Source of the DNA: an uncultured Methylophilaceae bacterium
Lineage (GTDB): Bacteria; Pseudomonadota; Gammaproteobacteria; Burkholderiales; Methylophilaceae
Direction of reading: 5' to 3'
Assembly (NCBI GenBank): GCA_905618945.1
Contig: CAJQTF010000029.1
Coordinates: 1-64,000, forward strand
Length of the DNA stretch: 64,000 nucleotides
Part shown: positions 1 through 64,000 of the stretch, one piece after another
How positions within the stretch are numbered: position 1 is the stretch's first letter
Layout: the number at the start of each line of letters is the position of its first letter
Made by a program: the position numbers and the translations under genes
The notes under the pieces: model-generated
What the model was told of the DNA's origin: nothing
Databases searched by the model: none
The model's input: only the letters and a program-made list of their open reading frames with translations

Positions 1-20
1 TTGAAATACCTTGTAATGCG

Positions 21-33
21 AATGATTCTCATT
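21..33. promoter_or_regulatory. Fur-box-like inverted repeat AATGA-TTC-TCATT
   Basis: Perfect 5-3-5 inverted repeat resembling the core of Fur boxes (AATGAGAATCATT on the other strand), upstream of the first ORF. Confidence 0.5.
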
Positions 34-71
34 TAGTATTATGAAATACTATTATTTAGAGAAAACTTTAA

Positions 72-551
72 TTGAATACTAAAAACAATATAGCAAAAGA
101 ATTTATGAAAAAAAGTATTTTTTCATTCGACTTAGACAATTCTGAGGTCATGATAGTTTGGTCCTTAAGGCATTGGGCTAGTTGTTCCGTTACAGGAGAA
201 AACCCTCAAGAGCTTTTTAAATTATGTAGAGAGCAGCATCAACTTCCTGACATATCTGTCTTAATTGAGGAAGTGGTATATGGAATAGCAGCAGGCACTG
301 AAGAGAAGGGTCCAATTGGTTCAGAGTTATGCGATCATGTTCATTATGGTGAATTCAAAATATTAGAAGCATTATGTATGTTACAGAACGATAAATTCGA
401 TGAAGCCCAATTATCCCTCAATGGCTGGTTAAAACCAGAGCAAGGAAGAAGTCTTCACAAAATCTTAAATGCATTCGCTGCAATTTTGGAGAAATCAAAC
501 TTAATAATTCCAACTAGAAGGCAATACCATTCAAATTGGTCCACACATTAA
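72..551 (+). CDS. Hypothetical protein (start TTG 72 or ATG 105)
   Basis: Open frame of 159 aa ending 21 bp before rpsD; no family recognised. Confidence 0.65.
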   Translation: MNTKNNIAKEFMKKSIFSFDLDNSEVMIVWSLRHWASCSVTGENPQELFKLCREQHQLPDISVLIEEVVYGIAAGTEEKGPIGSELCDHVHYGEFKILEALCMLQNDKFDEAQLSLNGWLKPEQGRSLHKILNAFAAILEKSNLIIPTRRQYHSNWSTH

Positions 552-571
552 TATACTAAAAGGAAGCAATC

Positions 572-1198
572 ATGGGCACTAGAAATCCTAGGCAAAAACC
601 AAAAAATAAATTATCAAGACAAATGGGTGAAAATATTTGGGGAAAAGATAACTGCCCAACTAATAATCGAACTTATGGTCCAGGCCAGCATGGGCCAAAA
701 GGTGTAAGAAGAAGGAGTGAATATGGAGTCCAGCTAAGAGAGAAACAAAAGCTAAAAGGTTATTATGGCAATATTGGAGAAAAGCAATTTAGAAATATAT
801 ATAAAGAGGCTTACTCGAAAAAAGGTGATACCAGTGAAAATCTTCTTGTTTTTCTTGAATCTAGACTAGATGCAATAATTTATAGGTCTAATATAGTTCC
901 GACTGTGTTTGCCGCAAGACAATTTGTTAATCATAAGCATGTTAGGGTGAATGGAATAGTTGTTAACATTCCTTCATATAGATGCAAGCCTGGTGATTTA
1001 ATTGAAGTTAAAGAAAAAAGTAGAACTATTCCATTGATTGTTGAGTCAATACAGAGAATGGAAAGAGATTTACCAGAATATATTTCATTTGACGCAAAAG
1101 AATTTAAGGTAAGTTATATTAGGTACCCATCAACTGATGAGATACCATATGCAACAATTATGAGTCCTGCTTCAGTCGTGGAATTTTATAGCCGTTAA
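572..1198 (+). CDS. rpsD: 30S ribosomal protein S4, alphaproteobacterial-type
   Basis: MGENIWG...YGPGQHGPKG...YGVQLREKQKLKGYYGNIGEKQFR...PTVFAARQFVNH...VVEFYSR. Confidence 0.96.
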   Translation: MGTRNPRQKPKNKLSRQMGENIWGKDNCPTNNRTYGPGQHGPKGVRRRSEYGVQLREKQKLKGYYGNIGEKQFRNIYKEAYSKKGDTSENLLVFLESRLDAIIYRSNIVPTVFAARQFVNHKHVRVNGIVVNIPSYRCKPGDLIEVKEKSRTIPLIVESIQRMERDLPEYISFDAKEFKVSYIRYPSTDEIPYATIMSPASVVEFYSR

Positions 1199-1255
1199 TG
1201 GTCGGTTAGGTTAAATATTCCAAATTTTTAAATAATGTATAAGGAAAGTAAAATT

Positions 1256-1717
1256 ATGTTAATAATCAAAAAGTTTGTAGTGCTATTACTAATTTTTTCT
1301 ATTGGAAATGTATTTGCAAAAGAGCATCAAGTTAAGATGTTAAATGGAAGTGCTCCTGATATGTTTGTATTTGAACCAGCTGTTCTAAAAATTAACAAAG
1401 GCGATACAGTAACCTGGACCGGGGATGCAATGCACAATTCTGCATCTATAAATGAAATGCTTCCAAAAGGGGCTAAGCCATGGATGGGTAAATTAACCAA
1501 GAAGGCTGGAGAAAAATCAATCTCAGTTAAGTTTGATACAGAAGGTTTATATGGTTATAACTGCACCCCTCACGCTATGTTTGGTATGGTTGGCTTATTA
1601 ATTGTTGGTGATACAAGTGGTAACTCCAAAGCTGCTAAAACTGCCGCTAAAAAGATAGAGGAAAAATTTGCTGCAGGGAAAGGTAGATTTACTAAATATT
1701 TGTCAGAAATTAAATAA
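1256..1717 (+). CDS. Pseudoazurin-like cupredoxin, secreted (ORF opens at 1235; ATG 1256 gives the better signal peptide)
   Basis: Signal peptide; FEPAVLKINKGDTVTW, YGYNCTPHAMFGMVGLLIVGD copper site (C-x2-H-x4-M). Confidence 0.88.
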   Translation: MLIIKKFVVLLLIFSIGNVFAKEHQVKMLNGSAPDMFVFEPAVLKINKGDTVTWTGDAMHNSASINEMLPKGAKPWMGKLTKKAGEKSISVKFDTEGLYGYNCTPHAMFGMVGLLIVGDTSGNSKAAKTAAKKIEEKFAAGKGRFTKYLSEIK

Positions 1718-1749
1718 TTAAAAATCTTAGGTTGTGTCCACCTTTGTTT

Positions 1750-1788
1750 TAGATTGAAAGAGTAGGGGGCTAGAGACTTTTATGGACC
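1750..1788. repeat. Dispersed repeat copy 1 (AGAT..AAAGAGTAGGGGGCTAGAGACTTTTATGGACC)
   Basis: Near match to 2722-2757. Confidence 0.6.
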
Positions 1789-1933
1789 AGCTTCTTCTTG
1801 AAGGCGGTTCCATCCTCTTTTTAGCTAATTTTTTAGTACATGGCCCTCAATACTAGATTTATCCACTTCATTGTTTTGGGGTAAGCTAGTCTTAAGAAAA
1901 AATTACTAATCAGCATTATTCAATGGCTTAATC

Positions 1934-2629
1934 TTATTTCCAGTGCTTTGAAACCCACTCAACATTAACCTCATCTGGATTTGGGCGCCCGTGGAAAACA
2001 CATACCTTTCCTCCCTGTGGAATAACAGAGCCAAAATGTTGCGAATTATCAAGAGGCCTTCTACCACGAAGTGAGCCAATTTTGTATGACCATATCCAAT
2101 CATCGGGGAACGGTTGATTAAACTCAGTTTGATTAAGATAGTTGCTTATAACATTTTGATCCCCAAAAAAAGGTATCTTTCGCTGTTCATTTTTCCAGCG
2201 CAATTCGTTGTTTTTAAAATGCTTCCAAAGCATCAGATCTTGCGAGAAGCGCATTATCGAAGAATTATATTCTTTTCCACCCAAAAGGCCTGTATCAGGA
2301 TTTATAAAATCTCTAGTTATTCCAAAACCCTCAAATTTAAACAAGCAGTCAATATTGTCAACAATAACTACATCTAAATCAAAGTATAGATACTCCCCTT
2401 TTGGCAAGATGTCATCGCGAAATAATTGCATTTTATTCCACCAGCCTTCAAACCCAGCATTTAATTTGATAGGAGTTATCGGGTCTTCATAAATTTCTGG
2501 GGTGTCAGTTAAGCAAAACATTTTAAAGCTATACGATGTATTTTTTTTGATCATATTGTATAGTCGCATTACATAAATTGGAGAATATTTCGTTCCCGAA
2601 TTAACACAAACCACATCTACTTTAGGCAT
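1934..2629 (-). CDS. Putative glycosyltransferase (GT-A-like, DxD motif FDLDVVI)
   Basis: KGEYLYFDLDVVIVDNID and GDQNVIS motifs as in GT8-like transferases. Confidence 0.6.
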   Translation of the reverse strand: MPKVDVVCVNSGTKYSPIYVMRLYNMIKKNTSYSFKMFCLTDTPEIYEDPITPIKLNAGFEGWWNKMQLFRDDILPKGEYLYFDLDVVIVDNIDCLFKFEGFGITRDFINPDTGLLGGKEYNSSIMRFSQDLMLWKHFKNNELRWKNEQRKIPFFGDQNVISNYLNQTEFNQPFPDDWIWSYKIGSLRGRRPLDNSQHFGSVIPQGGKVCVFHGRPNPDEVNVEWVSKHWK

Positions 2630-2699
2630 TGCAAGCGCTCCATTATTAATTTGCCAAGCTAATTATTATACCTATCTTAAGAAATATTTTAAGAGATTA

Positions 2700-2725
2700 T
2701 AGGGTGTTTAAAACCCTTTTTTTAG
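2700..2725. terminator. Hairpin followed by T-run (AGGGT-GTTTAAA-ACCCTTTTTTT)
   Basis: Short stem plus 7 T on the + strand; no intact + strand gene ends here. Confidence 0.4.
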
Positions 2726-2757
2726 ATAAAAGAGTAGGGGCTAGCGATTTTTATGTC
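2722..2757. repeat. Dispersed repeat copy 2 (AGATAAAAGAGTAGGGGCTAGCGATTTTTATGTCC)
   Basis: Near match to 1750-1788. Confidence 0.6.
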
Positions 2758-2913
2758 CTACCTTCAATCTATTAAAGTATAAATTGCTTCAAATTGATTT
2801 CATTTTATTTACTTATAGTTTACGGTCCAATATAAGACTGTGAATTAGATTATGCGTTTTAAATTTCTTTTACTTCCCCTCTTTAATTTTTACTATTGTA
2901 GTAAACTTATTGT

Positions 2914-4464
2914 ATGAAAAAAATGTTTGTAAATTCCTTAAATAATCGTAACTCATCTAATTATTTAAGTATGTTACTCCCGATTATTATTGCGTTGATA
3001 ACTACTTTCTTAATTAGATTTCCAATGCTAATGGAGCTACCAAGTACAGACCAAGGAATTTATGCATTTTGGTCTCAAATTAATTATGCATATCTATCAC
3101 AAGGGAGGGGGTTAGTTGATTTTGGGACCCTAATGCTTTACCCAGCTTTAACGTCATGGGTTTTTAGTTTTGATGGGAACCATATTATGCTTTTACGATC
3201 ATTTGATTTATTTATTGCCGTTATAGCTTCAATAATTTTTTTCTACGTTATCAAAAAAGAAAGCGGTGGTAGTTCGGTAATTGCAACTATTCTTTCAATT
3301 GCGGCATTAAGTGTAATGAATCATAAGGTTTTTATTACTAGCGGTTTTAACAATCAATTTTTTGCTGCATACATCCCTCTTTTTATTGCATACCTAATGA
3401 GTCAATCACAAATAAAGAATAAATATTCTTGGTTCTATATCGGTGGCTTACTTTCATTAGCAGTACTTTTAAGAGAAACCTTATTACCTTTCTTTATAGT
3501 TGCTGGAGCCTCGATTTTATATACTCACGGAAAGAAAATTACGATTGATTTTTCTCTAGGCGCAGCTTGCGTCGGATTTCCGATATTAGTCCTAATTTTC
3601 TTTCTGAGGGGTGATTTTTTTGGACTATTTACTCAATATATATTTTCAAATAATTATGTTTATAACTATTATGATCCTTTTAAATTTGAATATTTTTTAA
3701 GGAATTTTCTAGGCTCTATTAAGATATTTTGGTTTATAGCATCTGCTGCATTTATAACTCTTTTGCTATCAATAAAATTTGAAAAAAAAGGTAAGGTATT
3801 ATTTTGGGTATTAATCGCACTTGTTCCTTTGATCGAACCTTTATTAAAAGTTGGTTTTCCTTATCATTTTTCTGTATGTATTCTAGGCTTGACTGGATTA
3901 ATTGCCTTTGGATGCTCTTACCTTCCTAAAATAAATACGAATCGAAATATTAAATATCTAATGACAATTTTTTTAATTGCTTCTTTATATAGCGCTTATC
4001 CTTCCTACTCCGATTCGAACATACCAAGAATAAAAGCAGTAATTCAAGATTTAGGTCAAATGCGTAATAAAAAATTTGAATCTGAAGCAAACGAATATTC
4101 ACAATATTTAACTATAGCGGCTAAAATTAATGAAAACTATTCAATGGATAGTACCTTGGCATCTAGTGGGTTAATGCATGTCATTTACCCATTAACAGGA
4201 CTCCTTCCTCCTAGCAGAGGATTTGCAGATATGGCAGAGTTGCTCTTTGATTTAGATTTTAATGAAGATTTATTTATAGAAAAATTAAAAAAAAGTTCGC
4301 CAGATATAATTTTATGCTCACAAAGAAATGACAGGCCTATTATGAAAGACTTAAAAAAAGTGATAGAAAAAAGTGGTCTTTATAATCGAGTATTTGATTT
4401 TAAGAAATCTGACAAACACTATGGTTGGCAGCAAGCTATTTTGTATGAAATTAAGGAAAAATAA
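2914..4464 (+). CDS. Polytopic membrane protein, GT-C/ArnT-like glycosyltransferase candidate
   Basis: 516 aa, many hydrophobic segments; early acidic loop (STDQGIYAFW), soluble C-terminal tail. Confidence 0.55.
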   Translation: MKKMFVNSLNNRNSSNYLSMLLPIIIALITTFLIRFPMLMELPSTDQGIYAFWSQINYAYLSQGRGLVDFGTLMLYPALTSWVFSFDGNHIMLLRSFDLFIAVIASIIFFYVIKKESGGSSVIATILSIAALSVMNHKVFITSGFNNQFFAAYIPLFIAYLMSQSQIKNKYSWFYIGGLLSLAVLLRETLLPFFIVAGASILYTHGKKITIDFSLGAACVGFPILVLIFFLRGDFFGLFTQYIFSNNYVYNYYDPFKFEYFLRNFLGSIKIFWFIASAAFITLLLSIKFEKKGKVLFWVLIALVPLIEPLLKVGFPYHFSVCILGLTGLIAFGCSYLPKINTNRNIKYLMTIFLIASLYSAYPSYSDSNIPRIKAVIQDLGQMRNKKFESEANEYSQYLTIAAKINENYSMDSTLASSGLMHVIYPLTGLLPPSRGFADMAELLFDLDFNEDLFIEKLKKSSPDIILCSQRNDRPIMKDLKKVIEKSGLYNRVFDFKKSDKHYGWQQAILYEIKEK

Positions 4465-4487
4465 ATTTTATATTTTAATTTATTTTT
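4457..4487. terminator. AT-rich perfect inverted repeat, terminator candidate
   Basis: AAAAATAAATT-n9-AATTTATTTTT overlapping the stop codon of the preceding ORF. Confidence 0.4.
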
Positions 4488-4617
4488 AGCTTTCAAGAAT
4501 TATAAGAGTGCGCTGATATCCACATTATTCAAAGTCTGGGCAATATTATAAGTAAATTGTTTTCATTGCTCTGACCTGGTTAAGTTTATGTAAAGTTTCT
4601 TATCAGCTAAATTTTTT

Positions 4618-4645
4618 ATAATAAAGTGTAGATAATAAAGTGTAG
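4618..4645. repeat. Tandem duplication of 14 bp ATAATAAAGTGTAG (2 copies)
   Basis: Two identical consecutive copies immediately upstream of ORF 4655. Confidence 0.9.
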
Positions 4646-4654
4646 AATAATGCC

Positions 4655-6778
4655 ATGTTTAATTCTTTAATCACTGTTAAATTATTCTTTTTAAATTTGT
4701 TTGAAACAGATAAAGAAGAGAAAGAAATTTTCCTTAGATTAAGCCTCGGCTTACTATCTACAATCGTTATTTTAATATTAATAAATTTTATTATTTACTC
4801 AATTTATCCAAATAATAGCGAAGCTATAGCAATTCAAGCAAAACAACTAGTTGTTCAACAACAACAATTCTGGATATGGCCAGAACCAGTCGAACACTTC
4901 CAGATTCTCATATCAATTATTTGCATTCCACTACTCATCTTTTGTAGTATCAAAGTATTTTCTGCAAAGGCTTCCAGTCGAATTGTAATAACTGATTTTA
5001 TGTATTATTTAAATATAGCTCTTTGGTTTTTGTTTTTAGCTGTTTTATTTTATTTGGCTTTTAAATTTGATGACCCTAATAATTGGCCTCCTAGGCTTAA
5101 GTATGGAATAAGGATTTTTTTTAAAACAATGACTAGTGAATTAAGGTTTTTTATAACTTTAATTATTTTCCCACTAATCACATACTTTATTTTTAATGGC
5201 GTGACTAATAAATATTATAAATTTGTAAATTGGGTTTTCTATTCATTAGTATTGTTCTTTTTATCTATTATGTTTCTTTTTTCCATATGCAATATGGAAA
5301 CCTATTTAGGTACCGAACAAAATATAACTTCCGTCCTTTATTCAGTATCTCAGGTTCAGCAGGGTAGAGCATTATTAGCTGACTTTACTGCTCAATATGG
5401 TCTTTACCCCCATTTTTTATACCCAATTTTTAAATTAATCAATGTAAATGTATTGAGCTTTTCATTAATTATGTCTTTACTAACTGTAACAAGTTATAGC
5501 TTTATCTTCTTTGGGTTACGTAAAATTATAAATAATAATTTTGTCGTTTGTTTTTCCTTTTTTGCAATTATTTACTTTAGTTATTTTTATTCATTTCTTG
5601 ATGGAGGATGGTTTGACCTTAGATATTCAGCTAATCCAATCAGGATGTTATTTCCTGCCTTGATTTTATTCTTGGTATTTACTTATATTTTAAATCCCAA
5701 AAAAATTCTATATTTATTCATTATTTTTTTATCATCTCTCTCGATATTATGGAATTTTGATAGTGGTGTTATTTGTTTTCTTTCATTTTATATTTATGTT
5801 TTATATGAAAAAATAGCAGGTAATAATTTAAGAAATTATGCTTTTACATTCATTAAGCATTCAATTATTACCGCTTCGATACTAGCACTAACTTTTTTCT
5901 TATTTTCCATCGTTATCTATCTTCAATCAAACAGTTTTCCAAATTGGAATTTGTTTCTTAAGTTTCCATCTTTGTTTGGAATGACAGGTTTTGGAAGTAT
6001 GCCAATGCCAATTTTTCATGCTTGGAATTTAGTTTTTTTAGTATATTTATACGGAATCTATATTGGGTTGAATTCTGTTTTACTCAACAAAAAAATCGTA
6101 AAAGATAGAGTAGCTTTCTTTGTTGCAATTTTTGGGATTGGAATTTCATCGTATTATTTAAACAGATCTCATGACTTTAATCTCTTACCCGTTTCATATC
6201 CATGTTTTATCTTGCTAGCCATTTATTTAAGTAAGCTTCTTGATAGCGGCAGAGTAAATTTATTTAGAATTAAAAACTTCTTATCGGTACTGATAATATC
6301 TTTTGTTTTGGTGACTATTTTTGTTCAAATGCTACAACCAACTAGGCTACTTAATATTGTAGCTGATAGGACTCAACACATTATCAAAAATACAGTAAAT
6401 AATAAATTTTTATCTGATGGTATCGAATTTATAAAATTAAATACTAATCCAAACGAGCAGATTGTTATATTGATTGCCGATCAAGATAAAGGTTGGATTC
6501 CAGGCCCTGATGCAACATTACACCTTGAAACAAAAACTTCCTCACCATTTATAATTCCAGGATCAACTGAGCTGCTTTTCCAAAGTGATTTGAACATATT
6601 AAATCAATCTTTAGCTGATAATATATCGCATAAAGTTTTCATTGATTTCACTGGTCAAACAAAATACCATCCTCTTATGAAAATAATTGATGATAATTAT
6701 TTCCTTGGAGCTCGCCTTGGCGATTGGAGAATGTATTTACCAATAAGCTTCAAATCTAATATTGAACCTATCAAATAA
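4655..6778 (+). CDS. Large polytopic membrane protein, putative GT-C glycosyltransferase
   Basis: 707 aa with many TM segments; GRALLADFTAQYGLYPHFLYPIF motif typical of membrane glycosyltransferase-like proteins. Confidence 0.5.
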   Translation: MFNSLITVKLFFLNLFETDKEEKEIFLRLSLGLLSTIVILILINFIIYSIYPNNSEAIAIQAKQLVVQQQQFWIWPEPVEHFQILISIICIPLLIFCSIKVFSAKASSRIVITDFMYYLNIALWFLFLAVLFYLAFKFDDPNNWPPRLKYGIRIFFKTMTSELRFFITLIIFPLITYFIFNGVTNKYYKFVNWVFYSLVLFFLSIMFLFSICNMETYLGTEQNITSVLYSVSQVQQGRALLADFTAQYGLYPHFLYPIFKLINVNVLSFSLIMSLLTVTSYSFIFFGLRKIINNNFVVCFSFFAIIYFSYFYSFLDGGWFDLRYSANPIRMLFPALILFLVFTYILNPKKILYLFIIFLSSLSILWNFDSGVICFLSFYIYVLYEKIAGNNLRNYAFTFIKHSIITASILALTFFLFSIVIYLQSNSFPNWNLFLKFPSLFGMTGFGSMPMPIFHAWNLVFLVYLYGIYIGLNSVLLNKKIVKDRVAFFVAIFGIGISSYYLNRSHDFNLLPVSYPCFILLAIYLSKLLDSGRVNLFRIKNFLSVLIISFVLVTIFVQMLQPTRLLNIVADRTQHIIKNTVNNKFLSDGIEFIKLNTNPNEQIVILIADQDKGWIPGPDATLHLETKTSSPFIIPGSTELLFQSDLNILNQSLADNISHKVFIDFTGQTKYHPLMKIIDDNYFLGARLGDWRMYLPISFKSNIEPIK

Positions 6779-6857
6779 AATATATATAACCAAAGGTATT
6801 TATTGTTAATAAATATAGTATGATTTTTAATTAAGTATTAATTTAGAGGGTGTCGAA

Positions 6858-7652
6858 ATGAAAGTTGTTCTTCTTGCGGGTGGTTTAGGAACAAGAATTT
6901 CTGAAGAAACAATTCACAAACCAAAGCCAATGGTGGAAATTGGTGGACTTCCGATTCTTTGGCATGTTATGAAGATGTATTCATACTATGGAATTAATGA
7001 ATTTATTATTTGTTGTGGATACAAGGGTTATTTAATTAAAGAATATTTTTCAAATTATTACCTCCAAACTTCTGATGTCACTTTTGATTTATCATCAAAT
7101 CAAACCACGTATCATAAAAGCAAAACTGAACCATGGAAAATTACTTTAGTTAATACAGGTGACCAAACAGAGACTGGTGGAAGGATTTCAAAAATAAAAA
7201 GATACTTGGATAAAGATGAAACTTTCTGTATGACTTATGGTGATGGATTATCAAATGTTAATATCTCTGATGTAGTTGAATACCATAAAAAACATAAACT
7301 TTTGGCTACCGTAACAGCTGCACTTCCTCCTGGAAGATTTGGAGCACTATCTATAAATGATGATAACTTAGTAAATAAATTTTTGGAAAAACCTAAAGGT
7401 GATGATGCATATATTAATGGTGGTTTTTTTGTGCTTTCTGAAAAAGTAATTGATCTTATAAAAGATGACAATACATTTTGGGAAAGAGAGCCGCTAGAAA
7501 CTTTAGCAAAAAATAATCAATTAAAAGCATTTAAGCATGATGGTTTCTGGCAGCCTATGGATACCTTAAGAGAAAGAAATTACTTACAAGCATTATGGGA
7601 CTCTGGTAAAGCTCCATGGAAAGTTTGGAATGACAATGATTCAAATAGTTAA
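6858..7652 (+). CDS. rfbF: Glucose-1-phosphate cytidylyltransferase
   Basis: MKVVLLAGGLGTRISEETIHKPKPMVEIGG; full-length match to RfbF/DdhA family. Confidence 0.95.
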   Translation: MKVVLLAGGLGTRISEETIHKPKPMVEIGGLPILWHVMKMYSYYGINEFIICCGYKGYLIKEYFSNYYLQTSDVTFDLSSNQTTYHKSKTEPWKITLVNTGDQTETGGRISKIKRYLDKDETFCMTYGDGLSNVNISDVVEYHKKHKLLATVTAALPPGRFGALSINDDNLVNKFLEKPKGDDAYINGGFFVLSEKVIDLIKDDNTFWEREPLETLAKNNQLKAFKHDGFWQPMDTLRERNYLQALWDSGKAPWKVWNDNDSNS

Positions 7653-7669
7653 TATCAAAAAAAATTAAA

Positions 7670-8725
7670 ATGAATAAAATTTTTTGGAAGGGAAAAAAGG
7701 TTCTTATAACCGGGCATACCGGGTTTAAGGGGAGCTGGCTATCAATTTGGTTGGCTGAATCAGGTGCAAGGGTAACAGGTTACTCATTAAAACCTGAAAC
7801 TAACCCAAGTTTATTTAAATCTTGTTTAATTGATAAAAAAATTAATTCAGTTATTGGCGATATAAGAGATGGGGAAAAACTAAAAAAAACAATTCTTGAC
7901 GCTCAGCCTGATATAGTTTTTCATTTAGCATCTCAGGCAATTGTTTTACAGTCATATGAAAATCCTCTTGAAACATACGAAACAAATTTAATGGGTACTG
8001 TAAATATTCTAAATGCAATAAGGGATGCACCCTCAGTAAAAGCTTTTATTAATGTTACAAGCGATAAGTGCTATGCAAATGATGAAAACTTGAGAGCTTT
8101 TAATGAAAGTGACCCTTTGGGTGGGTATGATCCATATAGCTCCAGTAAAGCCTGTTCTGAATTAATTACAGCTGCTTATAGATCTTCCTATTTTAAAGAC
8201 AGTGTTGCTATTGCAACAGCTAGAGCTGGAAATGTAATTGGCGGCGGCGACTGGGCTGAGAACAGAATTATTCCCGATTTTATAAAAAAAATTAATCATA
8301 AACAAAAATTGACTATAAGAAACCCAGAATCAATTAGGCCTTGGCAGTTCGTTCTTGAGCCATTAAGTGGATATCTGAGATTAGCGGAAAATTTATTTAC
8401 AGAAGGATCTAAGTATGCAGAATCATGGAATTTTGGACCAGATAACCAAGATGATAAATCTGTTCAGTGGCTTATTTCTAAGTTTGACAAAGAATATGGA
8501 GGTGGTGAAAATTTCGAAATAGAATTTAAAAATAACTTACCTTACGAGGCAGGTTGTCTTAAATTAGATTGTTCTAAATCTATTAAAAGATTAAAGTGGG
8601 AGCCAAAGCTTTCAATTGAGCAATCAATCTCAATGACAGCTTCTTGGTATAAAAATTTTTATTCAGATAATCTTGATATGTACACATTTAGTGTGGATCA
8701 AATTAAACAATTCGAATCAATATAG
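7670..8725 (+). CDS. rfbG: CDP-glucose 4,6-dehydratase
   Basis: GHTGFKGSWLSIWL, YSSSKACSE, RAGNVIGGGDWAENRIIPD. Confidence 0.95.
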   Translation: MNKIFWKGKKVLITGHTGFKGSWLSIWLAESGARVTGYSLKPETNPSLFKSCLIDKKINSVIGDIRDGEKLKKTILDAQPDIVFHLASQAIVLQSYENPLETYETNLMGTVNILNAIRDAPSVKAFINVTSDKCYANDENLRAFNESDPLGGYDPYSSSKACSELITAAYRSSYFKDSVAIATARAGNVIGGGDWAENRIIPDFIKKINHKQKLTIRNPESIRPWQFVLEPLSGYLRLAENLFTEGSKYAESWNFGPDNQDDKSVQWLISKFDKEYGGGENFEIEFKNNLPYEAGCLKLDCSKSIKRLKWEPKLSIEQSISMTASWYKNFYSDNLDMYTFSVDQIKQFESI

Positions 8726-8736
8726 AAAGTTAAATT

Positions 8737-9936
8737 ATGGAAAAAATCTCTTATGCTCAAACTGTCTATGGCCAAGAAGAAATAGATGCAGTTGTTAAGT
8801 GTCTTAATGAGTCGACACAAATGGGTAACTACTCAAGAAAGTTTGAGAAAGAAATTGCTGGGTTATTCAATAAAAATGAATGTTTGTATGTTAATTCTGG
8901 ATCATCAGCTTTATTTATTGGGGTAGAGGCATTTTCTTTTCCAAAAGGAGGGGAGGTTATTACTCCTGCTCTTACCTTTGGGACATCTGTTGGGTGCTTA
9001 ATTAAAAATAACCTAATCCCAGTTTTTGTTGATGTTGAGCCACTTACATACTGTATTGACGCAAATGAAATTGAAAAAGTTATTAGCAACAAGACTGTCG
9101 CAATTTTAGCTCCAAACTTGATGGGTAATCTTTGTGATTGGCCTGAAATTAAAAAGATCGCTGATAAATATAACCTTATTGTTATTGAGGATTCCGCAGA
9201 CACCTTAGGCGCCACAATTAATGGTAAAAGTTCAGGTTCATATTCAAATATGTCAATTACTAGCTTCTATGGGTCACATATAATAAATTGTGCCGGTAAT
9301 GGCGGGGCGCTATTGTTAAATGATAAAAAGATAGCTGAGAAAGCTAAATTATTGAGGTCTTGGGGGAGAAGTTCTTCATTATTTGATGAAAAAAGTGAAG
9401 CCATTGAAAATAGGTTTGACGTCAATCTAGATGGGGTCGATTATGATGCAAAGTTCGTTTTTGAAGCAGTTGGTTATAATGTTGAAGGAAGTGAAATTGG
9501 GGCAGCTTTTGGACTTGAGCAATTAAAAAAATTACAACAAAATATTGAAGTTAGAAAGGATAACTTTAAAAGGCAATGTAATTTTTTCAATCAATTTAAG
9601 CAGTATTTTAGTAACCCAATAGAAACAGATAATATAAATACAGCTTGGTTAGCATTCCCAATTCTTATTAATAAAAGTGCACCTTTTAGTAGAAAAGAAT
9701 TTCAAATATATTTAGAAAAAAGAAATATACAGACAAGGGTAGTATTTACAGGGAATATTATAAGACAACCAATGATGAAAGATATTGCACATAGGACTGT
9801 AGAAAATGGCTATCCAAATGCTGATGCTGTAATGGAGAGAGGTGTTTTACTACCACTTCATCACGGATTAACAAACAGTATGTTTGAAAGACTTCATGAG
9901 GTAATTACTGAATTCCTTGATGATTTTAAAGAATAG
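8737..9936 (+). CDS. DegT/DnrJ/EryC1-family RfbH-like dehydratase (His at the Lys position; Fe-S cysteines absent)
   Basis: SFYGSHIINCAGNGGALL; RSWGRSSSLFDEKSEAIENRF where RfbH has a Cys cluster; follows rfbFG. Confidence 0.8.
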   Translation: MEKISYAQTVYGQEEIDAVVKCLNESTQMGNYSRKFEKEIAGLFNKNECLYVNSGSSALFIGVEAFSFPKGGEVITPALTFGTSVGCLIKNNLIPVFVDVEPLTYCIDANEIEKVISNKTVAILAPNLMGNLCDWPEIKKIADKYNLIVIEDSADTLGATINGKSSGSYSNMSITSFYGSHIINCAGNGGALLLNDKKIAEKAKLLRSWGRSSSLFDEKSEAIENRFDVNLDGVDYDAKFVFEAVGYNVEGSEIGAAFGLEQLKKLQQNIEVRKDNFKRQCNFFNQFKQYFSNPIETDNINTAWLAFPILINKSAPFSRKEFQIYLEKRNIQTRVVFTGNIIRQPMMKDIAHRTVENGYPNADAVMERGVLLPLHHGLTNSMFERLHEVITEFLDDFKE

Positions 9937-9953
9937 GTTTGATAAATATTACC

Positions 9954-10763
9954 CTAAAATTTAGAAAATATAGTTATACCACCTGCCCATTGCTCAGAAA
10001 CTTGCTTAGTTGTTTTGGAAAGCATTTGCGTCATGCACCAAAATTCCAAATGTGGGCCATAGGCTTTGAGGAGTAGAACCAACCTCTCATCACGATGGAC
10101 AAATGAGGACATACATAGAATTGGCGAGTAATAATCTTTATTTATAAGCAACTCAGGCGACCCGACAACTGCAGCCCCTATGTCCATCCCTCCACTTAAA
10201 CACATCTTTACATCATTTATTTCTGGAAGTTTTGACATTTGATTTCTTTGTGAGTCTATATCAAATTCCTGAAATGCTTGTGGGAAAAACCAGCCTATAA
10301 CACCCTCACTACTATCATCTAAAAATTGATCGTAGCGTGACTCCGGATGAACTTTAATATTACCCTGTAATTCGGAATTGCTTTGTAGAACAGCCTTAAA
10401 ATGTGCCTCTGGAAATTTTTCAGTAAACGATTTCTTTAGAGCTGGAAGAATTGTTTCTTCTAGATTTTTCCCTAAATCAACTCCTTTGGAAGTATTACGG
10501 TAAATAAAAGGGATGTGAACTCCATTAGTTAGTAATGAAAATTCTTCATTGGTTTTTAATTTTTCAAGTAATAAGTTAGCCTTTGATTCAAAATCAGCAG
10601 CAGACAAATTATCTATAACCATTAAATTCTTTTTTGTTCTTTCTAGTATTAAATTAAAATCAAAATTTGGTTGGTTTATTTTGTAGTAAAAACTTGGCTC
10701 TTCACGAAAAACTCTATCGTTTACACTTGGTAAACGACGACCATGCTCATCAAACAGTTTCAA
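9954..10763 (-). CDS. Hypothetical protein, co-oriented 13 bp downstream of a radical-SAM gene
   Basis: 269 aa ORF, no recognised family. Confidence 0.65.
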   Translation of the reverse strand: MKLFDEHGRRLPSVNDRVFREEPSFYYKINQPNFDFNLILERTKKNLMVIDNLSAADFESKANLLLEKLKTNEEFSLLTNGVHIPFIYRNTSKGVDLGKNLEETILPALKKSFTEKFPEAHFKAVLQSNSELQGNIKVHPESRYDQFLDDSSEGVIGWFFPQAFQEFDIDSQRNQMSKLPEINDVKMCLSGGMDIGAAVVGSPELLINKDYYSPILCMSSFVHRDERLVLLLKAYGPHLEFWCMTQMLSKTTKQVSEQWAGGITIFSKF

Positions 10764-10776
10764 GAATATCTCCTAG

Positions 10777-11988
10777 TTAGATTGCTTTTATAGCAAAGAT
10801 AGCTCTTCTATCTTTTGCTAAAATTTCTGGCGGGCTGGGTGGCTTATCATTGTTATCAATCTCAGGAGTTTTACCAAAGCCATGTTCGTATGTCACTGGG
10901 AGTAAGTGGCTTACATTTTTTTGGTAGTCAGCAACTGATTGGTTATGGAAGCGAATAAAGCCCATATGTTCACCAATTATGCACTCATCCCTATAGGGTC
11001 CAAGCCAACTATTCATCATCCCCCTACTAAGCACATCCTTAAGAGGCTCTTTAACAATATTACCGATAGAGAGGTCCATATAAGGACATGGAACAATTTC
11101 CCCATCATGGTTAACTGTATTAATTCCTTTTACCGTAATACACCTTCCAGGTTGACCGTACGAAGGGCTCATATGGGTAAAAATATCATATTTGTCTTCT
11201 AAATATTTTAACTGGTCTACATCTTCTTTGGTACAAACCCAGGTATCTTGCTCTCTAGCTGTTCCAACAGGTTTAGCTAGCGTTACGTAAAGAGGTATAT
11301 CCTCATCTTTACAGTAACTACAGAGCATCTCAAATTCTTCAGAGAAAACACGATCCTTAATAATGCATGTTGATATAAGTAGTTCTAGGTTTGCAGATTT
11401 TGAAGCCTTTAAAGCGGTTAAAACTCTTGCATAAGAGCCTGGCTTACCCCTAAATTCATCGTGCTCTGCTTCAATCATACTGTCTAATGATATCTGAACT
11501 TTATACCCACCTAGCCCAGCAAACCATTTTGCTTTCTCTTCATCAAAAGTCCAGCCGTTAGTGTCTAAAATAATTAAATGTTTTTTTGGGTCTATAGCTG
11601 CAATAAGCTGGTCAATACTTGAGTCTAAAAGAGCTTCTCCCCCGGTTAGAACAAATCTAAATATTCCAGCTTCGTCCGCTTGTCTAGATAGCTCCCTATA
11701 ATCGTCAAGATCCATCTGGTGTCTAGGATCTAATTTAACACCAGTTGCTTTTTTAATATCACGAGTCATGTAGGGTTCTTCGCAACAGTGCATGCAATGA
11801 AAATTACATAATGAACGATTTATTTTTATTCTTAAAATCGGACTAATCTCACCATCGAGCATATTTTTAAAATATTGTTGAATTTTTTCATGAACTCTTG
11901 GGCGGTGTATGCTTTGATCTTTACGTTTATTTTTTTCAACTAAAGATAAAGCTTCTTGGTCTGCTAAAATTTGAAGTGTGTCAGTCAT
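10777..11988 (-). CDS. Radical SAM protein with SPASM-like C-terminal region
   Basis: SLCNFHCMHC (CX3CX2C), LTGGEALL, VNHDGEIVPCPYMDLSIGNI; ORF opens at 12048 but MTDTLQ at 11988 is the likelier start. Confidence 0.85.
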   Translation of the reverse strand: MTDTLQILADQEALSLVEKNKRKDQSIHRPRVHEKIQQYFKNMLDGEISPILRIKINRSLCNFHCMHCCEEPYMTRDIKKATGVKLDPRHQMDLDDYRELSRQADEAGIFRFVLTGGEALLDSSIDQLIAAIDPKKHLIILDTNGWTFDEEKAKWFAGLGGYKVQISLDSMIEAEHDEFRGKPGSYARVLTALKASKSANLELLISTCIIKDRVFSEEFEMLCSYCKDEDIPLYVTLAKPVGTAREQDTWVCTKEDVDQLKYLEDKYDIFTHMSPSYGQPGRCITVKGINTVNHDGEIVPCPYMDLSIGNIVKEPLKDVLSRGMMNSWLGPYRDECIIGEHMGFIRFHNQSVADYQKNVSHLLPVTYEHGFGKTPEIDNNDKPPSPPEILAKDRRAIFAIKAI

Positions 11989-12065
11989 AATTAGCCATGA
12001 TTTTTGAATTATAATTGTATTGTTATTGCTACAAATTCTAGCATACATATATGTTTTAATATATT

Positions 12066-12077
12066 CTTAACGTTAAG
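12066..12077. promoter_or_regulatory. 12-bp perfect palindrome CTTAACGTTAAG in a divergent intergenic region
   Basis: Located between divergent genes 11988(-) and 12136(+). Confidence 0.3.
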
Positions 12078-12135
12078 CATAAGACGTAATCAAACCCACT
12101 TTTAAAGGCATATTTAAATTAACGAAAATACACTT

Positions 12136-13245
12136 GTGAATTTACCTAACAATAAGAAAAATAAATTTATTAAAAAAAATACTATCAGTGTAATTATCCC
12201 TGTTTTTAACGATGAAAAAAGAATAGCTCGTTGCATTCAAAGTGTTAAAAATCAGAAGTATATTAATCTTGAATTAATTATAATTGATGATGGATCAGAT
12301 GATACGTCTGCTCAAATTGCTGACTTCTATGCATCGACTGATGGAAGAATTAAAGTAATTAAATCAAAAAATAGGGGGCCTGCTGCTGCGCGTAACATTG
12401 GAATTAGAAGTTCAATTGGGGAATTTATTTTTTTCTTAGATTCTGATGACTATTTAAAAAAAAATACCTTAGAGTATTTACTTGATAAAATTAAAATTCC
12501 CAATGTAGATTTATCTATTGGAGATTTTTTAATCTCTAACGACTCAATAAATGATGCAAAAATTAAATCAAAACATACATTAAAATTTTCTAGAACAGTA
12601 ACACTTAACAAATCCATAATTAATGATTATATTAGTCTTTATTTAAGAAGGCCCAATAAGTACCCATTGTTTTCATACTCATGGGGTCGTTTATTTAAGG
12701 CCTCGATAATTAAGGAACATAAATTATTTTTCAATGAGAAGTTATGGACTTTTGAGGATGTTGATTTTAATTTTAGATATTTAGCTTGGGTTAATAAGGT
12801 TTCTTTTGTGAAAAAAAATATTATGAATCACACAATTAATAATATTTATTTATCAGCCAGTATGAGGCTTCCAAAAGATCCAGGTAGGTTTTTCGGATTT
12901 AAGCAAGCTCTTAACAGTTTGGGTATTTATTTAGATAAGATGAAAATTAATCAGAATATAAAGCATAATATTTCACATGCATATGTTTGTTACACAATCA
13001 TTCAGTTGATACGCCTTGGTTTTCAGTCAAATAGAAGTAATAATAAAGTAATACTCAATTTAATTCGTGATTGTATTAGCGATAAAATGCTCCAGAATAG
13101 CCTTCATCATTACGCTCCACTGAGTGAAGATAGTAAAATAATTCCATTTCTTATAAAAATAAGACAGCCTTTACTCCTTTTTTATGCTTGTAAGATAAGG
13201 GGGAGGTTGAGGTATAAGGTAAATAACAGTCAACAAAAAACTTAA
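12136..13245 (+). CDS. Family 2 glycosyltransferase (GTG start)
   Basis: ISVIIPVFNDEKRIARCIQSVKNQ...IIIDDGSDD...GPAAARNIGI...FLDSDDYL. Confidence 0.92.
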   Translation: MNLPNNKKNKFIKKNTISVIIPVFNDEKRIARCIQSVKNQKYINLELIIIDDGSDDTSAQIADFYASTDGRIKVIKSKNRGPAAARNIGIRSSIGEFIFFLDSDDYLKKNTLEYLLDKIKIPNVDLSIGDFLISNDSINDAKIKSKHTLKFSRTVTLNKSIINDYISLYLRRPNKYPLFSYSWGRLFKASIIKEHKLFFNEKLWTFEDVDFNFRYLAWVNKVSFVKKNIMNHTINNIYLSASMRLPKDPGRFFGFKQALNSLGIYLDKMKINQNIKHNISHAYVCYTIIQLIRLGFQSNRSNNKVILNLIRDCISDKMLQNSLHHYAPLSEDSKIIPFLIKIRQPLLLFYACKIRGRLRYKVNNSQQKT

Positions 13246-13283
13246 TTTTTTGAAAAAACTTGATTTTTTGTTATAATTGTTAG

Positions 13284-14591
13284 ATGAAATTATTAGCAAA
13301 ACAGACAAAAGAAGAATTAATTGAGAAGTTAAGCATTGCAAAAGAACCGATAGTAATTTATGGGGCTGGAGTCTGTGGTCAGGTTTTGCTATTGGCATGC
13401 AAGGGTGCTGGAATTCAAGTCGAATCGTTTTGCGATAATAATATTAAGAAAAAAGGCAAGTCTTTGAATGGCCTAGAGATTATTCATACGAATGATATTG
13501 AAAATAGACATCCAGAAGCAATTTTTTTAATATCCGCAGCAGATATTAAAGATATTAAAAATCATCTAGTTGATTATGGATATTCTGAAAGTAACTTACA
13601 TCCAGGCGGCTTAATTCTTAAAGATTTTGATTATAGTGAGTTTAGGAATCACTACGAACCTTATAACAATGAAGATAAAGATAAAGGATTCGTTGAATTT
13701 GCAATTGCAAGCACAATTGAATGCCATGATGGATATTTAGACCCTAAAAAACTCTTTATGAGAAGTGTTGATATTGTTGTAACTGAAAAATGCACAATGA
13801 AATGTGTTGATTGCTCTAACTTAATGCAGTTTTTCGAAAAACCAGAAAATTATGAAATTGATGAAATGAGTAAAGCAATTGAATTACTTTGCTTATACTC
13901 TGACCAAATATTTGAATTTAGAATTATTGGCGGAGAACCATTTGTTAATAAGAATGTTCATAATGTAATTGAGAGGCTAATATCAGAACCAAAAGTAAAA
14001 AGAATTGTTATTTATACTAACGGAAATGTGATCCCAAGAGAAAATCAAATTGAATGCTTAAGGCATAAAAAAGTTCTTATGAACATTACTGACTACTCTA
14101 GATCTGGTGAAAAATCTGAAGATAAATATACAAAAAAATTATCTAGATTTGTAAGGACTACAGACAAGCTTGAGCAACTTTGTATCGACAATAAGATTGA
14201 TTACCGCCGACATCCGCCAGAAAATTGGACAGATTGTGGACGCATAGAAAATTTTAATAGGACAGTAGAAGAAAATCAAAGAGTATATGATGAGTGTGGT
14301 TGTAAAAACCTTACTACATTGTCAAAAAATGAATTACATCGCTGTCCTTTTTCAGCCCAAATAACAAGGCTAGGCGTATGTGATGAAAAAGAAGATTATG
14401 TTGATTTAACTGAGCATACAGACCCAATTGCCAATCGAAAAGCAATTAAAAGTCTTTTGGAGGATAAGGTTACTCTTAAAGCCTGTGATTTTTGCCCAGG
14501 GAGGGCGCTTCATGACCCACAAATAATTCCTGCAAAACAAATTAAAATGCCACTGCCATATAAGCGTAATATTGAAGCAACGAATTCTTAA
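13284..14591 (+). CDS. Rossmann-like domain fused to a radical SAM domain
   Basis: N-term PIVIYGAGVCGQVLL...FCDNN; then TEKCTMKCVDCSNL (CX3CX2C), IIGGEPFVNKN. Confidence 0.82.
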   Translation: MKLLAKQTKEELIEKLSIAKEPIVIYGAGVCGQVLLLACKGAGIQVESFCDNNIKKKGKSLNGLEIIHTNDIENRHPEAIFLISAADIKDIKNHLVDYGYSESNLHPGGLILKDFDYSEFRNHYEPYNNEDKDKGFVEFAIASTIECHDGYLDPKKLFMRSVDIVVTEKCTMKCVDCSNLMQFFEKPENYEIDEMSKAIELLCLYSDQIFEFRIIGGEPFVNKNVHNVIERLISEPKVKRIVIYTNGNVIPRENQIECLRHKKVLMNITDYSRSGEKSEDKYTKKLSRFVRTTDKLEQLCIDNKIDYRRHPPENWTDCGRIENFNRTVEENQRVYDECGCKNLTTLSKNELHRCPFSAQITRLGVCDEKEDYVDLTEHTDPIANRKAIKSLLEDKVTLKACDFCPGRALHDPQIIPAKQIKMPLPYKRNIEATNS

Positions 14592-14601
14592 TACTTTTCC
14601 T

Positions 14602-15804
14602 ATGAAAAGTACACCAATAAAATCTTATTTAAATTTAACTAAAATTATAAATTATTACCTTGAGTGGCTGCATGAAAATAATCTAAATAATTTCTCTGAA
14701 GAAAAAAAATTATTAAAATCTGATTTAGTCAAAGTTGTTCTAGGGCTAATTTGGATTAAAAAAGATTTAACAGATGTTAAGCATTTTCAAGCTAATAGAT
14801 ATTTTATGGATGCTATTGGTATTAATAAACTGCCAACGATTGAAATGTTTGAAATTTTTTCAGCAAAAAATGAGCTTAAAAATTTACCTATATTAAAAGA
14901 AAATATAGGTATCAATAATTATGAAAATATAAAAAACATAGCCTTAATCGTATTAGATAAATTTAACTCCAATTTAAATATAATATTAGCCCCAGAGACA
15001 CAATGGGGCCCTGAGAAAAAAAAATATTTCGAAGATCATGGATATGTGGTTATTCCTGATGTGATGACATCCTTAGAATGTTCAGGTTTTAGGGAGATTG
15101 CATTAAATATTGCTCAAGATGAAAAAGAAAAAAAAGTAGGTTTTTTTTATGGTCATGAAAATAAGTTTCAAAGAGTTTGGAATTTAGTTAACAAATCTTT
15201 AGAGCTTGGGCAATTGTTAACTTTACCCATAGTTCACCAAATAATGAATGATCTGTTTGATAGGGACACATTCCATGAAAAATACTTGCTTAGTAGTTTT
15301 CATCTTAACATATTGCCACCAGAGGGTAGGGAGCAAAAATTTCATCTAGATTCTACAGTGCCTGACCCGCTACCTTCATGGTTAATAAAGGCAAATACCA
15401 GCTTTATTATTGAAGATCATAACGAAGATAATGGAGCATTAATGTGTTTACCTGGGTCGCATAAGTTTAATAGGAAACCATCACCCTCAGATGAAAAAAA
15501 ATACAACAAAAACTTAATAAAATTGATTGCTCCCAAGGGGTCGATGATAATTTGGAGCGGCCATTTGTGGCATAAATCTGGCAATAATAAAACCACTAAA
15601 GAAAGAACTGGTCTTTTGGGCGCTTTTGTAGCAAGTCACCTTGCGGAAGTCGCAATGGAAGAGAATCATACGTTAGTAGTTGATAGTGAAAGATCAAAAT
15701 TTTTCTCTGATGATCTAAAGAGAATACTAATGTTTGATCATGGAGTTAAGCAAGGAGCGTTGGCGAAATCAAATCATTTTTGGGCAAAAAAAAAGAATAA
15801 CTAG
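14602..15804 (+). CDS. Phytanoyl-CoA dioxygenase (PhyH)-like protein
   Basis: FEDHGYVVIPDVM, FHLDSTVP (HxD), LPGSHKFNRKP, GHLWHKSGNNKTTKERTGL; ORF opens at 14572. Confidence 0.78.
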   Translation: MKSTPIKSYLNLTKIINYYLEWLHENNLNNFSEEKKLLKSDLVKVVLGLIWIKKDLTDVKHFQANRYFMDAIGINKLPTIEMFEIFSAKNELKNLPILKENIGINNYENIKNIALIVLDKFNSNLNIILAPETQWGPEKKKYFEDHGYVVIPDVMTSLECSGFREIALNIAQDEKEKKVGFFYGHENKFQRVWNLVNKSLELGQLLTLPIVHQIMNDLFDRDTFHEKYLLSSFHLNILPPEGREQKFHLDSTVPDPLPSWLIKANTSFIIEDHNEDNGALMCLPGSHKFNRKPSPSDEKKYNKNLIKLIAPKGSMIIWSGHLWHKSGNNKTTKERTGLLGAFVASHLAEVAMEENHTLVVDSERSKFFSDDLKRILMFDHGVKQGALAKSNHFWAKKKNN

Positions 15805-15869
15805 ATAGATACTTGCGATTGAGTTGCTATTAACAATTTATGTTATGGGGCAATGTGAATGACTCTAAA

Positions 15870-16922
15870 TTAATCTTCTATCAAATTTTGATATTTTTCC
15901 CTTACTCTAGCAAGAATATCTTTGGCGTCGCTATCTAGATTATCTATATCACTATCTTCGTTTAGAGAGCATGTCGCGCATGGTTGAAATGTGTGTCTTT
16001 CCCCGTTCAAATGCTTTGTCTGTAGCCGTCTAACTACTTCACCATTCCATATGTCGCTAAGTGACATTGTATTAGCATCGCCTATTACATTTTCAACCTT
16101 CCAATCAATACAGCATGGCATTATTTTTCCATCATGATTAACTTGCATACTTTTAAAAATTTGGGGGCAAACCTTTACTTCTCTTCTTGGTGCGCTTACA
16201 AACCTATGGCCTGAATCAAGCCCAAGGTTCGATGTAACTCCTGGCCATAGATTGATAAGATTTTCAATATAAATTTCGTCAGCAATATCCGAGAATAAAG
16301 CATGAAATTTTTGTATCTTAGCCTTTGAATTAACTGCTGAGTTATGAATTTTTATATGAAGTTTACATTTTTTATTTTTAACTTTTGAAAATTTTTCTAA
16401 ATTCTTGCAAAAATTGTCAAACTTTATTTTTCTATTAGTAAATTCCCAATATTGATCGTTGTTTAAACCCTCAATTGATATAATTAATCTGTCTAATGTC
16501 TTTGCCAATATAGGAATATTTTTGTCATTAAGAAGCAAGCCATTGCTAATCATTTCGAATCTTTCCGCAACTTTATTTTCAACCGCATGTTCAACAAATT
16601 CCGTAATTTTTTTATTCACTAGTGAGTCACCCAGTCCGCAAAATCTTAACAATTTTACTTTAGGAGTAAAGCTTAACAAATCAGCACACACTTTCTTAAA
16701 AAATAAAAAATCCATGGTGCCTTTCTCAAACTCATCGGGACTAATGAAATGAGGACAAAATTTACAGGCAAGATTACAGTAAGTTGTTGTTTCCATGTAG
16801 ATAACAAGTGGAGATTGCAGGGGTGCTGATGTACCTAAATTTATTCGATTTGAATTTAGCTGTGATTGGTTAATATTTTTATTATCCAATATTTTTACTT
16901 CTAAATTTAGGTCTTTTTTCAT
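15870..16922 (-). CDS. Radical SAM/SPASM protein
   Basis: TTYCNLACKFCPH (CX3CX2C); VCPQIFKSMQVNHDGKIMPCCIDW; QPCATCSL. Confidence 0.88.
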   Translation of the reverse strand: MKKDLNLEVKILDNKNINQSQLNSNRINLGTSAPLQSPLVIYMETTTYCNLACKFCPHFISPDEFEKGTMDFLFFKKVCADLLSFTPKVKLLRFCGLGDSLVNKKITEFVEHAVENKVAERFEMISNGLLLNDKNIPILAKTLDRLIISIEGLNNDQYWEFTNRKIKFDNFCKNLEKFSKVKNKKCKLHIKIHNSAVNSKAKIQKFHALFSDIADEIYIENLINLWPGVTSNLGLDSGHRFVSAPRREVKVCPQIFKSMQVNHDGKIMPCCIDWKVENVIGDANTMSLSDIWNGEVVRRLQTKHLNGERHTFQPCATCSLNEDSDIDNLDSDAKDILARVREKYQNLIED

Positions 16923-16997
16923 ATAAAATATTATCCTTTATTGTTATATAAAAGTCTATGGCTCAATAGCTTTGTAATTGGTTGCGTATAAATAATT

Positions 16998-18032
16998 TTA
17001 TACAGTAAATTTAGTTGTTTTTAAAATTGCATCCTCAAGAGATGTCCATTCCTTAACTTTAAGTGCCTCTCTTATTTTTGTTGTATCTGGAAGATATATA
17101 TCTCTTTTAAAATTACCTTCATGAATCTCATTTTCTTGGATAATAATTTTCTTTGAGGGATCAATAAGGTCTCTTACTATATTTGCTAATTCAATAATTT
17201 GTATTCGCCTTTCAGAGCCGACATTATAAACACCTTCTTCACTCCCAACTAGAAGCTTTATAAGCCAAATTATAGTATCTGATATATAAAGGTAGGATCG
17301 ATATGGTAAACCATTACCATTAATTATAATTTTATCGTTGAAGATAGCATCATTAATAAAATTTCCAATAGCATAATGAATATTTAATGGTAAATATGGC
17401 CCAACAAATGAAAAGCACCTAGCAATCTTAAAATTAATATTATTTTTTAAGCTCAAATTCGAAATTACATCCTCCGCAAGAATTTTTCCCTTAGCTAATC
17501 CATTTCTTTTTTCTAATTCTATAGAATGACTTACATCACTTTCACTCTTCATATCCTTCGATGATGATCCATAAACAACACCCGATGAAGTAAACAAAAT
17601 TTTCGAAATATTGTTTTCTATTGCAATTTCCATAATATTTTTTGCGCCATTAAATAAAGTACTAGTTTTGTTAGCATCTGTCTCACCATTAAAAGTTTCT
17701 GTAGCTGAGGTTGCAGCCATGTGGAGTAAGAAGTCAAATTTATGGTTAATCTTTTTAAGATCTAAAATATCTATTTTAATAATATTTAAAAATTTATTAT
17801 TTTTGTAATGTGGATTCTCTAAGAAGAATTTATCTTCATTCCTTGTTATTATGGTGGTTAAGATATTTGTATTATAATTTTCATTAGCATAGAAAATTAA
17901 TTCTAGAAACCATTTCCCAAAAAAACCAGTTCCACCTGTAATTAAAATTGACTTATTTGAAAGCAAATTGATTTCATTTTTACATTTATTAAAAATAAAA
18001 TTCAAATCAGTCTCAATATTGTACTTAATCAT
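16998..18032 (-). CDS. NAD-dependent epimerase/dehydratase
   Basis: ILITGGTGFFGKWFLE, SSGVVYGSS, NVGSERRIQI; MIKYN start gives a short overlap with the upstream gene. Confidence 0.88.
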   Translation of the reverse strand: MIKYNIETDLNFIFNKCKNEINLLSNKSILITGGTGFFGKWFLELIFYANENYNTNILTTIITRNEDKFFLENPHYKNNKFLNIIKIDILDLKKINHKFDFLLHMAATSATETFNGETDANKTSTLFNGAKNIMEIAIENNISKILFTSSGVVYGSSSKDMKSESDVSHSIELEKRNGLAKGKILAEDVISNLSLKNNINFKIARCFSFVGPYLPLNIHYAIGNFINDAIFNDKIIINGNGLPYRSYLYISDTIIWLIKLLVGSEEGVYNVGSERRIQIIELANIVRDLIDPSKKIIIQENEIHEGNFKRDIYLPDTTKIREALKVKEWTSLEDAILKTTKFTV

Positions 18033-18546
18033 TATTGTGTCCATTAATAAATGATTCATAGGATGCTTGTGGTTTGATAAGGTTTACAGGAGATTTATCA
18101 TGCCAAGACCATTGACCATCTTGGGGTTCACCCCCATTATATTTTCTGCTTATATCAGGCTCACTTTCTGGCGAGCATTCATAAAGAAATGATATGAAAT
18201 GACCTCTTACATCTCTATCTTTAGCAAATAATTCTTTTATGGTTATTGGGTCTTTGGTGTGGGTAACAGAGATACCTAATTCAGATTCTGCAACTTTATG
18301 GATTCTTGAAGAAAAAGTTTCTTTAAAGCGTATAATTCCACCCGGAATATGCCAGCCGGGACCATAGTATTCATCATCTCTCCATGTTAGCAAAGTTTGT
18401 TTTTTGTTATTTTTAATTAACAGGTCCACGTTTGCCATTGCAGTTATGGAGCTAGCAAAATAAAATAATTCTTTAGATAGCCCTTCGCGTGGATCCGAAA
18501 TAATTTCTTTAATTTTTTTTATGTAGGATTCTAGTATATTAGTCAC
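18025..18546 (-). CDS. Nudix hydrolase, GDP-mannose mannosyl hydrolase-like
   Basis: GPGWHIPGGIIRFKETFSSRIHKVAESELGI Nudix-like box. Confidence 0.78.
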   Translation of the reverse strand: MTNILESYIKKIKEIISDPREGLSKELFYFASSITAMANVDLLIKNNKKQTLLTWRDDEYYGPGWHIPGGIIRFKETFSSRIHKVAESELGISVTHTKDPITIKELFAKDRDVRGHFISFLYECSPESEPDISRKYNGGEPQDGQWSWHDKSPVNLIKPQASYESFINGHNND

Positions 18547-19691
18547 TCAATAATCTCAAGGTGATTTTCACGCACAATTGCAATATTTTTAATAAAGCTA
18601 TATTCGTTGAATATTATTTTTCTCACTTCATCAGAGTAACCGGCTGCAATAATAATAACTGCATCAGGCTTATTAGTTTTTAATTGCTCTGGCGCTTCAA
18701 TTTTGATATTAGTTCCAGAGGTATATTTATTTTGTTTGAAAGCAGCAGAGTCTACAATAAAGCTTATATATTTCCCTATTCCTGATAAAGATATAATAGC
18801 CAATGACTGATGACCGGCTCCCCATATAACAATATTTTTATTATCAAAATTTCTAATATAGCTAGTTAATTGACTATTTAATGAAGTAAAGCTATCTTCA
18901 AAATTACTGACTGGAAGGCGGGTTCTTTTCTTAACTTCAACAGATAAAATATAATCATGCCAAATAGATTTGATTGATATTATTTCAAATCCATTGCTTT
19001 GTAATAGTTGTGAAAGCGAGCTCTTGTCGAAATAAAAAATATGGTCAGTAATAAATTCTGAATAAAGCCCTTTTTTTTGAATCATTTCAAAGTTAGGCAC
19101 CTCAATAATTCCATATGCTTCTTCTGCTAACAAATCCCATAAGATATTTAATGCTTCAGAGGGGTTAGGCCAATGCTCCATAAAGCTAAATATACCAAAC
19201 GCATCATAGTTATGTTGGTGATGATCTTGAATCACTAAATCATTATCTAAATAACCTTTACTTACTTCTAAATTTTTTGTTTTACAAACAACAACATTTT
19301 TATCGGAGTACTCCAAGCCAAATGCTTCTTTGATGCCAATTTTTTTTATAATTTCTAGGTAATCTCCAGCACCACAACCAATTTCAATATATTTTTTATT
19401 AGTTAAATTATTTAACTCCGACCATTCTTTAAATTGTTCTATTCTAAACTCTTCCATTTCTTTTGAAACAGATACTGCCCGAATTACTTCTTTATAATAT
19501 GAAACAGGAGGCAATATATGCTGGACTAGATTGCATTTTGTACATTGGTAAATATCAAGATTTACACTGTTTCCCTTCTGGTCAGGATCGTTATGAAAAT
19601 CTTGTGCAGAAAAAGGGGAATTCTTGTAGCTTAGAAGAGGGGGGCTGAATAATGCCCCATCACAAGCTCTACATTTAGTTTTAGACCTCAT
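18543..19691 (-). CDS. Class I SAM C-methyltransferase with N-terminal zinc-binding segment (sugar C-methyltransferase family)
   Basis: CRACDG...YQCTKCNLVQ; YIEIGCGAGDYLEII; C-terminal Rossmann-like NIVIWGAGHQSLAII. Confidence 0.85.
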   Translation of the reverse strand: MRSKTKCRACDGALFSPPLLSYKNSPFSAQDFHNDPDQKGNSVNLDIYQCTKCNLVQHILPPVSYYKEVIRAVSVSKEMEEFRIEQFKEWSELNNLTNKKYIEIGCGAGDYLEIIKKIGIKEAFGLEYSDKNVVVCKTKNLEVSKGYLDNDLVIQDHHQHNYDAFGIFSFMEHWPNPSEALNILWDLLAEEAYGIIEVPNFEMIQKKGLYSEFITDHIFYFDKSSLSQLLQSNGFEIISIKSIWHDYILSVEVKKRTRLPVSNFEDSFTSLNSQLTSYIRNFDNKNIVIWGAGHQSLAIISLSGIGKYISFIVDSAAFKQNKYTSGTNIKIEAPEQLKTNKPDAVIIIAAGYSDEVRKIIFNEYSFIKNIAIVRENHLEIIE

Positions 19692-21515
19692 TTAATTCTT
19701 AATTTTCTCAGAAGATGGATCTAGTGGATAAAGCATTTCAGTTCTTAATTGATCTCTAGATAATAGGGGAGACATGTCCTCTAAAGGCATTGACAACATT
19801 GAGCCATTCTTTTGAGGGATTGCGGCAGATTTTGGCCATAATACATCATCTGATTTTAAAGAAATATCGCACACAATTGATTTTTTACTTCTAAGAACCT
19901 TATTTACTCCATCAACCAAGGCGTTTAAATTTTTTACCTTGATAGCACTAATACCAATCGAATTAAATATTTTAGATATATCAGGTAAAAATAAATTTGA
20001 TTTTGGATCAGTCGCAATATATCTTTCATTAAAATAATTTTTTTGAGTATTTCTTATTGATGCGTAACCATTATTATTAAGGATGAATAATTTAAATGGT
20101 TTCTTAGATATCTTTAGTGTCAAAATTTCTTGAAGGTTCATTAAGAAGCTACCATCACTTTCAATGCATATCACTTCTTTATATTTGTTAGAATTTAAAG
20201 CACCAATCAATGCAGGTATCCCATATCCCATCGCACCCAATCCTGAAGTCAAAAAAATCCTTTGGCCAGGTTTATTTCTGAATGCCATATAAAAAGATTC
20301 AATAGCCAAGCCTGAGCTTCCTGTAACGATTAAAGAGTTTTTTGGTAAGAGATCTGACAAAACATCAACTAATTGAAGATGGCTAATTTTTTTATGTTTA
20401 GTAAAATTCTCCCCATCGTTAATCGCATATCTTTTTTTCCAATCATTACATTTATTTATCCAATCAGAAAAACTTTTTATTACACTTTTAGCCGCCGTTT
20501 TATTTAAATTTTCTATAAACAACTTTGCATCTAAATTAATCTTGAAATGAATTTTCATTTTAAATTTATTTAATTCATTTAAATCAATATCTATAATTAT
20601 TTTTTTAGCATTTTTAGCAAAGTTTTTTGGGTTGTATGCAGTTACAACATTATCTAGCCTTGCTCCTATTGAGATTAACAAATCAGAATTTTGAATTGCA
20701 AAATTAGGTGCCCTAAGAGCGACCGACCCAGGTTTTCCAATGTTTAATTTACTTGAATTTTCTAACAAATCCATGGCATTCCATGTTGTCACAACAGGTA
20801 TTTTTAATATTTTGCACATTTTTGTAAAATCTTTAGATGCTCTAGATAATCTAACACCATGGCCAGCTAAAATAATCGGTCTTTTTGAAGAATTAATTAA
20901 AGTGATAATTTCATCGTATTTATTAAATAACTTGACAGAATTTTTGCTATTAAATAAATTTTTAAATCCAAGAAGCTTACTTGGCTCTATGGGTGCAGCT
21001 TGAATATCAAGCGGTATATCGATCCAAACAGGGCCTTTTCGACCTGTTGTGGCTAAATGGTAAGCTTTTTCTAGTTCTGATCTAATTTTTTTTGGGTCTT
21101 TAATAGTCGTAGCGTATTTAGTAATTGATTTTACAATTGTTACAATATCGACTTCTTGAGGCCCCATCTGCCTGACACCTGTTTTTCCTTTTAAATCTGA
21201 TCTTTTAACTTGACCAGAAATAATCATTAATGGAACAGACTCTATCCAGGCACCGGCAACACCGGTTATGGCATTAGTTGAACCAGGACCAGTAGTAACT
21301 ATAGCAACCCCAATATTTTCAGTTACCCTTGAATAAGCTTCTGCAGAAATTGATGAAGCTTGTTCGTTATGGTTTGCAACATAATCTAAACCTTTTTTGC
21401 ATTGAATAGCGTCATTTAAAAACATAGCGCCGCCGCCAGGGACCATGAAAACGCAATCTACTCCAATATTTTTGATAAATGATGCTACAAAATCTGCAAC
21501 TCGAATTTTTTGCAT
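19692..21515 (-). CDS. Thiamine pyrophosphate-dependent enzyme, acetolactate synthase-like
   Basis: HNEQASSISAEAYSR, TTGPGSTNAITGVAGAWIESVP, ESDGSFLMNLQEILTL...NNNGYASIRNTQ. Confidence 0.9.
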   Translation of the reverse strand: MQKIRVADFVASFIKNIGVDCVFMVPGGGAMFLNDAIQCKKGLDYVANHNEQASSISAEAYSRVTENIGVAIVTTGPGSTNAITGVAGAWIESVPLMIISGQVKRSDLKGKTGVRQMGPQEVDIVTIVKSITKYATTIKDPKKIRSELEKAYHLATTGRKGPVWIDIPLDIQAAPIEPSKLLGFKNLFNSKNSVKLFNKYDEIITLINSSKRPIILAGHGVRLSRASKDFTKMCKILKIPVVTTWNAMDLLENSSKLNIGKPGSVALRAPNFAIQNSDLLISIGARLDNVVTAYNPKNFAKNAKKIIIDIDLNELNKFKMKIHFKINLDAKLFIENLNKTAAKSVIKSFSDWINKCNDWKKRYAINDGENFTKHKKISHLQLVDVLSDLLPKNSLIVTGSSGLAIESFYMAFRNKPGQRIFLTSGLGAMGYGIPALIGALNSNKYKEVICIESDGSFLMNLQEILTLKISKKPFKLFILNNNGYASIRNTQKNYFNERYIATDPKSNLFLPDISKIFNSIGISAIKVKNLNALVDGVNKVLRSKKSIVCDISLKSDDVLWPKSAAIPQKNGSMLSMPLEDMSPLLSRDQLRTEMLYPLDPSSEKIKN

Positions 21516-21534
21516 ATAAGTTTTTAATAAACTA

Positions 21535-23043
21535 TTATAAATTTTTATAAAAATTTATAATAGTTTTCCTATTTTTATTTTGAGTTATTTTATCATCAAT
21601 ATAAAATGAATCATTCATGTGATGCGTATCAGAAATCTCTTCAACAACAGAGCCCTTTAAACTTGTGAACTGATGAACCATTCCTTTTTCAATTGTTATG
21701 ATCTCACCTAATTTCATGATTAAATCTTTACCATCAATTGTTAATGTTAAGTCTCCGTAAATTAAGCGAAATGACTCCTCTTTTTTCTTATGAAACTGTG
21801 CAGGATGAACTTGCCCAGGAAGTGACACAAGTAATTTCTTACAATAAGTTCGATTAACTAAAGTAAAAATAACCATCCCAAATTTATAAAACTTATCAAG
21901 ACCATAATGATGTGAAATCTCCATCTCAACAGGGGATGGTAGGTGTATATTAGCCTCAGTAATTAATATATTAATTTTTTTAGTTATTCCCTCTAAAACA
22001 GACCTTCGCTCTATAATATTGGCATTATCATGAGAGATAACTTCATCCAATTCAATATTTGACTTTGCAACAAACGACGAATACTTTGAGTAATCATTTG
22101 CTGTGAATTGATTCTGAGAGGGAGGAAATGCAAAATAAATATCTTTTCGGGAAATAGCCTCACCTTTTTCAATTCTCCTATTTACAAACATACCCCTTCT
22201 TAGTGAAATTAAACTATCTTGTTCAGCTTTGTCAATTGGAGTTCTCTTGGAGCCTTGACCACAAACAATTAACGCTAATGAAAGGGCCTCTAGCCATTTT
22301 TCAAATTGAGCTGGAGTCACTGAATATTTATTAACTGGGTATAGATCAGTTGGCAAACCAATGTGTTTTTCAAAAATCTTAGCCCCTTTTGCAGCAGCCA
22401 TCAAAACGAAACTAAAATTGCTAGGATCTTCATGTGTAGAATACCCAATTGTTGTATCTGGATAGCGATTAGTAAGATAATCTATTTGGGATAAATTTAA
22501 TTTATGATTAGGTGTTGGGTACTGTGCAACACAATGCATAATTGCAAAATCTTTCCCTCTATTTTTAAAGAAAGAAATTACACTATCTATATCGCCTTCA
22601 GATGCTCCAGCTGTTGATGCAATAATTGGTTTATCTAGCTGAACCATTTCTTCTAATAATGGCCAATCAGTGAAAGAGCAACTCGCTACCTTTAATATAT
22701 CGATATCTTGTCTTGTTATTAATTTTATAGACTTGTTATCGAATGGGGTAACCATAGATAGATAGCCATTTGATTTTATTGCATCTATAAGTTTGTTAAA
22801 ATCTTTTTCAGCCAACCTGGTTTCCGAAAATCTTTTAACGTAATGATTATCAAAATCATTTTTTACTGACTTATGAATGAAGGTATCTAGGTCCCTGTAT
22901 TGCAATTTAAAAGCAAAATTAAGATTTTGAAACTTATTGCAAATTTTTGAATAAGTATCAATTAGATTGGTACCGTGTTTCACATCTCCCATATGGTTAT
23001 TTGCTATTTCAAGAACAATTAAATCTTTTAATATACTAGGCAT
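21535..23043 (-). CDS. NeuB-family sialic-acid-synthase-like protein with SAF and C-terminal cupin domain
   Basis: LEIANNHMGD, FKLQYRD, STAGASEGDID, HCVAQYPTP, GYSTHEDP, FEKHIG; SAF ISLRRGMFVNRRIEKGEAI; cupin VHPAQFHKKKEESFRLIYGDLTLTIDGK. Confidence 0.88.
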   Translation of the reverse strand: MPSILKDLIVLEIANNHMGDVKHGTNLIDTYSKICNKFQNLNFAFKLQYRDLDTFIHKSVKNDFDNHYVKRFSETRLAEKDFNKLIDAIKSNGYLSMVTPFDNKSIKLITRQDIDILKVASCSFTDWPLLEEMVQLDKPIIASTAGASEGDIDSVISFFKNRGKDFAIMHCVAQYPTPNHKLNLSQIDYLTNRYPDTTIGYSTHEDPSNFSFVLMAAAKGAKIFEKHIGLPTDLYPVNKYSVTPAQFEKWLEALSLALIVCGQGSKRTPIDKAEQDSLISLRRGMFVNRRIEKGEAISRKDIYFAFPPSQNQFTANDYSKYSSFVAKSNIELDEVISHDNANIIERRSVLEGITKKINILITEANIHLPSPVEMEISHHYGLDKFYKFGMVIFTLVNRTYCKKLLVSLPGQVHPAQFHKKKEESFRLIYGDLTLTIDGKDLIMKLGEIITIEKGMVHQFTSLKGSVVEEISDTHHMNDSFYIDDKITQNKNRKTIINFYKNL

Positions 23044-23197
23044 TTTTAAAGATGAATCCCGAATGTAAATTTCAAAAAAATTATCTCATAAATTAATTTA
23101 TGATTAATAGCTAACATCTGAATCTAGTATATTTTTTTTAACATAAATTGCAAGAGAATATCCCCATTGTTCAATTCATATATTAGTTAGACATAAA

Positions 23198-23220
23198 CAA
23201 CCACCAGGAGGCGGTCTTTA
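23198..23220 (-). terminator. Rho-independent terminator candidate for the glycosyltransferase gene
   Basis: Minus strand ACCGCC-TCCT-GGTGGT followed by TGTTTAT. Confidence 0.5.
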
Positions 23221-23271
23221 TATTGCCTTAATTTATATTTATATTCAGTAAAATTAATTTATAGAATTACT

Positions 23272-24207
23272 TTAGAAGTTTATCCGTTCTGATTCAATAA
23301 CTGAAAGCACATCGCGACGAACTCTGGTATGGATTGCAGCAATATATTCACCAATTAACCCCAGAAAAAACATTTGTATTGACCCAAAAAAGAATAAGCC
23401 AATTAACAATGGGGCCATGCCAACTTCGAAAGAGTCCCAATTTAAAACTTTTAAAATCAAATAGCTAGCTGCAAGAATAAAGCTTAAAATAGACAAAATA
23501 AATCCAAGTATAGATAAAAGCCTTATAGGAACTTTTGAGTGATCAGTAATCGCCGCCACAGCATGCTCATACAAGCCATATAAGCTATTACTTGTAATGC
23601 CTTGTTTTCTTGTAGATTGAGTAAAAAATACTCTACCAATCGGAAACCCTATTTGAACTAAGATGCCTCTCAAGAACGGAAGTGGGTCATGAATAGTTCT
23701 TAAAATATTAAGTACATCCCGATCAAGTAACCCATTGCCAGTTGAATTTTCAATGGGGGGGGTGTCTGAGATAATAGTTAGAGTTCGATAAAAAATTTTT
23801 CTTAAATAAAATATGAATTGGTTTTCCTTCGACGCATTTTTTACAAGTACTACAATTTTAAAACCTTCTTCCCACTTTTTTAGTAGATCAGGAATGACCT
23901 CAGGGGGGTCCTGAAGATCTGAGGCAATATGAATACATGCATCTGTTTTGACTTGTTTTAAACCATGTAGCACTGATGAAGGTGATCCGAAATTTCTAGC
24001 ATTTACTATAACTTTAACTTTTTTATTTTTTTTAGCTATTTTTTTAAGCTTGTCAACAGTTCCATCATCAGATGAATTATCAATAAATAAATGTTCGAAA
24101 TTATATTTAGGATGTTCTGCGATTACTTTGGAAACTCTACTAACTAATTCATCAACGTTAGATTCTTCATTCAAGGTAGGCGTAAGTATGGTTATTGTTT
24201 TTTTCAT
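23272..24207 (-). CDS. GT2 polyprenyl-phosphate glycosyltransferase (GtrB/ArnC-like) with C-terminal TM pair
   Basis: ITILTPTLNEESNVDELV, FIDNSSDDGTVD, two hydrophobic segments near the C terminus. Confidence 0.88.
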   Translation of the reverse strand: MKKTITILTPTLNEESNVDELVSRVSKVIAEHPKYNFEHLFIDNSSDDGTVDKLKKIAKKNKKVKVIVNARNFGSPSSVLHGLKQVKTDACIHIASDLQDPPEVIPDLLKKWEEGFKIVVLVKNASKENQFIFYLRKIFYRTLTIISDTPPIENSTGNGLLDRDVLNILRTIHDPLPFLRGILVQIGFPIGRVFFTQSTRKQGITSNSLYGLYEHAVAAITDHSKVPIRLLSILGFILSILSFILAASYLILKVLNWDSFEVGMAPLLIGLFFFGSIQMFFLGLIGEYIAAIHTRVRRDVLSVIESERINF

Positions 24208-24485
24208 TTTTAAATACCCAATTTTCATTTAAATAATATTAATTAATTGTTACACAAGGATTAAATAACATTTTACTTACTGATTAAAACTTTTTAATCT
24301 GAAATGTCGTCTACTTTAATTTTGCATTATTATCTTTGTATTATTTTTTTCATTATACATTGGGGCTTTACTAAATAATAGACACCTCCTCATAAATAAA
24401 AACAAAATAAATAGTATTTATGGAAATAAAAAAAATTGTTGTTATAATTCTAACTAAATACATTATATAAATTACAATTGGAAAT

Positions 24486-25547
24486 ATGAAAAAAAGAAGT
24501 GATCGTTTAGTCGCAGAAATAAACCAGCTCATGGCGAAAGTTACAGCTGGGTGGAATACCAGTTCACCTTTTATGATGGATGAATATGCATGTTTAATTT
24601 GTAATGCTTATTTTAGAAAGGAAATCTTTAAATCCGACCTTGATGTAATCGAAGATTTAATCGTTTTCTTTACATCCCTGGCTAGCCTTAAAAATGCATC
24701 GATATTAAGGGAAATTTTAAAAACTACAAATAATTTATCGAAAAATATAGACAGCCTTCGTCTAGATAGTAAATTTTGTCAGGTACTTTCCGATGATTTA
24801 AAAAATAAATTAAGAGATACACATGAAACTAAGCTAACCAAAGATAGCCGTGTTCATCCTATTGAAGATTTGCCAGGTGAAGATTACGATGATTTTTATG
24901 GAAAATACGCAAGGGATTTAGATTCTAATTGGCTTAGGAATGCAGAAAGACTTTCTGCATTAAAAATTAAAAAGCCCTCAAGAATCTTAGATATTGGTTG
25001 CGGCTTTGGTTTTTTTAGTCATATTGCTAAATTCAATGGGCATATAGTGGATTCAATAGATATGCCAAATGCGAGCCCTATACTTAAAGCGGCATCTGAA
25101 ATACTTAAAGTAAAAAAATATGATTTTTTAATCAAGCCAAACACACCCTTATTGAAGTTTAAAAATAAATTTGATCATGTCACTGCATTCCAAATTGTTT
25201 TTAATGGCCATGCCTCAAAAAGTCTTTGGGATGTTGATGAGTGGAAGTTTTTCCTTTTAGACCTTCATGACAATATTTTAAAAGATGATGGCCAGGTTAC
25301 CTTAGTTTTTAATGGTGAGCATAAAGCTTTAAAACCAATTATGATTGATGGAGAGCATGTATATTTAGGCAAAAAATCAGTAGAACAATTCTTTAATCCA
25401 TTCTTTGCTAACAAAGCTAAAATGGCTCAACGAGACAATAAAATGATAGCTATTTTAACGAAAAAAAATATAAAAGAAGCTTGCCATACCAGTATCTTTA
25501 AAAAACAAAGCTACTCCTTAGATCTGGTAGAAGGTAAATATGGATAA
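24486..25547 (+). CDS. Class I SAM-dependent methyltransferase
   Basis: RILDIGCGFGFFSHIAKFNG motif I. Confidence 0.75.
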   Translation: MKKRSDRLVAEINQLMAKVTAGWNTSSPFMMDEYACLICNAYFRKEIFKSDLDVIEDLIVFFTSLASLKNASILREILKTTNNLSKNIDSLRLDSKFCQVLSDDLKNKLRDTHETKLTKDSRVHPIEDLPGEDYDDFYGKYARDLDSNWLRNAERLSALKIKKPSRILDIGCGFGFFSHIAKFNGHIVDSIDMPNASPILKAASEILKVKKYDFLIKPNTPLLKFKNKFDHVTAFQIVFNGHASKSLWDVDEWKFFLLDLHDNILKDDGQVTLVFNGEHKALKPIMIDGEHVYLGKKSVEQFFNPFFANKAKMAQRDNKMIAILTKKNIKEACHTSIFKKQSYSLDLVEGKYG

Positions 25548-25704
25548 AAAATTCTATATTGATTACCCTCAAGAAAAAATCGAGGAGGGGAGTAATATTT
25601 ATAGATGTTCTATTTGCAAAGAAAAGTCACTGACAATTAATGGTTTACTAGGTAATCATAAGCCTAGCTGTAAGTACCGAATAGATATAGAGGAAAGAAA
25701 ATAA
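25540..25704 (+). CDS. Small protein (54 aa) with CxxC...HxxxC zinc-finger-like motif
   Basis: MDKKFYIDYPQEKIEEGSNIYRCSICKEKSLTINGLLGNHKPSCKYRIDIEERK; start overlaps the upstream stop. Confidence 0.5.
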   Translation: MDKKFYIDYPQEKIEEGSNIYRCSICKEKSLTINGLLGNHKPSCKYRIDIEERK

Positions 25705-25727
25705 TCAGAGATGATTTTAAGGATTGT

Positions 25728-25952
25728 TTGAAGGCAATTGAATTCGTTTTAGATGGTAAATGGGACTCAGCGCACGAGATAGTGCAAGAACTAAGTACAT
25801 CTGAGGCTCAATGGATTCACGCAGTTTTGCATAAAATCGAGGGAGATGAAAGTAATAGCCGTTATTGGTATTCTCGTTGTGGTTTAGAAGTCTATGAATC
25901 TTATCTAGATTCAACTCAAGAATTAAAATCAATTAAAAAGAATTTAAAATAA
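25728..25952 (+). CDS. Small conserved-looking hypothetical protein (probably extended upstream)
   Basis: LDGKWDSAHEIVQELSTSEAQWIHAVLHKIEGDESNSRYWYSR pattern. Confidence 0.65.
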   Translation: MKAIEFVLDGKWDSAHEIVQELSTSEAQWIHAVLHKIEGDESNSRYWYSRCGLEVYESYLDSTQELKSIKKNLK

Positions 25953-26003
25953 CTAATCAATTTTAAATCCTTTATTATAAAACAGAACTCGAATAGGAAT
26001 AAA

Positions 26004-27197
26004 ATGAATAAAAAAACAAAAGATGCACTTGATTATCATGAATTTCCGATTCCTGGAAAATTATCGGTAAATCCTACTAAACCTTGCGATACTGCAGATG
26101 ATTTAGCTTTGGCTTACACGCCAGGTGTGGCAGAACCAGTTCTTGCAATTGCAAAGGACCCCTCTAGCGCTTATCGCTTTACAAATAAGGGCAATTTAGT
26201 GGCGGTTATTACTGATGGTTCAGCTGTTCTTGGGCTTGGTAATGTCGGAGCTTTAGCAGGAAAGCCGGTGATGGAGGGCAAGGGTGTATTGTTTAAGCGA
26301 TTTGCTGATATTGATGTTTATGATATTGAGATTGATTGTTCGGATCCAGATGAATTTATTCAAACAGTTGTTAATATTGCTCCGACGTTTGGAGGTATTA
26401 ATCTAGAAGATATTGCAGCTCCACATTGTTTTTATATAGAATCAGAATTGAAAAAACGATTAGATATACCAGTTTTTCATGATGACCAACACGGCACAGC
26501 TGTGATTGTAGCTGCTGGGTTAATTAACGCCCTTGAAATTCAGAAGAAGAAATTATCAGAGGTTAATATTGTATTTTTAGGAGCTGGTGCAGCCGGATGC
26601 TCTTGTGCGAGGCTACTAAAATTAATGGGCGCTAATAATATAGTATTGGTGGATCGTAAAGGAGTATTAAACAAAAAAAGAGTTGATTTAAATAAGTATA
26701 ATCAAGATCTTGCAGTAGAAACAAAATGTAATACATTGGAAGAGTCAATGAATAATTCTGATGTGTTTATTGGGGTTTCTGGAGCGAATCTGCTTTCTAA
26801 AAATTTAATCTCTAAAATGAACCAAAATCCAATCATTTTTGCTCTTGCTAACCCAAATCCTGAAATTTTGCCTGACGAAGCTCATTCAGTTCGTGATGAT
26901 ATCGTTATGGCAACAGGGCGTTCCGATTTTCCAAACCAGGTTAATAACGTTTTAGGCTTCCCATTTTTGTTTAGAGGAGCGCTTGATGCTAAAGCAAAAG
27001 AGATTACTAATAAAATGTTAGTCGCTGCTGCAAACGCTTTGGCTAATCTAGCAAAGGAAGAGGTGCCTCAATCAGTATTAGATGCATATGAGGTTAAATC
27101 TATGTCATTTGGAAAAGAATATTTTATTCCTAAGCCCTTTGATCCAAGGTTAATAGATTGGGTTGCAAAAGCAGTTAAAGATGCAGCAATTAGTTAA
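26004..27197 (+). CDS. maeB: Malate dehydrogenase (decarboxylating)/malic enzyme, without PTA domain
   Basis: [51 protein letters not shown]. Confidence 0.93.
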
Positions 27198-27221
27198 ATT
27201 TGAACATTTTAAGGACCAATA

Positions 27222-28619
27222 TTGATGAAAAATAAAACTCGTATTGAAATTGACTCTTTAGGTCCTGTAAAAATTCCAATAGGTAAGTATTGGGGCTCAC
27301 AAACTCAGCGAGCATTAGTAAATTTTGCAATTGGTTGGGAGAAGCAACCAAAATCGATTATCCATGCCCTTGGAATTATTAAAAAAGCTTGCGCGATAAC
27401 AAATCGAGATAGTGGGGATTTGAATAAGAAAAAGTCTAAAGCAATTATTGAGGCCGCAAACGAAGTTATTGATGGAAAGCTTGATGATCAATTCCCTCTG
27501 ACAGTTTGGCAGACAGGATCTGGAACACAATCAAATATGAATGCTAATGAGGTTATATCAAATCGAGCAATTGAGCTCCTAAAGGGCGTTATCGGATCAA
27601 AAAAACCTATTCATCCAAATGATGATTGCAATATGAGCCAATCTTCAAATGATACCTTTCCAACAGCAATGCATATTGCTATAGCTTTGAAGTTAAATCA
27701 ATCACTCATTCCAGCTTTAGAGAGTCTTCATTCTGCATTAACTAATAAGTCAAAAGAATTTAAAGATATTATTAAAATTGGGCGAACACATACGATGGAT
27801 GCAACACCTATAACGCTTGGACAAGAATTTTCTGGGTACGCTCATCAAGTGAAGATGGGTATTAGATCAATAAAATCGTCACTTCCAAGAATTTATGAAG
27901 TTGCACAAGGTGCAACAGCAGTAGGAACGGGCTTGAATACAAAGAAGGGTTGGGATAAATGCGTTGCAAAGAATTTGGCCACAATAACAAAACTTCCATT
28001 TATTACTGCACCTAATAAATTTGAAGCTATTGCTACTAATGATGCCATAGTTGAATTATCTGGGTCAATTAAAACTACCTCAATATCCTTATTTAAAATT
28101 GCAAATGACCTCAGATTGCTTAGCTCTGGCCCAAGAAGTGGTTTAGGCGAGTTAAATTTACCAGAAAATGAGCCTGGTAGTTCAATAATGCCTGGAAAAG
28201 TAAACCCAACCCAAATCGAAGCTCTAACTCAAGTATGTGCCCATATTCTTGGAAATGACACCGCTATAGGATTTGCTGGCTCTCAGGGGCATTTTGAGTT
28301 AAATACCTACAAACCAATGATTGCTTACAATATTCTTCAGTCTATTCAGTTATTATCTGATGCTTGTAGGACATTTACTCATAGATGTGTTGTCGGAATA
28401 ACTCCGAATATAAAGATTATTGACAAATTGATGAGAGATAGTCTTATGCTTGTTACAGCTTTAACCCCCATAATCGGGTATGACAAAGCAGCTAAAATTG
28501 CTAAAAATGCTTACAAAAATGAAACCTCAATAAAAGAAGAAGCAATAAAATCAGGTTTTATTGATGAAAAGACTTTTGACAAAATTGTTGACCCAAAAAC
28601 TATGACAAGTCCTAAGTAA
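27222..28619 (+). CDS. fumC: Class II fumarate hydratase
   Basis: [39 protein letters not shown]. Confidence 0.95.
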
Positions 28620-28886
28620 TTATTTTTTATGCTTGTATTGCTGAGGGCAGAAAGCTCTTGTTATGCCTTCAGGCCTTATAGACTCATGCCTTAAATTACT
28701 ATTCTTCATTCTTTCACGCCATAAAGTATAACTTCTTGATTTTAATTCTTTCTTCATTAAAAGCTTTAATTCACTTTCATTTAGGCCGTAAACCCTTAGA
28801 ATTGCATCCAACGATGTTCTATCTTCCCATGCCATCTCAATGATTCTGGACGTATCAGATTCGCTAAATTTTTTTTTACTAGCCAT
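28620..28886 (-). CDS. TIGR03643/DUF2805 family protein
   Basis: IIEMAWEDRTSLDAILRVYGLNESELKLLMKKELKSRSYTLWRERM. Confidence 0.8.
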   Translation of the reverse strand: MASKKKFSESDTSRIIEMAWEDRTSLDAILRVYGLNESELKLLMKKELKSRSYTLWRERMKNSNLRHESIRPEGITRAFCPQQYKHKK

Positions 28887-28900
28887 TTTTTTCCTTAAAT

Positions 28901-31450
28901 CTATTCATTAACTCTTGATCTGATATTTTTTATAAGTGTTTGGATTCGAGTTTCTAAATTTAGTTTAATTTTTGAAGAGATAATAAAAAAATCTTCTGCT
29001 CTTTGTCCAAGGGTATTGATTTTAGCATTATGAACAGATATTTCTAATGAGTTAATTTCTTTTACAATTAATCCTAAAAGATTTGGTCTTGAAGCGCAAA
29101 TAACATCCAACTGGTAGCGATTAGTTTTTATTTTTCTGCAGGTTATTTGGGAATCAATTTCATGATATGTTGCTTGTAGTGTTTTTTTATTAATAGGGGT
29201 GGTTAATTTAGAATTTTTATTTAACAAGTATTTTGTGAGTTCTTTTTCAATATGCTGAAAGTAATGTTTATAACTAATAGACTCATTTGGAATATCAATA
29301 AGATTAAACACATCTAATGCGTAATGGTGTTTGGTAGTTGTAATTGTAGCTTGAACAACCTCACACTTCATATTGTAGAAAAAATTTATAATTTTAGCAA
29401 AAAGGGCTTCAGCATCTTTGGTAAAAATTAAAACCTCTATGCCTTGACCATCTGCACCATGACGAACTTTTACTATTGGCGTATTGCTTTTGAAGTGGGG
29501 TAGAAGAGCTCTTGTATGCCAGGCGATATCTTTGCCATCAAAACGTAAAAAGTAATCTTTATTAAAATTAATCCATATCCTATTATAGTCTCGTAAATTA
29601 ATTGAATATTTTGATAATATTTTATGTGCTATTCCTTTCCTTTCACTAATGACCTCAGATATATTCAAGTTATCTCTCATTAAATTATTTTTTGTTTCCA
29701 AATATAAAGTCCTGAGTAGGCTCGCTTTCCATTGGTTCCAAACATGAGGGCTTGTTCCTCTTATATCTGCAACAGTTAGCAAATATAAAGCATCTAATCT
29801 ATTTTGTGTTTTAACAAAATTTGCAAACTCATTAATAATTAATGAATCAGCTAAATCAGATTTTTGTGCCACACTCGACATTTTTAAATGTGATTTAACG
29901 AGCCATGCAATTAAATTTTTATCTTCATTACTAAGCTGCATTATTCTGCCAAAATTTAAAGCAATTGCCTCCCCTAATTCTGAGTGATCGCCTCCACGGC
30001 CTTTTGCAATATCATGAAATAATGCTCCAAGATATAATAGGTGTGGTTTTTTAAAGCTTTTAAAGATTTCGTTGCACTCTGGGAACTCATGTTTCCATTT
30101 GTCGAGTGTGAAGCGCCTTATATTTTCAATTACATTTAATGTATGCTCATCAACTGTGTAAGTATGAAATAAATCATGTTGCATTTGGGCTACAATTTTG
30201 CCAAATGCCGGTATAAATTTTCCTAAAATATTACATTTGTTTAATAGTCTTAAAGATCGACTGACTTTATTCTTACTTCTAAAAATATCTAGGAATTTTT
30301 TTTGATTTTTCGTATCACTCCTATAACCTTTGTCAATTTTAGAGGATAGGGTATCCAGAGCTCCGAGTAAGTTTGGCCCAAAACCCTTAACTTTATTATA
30401 TTGTTGAAATAGAAGAAAGACATCTAATATATAAGGCTTTATTTTAGTAATATTTTTTTGGTCTAATTCTATTAAATCGTTGTATATATAAAATGGTAAT
30501 TGGTGCTTTATTTCCTTCTTATTTCGGATATTTGGATCTAATCTTTTTATAATAATTTCATTGAATAAAGTAATATAATTAACTGATTTATAATAACTTT
30601 TCATAACAATTTCGCTAGATTTTTTATTTTTTGTATTTTTAAACCCAAGCTTAGCTGCAAGTTTATTTTGAACGTCAAAAACTAGTCGATCCTCAGTTCT
30701 TTTAGCTAAAATATGCAAAAGTATGCGACGTTTTGTTATTTTGGTTTCATGAAGCTGTATTTTATTAAATTCAATCTTATCAATTAAATTATTTTCAAAC
30801 ATCTCCTTAAAGGTACCACCTTTTCCTTGGCTGATTGATAACCACCTAATCATATGTAAGTCTCTTAATCCACCTGGGCTTTCTTTTATATTAGGCTCTA
30901 GCTGGTAGGCTGAATCTCTAAATTTTCTATGTCGATTTGCTTGCTCTTGAAGCTTTAGTTTATAAAATCTCTTTACTGATAACGCATTATTTATCGCTTG
31001 ATTCATTTTGTGAAATACTATTGATGAACCAATAAGAAATCTTGACTCAATTAGGTTGGTTGCAGTTGAAATGTCTGCATTAAATTCTTGCTTGGTTTGT
31101 TTAATATTCCTTACGCTATGGCCAATCTTAAGGCCTAAGTCCCAGCAGTTTGTTATAAATTGACTTATAGCTTCTTGATCGCTCGCTGTAATTTTTTTTT
31201 CAAATACTATCAATATGTCAACGTCAGAAAATGGAAACAATTCTCTTCTTCCATAGCCACCAACTGCTGCTAATACAATATTTTTATCAATAGATAAGTT
31301 TTGCCATACATTTATTATTAAACGATCAACTAAAAGCGTCTGGTTTCTTAAATACGCCTGACTGTTATGATTTTTTAGAAATTTTTCACAATAATAGGTA
31401 AATTTTTCTTTGTATGATTTTTTAAGTTGAGATAGTTCTGTTTTATTCAT
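28901..31450 (-). CDS. glnD: [Protein-PII] uridylyltransferase
   Basis: GGYGRRELFPFSDVDILI nucleotidyltransferase, HD domain LYLGALFHDIAKGRGGDHS, C-terminal ACT-like repeats. Confidence 0.95.
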   Translation of the reverse strand: MNKTELSQLKKSYKEKFTYYCEKFLKNHNSQAYLRNQTLLVDRLIINVWQNLSIDKNIVLAAVGGYGRRELFPFSDVDILIVFEKKITASDQEAISQFITNCWDLGLKIGHSVRNIKQTKQEFNADISTATNLIESRFLIGSSIVFHKMNQAINNALSVKRFYKLKLQEQANRHRKFRDSAYQLEPNIKESPGGLRDLHMIRWLSISQGKGGTFKEMFENNLIDKIEFNKIQLHETKITKRRILLHILAKRTEDRLVFDVQNKLAAKLGFKNTKNKKSSEIVMKSYYKSVNYITLFNEIIIKRLDPNIRNKKEIKHQLPFYIYNDLIELDQKNITKIKPYILDVFLLFQQYNKVKGFGPNLLGALDTLSSKIDKGYRSDTKNQKKFLDIFRSKNKVSRSLRLLNKCNILGKFIPAFGKIVAQMQHDLFHTYTVDEHTLNVIENIRRFTLDKWKHEFPECNEIFKSFKKPHLLYLGALFHDIAKGRGGDHSELGEAIALNFGRIMQLSNEDKNLIAWLVKSHLKMSSVAQKSDLADSLIINEFANFVKTQNRLDALYLLTVADIRGTSPHVWNQWKASLLRTLYLETKNNLMRDNLNISEVISERKGIAHKILSKYSINLRDYNRIWINFNKDYFLRFDGKDIAWHTRALLPHFKSNTPIVKVRHGADGQGIEVLIFTKDAEALFAKIINFFYNMKCEVVQATITTTKHHYALDVFNLIDIPNESISYKHYFQHIEKELTKYLLNKNSKLTTPINKKTLQATYHEIDSQITCRKIKTNRYQLDVICASRPNLLGLIVKEINSLEISVHNAKINTLGQRAEDFFIISSKIKLNLETRIQTLIKNIRSRVNE

Positions 31451-31470
31451 TTAAAAAATACTTTTAGTAC

Positions 31471-32268
31471 CTAATTTTTTATAAAAGGCTTTGGAGTTCC
31501 TTGAGAAACAGTTAATACTTCATATGATGAGTCTGTGACTAATATTGTGTGCTCCCATTGCGCAGACAGGCTTCTATCCTTTGTAACCACTGTCCATCCG
31601 TCGGGTAGCATTTTAATATCCCTTTTACCTGCATTAATCATTGGTTCTATTGTGAATATCATTCCAGGCTTAAGCTCAATACCCGAACCTCTTTGACCAT
31701 AATGAAGAACTTGTGGCTCTTCATGAAACACTAAACCAATGCCATGCCCACAAAATTCTCTAACTACACTGTAGCCATTTGATTCAGCATAGGTTTGAAT
31801 TGCATTCCCAATATCACCAAGATGGGCACCTGGTCTAACTGCATTTATGCCTAGCCACATCGATTGGTAAGTTATGTCACAAAGTCTTTTGGCTTGAATT
31901 GATGGCTCACCAACGTAAAACATTCTACTTGTATCCCCATGGTAACCATCTTTTATAACAGTTATATCGATGTTAATAACATCTCCCTTTTTTAGAGATT
32001 TTGGACCTGGAATACCATGACAAATTTGATGATTTACTGAGGTGCAAACTGATTTAGGGTAGGGGCTATGACCTGGTGGAGCGTAATTAAGCGGGGCCGG
32101 GATAGTTTTTTGTTCGTTTACCATATAATCATGACAAATTTTATCAATTTCTTCAGTTGTTATATTGGGCTTTATGAACGGCGTAATAAAATCAAGCACT
32201 TCCGATGCTAATTTTCCAGCAACTCTCATTTTCTTTATATCTTCTGAATTTTTGATTGAAATTGACAT
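31471..32268 (-). CDS. map: Methionine aminopeptidase type I
   Basis: SVNHQICHGIPG, NIDITVIKDGYHGDTSRMF, EFCGHGIGLVFHEEPQ. Confidence 0.96.
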   Translation of the reverse strand: MSISIKNSEDIKKMRVAGKLASEVLDFITPFIKPNITTEEIDKICHDYMVNEQKTIPAPLNYAPPGHSPYPKSVCTSVNHQICHGIPGPKSLKKGDVINIDITVIKDGYHGDTSRMFYVGEPSIQAKRLCDITYQSMWLGINAVRPGAHLGDIGNAIQTYAESNGYSVVREFCGHGIGLVFHEEPQVLHYGQRGSGIELKPGMIFTIEPMINAGKRDIKMLPDGWTVVTKDRSLSAQWEHTILVTDSSYEVLTVSQGTPKPFIKN

Positions 32269-32435
32269 TAAAAAAGCTCATATCTAACTAAATTATTAAT
32301 TAAATATGTTATCATGCCACCTGTAATATTAACGAAAAATTTTCAACCATTAGGCTTAGTTAAGGGTGCTATTTATTGAATAATAGTCATTTTAAGCTTA
32401 ATGAAGTGATTAACCCTTACAAGGAGATATACCAC

Positions 32436-33203
32436 ATGTCTATAACTATGAGACAAATGTTAGAAGCGGGTGTTCATTTTGGACATCAAACCCGTTACTG
32501 GAATCCAAAAATGGCCCCATATATTTTTGGCGATCGAAATAAAATTCATATAGTAAATCTTGAAAAAACATTACCTATGTTTAACGATGCCTTAAAGTAC
32601 GCAAAAACTCTTGCGGCTAATAAAGGACGTATTTTATTTGTTGGGACCAAGCGACAAGCTAGAGAAATAGTTAAGGAGGAAGCAATAAGGGCTGATTGCG
32701 CTTATGTTAATTATAGATGGCTAGGTGGAATGTTAACAAATTTTAAGACTGTAAAACAATCGATAAAAAGATTGAATGAGTTAGAAGCTATACTTAGTGA
32801 TGATGGAAGCCTTGAAAAGTTAACAAAAAAAGAAGGGCTTAATTTAAAAAGAGAGTATGAGAAGTTAGAAAGATCTATCGGCGGTATAAAAAACATGATT
32901 TCATTGCCTGACGCTATTTTTGTTATTGATGTTGGGTATGAGAATGGTGCTGTTGTTGAGGCAACAAAATTAGGGATTCCAATTATTGGGATTGTTGATA
33001 CAAATAATTCAGTTGAAAATATTAGTTATGTTATTCCTGGGAATGATGATTCAAGCAGAGCAATTCGCTTGTATGCTAGAGGAATGGCTGACTCTATTCT
33101 TGACGGAAAAAATAAAGCTATAGAAGACCTTGCAAAAATGGTTGCAGAAGAAGAGGCGGACGATACAGAAAAGCCAGTTTTGATTGATGAAAAAACTAGT
33201 TAA
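32436..33203 (+). CDS. rpsB: 30S ribosomal protein S2
   Basis: [31 protein letters not shown] aaggaga before ATG 32436. Confidence 0.97.
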
Positions 33204-33231
33204 ATTTGAATAGCATAGGGGTTAATAAATA

Positions 33232-34107
33232 ATGGCTGAGATAACAGCAAGTATGGTAATGGCGCTAAGAGGGCAAACAGATGCGCCAATGATGGACTGT
33301 AAGAAGGCTTTAACTGAAGCTGACGGAGATATGGCAAGAGCTGAAGAGCTTCTTAGGGTACGTTTTGGAAATAAAGCAAGTAAGGCAGCAAGTAGAATTG
33401 CTGCAGAAGGCGTGGTGAGTTCTTTTATTTCTAAAGACGGTAAATCTGGCATATTGCTAGAAGTTAATTCTGAAACAGATTTTTGTGCTAAGAATGAAGA
33501 ATTTCTTAACTTTTCAAATAAACTAGCAAAAACCATTCTTGAACAAAATATTGAGGATATAGATTCAATTAGTAAGGCTGAAATTGATGGGGTTGCTATA
33601 GAGGAATTAAGAACGCAATTAGTTGGTAAAATTGGCGAAAACATTACTCCGAGAAGGTTTATCAGTCTTAGTGCTAAAGGCTCATTATATTCATATATTC
33701 ACGGCTCCAAGCTTGGAGTAATTTTAGATTTAGAATCCGGAAGCGAAGAGCTAGGCAAGGATATAGCTATGCATATAGCTGCAACGAAACCAAAAGCAAT
33801 AAATGAAAGTGGTATTGATCCTGAGATTATCGAAACTGAACGAAGGGTGGCGATAGAAAAGGCTAAAGAAGCAGGAAAGCCTGAAGAAATGCTTTCAAAA
33901 ATAGCAGATGGTTCAGTTAATAAATTTTTAAAAGAAATTACATTACTTAATCAATCTTTTGTTAAAGATGAAAAAGTTACAATTGAAAAGCTTTTAAATA
34001 ATAATAATGCAACGATACACTCTTTTTATATCTATATTGTTGGTGACGGTATCGAAAAGAAAGAGGAAGATTTTGCAGCTGAAGTTGCAGCTGTATCAAA
34101 AGGTTAG
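33232..34107 (+). CDS. tsf: Elongation factor Ts
   Basis: LRGQTDAPMMDCKKALTEADGD, TDFCAKNEEF. Confidence 0.97.
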   Translation: MAEITASMVMALRGQTDAPMMDCKKALTEADGDMARAEELLRVRFGNKASKAASRIAAEGVVSSFISKDGKSGILLEVNSETDFCAKNEEFLNFSNKLAKTILEQNIEDIDSISKAEIDGVAIEELRTQLVGKIGENITPRRFISLSAKGSLYSYIHGSKLGVILDLESGSEELGKDIAMHIAATKPKAINESGIDPEIIETERRVAIEKAKEAGKPEEMLSKIADGSVNKFLKEITLLNQSFVKDEKVTIEKLLNNNNATIHSFYIYIVGDGIEKKEEDFAAEVAAVSKG

Positions 34108-34139
34108 TAATAGCAATCGATGTTTAATTTTTTTGAAGA

Positions 34140-34165
34140 GGATTGTGATTACAATCCTTTTTTTT
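34140..34165 (+). terminator. Rho-independent terminator after tsf
   Basis: GGATTGT-GATT-ACAATCC followed by 8 T. Confidence 0.85.
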
Positions 34166-34183
34166 AAGCTAAAATAACAAATT

Positions 34184-34903
34184 ATGGCAGACATTAAATA
34201 TAAAAGAATTCTTCTTAAGCTATCCGGTGAGGCTTTAATGGGAAATGATGCCTTTGGAGTAAATCCGGATACTATAAACAAAATAGTAAAAGAAATACAG
34301 ATCGCAGTTTCTATAGGTATTGAAATAGCAATTGTAATTGGTGGCGGTAATATTTTTAGGGGTGTAGCTCTCGGTGCTGCTGGAATGGATCGTGCAACAG
34401 CTGATTATATGGGGATGCTTGCCACAGTTATGAATGCCCTAGCACTTCAGGACGCCATGAAGCATGCTGGAATGAATAGCAGGGTTCAGTCTGCAATTAA
34501 TATAGATCAAATAGTTGAGCCTTACATTAGAGGAAAGGCGATAAGGTACCTCGAAGATAAAAAAATTGTTATCTTTGCTGCTGGAACTGGAAATCCTTTT
34601 TTTACAACTGATACTGCAGCTGCCTTAAGGGCGATGGAAATTAATGCCGATATTATGATCAAAGCTACTAAAGTAGATGGTATTTTCTCAGATGACCCAG
34701 AAAAGAATTCTGACGCCAAGATGTATAAAACTGTAACTTTTGATGAAGCAATAAATAAAAATCTTAAGGTAATGGATGCAACAGCATTTACACTTTGTAG
34801 AGATCAAAAGCTTCCAATCGCTGTTTTTAATATTTTCAAAAAAGACGCATTAAAAAACCTTCTTCTAGGCAAGGAAGAGGGTACTTTAGTTACTATGAAT
34901 TAA
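34184..34903 (+). CDS. pyrH: Uridylate kinase
   Basis: [22 protein letters not shown]. Confidence 0.97.
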
Positions 34904-34921
34904 GATAAGGGAGATGCTAAA

Positions 34922-35476
34922 ATGAATGAAGTTAAAGAGAATGCAGGTCTAAGAATGCAAAAAAGCATTGATTCCTTAAAGTTAGATTTATCAAAAATAA
35001 GAACAGGTAGGGCTCATGCTGGTATTTTAGATCATCTATCAGTTGATTATTATGGAGCTAAAACCTTATTAACACAGCTTGCAAATATTACAGTTGCGGA
35101 TGCTACAACAATTAATATACAGCCATATGAAAAAACTATGATTCAAGCTATTGAAAAAGTAATTCGAGAAAGCGATATGGGCCTAAATCCTTCTACCTCA
35201 GGAGAGTTAATTCGTATACCAATGCCTGCTTTAACTGAAGAAAGAAGAAAAGATCTAATAAAAGTTGTAAAATCTGAAGGCGAAAATTCAAAAGTTTCAA
35301 TTAGAAATATTCGTCGTGATTGCAATGAGGTATTAAAGAAAATGTCGAAAGAAAAAGAAATTAGTGAAGATGATGAAAAAAGAATGCAGGAAGAGATTCA
35401 AAAAATTACAGATGAATCTATCCTTGATGTTAGCAAGCTAATCGATGCAAAAGAAAAAGATTTACTGGTCATATAA
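34922..35476 (+). CDS. frr: Ribosome recycling factor
   Basis: IRTGRAHAGILDHLSVDYYG, RNIRRDCNE. Confidence 0.97.
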   Translation: MNEVKENAGLRMQKSIDSLKLDLSKIRTGRAHAGILDHLSVDYYGAKTLLTQLANITVADATTINIQPYEKTMIQAIEKVIRESDMGLNPSTSGELIRIPMPALTEERRKDLIKVVKSEGENSKVSIRNIRRDCNEVLKKMSKEKEISEDDEKRMQEEIQKITDESILDVSKLIDAKEKDLLVI

Positions 35477-35491
35477 ACCTGAGGCTTTCAC

Positions 35492-36220
35492 CTGTTACAT
35501 TTTTTTAAAAAAAGATTCTTAAGTACATCAAAAATTCCTAAACACGTTGCTGTTATTATGGATGGGAATGGGCGTTGGGCAAAAAAAAGACTTCTTCCAC
35601 GTATAGCTGGTCATAAAAAAGGATTAGAAGCTTTACAGAAAATTATTAAGTCGGCAATTAAGTATAATATTTCAACTGTCACCCTATATGCTTTTAGTAC
35701 TGAAAACTGGAATCGACCGTCTGAAGAAATTAATGGGTTGATGAATCTTTTTTCTGAGTCAATTAATAGCGAGACAGACAAGCTAATAGAAAATAATATA
35801 AGCGTCCTAGTGTTAGGCGATATTACTATTTTCACAAAAGAGCTTCAGATCAAAATTAAATCTTTAGTAAAAAAAACATCTAAAAATACAGGATTGAAAT
35901 TGAATATTGCATTAAATTATGGAGCTCGGTCAGAAATATTAATGGCAGTAAATAAAGCCACTAAAAAGAAAAGTGGGGTTTTATTAGAAAAAGATTTAAC
36001 TGAAAATCTGTATACAAAAAATATGCCTGATGTCGATTTGTTAATCAGGACAGGGGGGCAGAGAAGATTAAGTAATTTTCTATTATGGCAAATTGCATAT
36101 TCTGAGCTATATTTCATTGATACTTTGTGGCCAGATTTTTCCGAGAAAGACTTCGTTAATGCATTATATTTTTTTCAAAATACTGAAAGAAAATTTGGTA
36201 ACCTTAAAGTGGATAAATAA
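35492..36220 (+). CDS. uppS: Undecaprenyl diphosphate synthase (probable CTG start; listed ORF opens at ATG 35558)
   Basis: HVAVIMDGNGRWAKKR, LLIRTGGQRRLSNFLLWQ; the frame is open upstream to 35483, GAGG at 35481-35484. Confidence 0.9.
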   Translation: MLHFFKKRFLSTSKIPKHVAVIMDGNGRWAKKRLLPRIAGHKKGLEALQKIIKSAIKYNISTVTLYAFSTENWNRPSEEINGLMNLFSESINSETDKLIENNISVLVLGDITIFTKELQIKIKSLVKKTSKNTGLKLNIALNYGARSEILMAVNKATKKKSGVLLEKDLTENLYTKNMPDVDLLIRTGGQRRLSNFLLWQIAYSELYFIDTLWPDFSEKDFVNALYFFQNTERKFGNLKVDK

Positions 36221-37092
36221 TGCTTAAACAAAGAATACAATCTTCAATTATCATGCTTGGATTATTCGTTGCCACTTACTTTTTCTTAGGCTATGTTTTT
36301 TTTGAATTTTTAGTTCTAGCTGTTGGTGGGTTTTTATTATTTGAGTTAAGTAATATATTAAAATTGAATAAATTGAGCTTAGTCTTTTTTTGGGTTTTGG
36401 CATCAACTCCACTACTTATATATTTTATAGCAACCTTCACGTCTAATTTTGGCAACCTCTTTAACCTTTCAGAATATTTTTATTTTACGAATACTTTATA
36501 CCCATTAATTTCAAATTTTTTAATAATTTCAATTCCATTCTTAGCTGCTTTAAGCCTTATTTTTTGGTTACTTATAGTCCCTGTTGATATCTTTTATAAA
36601 AAAATATCTTCAAACCCATCAATTAATCTATTTTATGGTTTATTTTTAATTACACCGATGCTGCTTTCCACCATGTCTATGTTTGTGACAAATAAAAATA
36701 TATTGCTAGTAATTATTTTAATGATTTGGCTTGCTGATACAGGTGCATATTTTTCAGGAAAAAGATTTGGTAGAATTAAAATTGTAAAAAATATTAGTCC
36801 AGGTAAAACTTTGGAGGGTTTTTTTGGAGGGTTTTTATCTAATGTAATTTTTATCTCGTTTCTTCATATTTATGGATTTTTAGATGTATTTGATGGCATG
36901 TTACTTGCATTTTTAGTAACCACTCTGAGCTTATATGGTGATATTTATGAATCATTTTTAAAAAGAATGGCAAAAATGAAGGATAGCAGTAATTTAATTC
37001 CTGGGCATGGTGGATTTTTAGATAGGATGGATAGTTTTTGTCCTACAATTCCAATTTTATACTTTTTGTTAAAAGCTTTCGAGTATATATAA
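36220..37092 (+). CDS. cdsA: Phosphatidate cytidylyltransferase
   Basis: Polytopic; LADTGAYFSGKRFGR, PGHGGFLDRMDS. Confidence 0.95.
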   Translation: MLKQRIQSSIIMLGLFVATYFFLGYVFFEFLVLAVGGFLLFELSNILKLNKLSLVFFWVLASTPLLIYFIATFTSNFGNLFNLSEYFYFTNTLYPLISNFLIISIPFLAALSLIFWLLIVPVDIFYKKISSNPSINLFYGLFLITPMLLSTMSMFVTNKNILLVIILMIWLADTGAYFSGKRFGRIKIVKNISPGKTLEGFFGGFLSNVIFISFLHIYGFLDVFDGMLLAFLVTTLSLYGDIYESFLKRMAKMKDSSNLIPGHGGFLDRMDSFCPTIPILYFLLKAFEYI

Positions 37093-38265
37093 ATGAAAAC
37101 AATTTCAATACTTGGGTCGACTGGGAGCATTGGCTGCAGTGCCTTAGAGGTGATAAAACTTCATCCAGACAAATTTGATATTTTTGCCCTATCTGGCTAT
37201 GAAAATATAGATTTATTATTTAAACAAGCTATGGAATTTAAGCCAACTTATATTGTTACCAAAGACGAAGAATCCCAAATTAAGTTATCAGGTTTATTGA
37301 AAGAGAAAAATCAAGGAACAGAAGTTTTATTTGGTCCTGAGGGCTATAAATTTATAGCAGGACATGTAAAAGTATCAACAGTACTTGCAGCAATAACTGG
37401 AGCAGCGGGGCTAGTTTCAACAATGGAAGCAGCTGTTAAAGGTAAAAGAATTCTTTTAGCTAATAAAGAATCAATGGTTATGGCTGGCAACTTGCTATCT
37501 GAAGTTTCTGCAGAAAATAATGGCATCATCATCCCAGTTGATAGTGAGCATAATGCAATTTTTCAAGTTATTCACGATCAAAAAAATCAAAATGAAATTA
37601 ATAAATTAATTTTGACTGCTTCGGGAGGCCCCTTTTGGAATTCATCATTAGTTGAGTTAAGCAATGTCAGTATTACTGATGCTCTGAAGCATCCAAATTG
37701 GAGTATGGGGAGAAAAGTAACTATAGATTCTGCAACAATGATGAACAAAGGATTAGAGGTAATTGAGGCTGCTTATTTATTCAAAATAGATTATAAAAAA
37801 ATTGAGGTACTTATTCATCCACAAAGTATCATTCATTCGCTTGTTGAGTTTATTGATGGAAGTAGCCTTACTCAGCTAGGAACCCCTGATATGAAAGTTC
37901 CAATTGCTTACGCGCTTAGCTTTCCGGAAAGAATAGCTTCTGGTGTTAGAGGAATTGATCTCTCATTATCTAATGACTTACAATTTGAATTGCCAGATTT
38001 AGAAAAATTTAGATGTCTTAAGTTAGCATATGATTGCTTGGAGCAGGGTGGAAGTTATCCAATTGAAATTAACGCAACTAATGAGATAGCAGTTGATGCT
38101 TTTTTAAGTAAAAAAATAAAATTCACTCAGATATCAGAATTAATTGAAACAGCTCTTAATGAAGCGAAAAGCTCAAATATCGAAAGTATTGAGGATATAT
38201 TAGAAGTTGATAAGCAGGCAAGAATCAAGGCTAGACTTTTATTAAAAGGATCTAAATTTGCATAG
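37093..38265 (+). CDS. dxr: 1-deoxy-D-xylulose 5-phosphate reductoisomerase
   Basis: ILGSTGSIGCSALEV, NKESMVMAG, PVDSEHNAIFQ. Confidence 0.96.
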   Translation: MKTISILGSTGSIGCSALEVIKLHPDKFDIFALSGYENIDLLFKQAMEFKPTYIVTKDEESQIKLSGLLKEKNQGTEVLFGPEGYKFIAGHVKVSTVLAAITGAAGLVSTMEAAVKGKRILLANKESMVMAGNLLSEVSAENNGIIIPVDSEHNAIFQVIHDQKNQNEINKLILTASGGPFWNSSLVELSNVSITDALKHPNWSMGRKVTIDSATMMNKGLEVIEAAYLFKIDYKKIEVLIHPQSIIHSLVEFIDGSSLTQLGTPDMKVPIAYALSFPERIASGVRGIDLSLSNDLQFELPDLEKFRCLKLAYDCLEQGGSYPIEINATNEIAVDAFLSKKIKFTQISELIETALNEAKSSNIESIEDILEVDKQARIKARLLLKGSKFA

Positions 38266-39589
38266 TATTTTATCTTTTATAATCACTATTTCTCTAGTTG
38301 TTATTGTTCATGAGCTCGGACATTTTTCGGTAGCAAAGATGTTTAAAGTTAGTGTTGAAAAATTTTCGGTTGGTTTTGGAAGGGTCTTGTATAAAAAAAA
38401 AATAGGCTTAACTGAGTTTAGCTTAAGAATTATTCCTCTTGGAGGGTTCGTAAAATTTTATGAAAAATCTAAGTCTAAAGATCTGAATTTATTTGAAAAT
38501 ATTTCTTTATATAAAAGATCGCTCATTGTTCTGGCAGGCCCTTTAATCAATTTTATATTTGCTTTCTTTTTACTGCTATTTCTAAATCAAGGGGAGCAAT
38601 ATAATGTACTTCCTAAAATTACTGCTGTTAAATCAGAAAGTGTAGCTGCAGAAGTTGGCTTTCAAATCAATGATGTAATCATTTCAATTAATGATAAAGA
38701 AATTAATTCCGTGATGGATCATAATAAAGCGCTTATTGATCTGGCAAACAAGGATTTGTTTTACATACTTCTCCGAGAAAATAGAAAAACTTCTATTACT
38801 ATAAATAAAGCAAAACGGTTAGATTTGAAAATGAATAAAGTTAATAGGAATGACACCAATGGCTTATATTTTTTTCCTGCCCAAGAAAATTCTTTATTAA
38901 TTGACGAGGTTGTTCCTGGATCTCCAGCAGAAATAGCTAAAATAAAAAAAAATGATCGAATCTTTAGTGTAGATAATGAGATAATTTATGACGCTGCAGA
39001 TTTTGTAGGCTCAATTAAGAGTAAAGCTAATACAGCAATAATTATCAAGCTTCTTCGAGGCGGCGAGTTACTCTCTATTTCAGTCACACCAAAATTAAGT
39101 AGAGATAATATTAGAAATACGGGAGTGATTGGAGTTAAAATAAAGCCAAATTTAGAGTATAAAGATAATTATATTAATTATTTTAAAATCAATATTTTAA
39201 ATAGTATATCTAAATCATTTTATGATGTTTTTGAGGGTATAAGAATTGTATTTAAATCTTTGATTCATATTATTACCGGAAATATAGATTGGCGACTGCT
39301 TTCCGGGCCTATTTCAATAGCTACACTATCCTCAGATACTATATCAATGGGTCTTGTCACTTATTTAAGTTTTTTAGTATTTTTAAATATAAATGTTGGT
39401 TTTCTTAATTTATTACCAATTCCAACATTAGACGGGGGTCAGTTGATGTTTTATGTGGTTGAGTGGGTTTTAGGAAAGCCTCTTAATAAGAAAAAAATGA
39501 TTATTTCTCAAAGACTTGGAGTGATTATTTTATTTCTTGTATTCACATTAGCAGTATATAATGACATTTTTAATTTCATGTTCAATTGA
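38258..39589 (+). CDS. rseP: RIP metalloprotease RseP (TTG start)
   Basis: VHELGHFSVAK (HExxH), PDZ region, LLPIPTLDGGQL. Confidence 0.95.
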   Translation: MHSILSFIITISLVVIVHELGHFSVAKMFKVSVEKFSVGFGRVLYKKKIGLTEFSLRIIPLGGFVKFYEKSKSKDLNLFENISLYKRSLIVLAGPLINFIFAFFLLLFLNQGEQYNVLPKITAVKSESVAAEVGFQINDVIISINDKEINSVMDHNKALIDLANKDLFYILLRENRKTSITINKAKRLDLKMNKVNRNDTNGLYFFPAQENSLLIDEVVPGSPAEIAKIKKNDRIFSVDNEIIYDAADFVGSIKSKANTAIIIKLLRGGELLSISVTPKLSRDNIRNTGVIGVKIKPNLEYKDNYINYFKINILNSISKSFYDVFEGIRIVFKSLIHIITGNIDWRLLSGPISIATLSSDTISMGLVTYLSFLVFLNINVGFLNLLPIPTLDGGQLMFYVVEWVLGKPLNKKKMIISQRLGVIILFLVFTLAVYNDIFNFMFN

Positions 39590-41895
39590 TGAAAAAACTT
39601 TTATTGGCAATAATTCTAATTCTAGCTAGCTTTTCTGCTTCAACGGCAGATCTATTAGTAAGTGATATTAAAATTGAAGGACTTCAGAGGGTTGAGCCTG
39701 GATTAGTTTTTAGCAACCTTCCTTTTGAAGTTAATGACCCAATAAGTAGTGTTGACGTTAGCTCAACTATAAAGCTTTTATACAAGACAGGACAATTTAA
39801 AGATATTTCGCTCGAACAAGAGGGCGGTAAAATAATTATTATTGTTAATGAAAAACCAATTATTTCAGATTTAAATTTTTATGGCGTAGAAGCTTTTCAG
39901 GATGATAAATTAAAGCTTGGTTTAAGTCAGATGAATTTCGCAGAAGGCTTAGTTTTTGATAAAACAGATCTTAAAAGGGTTGAGCAAGAAATTGCTAATC
40001 AATACTTATCTCTCGGAAAATATACTGCTTCTGTTAAAGCTGAGGCCATTCCTTTAGAGAGAAATAGGATGCAAGTCAATCTTTATGTTGAAGAGGGAAG
40101 TGTTTCAAGAATTAAAGAAATTAATATTGTTGGTAATAAGCTTTACGAAAAAAAGGTTTTGATAGAGCTCTTCAAGCTTAAAACAACAAACCTTTTATCT
40201 TGGTATAACAAGGACGACAGATACTCTAAACAGGTATTAAGTGGAGATTTAGAAGCATTAAAAAGCTTTTATATGAACAGAGGCTATTTGGACTTTAAAA
40301 TCAATTCGTCGTTGATTAGGATTTCAGAGACTAAAAAGCATGTCTATGTCGATATATCAATAAATGAAGGCAATAAATACTTTTTCGGCGAAAGCAAAAT
40401 TTCTGGAAAGATTACTAATGATGTTCCTAAAAATTCGCTAGAGGCACAAATTGGTACAGTCAAAGGAAATACATTTAGCAGGTCTGCAGTAACTGCAACA
40501 ACGCAAAGAATTAATCAGATATTAGGTGATTTTGGTTATGCCTTTTCAAACGCAAATGCAATACCTGAAGTTAATAAAGAGACAAGAATTGTAGATTTTA
40601 ATTATTTTATCGATCCTGGAAAGAAAATTTATGTTCGACGAGTTAATTTTTTTGGGAATGTGAAAACAAAAGACAGTGTTATTAGAAGAGAGTTAAGACA
40701 ATTTGAATCCTCTTGGTACAGCAAATCAAGAGTTGATCGTTCAAAAACTCGGCTCTCCAGAACGCAGTATTTTGATGCCATTGATGTGGAAACTGTTAGC
40801 GTGCCTGGAATAACCGATCAGATTGATGTAAACATTCATTTGAAAGAAAGAAATACAGGTAAACTTATGCTCGGTGCCGGCGTTAGTTCTGGTGAGGGAC
40901 TTGTCGGAACTTTTACTGTTAGTCAGTCTAATTTTTTAGGCACAGGAAATACTGTAACCACCTCTGTTAGTACGGGTAGTGTTAACCAGACATACGCCTT
41001 AAGTTATACTGATCCATATTGGACTGATAACGGTGTATCTAGAACTGTAGGGGCTTATAAGCGAGATGTTAACACCAGCGACTTATCAACAGCTACTTAT
41101 AATACCTATTCATATGGAGCAAATGTAGACTTTTCGATTCCTACGTCTGAATTTAACGCCATAGCTCTCGGCGCAGTTTTGGATATAACTGAAATTAAGC
41201 TTGGCGCATTCGCTGCTCAAGAATACGTAGATTATTGTCGGGACTTAAGTGGAAGCACATCAACAAGCGATTGTAATAGTGATTCATTTTCAGGTTCAGT
41301 GGTATATGCAACAGATACAAGAAATAATGCAACCTTACCAACTAGTGGTGTTTACATTAAAGCACACGGCACTTTATCTGTGCCAGTTTTTGATATGCAA
41401 TATTATCAACTTTCAACAACAGCAGAAAAATATTGGCCTTTATCTAATGATATGAGCTTTAAGTTAAAGGGTAAGTTGGGTTATGCGGATAGTTATGGAG
41501 ATAAAAAATTCCCCTTCTTTAAGAACTTTTTCATGGGCGGACCAAAAACTGTAAGGGGTTATGATCAAGCCTCAATTGGGAAAAAAATATTTAATTCAGC
41601 CAGCAAAGAACTTGAAACAACTGGCGGTAAAAAAATGTTTTTTACTTCAGCGGAGCTTTATTTTCCACCTCCTGGCTTAAAGAATGTTAAGAGCTTTAGA
41701 TTCAGTACATTTATTGATGGCGGAGGTGTTTATAAAAATGATTTTGATACGGATGAAGCAAGGTTTTCTGCAGGCCTAGCTGCTTTATGGCTTTCTCCAT
41801 TTGGCCCACTAACGATAAGTTATGCAAAACCATTAAATGAGGGTTCAAATGACAAGGTAACTGAGTTACAATTTGGTATGGGCGGCACTTTCTAG
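39586..41895 (+). CDS. bamA: Outer membrane assembly factor BamA
   Basis: POTRA repeats and C-terminal barrel, GGPKTVRGY, terminal F. Confidence 0.96.
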   Translation: MMKKLLLAIILILASFSASTADLLVSDIKIEGLQRVEPGLVFSNLPFEVNDPISSVDVSSTIKLLYKTGQFKDISLEQEGGKIIIIVNEKPIISDLNFYGVEAFQDDKLKLGLSQMNFAEGLVFDKTDLKRVEQEIANQYLSLGKYTASVKAEAIPLERNRMQVNLYVEEGSVSRIKEINIVGNKLYEKKVLIELFKLKTTNLLSWYNKDDRYSKQVLSGDLEALKSFYMNRGYLDFKINSSLIRISETKKHVYVDISINEGNKYFFGESKISGKITNDVPKNSLEAQIGTVKGNTFSRSAVTATTQRINQILGDFGYAFSNANAIPEVNKETRIVDFNYFIDPGKKIYVRRVNFFGNVKTKDSVIRRELRQFESSWYSKSRVDRSKTRLSRTQYFDAIDVETVSVPGITDQIDVNIHLKERNTGKLMLGAGVSSGEGLVGTFTVSQSNFLGTGNTVTTSVSTGSVNQTYALSYTDPYWTDNGVSRTVGAYKRDVNTSDLSTATYNTYSYGANVDFSIPTSEFNAIALGAVLDITEIKLGAFAAQEYVDYCRDLSGSTSTSDCNSDSFSGSVVYATDTRNNATLPTSGVYIKAHGTLSVPVFDMQYYQLSTTAEKYWPLSNDMSFKLKGKLGYADSYGDKKFPFFKNFFMGGPKTVRGYDQASIGKKIFNSASKELETTGGKKMFFTSAELYFPPPGLKNVKSFRFSTFIDGGGVYKNDFDTDEARFSAGLAALWLSPFGPLTISYAKPLNEGSNDKVTELQFGMGGTF

Positions 41896-41927
41896 ATTTA
41901 GTTGGTTTAATTTTAAAGGAATTCAAA

Positions 41928-42425
41928 ATGAAAAAATGTATAGCTTTAGTTTTATTCTTAATATTTAATATTAGTACTGTATCGGCAGAAGTTAAGATTG
42001 GATTCGTTGAAATTCAAAAAATATTAAAATCTGCACCTCAGACAATAAAAGCCAATAAAAAGTTAGAAAAAGAATTTACAAAAAGAACTGCTAAATTAAA
42101 AAAAGCAGTTAAAAAAATAAATGCTAAAGAAAGTCAATTGAAGAAAGACGGAATGACCATGTCTGAATCTGATAGAAATAAAAAACAAAAAGAAATACAA
42201 GGATTAAAGATTGATGCTCAAAGAACTGAGAGAGAAGTTAGGGAAGATATAGATCTCCGAAGAAGAGAAGAAATAGCAAAAGTTCAAAAACAGGTCAATC
42301 TTGCTGTTGAAAAAGTTGCAAAGGAACAAAATTACGATTTAGTTCTTTACCAGGGAGTTGCATACGCAGGAAAAAAAGTGGATATAACTGATATTGTTAT
42401 TAAAGCTTTAGGTGATATCAAGTAA
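41928..42425 (+). CDS. skp: Periplasmic chaperone Skp/OmpH
   Basis: Signal peptide, coiled-coil, location between bamA and lpxD. Confidence 0.9.
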   Translation: MKKCIALVLFLIFNISTVSAEVKIGFVEIQKILKSAPQTIKANKKLEKEFTKRTAKLKKAVKKINAKESQLKKDGMTMSESDRNKKQKEIQGLKIDAQRTEREVREDIDLRRREEIAKVQKQVNLAVEKVAKEQNYDLVLYQGVAYAGKKVDITDIVIKALGDIK

Positions 42426-42460
42426 ATAATAAACTGAGCATATAGGGTAGCACTAAAAAA

Positions 42461-43435
42461 ATGGGGGACATAACTTCTGAAAAATTGTCACTTATTATCG
42501 ATGGAACATGCTCAAATAAAAATATAATAATTGATAATTTTTCATCCCTTAAATCGTCTAATGAGTCATCAGTTACATTTTTCTCTGATCTAAAATTAAT
42601 TGATGATTTAAAAAATACTAAAGCTAAAGTTGTTATCCTAAAGCAGGAAGATGTTGCCTTAAGGGATGGTGATTGGATAGTAGTTGACGACCCATATTTG
42701 GCTTTTTCTAAGGTTGCAAATTTTTTCCTTAAAAAGAATATTTATAAATTTGGTATAAATTCAAATGCAAATATAGATCCAGATACTAAGATATCGCAGG
42801 ATTGCTATATCGGACCATTTACCTCAATTGGTAGTAAATCAATTATTGGTAATCACGCTTTTATTTCCTCAAATATCTCAATTGGCAATAATGTTTCTAT
42901 TGGTGAAGGTTCAAAATTGCACCCAAATGTAACGATTGGTAATGATGTAGTAATTGGCAAAAATTGTGAAATTTTTTCTAATACCTCTATTGGTACTGAT
43001 GGATTTGGGTATGCTCAAGATTTAAATAAGATATGGAACAAGATTCCTCAAATTGGCTCAGTTGTTATTCATAACAATGTTGATATTGGAGCTAATACAA
43101 CTATTGACAGGGGTGCCATAGATAACACAGTTATATGCTCAGGAGTTAAAATTGATAATCAAGTTCAAGTAGGCCACAATTGCTATATTGATGAAAATAC
43201 AATAATAGCAGGGTGTGTAGGAATCGCTGGCAGCACTAGAATTGGTAAGAATTGTAAAATCGGCGGAGCAGCAATGATTTTAGGGCACCTTGAAATTAAT
43301 GACAATATAACAATTTCACCTGGAACAATGATTACAAAGTCTTTAAATAATTCTAACAACAAATATACTGCTATCATGCCCTTCATGGAGCATAAGGAAT
43401 GGCTTAAACTAGCGGTAAAATTACGGGGAAAATAA
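42461..43435 (+). CDS. lpxD: UDP-3-O-acylglucosamine N-acyltransferase
   Basis: Hexapeptide repeats, [15 protein letters not shown]. Confidence 0.94.
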
Positions 43436-43442
43436 AAATAAG

Positions 43443-43910
43443 ATGACCACGAATAAATTGTCGATGGACATACATGAAATACTAGATCATTTGCCTCATA
43501 GATACCCTTTTATTCTTGTTGATAGGGTTATCTCTATGGAGCTTGGAAAAGAAATAACAGCTATTAAGAATGTGACCATTAATGAACCGTATTTTCCAGG
43601 TCATTTTTCATATCACCCTGTTATGCCCGGAGTTTTAATAGTTGAAGCTCTTGCCCAAGCAGCCGCATTACTATCCTTTAAAACGATGAATACAAAACCA
43701 ACAGAAGATTCAGTTTATTATTTTGCTGGTATTGATAATGCCCGTTTCAAAAAACCTGTAAACCCAGGTGATCAAATACTTTTACACGTAAAAATAGATA
43801 GAGTTCTTAAGGGTATATGGAAGTATTCTGGAACGGCAACTGTGGATAATGATATTGTTGCAGAAGCAAATATGATGTGTATTTTAAAAGAAATTAAAAA
43901 AGTAGTGTAA
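43443..43910 (+). CDS. fabZ: 3-hydroxyacyl-ACP dehydratase FabZ
   Basis: [35 protein letters not shown]. Confidence 0.97.
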
Positions 43911-44710
43911 TGGAATTCGAGCAAAAAATTCACCCTACAGCTTTAATTCATCCTAAGTCTAAACTTCACTCAACAGTAAAAATTGGCGCTTATTCCGTTA
44001 TAGGCAAAAATGTAGAAATTGACGAAGGATCTGAGGTAGGTAACTTTGTTACGATAAGTGGAAATACAATTATTGGGAAAAATAATAAGATTTATCACTA
44101 CTGCTCTTTAGGCGAGGTTCCTCAGGATAAAAAATACAACAATGAGAAAACTGCTTTAAAAATTGGTGACAACAATACTGTTCGTGAGTTCTGTACTTTT
44201 AATATAGGGACTACTGGTGGTAATGGAATAACTGAGATTGGTAACAATAATTGGTTAATGGCTTATGTCCATATTGCTCATGATTGTCAATTAGGAAATG
44301 ATATTGTTTTAGCTAATAATACATCGCTTGCTGGACATGTAGAGATTGATGATTTTGCAATTCTTGGCGGGTTCACTCTCGTTCATCAATTCTGTAAGCT
44401 CGGGGCTCATATTATGACTGCCGTTGGGACAGTTATATTCAAAGATGTTCCGCCATACATAAGAGCTGCGGGCTATAATGCAAAACCAAATGGCATTAAC
44501 AGTGAGGGACTTAAAAGAAGAGATTTTTCTATTGAGTGCATATCAAATATCAAAAAAGCTTACAAGATAATATACAGAGAGGGCAATACATTAAACTCTG
44601 CCAAAGAATTATTGGAATCCCTTGCTAAAAATAGTGACGAACCTGGGTCTAATTCGGTAGGTTTATATATTGATTTTATAAGTAAATCAGATAGAGGAAT
44701 TATAAGGTAA
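43910..44710 (+). CDS. lpxA: UDP-N-acetylglucosamine acyltransferase
   Basis: IHPTALIHPKSKL, hexapeptide repeats, MAYVHIAHDC. Confidence 0.96.
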   Translation: MEFEQKIHPTALIHPKSKLHSTVKIGAYSVIGKNVEIDEGSEVGNFVTISGNTIIGKNNKIYHYCSLGEVPQDKKYNNEKTALKIGDNNTVREFCTFNIGTTGGNGITEIGNNNWLMAYVHIAHDCQLGNDIVLANNTSLAGHVEIDDFAILGGFTLVHQFCKLGAHIMTAVGTVIFKDVPPYIRAAGYNAKPNGINSEGLKRRDFSIECISNIKKAYKIIYREGNTLNSAKELLESLAKNSDEPGSNSVGLYIDFISKSDRGIIR

Positions 44711-45862
44711 ATGCCAAAGATTGCCATTTTGGCTGGCGAGGCATCTGGCGACCTAATTGGTAGCCATTTAATGTCTTATTTAAATTCTAAAATAAAAAAT
44801 ATAGAATTTATTGGTGTTGGTGGCCCAGAAATGAGCAAGAATGGATTAATTTCAAATTTTGATTATAGAGAGATAAGTGTACACGGATATTTTGACGCAT
44901 TAAAAAAAATTTTCCGATTATTATCTTTAAGAAATCAGGTGGTAGATTACCTCTTAAAAGAACAGCCGGATATATTTATTGGCATCGATGCTCCGGATTT
45001 TAATTTTGGGATAGAGAGAAGATTAAAATTCAACAATATTCCTACTTTTCACTATGTAGCTCCATCAGTATGGGCTTGGCGACAGGCAAGAATATTCGAC
45101 ATCAAAGAAAATGTAAATCACTTGTTTGCAGTGTTTCCTCATGAGCCTAAAATTTTTCAAAAAGCTAAAGTTCCAATTACATTCGTTGGGCACCCATTAG
45201 CAAATAAGATACCTCTTAATCCAAATGTAAATAAAGGACGTGAAAAATTACATCTTGATAAAGGGGAAACAATTATTACGCTATTACCTGGAAGTAGAAC
45301 CAGTGAAATTAAATATCATTTAGAGTTAATGATAGATACAGCGATCTTAATCAATAAAGAATTAACATGGCGAAAGTTAAAACGAGCAAAATTTTTAATC
45401 CCTATTAATTCTAAAGATAACTATACTAATATGACTAATACACTTAATTCTTATAGCAATAAGATTAAAAGTATTAAGCTTATCATTGGGCATTCTCATG
45501 ATGCAATATGTTCGGCAAACATTGTAATAGCTGTATCTGGAACAGCAACCCTTGAGGCTGCTCTTTATAAAAAACCAATGATAATTGTTTATAAAACTTC
45601 ATTGCTATCCTATCTTTTACTAAAAAAAATGTTACTGATCCCTTATGTTGGATTACCTAATATCTTATTAAATAGATTTGTAGTTCCTGAATTTCTTCAA
45701 AATAAAGCAACCCCTGAGAGCATTTCAAATAAAGCAGTTGAAATTTTGACCGATAAAAAACTTCAAAAATATTTAAATATTAAATTTAAAGACCTTCATA
45801 TAAGGCTAAAAAGAAACAGCTCCGAACTTATTTATAAAAAAATAATTAAATATCTAAAATGA
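44711..45862 (+). CDS. lpxB: Lipid-A-disaccharide synthase
   Basis: ILAGEASGDLIG, GIDAPDFNF, YVAPSVWAWR. Confidence 0.96.
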   Translation: MPKIAILAGEASGDLIGSHLMSYLNSKIKNIEFIGVGGPEMSKNGLISNFDYREISVHGYFDALKKIFRLLSLRNQVVDYLLKEQPDIFIGIDAPDFNFGIERRLKFNNIPTFHYVAPSVWAWRQARIFDIKENVNHLFAVFPHEPKIFQKAKVPITFVGHPLANKIPLNPNVNKGREKLHLDKGETIITLLPGSRTSEIKYHLELMIDTAILINKELTWRKLKRAKFLIPINSKDNYTNMTNTLNSYSNKIKSIKLIIGHSHDAICSANIVIAVSGTATLEAALYKKPMIIVYKTSLLSYLLLKKMLLIPYVGLPNILLNRFVVPEFLQNKATPESISNKAVEILTDKKLQKYLNIKFKDLHIRLKRNSSELIYKKIIKYLK

Positions 45863-46437
45863 CACTTATTTGCGGAATAGATGAAGCAGGCAGGGGTCCC
45901 CTTTGTGGTCCAGTTTATGCTTCTGCAGTAATTTTAGATTCTGACCTTGTTATAAATAACCTTACAGATTCAAAGAAATTATCTGAAAAAAATAGAAACA
46001 TTTTATATGATGAAATAAAATTAAAAGCAATTGATTATTCTTACGCAACAGCATCAGTTGAAGAAATTGATAAAATTAATATTCTGCAAGCATCATTATT
46101 AGCAATGAAAAGAGCATTTGATCTTCTTAGTACTAAACCTGATTTTATTTATATAGATGGATTATATTGCCCAGATATAAAAATATTACCAATGGAGGCC
46201 GTTGTGAGGGGTGATTCTTTAATTAAAGCTATATCTGCAGCATCTGTTATAGCAAAAGTTGAGCGTGATAAACATATGATTCAACTTGATCAAGAGTACC
46301 CGCAATATAACCTCAAAAAACACAAAGGTTACCCAACAAAAGAGCATCTCCAATTAGTTAAGCAATATGGTATTAATAAAATTTATCGATCATCATTTAA
46401 ACCAATTAAAGAACTAATTAATAAGAAAGATACATAG
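45859..46437 (+). CDS. rnhB: Ribonuclease HII
   Basis: GIDEAGRGPLCGPVYASAVIL. Confidence 0.97.
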   Translation: MTLICGIDEAGRGPLCGPVYASAVILDSDLVINNLTDSKKLSEKNRNILYDEIKLKAIDYSYATASVEEIDKINILQASLLAMKRAFDLLSTKPDFIYIDGLYCPDIKILPMEAVVRGDSLIKAISAASVIAKVERDKHMIQLDQEYPQYNLKKHKGYPTKEHLQLVKQYGINKIYRSSFKPIKELINKKDT

Positions 46438-47136
46438 TTGCTTATCGATATCAATATCTTTTTTCAGATTCCAATTTTCAATCGAATCACAAATTATTTT
46501 CTCCTTACTACTAGTTAAATTTATAGCCAAACAAAGTCTAATTTGTTTATCTAATATTCTTAAGAGATCTTTTAATAGTTTTTGATTCCTATAAGGAGTC
46601 TCAATGAATATCTGAGTTTCTTTTTCTTCTTTTACAGATGCCATCATTTTTTTTACATACAATTCTTTATCAATTTTATCTATTGGGATATAGCCGTGAA
46701 ATTTAAATTTTTGCCCATTAAAGCCAGACGCCATCAGGCTCAATATAATAGAAGAAGGTCCTACCAAGGGGTGTATTTGTATCTTATTTAAATGCGCATA
46801 CTCAACTATTTTAGATCCAGGATCAGCAATGCAAGGACTTCCAGAGTCTGAAAGTAGACCCATATCATCTCCATTATAAATAGGATTAAAGTATTCTTTT
46901 AAATCATTAGTGCTTGTTTTGTTGTTGTGTTTTAAAAGTGTGACAGACTGTATTTCAGATTTTAAGTTAAACTCTTTGATAGTTTTTCTAGCAATCTTTT
47001 CATTTTCAACAATGAAATATTTTATGTTACACAGTTGTTTTTTTTGCTCATCTAATAAAAAAGTGACATTTTCATTTTGCTCAATCGAAGAGGGGATAAT
47101 AAACAGAACGCCTAAATTATTAGTCTTATCTGTCAT
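46414..47136 (-). CDS. SAM-dependent methyltransferase, tetrapyrrole methylase/RsmI-like
   Basis: MGLLSDSGSPCIADPGSKIVEYAH, PLVGPSSIILSLMASG. Confidence 0.88.
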   Translation of the reverse strand: MTDKTNNLGVLFIIPSSIEQNENVTFLLDEQKKQLCNIKYFIVENEKIARKTIKEFNLKSEIQSVTLLKHNNKTSTNDLKEYFNPIYNGDDMGLLSDSGSPCIADPGSKIVEYAHLNKIQIHPLVGPSSIILSLMASGFNGQKFKFHGYIPIDKIDKELYVKKMMASVKEEKETQIFIETPYRNQKLLKDLLRILDKQIRLCLAINLTSSKEKIICDSIENWNLKKDIDIDKQLCIFLIN

Positions 47137-47710
47137 TAATTTTTATTCCAATTTTCTTAAGCATGCTAACTAAAGTTATTAAGGGTAGGCCAATTACAGC
47201 TGTTGGATCACTACTATTAATTTCATCTAACAGAGTTATTCCTAAGCCTTCTGATTTAATGCTACCTATGCAGTTAAAAGGCTTTTCTTTTTTTAGATAA
47301 CCCTCAATTTCAGACAAATTTAAGTCTTTATATTTAACATCAAAACTAACAACCTTTTTTTGAAAAATTTTTTTCTTGTTGTAGTTAACACAAATAGCGC
47401 TATGGAAATTGACCCTTTTTCCGCTTAATTCTTGCAATTGCGATACAGCTCTTTCGTAATCCAAGGGTTTTTGTATTTGAATATTGTTATATTCTGCTGT
47501 TTGGTCACATCCAATTACAATTGCTTCTTTAAATTGATTGGAAACTTTTTGAGCTTTTTCTTCTGCAAGCCTATCAGCTGTTTCATATGCTGTTTCTGAC
47601 TCATTTCTCACTTCTTCCATCTCTGGTTTTACAATTGTAAATTCTAGGAATAATCTTTCAAGCAATTCTTTTCTATAGACTGATGAAGATGCAAGGATGA
47701 TTTGGGGCAT
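47126..47710 (-). CDS. maf: Maf-family nucleoside triphosphate pyrophosphatase
   Basis: IILASSSVYRKELLERL, GCDQTAEYN. Confidence 0.92.
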   Translation of the reverse strand: MPQIILASSSVYRKELLERLFLEFTIVKPEMEEVRNESETAYETADRLAEEKAQKVSNQFKEAIVIGCDQTAEYNNIQIQKPLDYERAVSQLQELSGKRVNFHSAICVNYNKKKIFQKKVVSFDVKYKDLNLSEIEGYLKKEKPFNCIGSIKSEGLGITLLDEINSSDPTAVIGLPLITLVSMLKKIGIKINDR

Positions 47711-47724
47711 GATTGATTGTTTAA

Positions 47725-49569
47725 TTACGACTGAATCTCAAGCAACGTTTCATTTGGCGATACTTCATCGCCTTTACTGATATTTATTGCAACAACTGTT
47801 CCTGATTTTGCAGCTTGTATCTCATTTTCCATTTTCATTGCTTCAATTACAATTACACTATCACCCGCATTAATTTTATCGCCAATACTAACTTTAATAT
47901 CAACAATTTTTCCAGGCATCGCAGTCGTAATACACCCATCATGAGTTGGTTTTGGCCTAGAGCCTTCTTTTTTATTGCTCAATTTCGGATCATTTGGACT
48001 TGATGAAGAATTTGGTTTGTTTACCAATACCTCATCCAATGTTTCAACTAAAACTTCTTCTGAAATTCCATCCACTGATACATAAAATGGTCTTTCTGCT
48101 TCACTTGGATCACCTGAGCCAGTTAAATTAATATGATACGTCTCCCCATGAAGTGTGATGTTGAATTCAGTTGGAGCGAAATGGTCTCCTTTTTTCATCT
48201 CTTCATCTTCATTTAATAACTCTTCTGGCTCTAATGAACCAGCGTTTCTCTCCTGAAGAAATGTTGTACCTACATCTGGGAACATTGCATAAGTTAAGAT
48301 GTCTTCATCAGACTTTGCAAAAGATTCTGATTTAGCTTTGAGGTTAACAACTTCTGGCTTTAGACTATCTGCTGGTCTTGATGTAATTTCTTTTTGGTCC
48401 CCAATAGCTTTTTTCTTTATATCATTATTTAATTTTCCTGGCGGCATTCCATACTGGCCTAAGAAATAATTCCTTACTTCAGTTGTAATTGTTTTATACC
48501 TTTCACCTGTAATGACATTTAATGCCGCCTGTGTACCGACAATTTGAGATGTCGGGGTTACTAATGGCGGGTAGCCTAGATCTTTTCTAACCTCTGGTAT
48601 CTCTTTTAAAACTTCGTCCATTCTATCTAATGCACCTTGGTCTTTTAATTGATTAGATAGATTTGAAATCATTCCGCCTGGAACTTGATTGATTAATACT
48701 TTAGGATCTAAACCTGTAAATTTAGATTCAAATTGCCAATATTTTTTTCTATTTTCTTTTAAGTATTCAGTTATTTCGTCGATTTTAGATAAATCAATAT
48801 CGGTTTTATAGCCCATATCTTCGAGAGCAACAATAGTAGACTCGGTTGTTGGATGACTAGCTCCTTCGGAGTAACTCGAGTTACATGTATCAATTATTGT
48901 TGCACCTGCTTCAACTGCAGAGATGAGGTTTACAGTCGCGAGGCCAGATGTTGCATGACAATGCATATGAATTGGAATACTAATATTTTTAACCAATGAC
49001 TGAACTAACTCTTTTGTTACATTGGGCGTTAATAAACCAGCCATGTCTTTAATTGCAAGGCTATCACAGCCAAGCTCTTCTATTTTTTTGGCTAAATCAA
49101 CGAAGTATTCGATATTATGAACCGGCGATGTGGTGTAGCTTATTGTTCCTTCAGCATGTTTTTTATATTTTTTTACTGCTCTTATTGAAACCTCAATATT
49201 TCTAATATCATTTAATGCATCAAATACCCTAAAAATATCTACACCATTATCAGCAGATTTTTTAACAAACATATCTACAACATCATCTGAATAATGTCGA
49301 TATCCTAATAAATTTTGTCCTCTTAGTAGCATTTGAATTTTACTGTTTGGTAGTGCTTTTCTCAACTTAGTTAATCGTTCCCACGGATCCTCTTTAAGGT
49401 AGCGAACACAAGCGTCAAAGGTTGCTCCACCCCATGCCTCAATGGACCAAAAATTTAATTTATCGAGCATTGGGCATACTGGTAACATGTCTTCAGTTCT
49501 TAGGCGGGTTGCAATATGACATTGATGCCCATCACGTAAAACAAGTTCTGTTATATTAATTTTTTTCAT
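47725..49569 (-). CDS. Pyruvate/oxaloacetate carboxyltransferase subunit with C-terminal biotin domain
   Basis: ITELVLRDGHQCHIATRLRTEDML; VIEAMKMENEI biotinyl motif. Confidence 0.92.
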   Translation of the reverse strand: MKKINITELVLRDGHQCHIATRLRTEDMLPVCPMLDKLNFWSIEAWGGATFDACVRYLKEDPWERLTKLRKALPNSKIQMLLRGQNLLGYRHYSDDVVDMFVKKSADNGVDIFRVFDALNDIRNIEVSIRAVKKYKKHAEGTISYTTSPVHNIEYFVDLAKKIEELGCDSLAIKDMAGLLTPNVTKELVQSLVKNISIPIHMHCHATSGLATVNLISAVEAGATIIDTCNSSYSEGASHPTTESTIVALEDMGYKTDIDLSKIDEITEYLKENRKKYWQFESKFTGLDPKVLINQVPGGMISNLSNQLKDQGALDRMDEVLKEIPEVRKDLGYPPLVTPTSQIVGTQAALNVITGERYKTITTEVRNYFLGQYGMPPGKLNNDIKKKAIGDQKEITSRPADSLKPEVVNLKAKSESFAKSDEDILTYAMFPDVGTTFLQERNAGSLEPEELLNEDEEMKKGDHFAPTEFNITLHGETYHINLTGSGDPSEAERPFYVSVDGISEEVLVETLDEVLVNKPNSSSSPNDPKLSNKKEGSRPKPTHDGCITTAMPGKIVDIKVSIGDKINAGDSVIVIEAMKMENEIQAAKSGTVVAINISKGDEVSPNETLLEIQS

Positions 49570-49574
49570 ATAGT

Positions 49575-50993
49575 TTATATTCCTTCATGTGCCGCAATTG
49601 CTGCGCCTATAGCCGCCGCAATTACTTCTGGCGGAAGTTCGTCTTCATAATCTGTCAGCTCTGGATGTTTATCTACAAAGCTGGTATTAAAATCAGCATC
49701 AATAAAATTTTGATTTTTTAGTATTTCAAGATAATAGGGTATCGTCGTCTTAATTCCAAATAATCCAATATCGCCTAAAGCCCTCCTACCTCTGTGTATT
49801 GTGTCAGTCCAATTCATTGCCCATATTGTTAGTTTCGCACACATAGAATCGTAATAGGGAGGTATTACATAACCTGTGTATATTGAAGCATCTGTTCGAA
49901 CTCCTGGACCACCAGCAGCATAATACCTTGTTATTTTTCCAAAAGATGGTAAAAAATCTTGCTTTGGATCTTCGGCATTAATTCTGAACTCAATAGCAAA
50001 TCCCCTGTAAGAAACATCTTCTTGTTTATAGGTTAGAGTTTTACCGCTAGCTACTCTTATTTGTTCTTGAACAATATCAATTCCTGTAATTGTTTCTGAA
50101 ATAGTATGCTCTACTTGAAGCCTGGTGTTCATTTCCATAAAGTAAAAATTGTTATCTGTGCCCAATAAGAATTCAACAGTTCCTGCATTTTCATATCCGA
50201 CAGCTTTTGCTGCTTTGACTGCTAAATCACCAATATAATTTCTTTGGTCATCATTTAATTGAGGCGAGGGTGCAATTTCAATAAGTTTTTGATTCCGTCT
50301 CTGAATAGAGCAATCTCTTTCATATAGATGTATTACATTTTCATGGCTATCAGCCAATATTTGGACCTCTATGTGTTTTGGCGTTAAGACACATTTCTCT
50401 ATAAATACTTCTGGCTTTCCAAATGCTTTAGTTGCCTCCGAAATAACTCGGTCATAATTAGAATTTAATTCATTGTCATCATCACACCTTCTTATTCCCC
50501 TTCCACCACCACCATTTGTAGCTTTAAGCATAATTGGGTAGCCAATATCATTGGCAATAACAATTGCTTCATCCAAGCTGGTTACGTTGCCCTCACTCCC
50601 AGGAATAACCGGTATACCTGCTCCAATCATAGCCTCCCTGGCTTGAATTTTATCCCCCATACGCTTTATTAACTTAGAATCTGGGCCAATAAATTTAATA
50701 TTTCTTCTCTCACAAACTTCTGCTAATTCTGGGTTCTCAGATAGGAATCCATACCCAGGATGAATTGCATCACATCTTGCAGTCACTGCAAGGTTAACAA
50801 TTCTATACGGACTTAAATAGCCAGATAATGGGTCAGAACCAATGAAATAGGATTCATCTGCTTTTTTCACATGTAGCGAGTGCCGATCTGCTTCTGAGTA
50901 TATAGCAACGCTAGTTATACCCATTTCTTTACATGCTCGAATTATGCGGACTGCAATTTCGCCGCGATTAGCTATTAAAATTTTCTCAATCAA
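49575..50993 (-). CDS. Biotin carboxylase subunit (AccC/PycA-like)
   Basis: ILIANRGEIAVRIIRACKEMGI, GGGGRGIRR, FMEMNTRLQVEHT. Confidence 0.93.
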   Translation of the reverse strand: MIEKILIANRGEIAVRIIRACKEMGITSVAIYSEADRHSLHVKKADESYFIGSDPLSGYLSPYRIVNLAVTARCDAIHPGYGFLSENPELAEVCERRNIKFIGPDSKLIKRMGDKIQAREAMIGAGIPVIPGSEGNVTSLDEAIVIANDIGYPIMLKATNGGGGRGIRRCDDDNELNSNYDRVISEATKAFGKPEVFIEKCVLTPKHIEVQILADSHENVIHLYERDCSIQRRNQKLIEIAPSPQLNDDQRNYIGDLAVKAAKAVGYENAGTVEFLLGTDNNFYFMEMNTRLQVEHTISETITGIDIVQEQIRVASGKTLTYKQEDVSYRGFAIEFRINAEDPKQDFLPSFGKITRYYAAGGPGVRTDASIYTGYVIPPYYDSMCAKLTIWAMNWTDTIHRGRRALGDIGLFGIKTTIPYYLEILKNQNFIDADFNTSFVDKHPELTDYEDELPPEVIAAAIGAAIAAHEGI

Positions 50994-51250
50994 AAATAGA
51001 ATTTCCTTGAATTATTTCTTGGTTGCTGTTGATTTTTATCTTATCAATCTTAAGTCTAATTATAACATGTGGGTTAGGGCATTTTTCATACTTAATTAAA
51101 TTGCGAAATATTCAATAAAGTGCTAATCAGATTGAATTATTTATAAAATTTATGATTTTATGCTAAAATTTCGCTTTAAATTTTGAGCAAAACTTCTTAA
51201 CTTCCAAGTAGTTAGAATTTTAAAGTTCATTATTATATTAAGGAGTCATT

Positions 51251-51430
51251 ATGGCCGTTCAGAAAAGTAAAAAATCAACCTCAAGAATAGGTATGCGTCG
51301 CTCGCATGACAGCTTATCGAGCCCAGCTTTAGCAATAGAGCAAACAACTGGCGAAACTCATTTGAGACATCATGTTAGCGCTTCTGGTTTTTACAAAGGT
51401 AAAAAAGTTATAACAACCAAAGGTGAATAA
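51251..51430 (+). CDS. rpmF: 50S ribosomal protein L32 (59 aa, below the ORF-track cutoff)
   Basis: [62 protein letters not shown] aaggag. Confidence 0.95.
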
Positions 51431-51455
51431 ACTTAATATAACTATTAATTAAATT

Positions 51456-52466
51456 ATGCAACATTCAATTGCTATTGATGTAATGGGCGGTGACCATGGA
51501 ATTAAGGTTACAGTTCCGGCATCAATACAAATACTCCAGCAGTTTTTAGAAATTGATATCATTCTTGTTGGAAATGAGGTCGAAATAAAAAAATCTCTTT
51601 CTAAGTTAAAGGCAAGTAATCATCCTCGTATAAGCATTCTTAATACAACAGAATCAGTTGGAATGGATGAATCACCACAATCTGCCCTAAAAAATAAGAA
51701 AAATTCTTCGATGAGATTGGCTATTAATCTAGTCAAAGCTCATGAAGCCTCTGCGTGCGTAAGTGCAGGCAACACCGGGGCTTTAATGGCAACTGCTCGA
51801 TTTGTTCTAAAAATGCTTAACGGGATTGAGAGACCAGCTATTGCCTCAAACTTTCCAAATAGAGGTGGAGGGGTTACTTGTGTTTTAGACTTGGGCGCCA
51901 ATACAGACAGCACTCCTGAGCAACTACTTCAATTTTCTGTAATGGGAGCCATGCTAACTAGTGCTTTAACTAAAAAGAAAAATCCGTCAGTAGGTCTTTT
52001 GAATATTGGATCTGAGGATATTAAAGGTAATGAGGTAGTTAAAAAAACTTTCATACTTCTTAAGGAAAGCCATTTAAATTTCTATGGTAACGTAGAAGGG
52101 GATGATATTTTTAAAGGCACGACCGATGTTGTTGTTTGTGATGGATTTGTCGGAAATGTTGCATTAAAAACAACCGAAGGAGTGCTTAGAATGTTCGGTA
52201 ATTTTTTAACTGCTGAGTATAAGAAAAATTGGATTACAAAAATTATTGCATTAATTTCCTTATCGCTTTTAAAATCTTTTAGAAGAAGGCTTGACCCAAG
52301 AAGATATAACGGGGCATCCTTTTTGGGATTAAATGGCATTGTGATTAAAAGTCATGGGGGTGCTGATATCCTTGCTTTTAAAACAGCAATAATTACAGCC
52401 ATCGAAGAATCTGAAAATAGAGTGCTTGAGAAAATAAAAAAACAAATTAAAATTGAATCTAACTGA
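51456..52466 (+). CDS. plsX: Phosphate acyltransferase
   Basis: [21 protein letters not shown]. Confidence 0.96.
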
Positions 52467-52483
52467 TTGAAGATAGGAAAAAA

Positions 52484-53437
52484 ATGATATTTTCCAAAAT
52501 AATAGGCGTAGGAAGTTACCTACCAAAAAAATTACTAACAAACAAAGATCTCGAAAAAAGTCTAGACACAACTGATGAGTGGATAACCTCAAGAACTGGG
52601 ATAAAAGAAAGGCATATAGCTAGTCCTGAAGAGCAAACTAGCGACTTAGCTTTTGAGGCAGCTAGAAATGCAATAAATAATGCCAGCATAAATACTGAGG
52701 AAATTGATCTTATTATTGTTGCCACCACAACACCGGATAAAATTTTTCCAAGCACAGCTTGTAATGTTCAAACAAAACTAGGAATTAGAAATTGCCCTGC
52801 TTTTGATATTCAAGCAGTGTGCAGTGGTTTTATTTATGGGCTATCAATTGCTGATAAATTTATCAAAACAAACTCAGCGAAAAATATTCTAGTTATTGGT
52901 GCGGATTCTATGTCAAAAATAACTGACTATACCGATAGGAGCAATGCAATTTTGTGGGGGGATGGTGCAGGGGCAGTCGTTCTTTCGGCATCAAAAAAAC
53001 AAGGTATTTTATCCACTCATATTCATGCTGATGGTCAATATGAAGAGTTACTTCATGTTCCAAAAAGAAATGTTGGGAATAAAATCCAACAAACGATTGA
53101 AATGCAAGGAAGCCAAGTATTTAAAATTGCAGTTAATACCCTGGATAAAATTGTTGATGAAGCACTAATAGCAAATCAATTACAAAAAGAAGACATTGAT
53201 TGGCTTGTGCCTCATCAGGCAAATATACGAATTCTTGAAGCAACTGCAAAAAAATTAGAAATGAGTATGGATAAGGTTATTGTTACAATAGATCGGCATG
53301 GTAATACCTCGGCAGCATCTATTCCTCTTGCACTAGATGACGGCATACAAAGCGGTAAGATTAAGTCAGGACATCTGCTACTGATGGAAGCTTTCGGAGG
53401 AGGATTCACTTGGGGCTCAGCGTTAATAAGATATTAG
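52484..53437 (+). CDS. fabH: 3-oxoacyl-ACP synthase III
   Basis: GVGSYLPKKLLTN, DIQAVCSGFIYGL, VPHQANIRI. Confidence 0.97.
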   Translation: MIFSKIIGVGSYLPKKLLTNKDLEKSLDTTDEWITSRTGIKERHIASPEEQTSDLAFEAARNAINNASINTEEIDLIIVATTTPDKIFPSTACNVQTKLGIRNCPAFDIQAVCSGFIYGLSIADKFIKTNSAKNILVIGADSMSKITDYTDRSNAILWGDGAGAVVLSASKKQGILSTHIHADGQYEELLHVPKRNVGNKIQQTIEMQGSQVFKIAVNTLDKIVDEALIANQLQKEDIDWLVPHQANIRILEATAKKLEMSMDKVIVTIDRHGNTSAASIPLALDDGIQSGKIKSGHLLLMEAFGGGFTWGSALIRY

Positions 53438-54379
53438 ATGAGTAAATATATTATTACATTTCCTGGTCAAGGTTCTCAATCAATTGGAATGATGAATAGT
53501 CTCGCACATATTCCCATTATTCAAAAAACTTTTACTGAAGCCTCAGAAGTTCTGAATAAAGACTTTTGGGCAATGACTTCGTCTGAAAATCAAGAAATCA
53601 ATCAGACAATAAATACCCAACCCTTGATGCTTACAGCTGGGGTCGCAACTTGGAGGTATCTGCAAGAAAATAATTTGGATTCACCTAGTTTTATTGCAGG
53701 ACACAGCTTGGGCGAATTTACAGCACTTGTAGCTAGCGATTCATTAACTTTTAATGATGCCTTGAAAGTGGTTACAAAAAGAGCTGAATTAATGCAAAAT
53801 GCAGTCCCTGAAGGCGAGGGGGCTATGGCTGCAATTATTGGCTTAGAGGATCAGAAGGTGATAGGAATATGTAACGAAGAACAAGGAAATGATACTTTAG
53901 AAGCAGTTAATTTCAATTCTCCAGGCCAAGTTGTTATCGCTGGAACAAAATCTATTTTAGATAAATCATTACAAAGTTTTAAAGATGCAGGCGCTAAAAG
54001 AGCAATGCTACTTCCCGTAAGTGTTCCTTCTCATTGTAAATTAATGCGGCCAGCATCAATTTTGTTTGATGATTACTTAAAATCAATTATATTTAATCTA
54101 CCGAAATTTCCTATTATTCAAAACTATGAAGCTTTGCATTATAATGAAATTGATAAGATTAAATCAGCTCTTGTGAGTCAGATTTTTAATCCAGTGAGAT
54201 GGACAGAAACAATAAAATTACTATCAGCAGAAGGTATAAACTTATTTATTGAAGCTGGTCCTGGTAAAGTTTTAACAGGTTTGAATAGACGAATCAATAA
54301 GGAAGCTTCACATGTTTCAGTTAGTAATGAAGAAGCAATAGATGAAATTTTATTAAAAATTAAGGAACTAAAACAATGA
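53438..54379 (+). CDS. fabD: Malonyl-CoA-ACP transacylase
   Basis: FPGQGSQSIGM, AGHSLGEFTALV. Confidence 0.96.
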   Translation: MSKYIITFPGQGSQSIGMMNSLAHIPIIQKTFTEASEVLNKDFWAMTSSENQEINQTINTQPLMLTAGVATWRYLQENNLDSPSFIAGHSLGEFTALVASDSLTFNDALKVVTKRAELMQNAVPEGEGAMAAIIGLEDQKVIGICNEEQGNDTLEAVNFNSPGQVVIAGTKSILDKSLQSFKDAGAKRAMLLPVSVPSHCKLMRPASILFDDYLKSIIFNLPKFPIIQNYEALHYNEIDKIKSALVSQIFNPVRWTETIKLLSAEGINLFIEAGPGKVLTGLNRRINKEASHVSVSNEEAIDEILLKIKELKQ

Positions 54380-55125
54380 CTGAGCAACATACTATTAAAG
54401 TTGCACTTGTTACCGGTGCAAGCAGGGGCATTGGAGCAGCAATCGCATTAGAATTAGCAAAAAAAAATATGCTTGTTATTGGAACAGCAACATCAGATAA
54501 AGGAGTCGGGGCAATAGAAGAAAATTTTAAACTCAACGATCAAAAAGGAATTGGGTTGGTTTTAGATGTTAATGATAATAAGTCGATTGAGTCTTTAATA
54601 AAACACGTTGAAGAAAATTATGGAAATATTAGCATTCTAGTCAATAATGCAGGAATAACTAAAGATACTCTTTTGATGAAAATGAAAGATGAGGATTGGG
54701 ATGAAGTTATGAATACAAATTTAAAATCTGTATTCAAGTTAAGCCAGTCTGTAATTAGAAAAATGATTAAAAATAGATATGGTCGCATCATTAATATATC
54801 TTCTGTAGTTGGGCACTCAGGAAATGCTGGGCAAACTAACTATACTGCAGCAAAAGCAGGTATGTCTGGCTTTACAAAATCTCTTGCCCAAGAGGTTGGG
54901 AGTCGTGGAATTACTGTTAATTGTGTCGCACCAGGATTCATAGATACGGAGATGACACGGTCCCTCCCTGAAGAGTATAAAAATCAACTAATACGTAATA
55001 TTCCACTTGGAAAGCTAGGAAGTCCAAATGACATTGCTAATGCAGTAGCTTTTTTAGCTTCTGAGAATGCTAGCTATATAACCGGTGAAACACTTCATAT
55101 TAATGGTGGAATGTTGATGATTTAA
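54376..55125 (+). CDS. fabG: 3-oxoacyl-ACP reductase
   Basis: VTGASRGIGAAIA, NNAGIT, YTAAKAGMSGFTKSLAQE. Confidence 0.96.
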   Translation: MTEQHTIKVALVTGASRGIGAAIALELAKKNMLVIGTATSDKGVGAIEENFKLNDQKGIGLVLDVNDNKSIESLIKHVEENYGNISILVNNAGITKDTLLMKMKDEDWDEVMNTNLKSVFKLSQSVIRKMIKNRYGRIINISSVVGHSGNAGQTNYTAAKAGMSGFTKSLAQEVGSRGITVNCVAPGFIDTEMTRSLPEEYKNQLIRNIPLGKLGSPNDIANAVAFLASENASYITGETLHINGGMLMI

Positions 55126-55127
55126 TT

Positions 55128-55166
55128 ATTAATACCTATATAAATCATATAGTTATTAATTTTTTA
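55128..55166 (+). terminator. Terminator/attenuator hairpin between fabG and acpP
   Basis: ATTAATACCTATAT-AAATC-ATATAGTTATTAAT (14-bp stem, one mismatch) followed by T-run. Confidence 0.7.
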
Positions 55167-55257
55167 GTAAAATATTCAAAATAGTTTTATAAAATAAGCA
55201 TTCATTTGATAAAATAGCGAAAGTAATTTATTTGTTTTTAAAAAAAGGGGTTTATAC

Positions 55258-55494
55258 ATGTCAGATATCGAGAAAAGAGTTAGAAAAATTGTTTCAGAAC
55301 AATTAGGAACAGATGACGATAAAATAAAAAATGAATCATCTTTTATTGATGATCTTGGCGCAGACTCACTCGATACTGTTGAGCTTGTAATGGCTTTAGA
55401 AGAGGAATTCGATACTGAAATTCCTGATGAAGAAGCTGAAAAAATTACAACAGTGCAGCAAGCAATAGATTACATAAATAAAAATCTTAAATAA
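55258..55494 (+). CDS. acpP: Acyl carrier protein
   Basis: [18 protein letters not shown] phosphopantetheine site. Confidence 0.98.
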
Positions 55495-55502
55495 TCAACT
55501 AA

Positions 55503-55522
55503 CCTAATCAAAACTGATTAGG
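55503..55522 (+). promoter_or_regulatory. Intergenic stem-loop overlapping the fabF RBS
   Basis: CCTAATC-AAAACT-GATTAGG, perfect 7-bp stem with AGG 8 nt before the fabF ATG. Confidence 0.45.
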
Positions 55523-55529
55523 TATATCC

Positions 55530-56762
55530 ATGACTAAAAGAAGGGTTGTAGTTACAGGACTTGGTTTAATAACACCTGTTGGTATTGGGGTTAAAGAATC
55601 ATGGAAGAATATCCTTAACGGTGTTTCTGGAATTACTAATATTACTAAGTTTGATGCATCAAATTTCAAATCTCAAGTTGCAGGCGAGGTTAAAAATTTC
55701 AATCCTGATCTCTATCTAAATCCAAAAGACTCAAGAAGGATGGATACCTTTATTCAATTTGGCTTAGTTGCCGGTATAGAGGCAATTAAGGATTCTGGGC
55801 TTGAAATAACTGATGAAAACTCGGAAAGAATAGGGGTATCTATTGGCTCTGGAATTGGTGGAATAAACCTTATTGAAACTACTAGCGATAATTTTGATCA
55901 AGGTGGCCCCAGAAAGGTGTCACCTTTTTTTGTGCCCGGCACAATTATAAATATGATATCTGGTAATTTATCTATAATGTATGGCCTAAAAGGACCAAAT
56001 ATTTCAATTGTAACTGCTTGCACAACAGGTACGCATTCAATTGGTGACGCTAGCCGAATGATTGAATATGGTGATGCCGATGTTATGATTGCAGGAGGCT
56101 CAGAAGCGGCAATTACAGAACTAACCGTAGCAGGATTTTCTGCAGCCAAAGCATTAAGTCAGCGTAATGATGACCCAACAAAAGCATCACGGCCTTGGGA
56201 TAAAGATCGAGATGGATTTGTTATCGGCGAAGGTGCAGGAGTCATGGTAATTGAAGAGTACGATCATGCTTTAAAAAGGGGCGCAAAAATTTACTGCGAA
56301 CTGGGCGGTTATGGAATGAGTGCAGATGCTTATCATATAACAGCTCCTAGTATAGACGGCCCAAAAAGGTCTATGATTAATGCAATTAATAATGCCGGTA
56401 TTAACTTAGATGAAGTGAGCTACATTAATGCTCATGGGACATCGACCCCACTTGGTGACTTAAATGAAGCTAACGCTATTAAAGAGACTTTTAATAAGCA
56501 TGCCTATGATTTAGTTGTAAACTCAACAAAATCAATGACAGGGCACTTGTTAGGGGGTGCAGGCGGAATAGAATCAGTATTTACGGCTTTAGCGATTCAC
56601 CATCAAGTATCACCACCAACAATAAATATTTTTAATCAAGATCCAGAATGCGACTTAGATTTTGCTGCGAACGAAGCTAAAGAAATTAATATAAAAGCTG
56701 CACTAAAAAACAATTTTGGTTTTGGTGGAACAAACGGTAGCTTAATCTTTAAGAGAATTTAA
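55530..56762 (+). CDS. fabF: 3-oxoacyl-ACP synthase II
   Basis: VVVTGLGLITPVG, TACTTGTHSIGDA, NAHGTSTPLGD. Confidence 0.97.
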   Translation: MTKRRVVVTGLGLITPVGIGVKESWKNILNGVSGITNITKFDASNFKSQVAGEVKNFNPDLYLNPKDSRRMDTFIQFGLVAGIEAIKDSGLEITDENSERIGVSIGSGIGGINLIETTSDNFDQGGPRKVSPFFVPGTIINMISGNLSIMYGLKGPNISIVTACTTGTHSIGDASRMIEYGDADVMIAGGSEAAITELTVAGFSAAKALSQRNDDPTKASRPWDKDRDGFVIGEGAGVMVIEEYDHALKRGAKIYCELGGYGMSADAYHITAPSIDGPKRSMINAINNAGINLDEVSYINAHGTSTPLGDLNEANAIKETFNKHAYDLVVNSTKSMTGHLLGGAGGIESVFTALAIHHQVSPPTINIFNQDPECDLDFAANEAKEINIKAALKNNFGFGGTNGSLIFKRI

Positions 56763-56778
56763 AGAAGTATTATCTGAA

Positions 56779-57600
56779 GTGAAAAAAAATTTTTTAATTA
56801 ATGGCAACCCTTTAAAAAGCATCAACCCATTCGATAGGGGTCTTTCTTATGGGGATGGAGTTTTCAGAACCTTTTTAGTCAGGAATGGATGTCCAATAAA
56901 TTGGGATATGCATTATGAAAAACTAAAGAATGATGCAAGAATTCTTAAAATAAAAGTACCCAAAAAAATAGACTTACTTCTTGATATTAAAAAATTATTT
57001 AGCTTGAATAAGTCTTATATTGGCAAAGTAATTATCACTCGTGGGGTATCAAATCAAGGGTATCAATATAAAAAAAATATTGAAAGTACTCGTATTGTAT
57101 TAAAAATTAATTATAAAAAAATTAACCATTCACATTATTTGAATGGAGTAAGGTTGCAAGTTTGTAAGACCAGGGTTACTCATAATGAGATTTACACTGG
57201 AGCAAAACATTTAAATAGAATAGATAATGTTTTAGCAAAGGCTGAACTTAAAAATGCAGTATTTGATGGGGTGATGCTTGATAAAAATGGTTATGTTAAT
57301 GAATGTGTGAGCAGTAATATTTTTGCCAGATATGGGAAGTTTGTAACTAGCCCGAAACAAAAAAATGGAGGGGTATCTGGAGTTTGCCAACAAATAATAA
57401 TTAAAAATGCTAATTCTCTTGGATTCAAGTTCAAATATCAAGATATCAAACTTGAAAAATTAAAACAGGCAGATGAGGTTATTATTACCAATTCAGTTTT
57501 TGGGGCTTTTTACGTAAATCAAATTGAAGAGACAAAATGGGAAGAAGGTATCTTTACTTCTTTAATTAGAGATTTTATTATCAAGCCTGAGCCTAAATGA
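56779..57600 (+). CDS. pabC: Aminodeoxychorismate lyase (GTG start)
   Basis: FDRGLSYGDGVFRTFLV; PLP fold IV; position between fabF and mltG. Confidence 0.88.
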   Translation: MKKNFLINGNPLKSINPFDRGLSYGDGVFRTFLVRNGCPINWDMHYEKLKNDARILKIKVPKKIDLLLDIKKLFSLNKSYIGKVIITRGVSNQGYQYKKNIESTRIVLKINYKKINHSHYLNGVRLQVCKTRVTHNEIYTGAKHLNRIDNVLAKAELKNAVFDGVMLDKNGYVNECVSSNIFARYGKFVTSPKQKNGGVSGVCQQIIIKNANSLGFKFKYQDIKLEKLKQADEVIITNSVFGAFYVNQIEETKWEEGIFTSLIRDFIIKPEPK

Positions 57601-58601
57601 ATTTAAAATTATCTAAAATCTTAACCTTCATCAAAAATAAAAAAATTCATATTATTTTTTCTTTTATGGTTTTTTGGTTTATAAGTTACTTATTTTTGCC
57701 TTTAAATGTAACGGAAGAAAATTCAAGCTTTGAGGTTATTGGTGGTAGTAATTTAAATGAAATTACTGAGCAACTTGTAGAGGTTAAGGTTTTAAGAGAT
57801 TCATTTAGATTTAAATTACTCACATTTATTTTATCTGAAAGAGAGGGTTTAAAAAAAGGGCATTACAAACTCGAATCTAATGCAACAGCCCTTGATCTTC
57901 TTGATATGCTTATTAATGGAAAAGAGGCTTTATATTCTATTTACTTTCCTGAGGGATCTACTTTTTTAGAAATGGCCGATAAAATAAATTCTAATACTAA
58001 TATTAAAAAAACATTAAACTCATACAGTCAGAAAAATATTTTAAAAGTTATTTCATCAAATAAAAAATATGTAGAAGGTTTATTCTTCCCTGATAGCTAC
58101 TATTTTTATAAAAATACTTCAGATATAGAAATATTTCAAAATTCTCATAGCGTTCTCATGAGGAAGCTTGAATTTGAATGGGATAATCGCGCTCATGAAT
58201 TGCCTTATAAGGATATGTATGAGGCATTAATAATTGCATCGATAATAGAAAAAGAGGTTGGTGTCACGGAAGAGGCCCCAATTATTGCTGGAGTTTTTGT
58301 AAATCGCATAAACATAGGCATGCCCCTTCAAAGTGACCCAACAGTAATTTATGGCATGGGCAAGAAATTTACTGGAAACATCACAAGGAAAGACTTAAAA
58401 AAAGATAATCCTTACAATACTTATACTCGAAAAAAACTTCCACCATCCCCAATTTCACTCCCTAGTTTGAATTCAATAAAAGCAGCGCTCAACCCAGCAA
58501 AAACAAATGCTTTATATTTTGTAGCTAAAGGTAACAGAAGGCATCATTTTTCAGCTACACTTAAAGAACACAATAGAGCAGTACGAAAATATCAAAAATG
58601 A
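57597..58601 (+). CDS. mltG: Endolytic murein transglycosylase
   Basis: EGLFFPDSYYF, ASIIEKEVG, QSDPTVIYGMG, NPYNTY. Confidence 0.94.
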   Translation: MNLKLSKILTFIKNKKIHIIFSFMVFWFISYLFLPLNVTEENSSFEVIGGSNLNEITEQLVEVKVLRDSFRFKLLTFILSEREGLKKGHYKLESNATALDLLDMLINGKEALYSIYFPEGSTFLEMADKINSNTNIKKTLNSYSQKNILKVISSNKKYVEGLFFPDSYYFYKNTSDIEIFQNSHSVLMRKLEFEWDNRAHELPYKDMYEALIIASIIEKEVGVTEEAPIIAGVFVNRINIGMPLQSDPTVIYGMGKKFTGNITRKDLKKDNPYNTYTRKKLPPSPISLPSLNSIKAALNPAKTNALYFVAKGNRRHHFSATLKEHNRAVRKYQK

Positions 58602-59215
58602 AATCAGATCCAAAATTTATAACTCTTGAAGGAGTTGACGGTGCTGGAAAAAGTACATGTATCAAGTTTATTAAAAAATACCTTGCAGACAAAAACTTAA
58701 ATTATTTGTTTACAAGAGAGCCTGGTGGAACAGCTTTAGGGGAAAAATTAAGAGAAATTTTACTACATGATGATATGAATCCAGAAACCGAAACCCTATT
58801 AATGTTTTCAGCTAGAAATGAACATGTATATCAAATTATAAAACCAAATCTTAAGGATGGAATAAATGTAATCAGCGACAGGTTTACTGATGCAACATAC
58901 GCCTATCAAAGTGGTGGTAAGAATGTTCCAATGGAAAAAATTACCACACTAAAAAATTTGGTCCATAAAGATTTAAAACCAGATTTAACTTTACTTTTTG
59001 ATTTGCCAACTGATGTAAGTTTGTCGCGTCTTAAGTCAGATGGTAATCTTGATAAATTCGAAAAAGAAGCAGCAGATTTTCATAATAGAATTAGGGAATC
59101 ATATTTAGATCTTGCAAAAAAAGAACCTAAAAGATTTCAAATAATAAATAGTAATCAAAATATAAATATTATCGAAAAAGAAATTTATTTTGTATTAGAT
59201 AAGCTTTTTTTATGA
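58598..59215 (+). CDS. tmk: Thymidylate kinase
   Basis: FITLEGVDGAGKSTC, TREPGGTALGEKLR. Confidence 0.96.
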   Translation: MKSDPKFITLEGVDGAGKSTCIKFIKKYLADKNLNYLFTREPGGTALGEKLREILLHDDMNPETETLLMFSARNEHVYQIIKPNLKDGINVISDRFTDATYAYQSGGKNVPMEKITTLKNLVHKDLKPDLTLLFDLPTDVSLSRLKSDGNLDKFEKEAADFHNRIRESYLDLAKKEPKRFQIINSNQNINIIEKEIYFVLDKLFL

Positions 59216-60177
59216 ATATCTATCCTTGGCATTTGAAGTCATGGGCTGAAGTTTTTTCAAATAAAGTTAAAATGCCACATGCATATATATTTTATGGCGC
59301 CCAAACTCCAGAAATTAATAAATTTGCTGATGAGGTAATTAAAGCAACTTTATGCTCTATACCAACTAAAGAACAATTTGCATGCGGGGAATGTCAAGAT
59401 TGTTTATGGTGTGAAATAAGTCACCCTGACTTAAATAGAGTAGTTAATACCTCAGAGGGAAAAAATTTAAAAACTGATATTCTTAAGGTTGCTGACGTAA
59501 GGGAGGCTAAAGAATTTTTACAAACCACATCTCACCAGACTAATGGAAAAAAAATTGTAACAATATACGGTGCGGATAGATTAAATCATTCAGCTTCAAA
59601 TGCCATATTAAAGATTGTGGAAGAACCACCAGCTGATTGCTTAGTTATTTTTACTGTAAATAATCTAAATGATTTACTCCCAACAATCATAAGCCGTTGT
59701 AGGCTAATATCGCTTGCAAAGCCAAGCATAGATGATGCAATAGAGTTTCTCAAGCAAACAGATAATATTGACCTTATTGATAATCTATCGTTATATAACA
59801 ATTTACCCTTGGAGCTTATTAATGATAAAGAAATGCTAACCATTATCAATGTTGTCCTAGGTGAGCTTAAAAAGGGTAACAAAATAAATCTAATGGAAGT
59901 AAATAGTATGTGGCTCAATAATGGCCTTGGTTGGATTATTAATATATTTCAGAAATGGGCTTATGAACTCTTATTATGCAAATTATCGGATGAGCATAAT
60001 TACTTTCCTAATGACACAGAGGTAGTTAGTAAGTTAGCATTAAGTGCAGATTTAAGTAAATTATTGACCTATCAAAAAAGTTTGAATACTATAAAATCAT
60101 ATGCTCATACAGCGGCTAATAAAGAAATTAACCTTAATTCAGTTATGATTGAATATAAAAATATTTTTACTCATTAA
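59212..60177 (+). CDS. holB: DNA polymerase III delta' subunit
   Basis: AYIFYG, CGECQDCLWCEISHPDL zinc motif, SNAILKIVEEPP, SRC. Confidence 0.92.
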   Translation: MNIYPWHLKSWAEVFSNKVKMPHAYIFYGAQTPEINKFADEVIKATLCSIPTKEQFACGECQDCLWCEISHPDLNRVVNTSEGKNLKTDILKVADVREAKEFLQTTSHQTNGKKIVTIYGADRLNHSASNAILKIVEEPPADCLVIFTVNNLNDLLPTIISRCRLISLAKPSIDDAIEFLKQTDNIDLIDNLSLYNNLPLELINDKEMLTIINVVLGELKKGNKINLMEVNSMWLNNGLGWIINIFQKWAYELLLCKLSDEHNYFPNDTEVVSKLALSADLSKLLTYQKSLNTIKSYAHTAANKEINLNSVMIEYKNIFTH

Positions 60178-60179
60178 TT

Positions 60180-60953
60180 ATGTATATAGACTCGCATTGC
60201 CATATAAACTTTCCAGAGCTTAATCAAAAAATTGATGAGGTTGTTAAGAATATGGCAAGCAATAAAATCTCTCATGCCCTATGTGTGAGTGTGACACTAG
60301 ATAAAATTAACGAAATTTTAGGTCTAACCAGAAAATATTCTAATATTTACGCTTCCGTTGGTGTACATCCTGATTACGAGGATATACAAGAGCCAGATAT
60401 TGATACTTTATTTAAATACTCTAAGGATAAAAAAGTTGTAGCTATAGGTGAAACCGGCTTAGATTATTTTAGACTAAAAGGGGATTTAAGTTGGCAAAGG
60501 GATAGATTTAGAACACATATTCAGGCGGCCATTAAGTCAGAACTCCCACTTATAATTCACACAAGAAATGCTCAAGATGACACAATAAGTATTATGAAAG
60601 AGGAGGGTGCAAGCTCTGCAACTGGAGTTATGCACTGCTTTACAGAGTCATATGAAATGGCAAAAAAAGCAATTGATTTAGGATTTTATATTTCCTTCTC
60701 AGGAATTATTACTTTCAAAAATGCTGAAACCTTAAGGGAAACTGTTAAAAATATACCTATCGAAAATATTCTAATTGAAACCGATTCTCCCTATTTAGCC
60801 CCTGTTCCGAATAGAGGAAAACTAAACGAGCCAGCAAATGTAATATATGTTGCCGAAAAAATTGCAGAATTAAAAGGCATAGCAGTCGAAAGAGTTGCCG
60901 AAATTACTACTAATAATTTTTTTACATTATTTAGTAAATGCAAAACACTTTAA
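60180..60953 (+). CDS. tatD: TatD family DNase
   Basis: YIDSHCHINF, GETGLDYFR, IETDSPYLAP. Confidence 0.95.
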   Translation: MYIDSHCHINFPELNQKIDEVVKNMASNKISHALCVSVTLDKINEILGLTRKYSNIYASVGVHPDYEDIQEPDIDTLFKYSKDKKVVAIGETGLDYFRLKGDLSWQRDRFRTHIQAAIKSELPLIIHTRNAQDDTISIMKEEGASSATGVMHCFTESYEMAKKAIDLGFYISFSGIITFKNAETLRETVKNIPIENILIETDSPYLAPVPNRGKLNEPANVIYVAEKIAELKGIAVERVAEITTNNFFTLFSKCKTL

Positions 60954-61705
60954 CTATACTTGGGGCAGGATCGAGTGCAGGGACGCCTGTCGTTGGCTGT
61001 AGATGCAAGACTTGCTTATCAGTAAATCCTAGAAATACAAGAACTAGATGTTCGAGCTTAGTAACTCTTGAAAATGGTAAAAATATTCTTATTGATACTA
61101 GTCCAGATTTAAGAGAGCAATCCTTAAGAGAATCAATTACAAAGGTTGATGCAGTACTTTTTACTCACGCACATGCTGACCATTGCCATGGTATCGATGA
61201 TTTAAGAGCTTTTTGCCAAATCAATAAAATTCAAATTCCTCTGTATGGCAATCAAGATGTTATCGACCAACTGTCCATTAAATTTAAGTATGCCATGATT
61301 GAACCAAAAAATTTTTGGGAAATACCAGTCCTTAAGCCAAATATAGTTGATGCACCATTTGAGATTTTTGATGAAATTATTACCCCTATACCCGTTATGC
61401 ATGGCAATAGTAATATTAATGGATATCGGATTGGAAATTTGGGCTATATAACTGATGCCTCTGAAATATCTGAGAATTCAATGAAACTTTTAGAGGGTGT
61501 TGATACTCTACTTCTTGATTGTTTAAGGATGGAACCTCACTTCACGCACCTTTCTTTTTCAGAAAGCATTGAAATTTCGAAAAAAATTAAGGCAAAAAAA
61601 ACATATTTGATTCATATGACACATAGTTTAGAATATGAATCTTTGAAAAAGATGTTGCCAGAAGGTATTTATGTTGGGTACGATGGTTTAAAATTACAAA
61701 TCTAA
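60938..61705 (+). CDS. MBL-fold metallohydrolase (PhnP-like)
   Basis: GAGSSAGTPVVGCRCKTC, FTHAHADHCHGIDDLR. Confidence 0.92.
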   Translation: MQNTLTILGAGSSAGTPVVGCRCKTCLSVNPRNTRTRCSSLVTLENGKNILIDTSPDLREQSLRESITKVDAVLFTHAHADHCHGIDDLRAFCQINKIQIPLYGNQDVIDQLSIKFKYAMIEPKNFWEIPVLKPNIVDAPFEIFDEIITPIPVMHGNSNINGYRIGNLGYITDASEISENSMKLLEGVDTLLLDCLRMEPHFTHLSFSESIEISKKIKAKKTYLIHMTHSLEYESLKKMLPEGIYVGYDGLKLQI

Positions 61706-61723
61706 TTGAAAATAAGGGTTAAT

Positions 61724-62104
61724 ATGAGATATAAGTTGAAATTTATTACTGTTCTAGTAATGCTGATAGGATTTTCTTTTAGCACTTATGCAGATCATCA
61801 TGCAGAAAAGAAGAGGGTTTTTACTGAGGATGAATTCATATCTCTTTTTAGTGGTAAGCCAAAATCTAGAGTCCTAAAATATTTAGGCAAGCCTGATAGT
61901 AAAGATATTGCTATTAAGCCAAAAGGAGCAAGCGCGATTTTGGGTCGGCCAACAGTTGATAAGAAGAATCCAAACAAAAAAAGTAAAATTGAAATGTGGT
62001 ATTTTAAACATATCGTTGAATATTCACCTAAAAAAACTTATCTTAAAGTTGAATTAACCCTTATTAACGATCGAGTTGTAAATATAGGCTTCTTTAATCA
62101 ATAA
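61724..62104 (+). CDS. Small secreted hypothetical protein (ATG 61724 preferred over 61706)
   Basis: N-terminal signal peptide; RBS aaggg before ATG. Confidence 0.65.
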   Translation: MRYKLKFITVLVMLIGFSFSTYADHHAEKKRVFTEDEFISLFSGKPKSRVLKYLGKPDSKDIAIKPKGASAILGRPTVDKKNPNKKSKIEMWYFKHIVEYSPKKTYLKVELTLINDRVVNIGFFNQ

Positions 62105-62132
62105 AAAAACCACCCATTAAGGGTGGTTTTTT
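62104..62132. terminator. Bidirectional rho-independent terminator
   Basis: AAAAACCACCC-ATTAA-GGGTGGTTTTTT between convergent genes. Confidence 0.93.
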
Positions 62133-62153
62133 AATATTCCTTTAATTACTTTT

Positions 62154-62624
62154 CTAACCTAATAAGCCAGCTACTTTTTCTGATGCCAATCCTGCGATTG
62201 AACCAAGAATGAAAGAAACAGACATCATAATTACAGGATTAGAGAAATCCATTGCCATAACTTCCATATTGCTTGCTAGAAGCATAAATCCGAACGTTGC
62301 TGCATAACCGAATACGTTAGCAGGAATATTTGGACATTTTGGAAGAGCAGTTAAGCCCCATACTGTAACACCTACAGCTACTGGCCAAGCAAGATCTCCA
62401 ACCACTCCAAGGTAACCATAAAGAATAACCGCAACAGCAGCCAATATTGAGCCGTAGATTGTTGCAGTTACTGTTTTAGATAAAGCATCTTTACCTACTG
62501 TAAAGTATGCACCCCAAGCAATAAATCCAGCCCAAACTTGAACAAAATCACCCAATACAAAAAGTGCTATATAGGTCCAGACTAAAGCACAAATACCTAA
62601 ACTTACTCCTAAAGCGTTTTTCAT
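62154..62624 (-). CDS. DUF1097 family membrane protein
   Basis: 156 aa, several TM segments; FVQVWAGFIAWGAYF, PNVFGYAATFGFML-like pattern. Confidence 0.75.
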   Translation of the reverse strand: MKNALGVSLGICALVWTYIALFVLGDFVQVWAGFIAWGAYFTVGKDALSKTVTATIYGSILAAVAVILYGYLGVVGDLAWPVAVGVTVWGLTALPKCPNIPANVFGYAATFGFMLLASNMEVMAMDFSNPVIMMSVSFILGSIAGLASEKVAGLLG

Positions 62625-62943
62625 TCTACTTCCTCCTGTTGAAGTTAAATAAACATTTAACCATCATCGATTAAAAATTTAATTTATATTAAATAAACTA
62701 TTACCCGATAAAATTAAATGATCTTAAATTACTAACTTTGTACTCACATCTAAGCCACAAAAATAAGTAATTTAACTACAATGACTCACCATTTTTTTAC
62801 TGTCAACCCTTTTTAATATTTATATAATAAATATTGGGCAATTCTTGCGACTTGCTTATCATTAAAAAAAGATTTAATGTGTATTTAGAATTGGAAATTG
62901 TGTTTAATATTTTTATCTTTACTTCAAATTAAAAGGATACAAA

Positions 62944-64000
62944 ATGGACGATATTTCTTCAGGCGATACCAAATATTTTCATGGTGGATGTCCCCACGAT
63001 TGCCCCGATACTTGCTCAATGGTATATGAAGTTCAAGATGGAAAATTAAGAGGAGTTAAAGGCAATCCAGACCATCCAATGACTAGAGGTGGGCTTTGCG
63101 TAAAGCTTAAAGATTATGAAAAACGCCACTACCATCCTGATCGAGTTTTATACCCTCAAAGAAGAATCGGACCAAAAGGAAGTATGCAGTTCGAAAGAAT
63201 TACTTGGGACGAAGCCTTAGACGAAATAACAGAAAAATGGAAAGCAATTATTGATGAACATGGTCCCCAGGCGATTATGCCTAATAGCTATTTGGGTAAT
63301 CAAGGATTGGTACATGGGCTGAATGGTGGGGATTCTTTTTTTGCAAGGCTGGGCGCAACAGTTACTGAAAGAACTTTCTGTGGTGAGGGATCAGCTACAG
63401 CTTGGTTGTTAACAGTGGGTCCTACGGCAGGAGTAGACCCAGAAAGCTTCATACATTCGAAATACATTATTGTTTGGGCATGTAATTCAGTCAGCACTAA
63501 TTTACATCACTGGCACATCATCAAAGAGGCTCAAAAAAAAGGAGCCAAGGTTGTTGTAATTGATTCTTATGCGTCTAGAACAGCTAAAGAAGCAGATTGG
63601 CATATTGCTCCGAAACCAGGTACAGATGGGGCTCTTGCAATGGCAATGATGAACGTAATTATTGAGGAAGGTTTAGTTGATCAAGATTATATTGATAATT
63701 ACACAGTTGGTTATCCAGAATTAGCTGAATTAGCAAAAAAAAGGACGCCTGAGTGGGCAGCAGAGATAACGGGTATAACATCAGACGATATTCGTAAATT
63801 TGCAAGGGAGTATGCAACCTCTCAACCATCTGCAATTAGAATCGGTGTTGCCTTAGAAAAAAGCTGGGGTGGTAGTCAGACAATTAGAGCCGTAACATCT
63901 CTTCCAGCATTAACAGGAGCATGGCGACATGTAGGGGGTGGCATTCTTCAGTTTCCAGTATGGGAGCATCCTTATAAGTTTGATGTCATCTGCAGGCCTG
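62944..64000 (+). CDS. Molybdopterin oxidoreductase (truncated at the window end)
   Basis: GGCPHDCPDTCSMVYE...GGLCVK (4Fe-4S), ERITWDEALDEI, VWACNSVSTNLHHW. Confidence 0.88.
   Translation, partial: MDDISSGDTKYFHGGCPHDCPDTCSMVYEVQDGKLRGVKGNPDHPMTRGGLCVKLKDYEKRHYHPDRVLYPQRRIGPKGSMQFERITWDEALDEITEKWKAIIDEHGPQAIMPNSYLGNQGLVHGLNGGDSFFARLGATVTERTFCGEGSATAWLLTVGPTAGVDPESFIHSKYIIVWACNSVSTNLHHWHIIKEAQKKGAKVVVIDSYASRTAKEADWHIAPKPGTDGALAMAMMNVIIEEGLVDQDYIDNYTVGYPELAELAKKRTPEWAAEITGITSDDIRKFAREYATSQPSAIRIGVALEKSWGGSQTIRAVTSLPALTGAWRHVGGGILQFPVWEHPYKFDVICRP

Follow-up and report, generated by a model that had tools for sequence, protein, structure and literature searches.

A conserved pairing of NeuB and YerE-like genes as a candidate route to branched higher-carbon CDP-sugars in bacteria and tailed phages

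Introduction

The closest described counterparts of the gene set reported here are the pathways to erwiniose, caryophyllose and yersiniose. In erwiniose synthesis, ErwE of Pectobacterium atrosepticum joins 4-hydroxy-2-oxo acids to CDP-4-keto-3,6-dideoxyglucose (PMC12247030). Caryophyllose carries a 1,3,4,5-tetrahydroxyhexyl branch at C4 (PMC5706390). According to a 2025 review, most of the more than 200 YerE-like genes have no known sugar structure, and viruses were named as unexplored (PMC12247030).

Here, we describe a locus in an uncultured Methylophilaceae bacterium; "the window" denotes the whole stretch of DNA analysed (64,000 nucleotides of contig CAJQTF010000029.1). It shares with the yersiniose system (YerE/YerF with DdhA-D) an RfbF/G/H-type acceptor pathway and a ThDP (TPP) lyase. 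YerE, by contrast, takes pyruvate and leaves a C2 branch and, to our knowledge, has no NeuB partner. The likeness to caryophyllose (MMAR_2332, Mycobacterium marinum) concerns only the branch pattern, which is that expected from a decarboxylated 3-deoxy-2-ulosonic acid after reduction. With erwiniose synthesis the locus has in common a YerE-like ThDP lyase and, as predicted, a CDP-4-keto-3,6-dideoxyglucose acceptor and, as donor, a hydroxylated 2-oxo acid that exceeds pyruvate in length (PMC12247030). In the window, a NeuB-family PEP-dependent synthase with a fused cupin is the likely donor maker. The predicted donor is larger, and the cassette adds a C-methyltransferase, a GDPMH-like Nudix protein and a radical-SAM pair. 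The NeuB catalytic core is shared with the NeuB/NeuA nonulosonic acid pathways, whereas the N-acyl-sugar-binding residues are lost here and a ThDP lyase stands in NeuA's place. The locus would encode a pathway of the yersiniose/erwiniose/caryophyllose kind, in a new form. We put at roughly 0.68 the probability that the operon, together with RfbF/G/H, forms a route to a CDP-activated higher-carbon branched sugar in which NeuB feeds the ThDP lyase.

Gene content and layout

A preliminary description of this DNA had recognized five minus-strand open reading frames that overlap or lie 20 bp or less apart. Their coordinates were confirmed, with spacings from NeuB through the TPP enzyme, methyltransferase and Nudix protein to the SDR of 19 bp, 0 bp, a 4-bp overlap and a 35-bp overlap, and the domain calls agreed with Pfam and NCBIfam. 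In the neighbourhood survey below, the gene set proved larger than five: RfbF, RfbG, the RfbH-like protein, a radical SAM protein and the 9954-10763 protein travel with the operon. The features are as follows.

6858-7652, plus: RfbF, glucose-1-phosphate cytidylyltransferase (TIGR02623, 440 bits, above cutoff)
7670-8725, plus: RfbG, CDP-glucose 4,6-dehydratase (TIGR02622, 489 bits, above cutoff)
8737-9936, plus: RfbH/ColD-type PLP 3-dehydratase (PDB matches and residue check)
9954-10763, minus: conserved protein without Pfam or NCBIfam match, partner of 10777-12048
10777-12048, minus: radical SAM/SPASM protein (Pfam), recurrent cassette member
16998-18059, minus: extended SDR ("epimerase"), 353 aa, Tyr of YxxxK replaced by Leu
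18025-18546, minus: Nudix protein, 173 aa, GDPMH-type degenerate box
18543-19691, minus: C-methyltransferase, 382 aa, TcaB9/TylC3 type
19692-21515, minus: TPP (ThDP) enzyme, 607 aa, predicted YerE-like ThDP lyase
21535-23043, minus: NeuB-SAF-cupin protein, 502 aa, proposed 3-deoxy-2-ulosonic acid synthase with a D-lyxose/D-mannose-isomerase-like domain
23272-24228, minus: GtrB-like polyprenyl-phosphate glycosyltransferase, which adjoins several cassettes and is a possible user of the sugar product

Conservation and spread

The neighbourhood survey that the preliminary description had called for compared 41 non-redundant TPP-positive loci, from Pseudomonadota, Omnitrophota, Thermodesulfobacteriota and IMG/VR contigs, with 35 TPP-negative relatives over 8 kb. 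NeuB lay within this distance of the ThDP gene, on the same strand, in 41/41 TPP-positive loci, and the gap was below 150 bp in 31 of them. A NeuA-like gene, on the other hand, occurred within 8 kb in a single TPP-positive locus (L098) as against 19/35 TPP-negative relatives; many TPP-negative NeuB-cupins adjoin NeuA, and two (L108, L111) have neither TPP nor NeuA nearby. L098, L108 and L111 count against the proposed pathway. The order NeuB-TPP-MT14-Nudix-SDR is repeated in other Methylophilaceae (L001, L002/L004 and L006) at approximately 48-85% protein identity, and the grouping exceeds what chance would give. Mapped onto the NeuB tree, linkage to TPP takes 2 changes, compared with 11 for shuffled labels. 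The TPP-linked NeuBs fall into two clades, which differ in the presence or absence of the cupin.

A YerE-like gene stands beside NeuB on about 19 distinct IMG/VR contigs, and at least four cassette-bearing viral contigs hold terminase and/or capsid genes. Full-length NeuB-cupin relatives were absent from the plasmid and phage-isolate collections searched, and PHROGs holds no NeuB-cupin family. The gene set is spread over a marine methylotroph (the source of the window), other bacteria and tailed phages. In the openly accessible literature searched, no report was found that ties NeuB to YerE-like enzymes.

These distributions bear on the alternative that the locus makes two products, the ThDP enzyme using pyruvate to form a yersiniose-like C2-branched CDP-sugar and NeuB-cupin forming a separate ulosonic acid, for whose activation a CMP-transferase from elsewhere would serve. 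Classic YerE does use pyruvate (PMC12247030), NeuB-cupin relatives without TPP adjoin NeuA, and a NeuA is present on contig C14 of the same genome. However, the C14 NeuA has NeuB and NeuC partners within its locus, NeuA and TPP genes are almost mutually exclusive as neighbours of NeuB (1/41), and the NeuB-TPP pair recurs in three phyla and in phages, frequently adjacent or overlapping. Separate products are therefore unlikely.

The ThDP enzyme and its acceptor

All three Pfam TPP domains (N, M and C) were found in the ThDP enzyme, along with the catalytic Glu in NEQ and the DG cofactor motif in SDGS. Its top PDB match is JanthE (8rph, 3e-107), the YerE-like reference in our comparisons and tree, which scored 363 bits against 240 for the best AHAS, a lead of 123 bits over any AHAS. 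In the tree, the two proteins group apart from AHAS with 100% SH-aLRT, on long branches, and they share a C-terminal xPK...PLEDMSPL motif. The enzyme thus appears nearest to JanthE and is predicted to carry out carboligation to a ketone. A housekeeping acetolactate synthase was ruled out by this affinity and by a separate IlvB on contig C16 (34% identity).

Genes for a 4-keto-3,6-dideoxysugar (RfbF/G/H-like) accompany the ThDP gene in the window and in many cassettes. The RfbH-like protein of the window matches CDP-6-deoxy-4-hexulose-3-dehydrase (9e-64) and ColD (2e-43) in the PDB and keeps the Lys-to-His change of the dehydratases, which rules out an aminotransferase. It lacks the E1 [2Fe-2S] cysteines and is ColD-like in this respect, whereas nearly all other cassettes have them; the TPP-linked RfbH proteins checked likewise retain the Lys-to-His change. 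Homology and residues strongly support CDP-3,6-dideoxy-4-ketohexose as the predicted RfbF/G/H output, and the presence of RfbH would fix the acceptor as a 3-deoxy-4-keto sugar. Since RfbF/G are missing from some cassettes and many phage cassettes carry an RmlB-like dehydratase, the nucleotide may differ in phages. A DdhD-type reductase was not seen among the listed cassette genes.

A radical SAM/SPASM gene occurs in about half of the TPP-positive loci; in L025, it is fused to a homologue of the 9954-10763 protein. Conceivably, the ThDP enzyme ligates its donor to another acceptor, such as an aldehyde or a radical-SAM product, to give a linear chain-extended rather than a C4-branched sugar. The island has three radical-SAM genes, and several cassettes (L022, L024, L026) are without RfbF/G/H within 10 kb. 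Such an acceptor is nonetheless decidedly improbable, as RfbH with dehydratase residues is found in most TPP cassettes, phage ones included, and, as far as known, YerE and ErwE physiologically act on 4-keto-dideoxysugars as acceptors (PMC12247030).

The NeuB-cupin protein and the remaining enzymes

The NeuB-cupin protein comprises a NeuB domain (residues ~8-300; Pfam NeuB, 1.5e-40), an SAF domain to ~340 and a C-terminal cupin (~345-502; Lyx_isomer, 1.6e-7). Its PDB sequence matches include 3g8r (2e-109), a relative from C. violaceum, and the D-lyxose isomerase 2y0o, and a full-length structure model matches NeuB and D-lyxose isomerases. The cupin model (pLDDT 91) has 2y0o as its top Foldseek match (E 5e-11, TM 0.73). 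By sequence and predicted fold, the cupin is a D-lyxose-isomerase relative. In D-lyxose isomerase, the four metal ligands are three His and one Glu (PMC8378251), and a Lys is expected alongside them. H418, K421, E423 and H457 are kept in the window protein, but the first metal His is Gln416; the predicted isomerase activity is uncertain for this reason.

With residue roles taken from N. meningitidis NeuB, equivalents of the PEP/metal residues E25/K53/Q55/K129/S154/S213/H215/H236 are retained, whereas the N-acyl-sugar-binding residues are gone (E134 replaced by Ser, D247 absent, R314 replaced by Phe). This supports a conserved catalytic half, predicted to perform PEP condensation. The protein scored 147 bits for NnaB (cutoff 400) and 119 for PseI (cutoff 340) with TIGR03569/TIGR03586.

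The preliminary description had recognized neither neuA nor neuC and had considered a standard sialic acid pathway unlikely. The operon indeed has no NeuA or NeuC, but a genome search placed a neuB/neuC/neuA/legC-type locus on C14, so the genome itself is not without them. That locus has its own NeuB; the case named against the earlier reading, a sialic or legionaminic pathway elsewhere that uses the window NeuB, was rejected on account of it and of the differing residues. Because this separate locus exists, the operon is not assigned to sialic or legionaminic acid synthesis, in line with the neighbourhood conservation. An unusual pathway of this type, with the remaining operon genes decorating the sugar, would suit the NeuB family membership and the legionaminate-type locus but is extremely improbable given the sub-cutoff scores, the lost E134, D247 and R314, and the separate NeuB/NeuC/NeuA set on C14.

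The C-methyltransferase contains a CxxC...CxxC Zn motif, Methyltransf_23 (the SAM domain) and Methyltransf_14, and matches TcaB9 (5e-13) and D-mycarose 3-C-methyltransferase (3e-11) in the PDB; these features point to a sugar C-methyltransferase of the TylC3/TcaB9 type. The Nudix protein has GDP-mannose mannosyl hydrolase as its best, though weak, PDB match (E 0.0016), and a KVAxxELG-type degenerate box is present in all cassette Nudix proteins. As for the gene first described as an epimerase, the Pfam Epimerase domain stands (1.8e-23), but the assignment is doubtful because the catalytic Tyr is lost; for the same reason, the SDR is not accepted as a simple YerF-like reductase or assigned to the expected ketone reduction.

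Proposed pathway

In the pathway we propose, RfbF and RfbG would form CDP-4-keto-6-deoxyglucose, from which the RfbH-type enzyme would remove O3 to give CDP-3,6-dideoxy-4-ketohexose. A free sugar could be supplied by the Nudix protein, acting as a nucleotide-sugar hydrolase analogous to NeuC, and/or by the fused cupin as a ketose-aldose isomerase. NeuB would join this sugar (D-mannose or D-lyxose are the best guesses) with PEP to yield a 3-deoxy-2-ulosonic acid. The YerE-like enzyme would then decarboxylate this alpha-keto acid and attach the resulting acyl anion to the CDP-sugar at its C4 ketone. The C-methyltransferase would act next, plausibly beside a ketone, and the product may enter a surface glycan or protein glycan.

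The acceptor chemistry is well supported. The NeuB-ThDP link is likely because NeuB would yield an alpha-keto acid, and a YerE/ErwE-like lyase needs a donor of this type; we infer ligation at C4 from enzyme family, linkage and precedent, and donor identity and product likewise by inference. The earlier proposals that the five genes are probably co-transcribed, that NeuB and the TPP enzyme are C-C bond formers, and that RfbF/RfbG lead to a CDP-deoxysugar with YerE as precedent, held up against the conserved neighbourhood and residue checks. A more specific version, which we offer tentatively and at somewhat less than even odds, is a dedicated pathway shared by bacteria and tailed phages. In it, the NeuB-isomerase fusion would produce a C7-C9 ulosonic acid, and the ThDP lyase would graft this onto a dideoxyhexose, so that branched sugars of C12-C14 would result before any C-methylation.

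Implications

The proposed pathway would combine two families of C-C-bond-forming enzymes in a single route, open to testing, by which branched higher-carbon sugars could be made, and suggests an origin for unusual keto-acid donors. It also offers a genomic marker for producers, namely NeuB next to a YerE-like gene without NeuA. If the more specific version is true, C12-C14 branched sugars would be a phage-encoded class of glycan building blocks new to the literature examined.

Gene organization of the operon

The five minus-strand ORFs that the preliminary description had assigned to a compact operon were confirmed exactly in position, with successive spacings of 19 bp, 0 bp, -4 bp, and -35 bp.

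Genes of the operon and its neighbors in the window
21535-23043, minus: NeuB-SAF-cupin
19692-21515, minus: TPP (ThDP) enzyme
18543-19691, minus: C-methyltransferase (MT14)
18025-18546, minus: Nudix
16998-18059, minus: SDR
6858-7652, plus: RfbF
7670-8725, plus: RfbG
8737-9936, plus: RfbH-like
9954-10763, minus: hyp9954
10777-12048, minus: radical SAM
13284-14591: radical SAM
14572-15804: PhyH-type oxygenase
15870-16922: radical SAM

Pfam and NCBIfam assigned NeuB and cupin domains with a Lyx_isomer match, three TPP domains, Methyltransf_23/14, Nudix, and extended SDR. Conservation of the five genes as a set was also borne out: their order is identical in other Methylophilaceae (loci L001, L002/L004, and L006), and thus the observation is not due to chance. 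The source genome (1.0 Mb, 32 contigs, 77.6% complete) belongs to the same genus group as the family members that carry full-length copies, and the coordinates of those carriers agree with the named Methylophilaceae loci. Three radical-SAM genes and the oxygenase (together spanning 10777-16922) lie within one glycan island. Upstream of rfbF, positions 2914-6778 contain two large ORFs of 516 and 707 aa that match no Pfam family.

Linkage of NeuB to the ThDP enzyme

NeuB relatives were gathered from genome contigs, from genome searches at the order, family, phylum, and class levels, and from IMG/VR; duplicates were dropped before gene neighborhoods were scanned. NeuB and TPP genes share a strand in all 41 loci with a nearby ThDP gene (gap <150 bp in 31), a tight linkage. 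A NeuA-like gene within 8 kb is nearly absent from these (1/41) versus 19/35 TPP-negative loci (Fisher p 1.6e-7, treating loci as independent despite their relatedness). Mapping the TPP label onto the NeuB tree takes two changes, versus a mean of 11 when labels are shuffled. TPP-linked NeuBs fall in two clades, one lacking the cupin; therefore, the partnership is independent of that domain. Exceptions are L108 and L111 (neither TPP nor NeuA), L098 (both), and L109 (a short contig).

Sialic or legionaminic acid synthesis by the operon was rejected on the basis of a separate locus, family scores, and NeuB residues. Contig C14 of the genome does carry neuA and neuC, together with a second NeuB (28% identical) that is flanked by a DegT aminotransferase and NeuD on one side and NeuC on the other; the earlier view that a standard sialic acid pathway was unlikely thus held. 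Against the NnaB and PseI families, the window NeuB falls well short of the cutoff scores. Mapped onto N. meningitidis NeuB, it retains the PEP- and metal-binding residues, strongly supporting a NeuB catalytic core; E134 is replaced by Ser, D247 has no counterpart, and R314 is replaced by Phe. All three are also missing in its relatives, with Asp at position 134 in the cupin-less clade.

The ThDP protein is strongly supported as YerE-like: it best matches the YerE-like lyase JanthE (8rph; 363 bits versus 240 for the best AHAS), groups with it apart from plant AHAS and the genome's own AHAS on a tree with long branches, and shares with it and most cassette proteins a C-terminal xPK...LEDxxPL motif. 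The genome's own IlvB (L129:1465-3186, contig C16) has GEAS in place of plant AHAS GDGS.

The modeled cupin domain (pLDDT 91) best matches D-lyxose isomerases, as does a profile search; metal ligands H418, E423, and H457 and the catalytic Lys are retained, and the first His is Gln. Every cassette Nudix protein has a KVAxxELG-type box without the usual REUxEE glutamates, which GDP-mannose mannosyl hydrolase likewise lacks. The C-methyltransferase resembles TcaB9, and the SDR catalytic Tyr is replaced by Leu.

The larger gene set and the sugar acceptor

The functional set exceeds the five operon genes. Locus L021 reads rfbF-rfbG-rfbH-neuB-TPP-MT14-Nudix-radical SAM-hyp9954-233-aa protein-SDR, with variants in L022-L025 (the 233-aa counterpart in L024 is a HAD protein), and the window contains the same RfbF, RfbG, RfbH-like, radical SAM (10777-12048), and hyp9954 members. 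In L025 (15512-17404), a single 630-aa protein fuses radical SAM to hyp9954; the two therefore probably act together.

RfbF and RfbG exceed their family cutoffs, and the closest solved relative of the RfbH-like protein is CDP-6-deoxy-4-hexulose-3-dehydrase. A Lys-to-His change marks the dehydratase; TPP-cassette RfbH-like proteins have it, in most cases together with the E1 cysteines; in the window copy, as in ColD, the His is present but these cysteines are missing. The acceptor pathway is thus strongly supported, and these sequence features make CDP-3,6-dideoxy-4-ketohexose the most likely acceptor.

Proposed mechanism

The analysis bears out the earlier idea and allows it to be stated more precisely. 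NeuB would form a 3-deoxy-2-ulosonic acid, which would serve as donor for the ThDP enzyme and be grafted onto the CDP-sugar; we assign this mechanism a probability of roughly two in three. ErwE and caryophyllose offer direct precedent: ErwE joins 4-hydroxy-2-oxo acids rather than pyruvate to CDP-4-keto-3,6-dideoxyglucose (PMC12247030), and the caryophyllose branch, 1,3,4,5-tetrahydroxyhexyl (PMC5706390), is the skeleton expected from a 3-deoxy-2-ulosonic acid after decarboxylation and reduction. D-mannose is an attractive guess for the NeuB acceptor sugar, since it would be a product of GDP-mannose hydrolysis as well as of a D-lyxose/D-mannose isomerase. Many phage copies and some bacterial ones adjoin HAD-like phosphatases, which could release a sugar from its phosphate.

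Phage carriage and biological context

The NeuB-TPP pair occurs on many IMG/VR contigs. At least four of these are securely viral: L054 (117 kb) and L096 (211 kb), both with terminase and Gp23 capsid genes, L062 (terminase and major head protein), and L101 (terminase); in L056, DnaB helicase and ssDNA-binding protein genes precede the cassette. Other contigs are fragmentary and may contain DNA of cellular origin. NeuB-cupin was not found in isolate phages or PHROGs. In phage contig L054 (18077-18808), IscA-like and IscU/NifU_N-like Fe-S assembly proteins immediately follow the radical-SAM gene and precede RfbH, as though supplying clusters to the cassette enzymes. Viral contigs L070, L077-L080, L083, L105, and L107 encode a NeuB-cupin and, ~2-3 kb away, an additional NeuB of the ordinary kind.

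In some bacteria, the cassette adjoins putative flagellar genes (L023:14009-14725 and L120:3083-5434; flagellin-like and hook-associated-like by start sequence), which suggests that the sugar may be used there in flagellin glycosylation. The system is a variant of YerE/ErwE-type branched-sugar synthesis, distinguished by the NeuB-cupin partner and carriage by phages.
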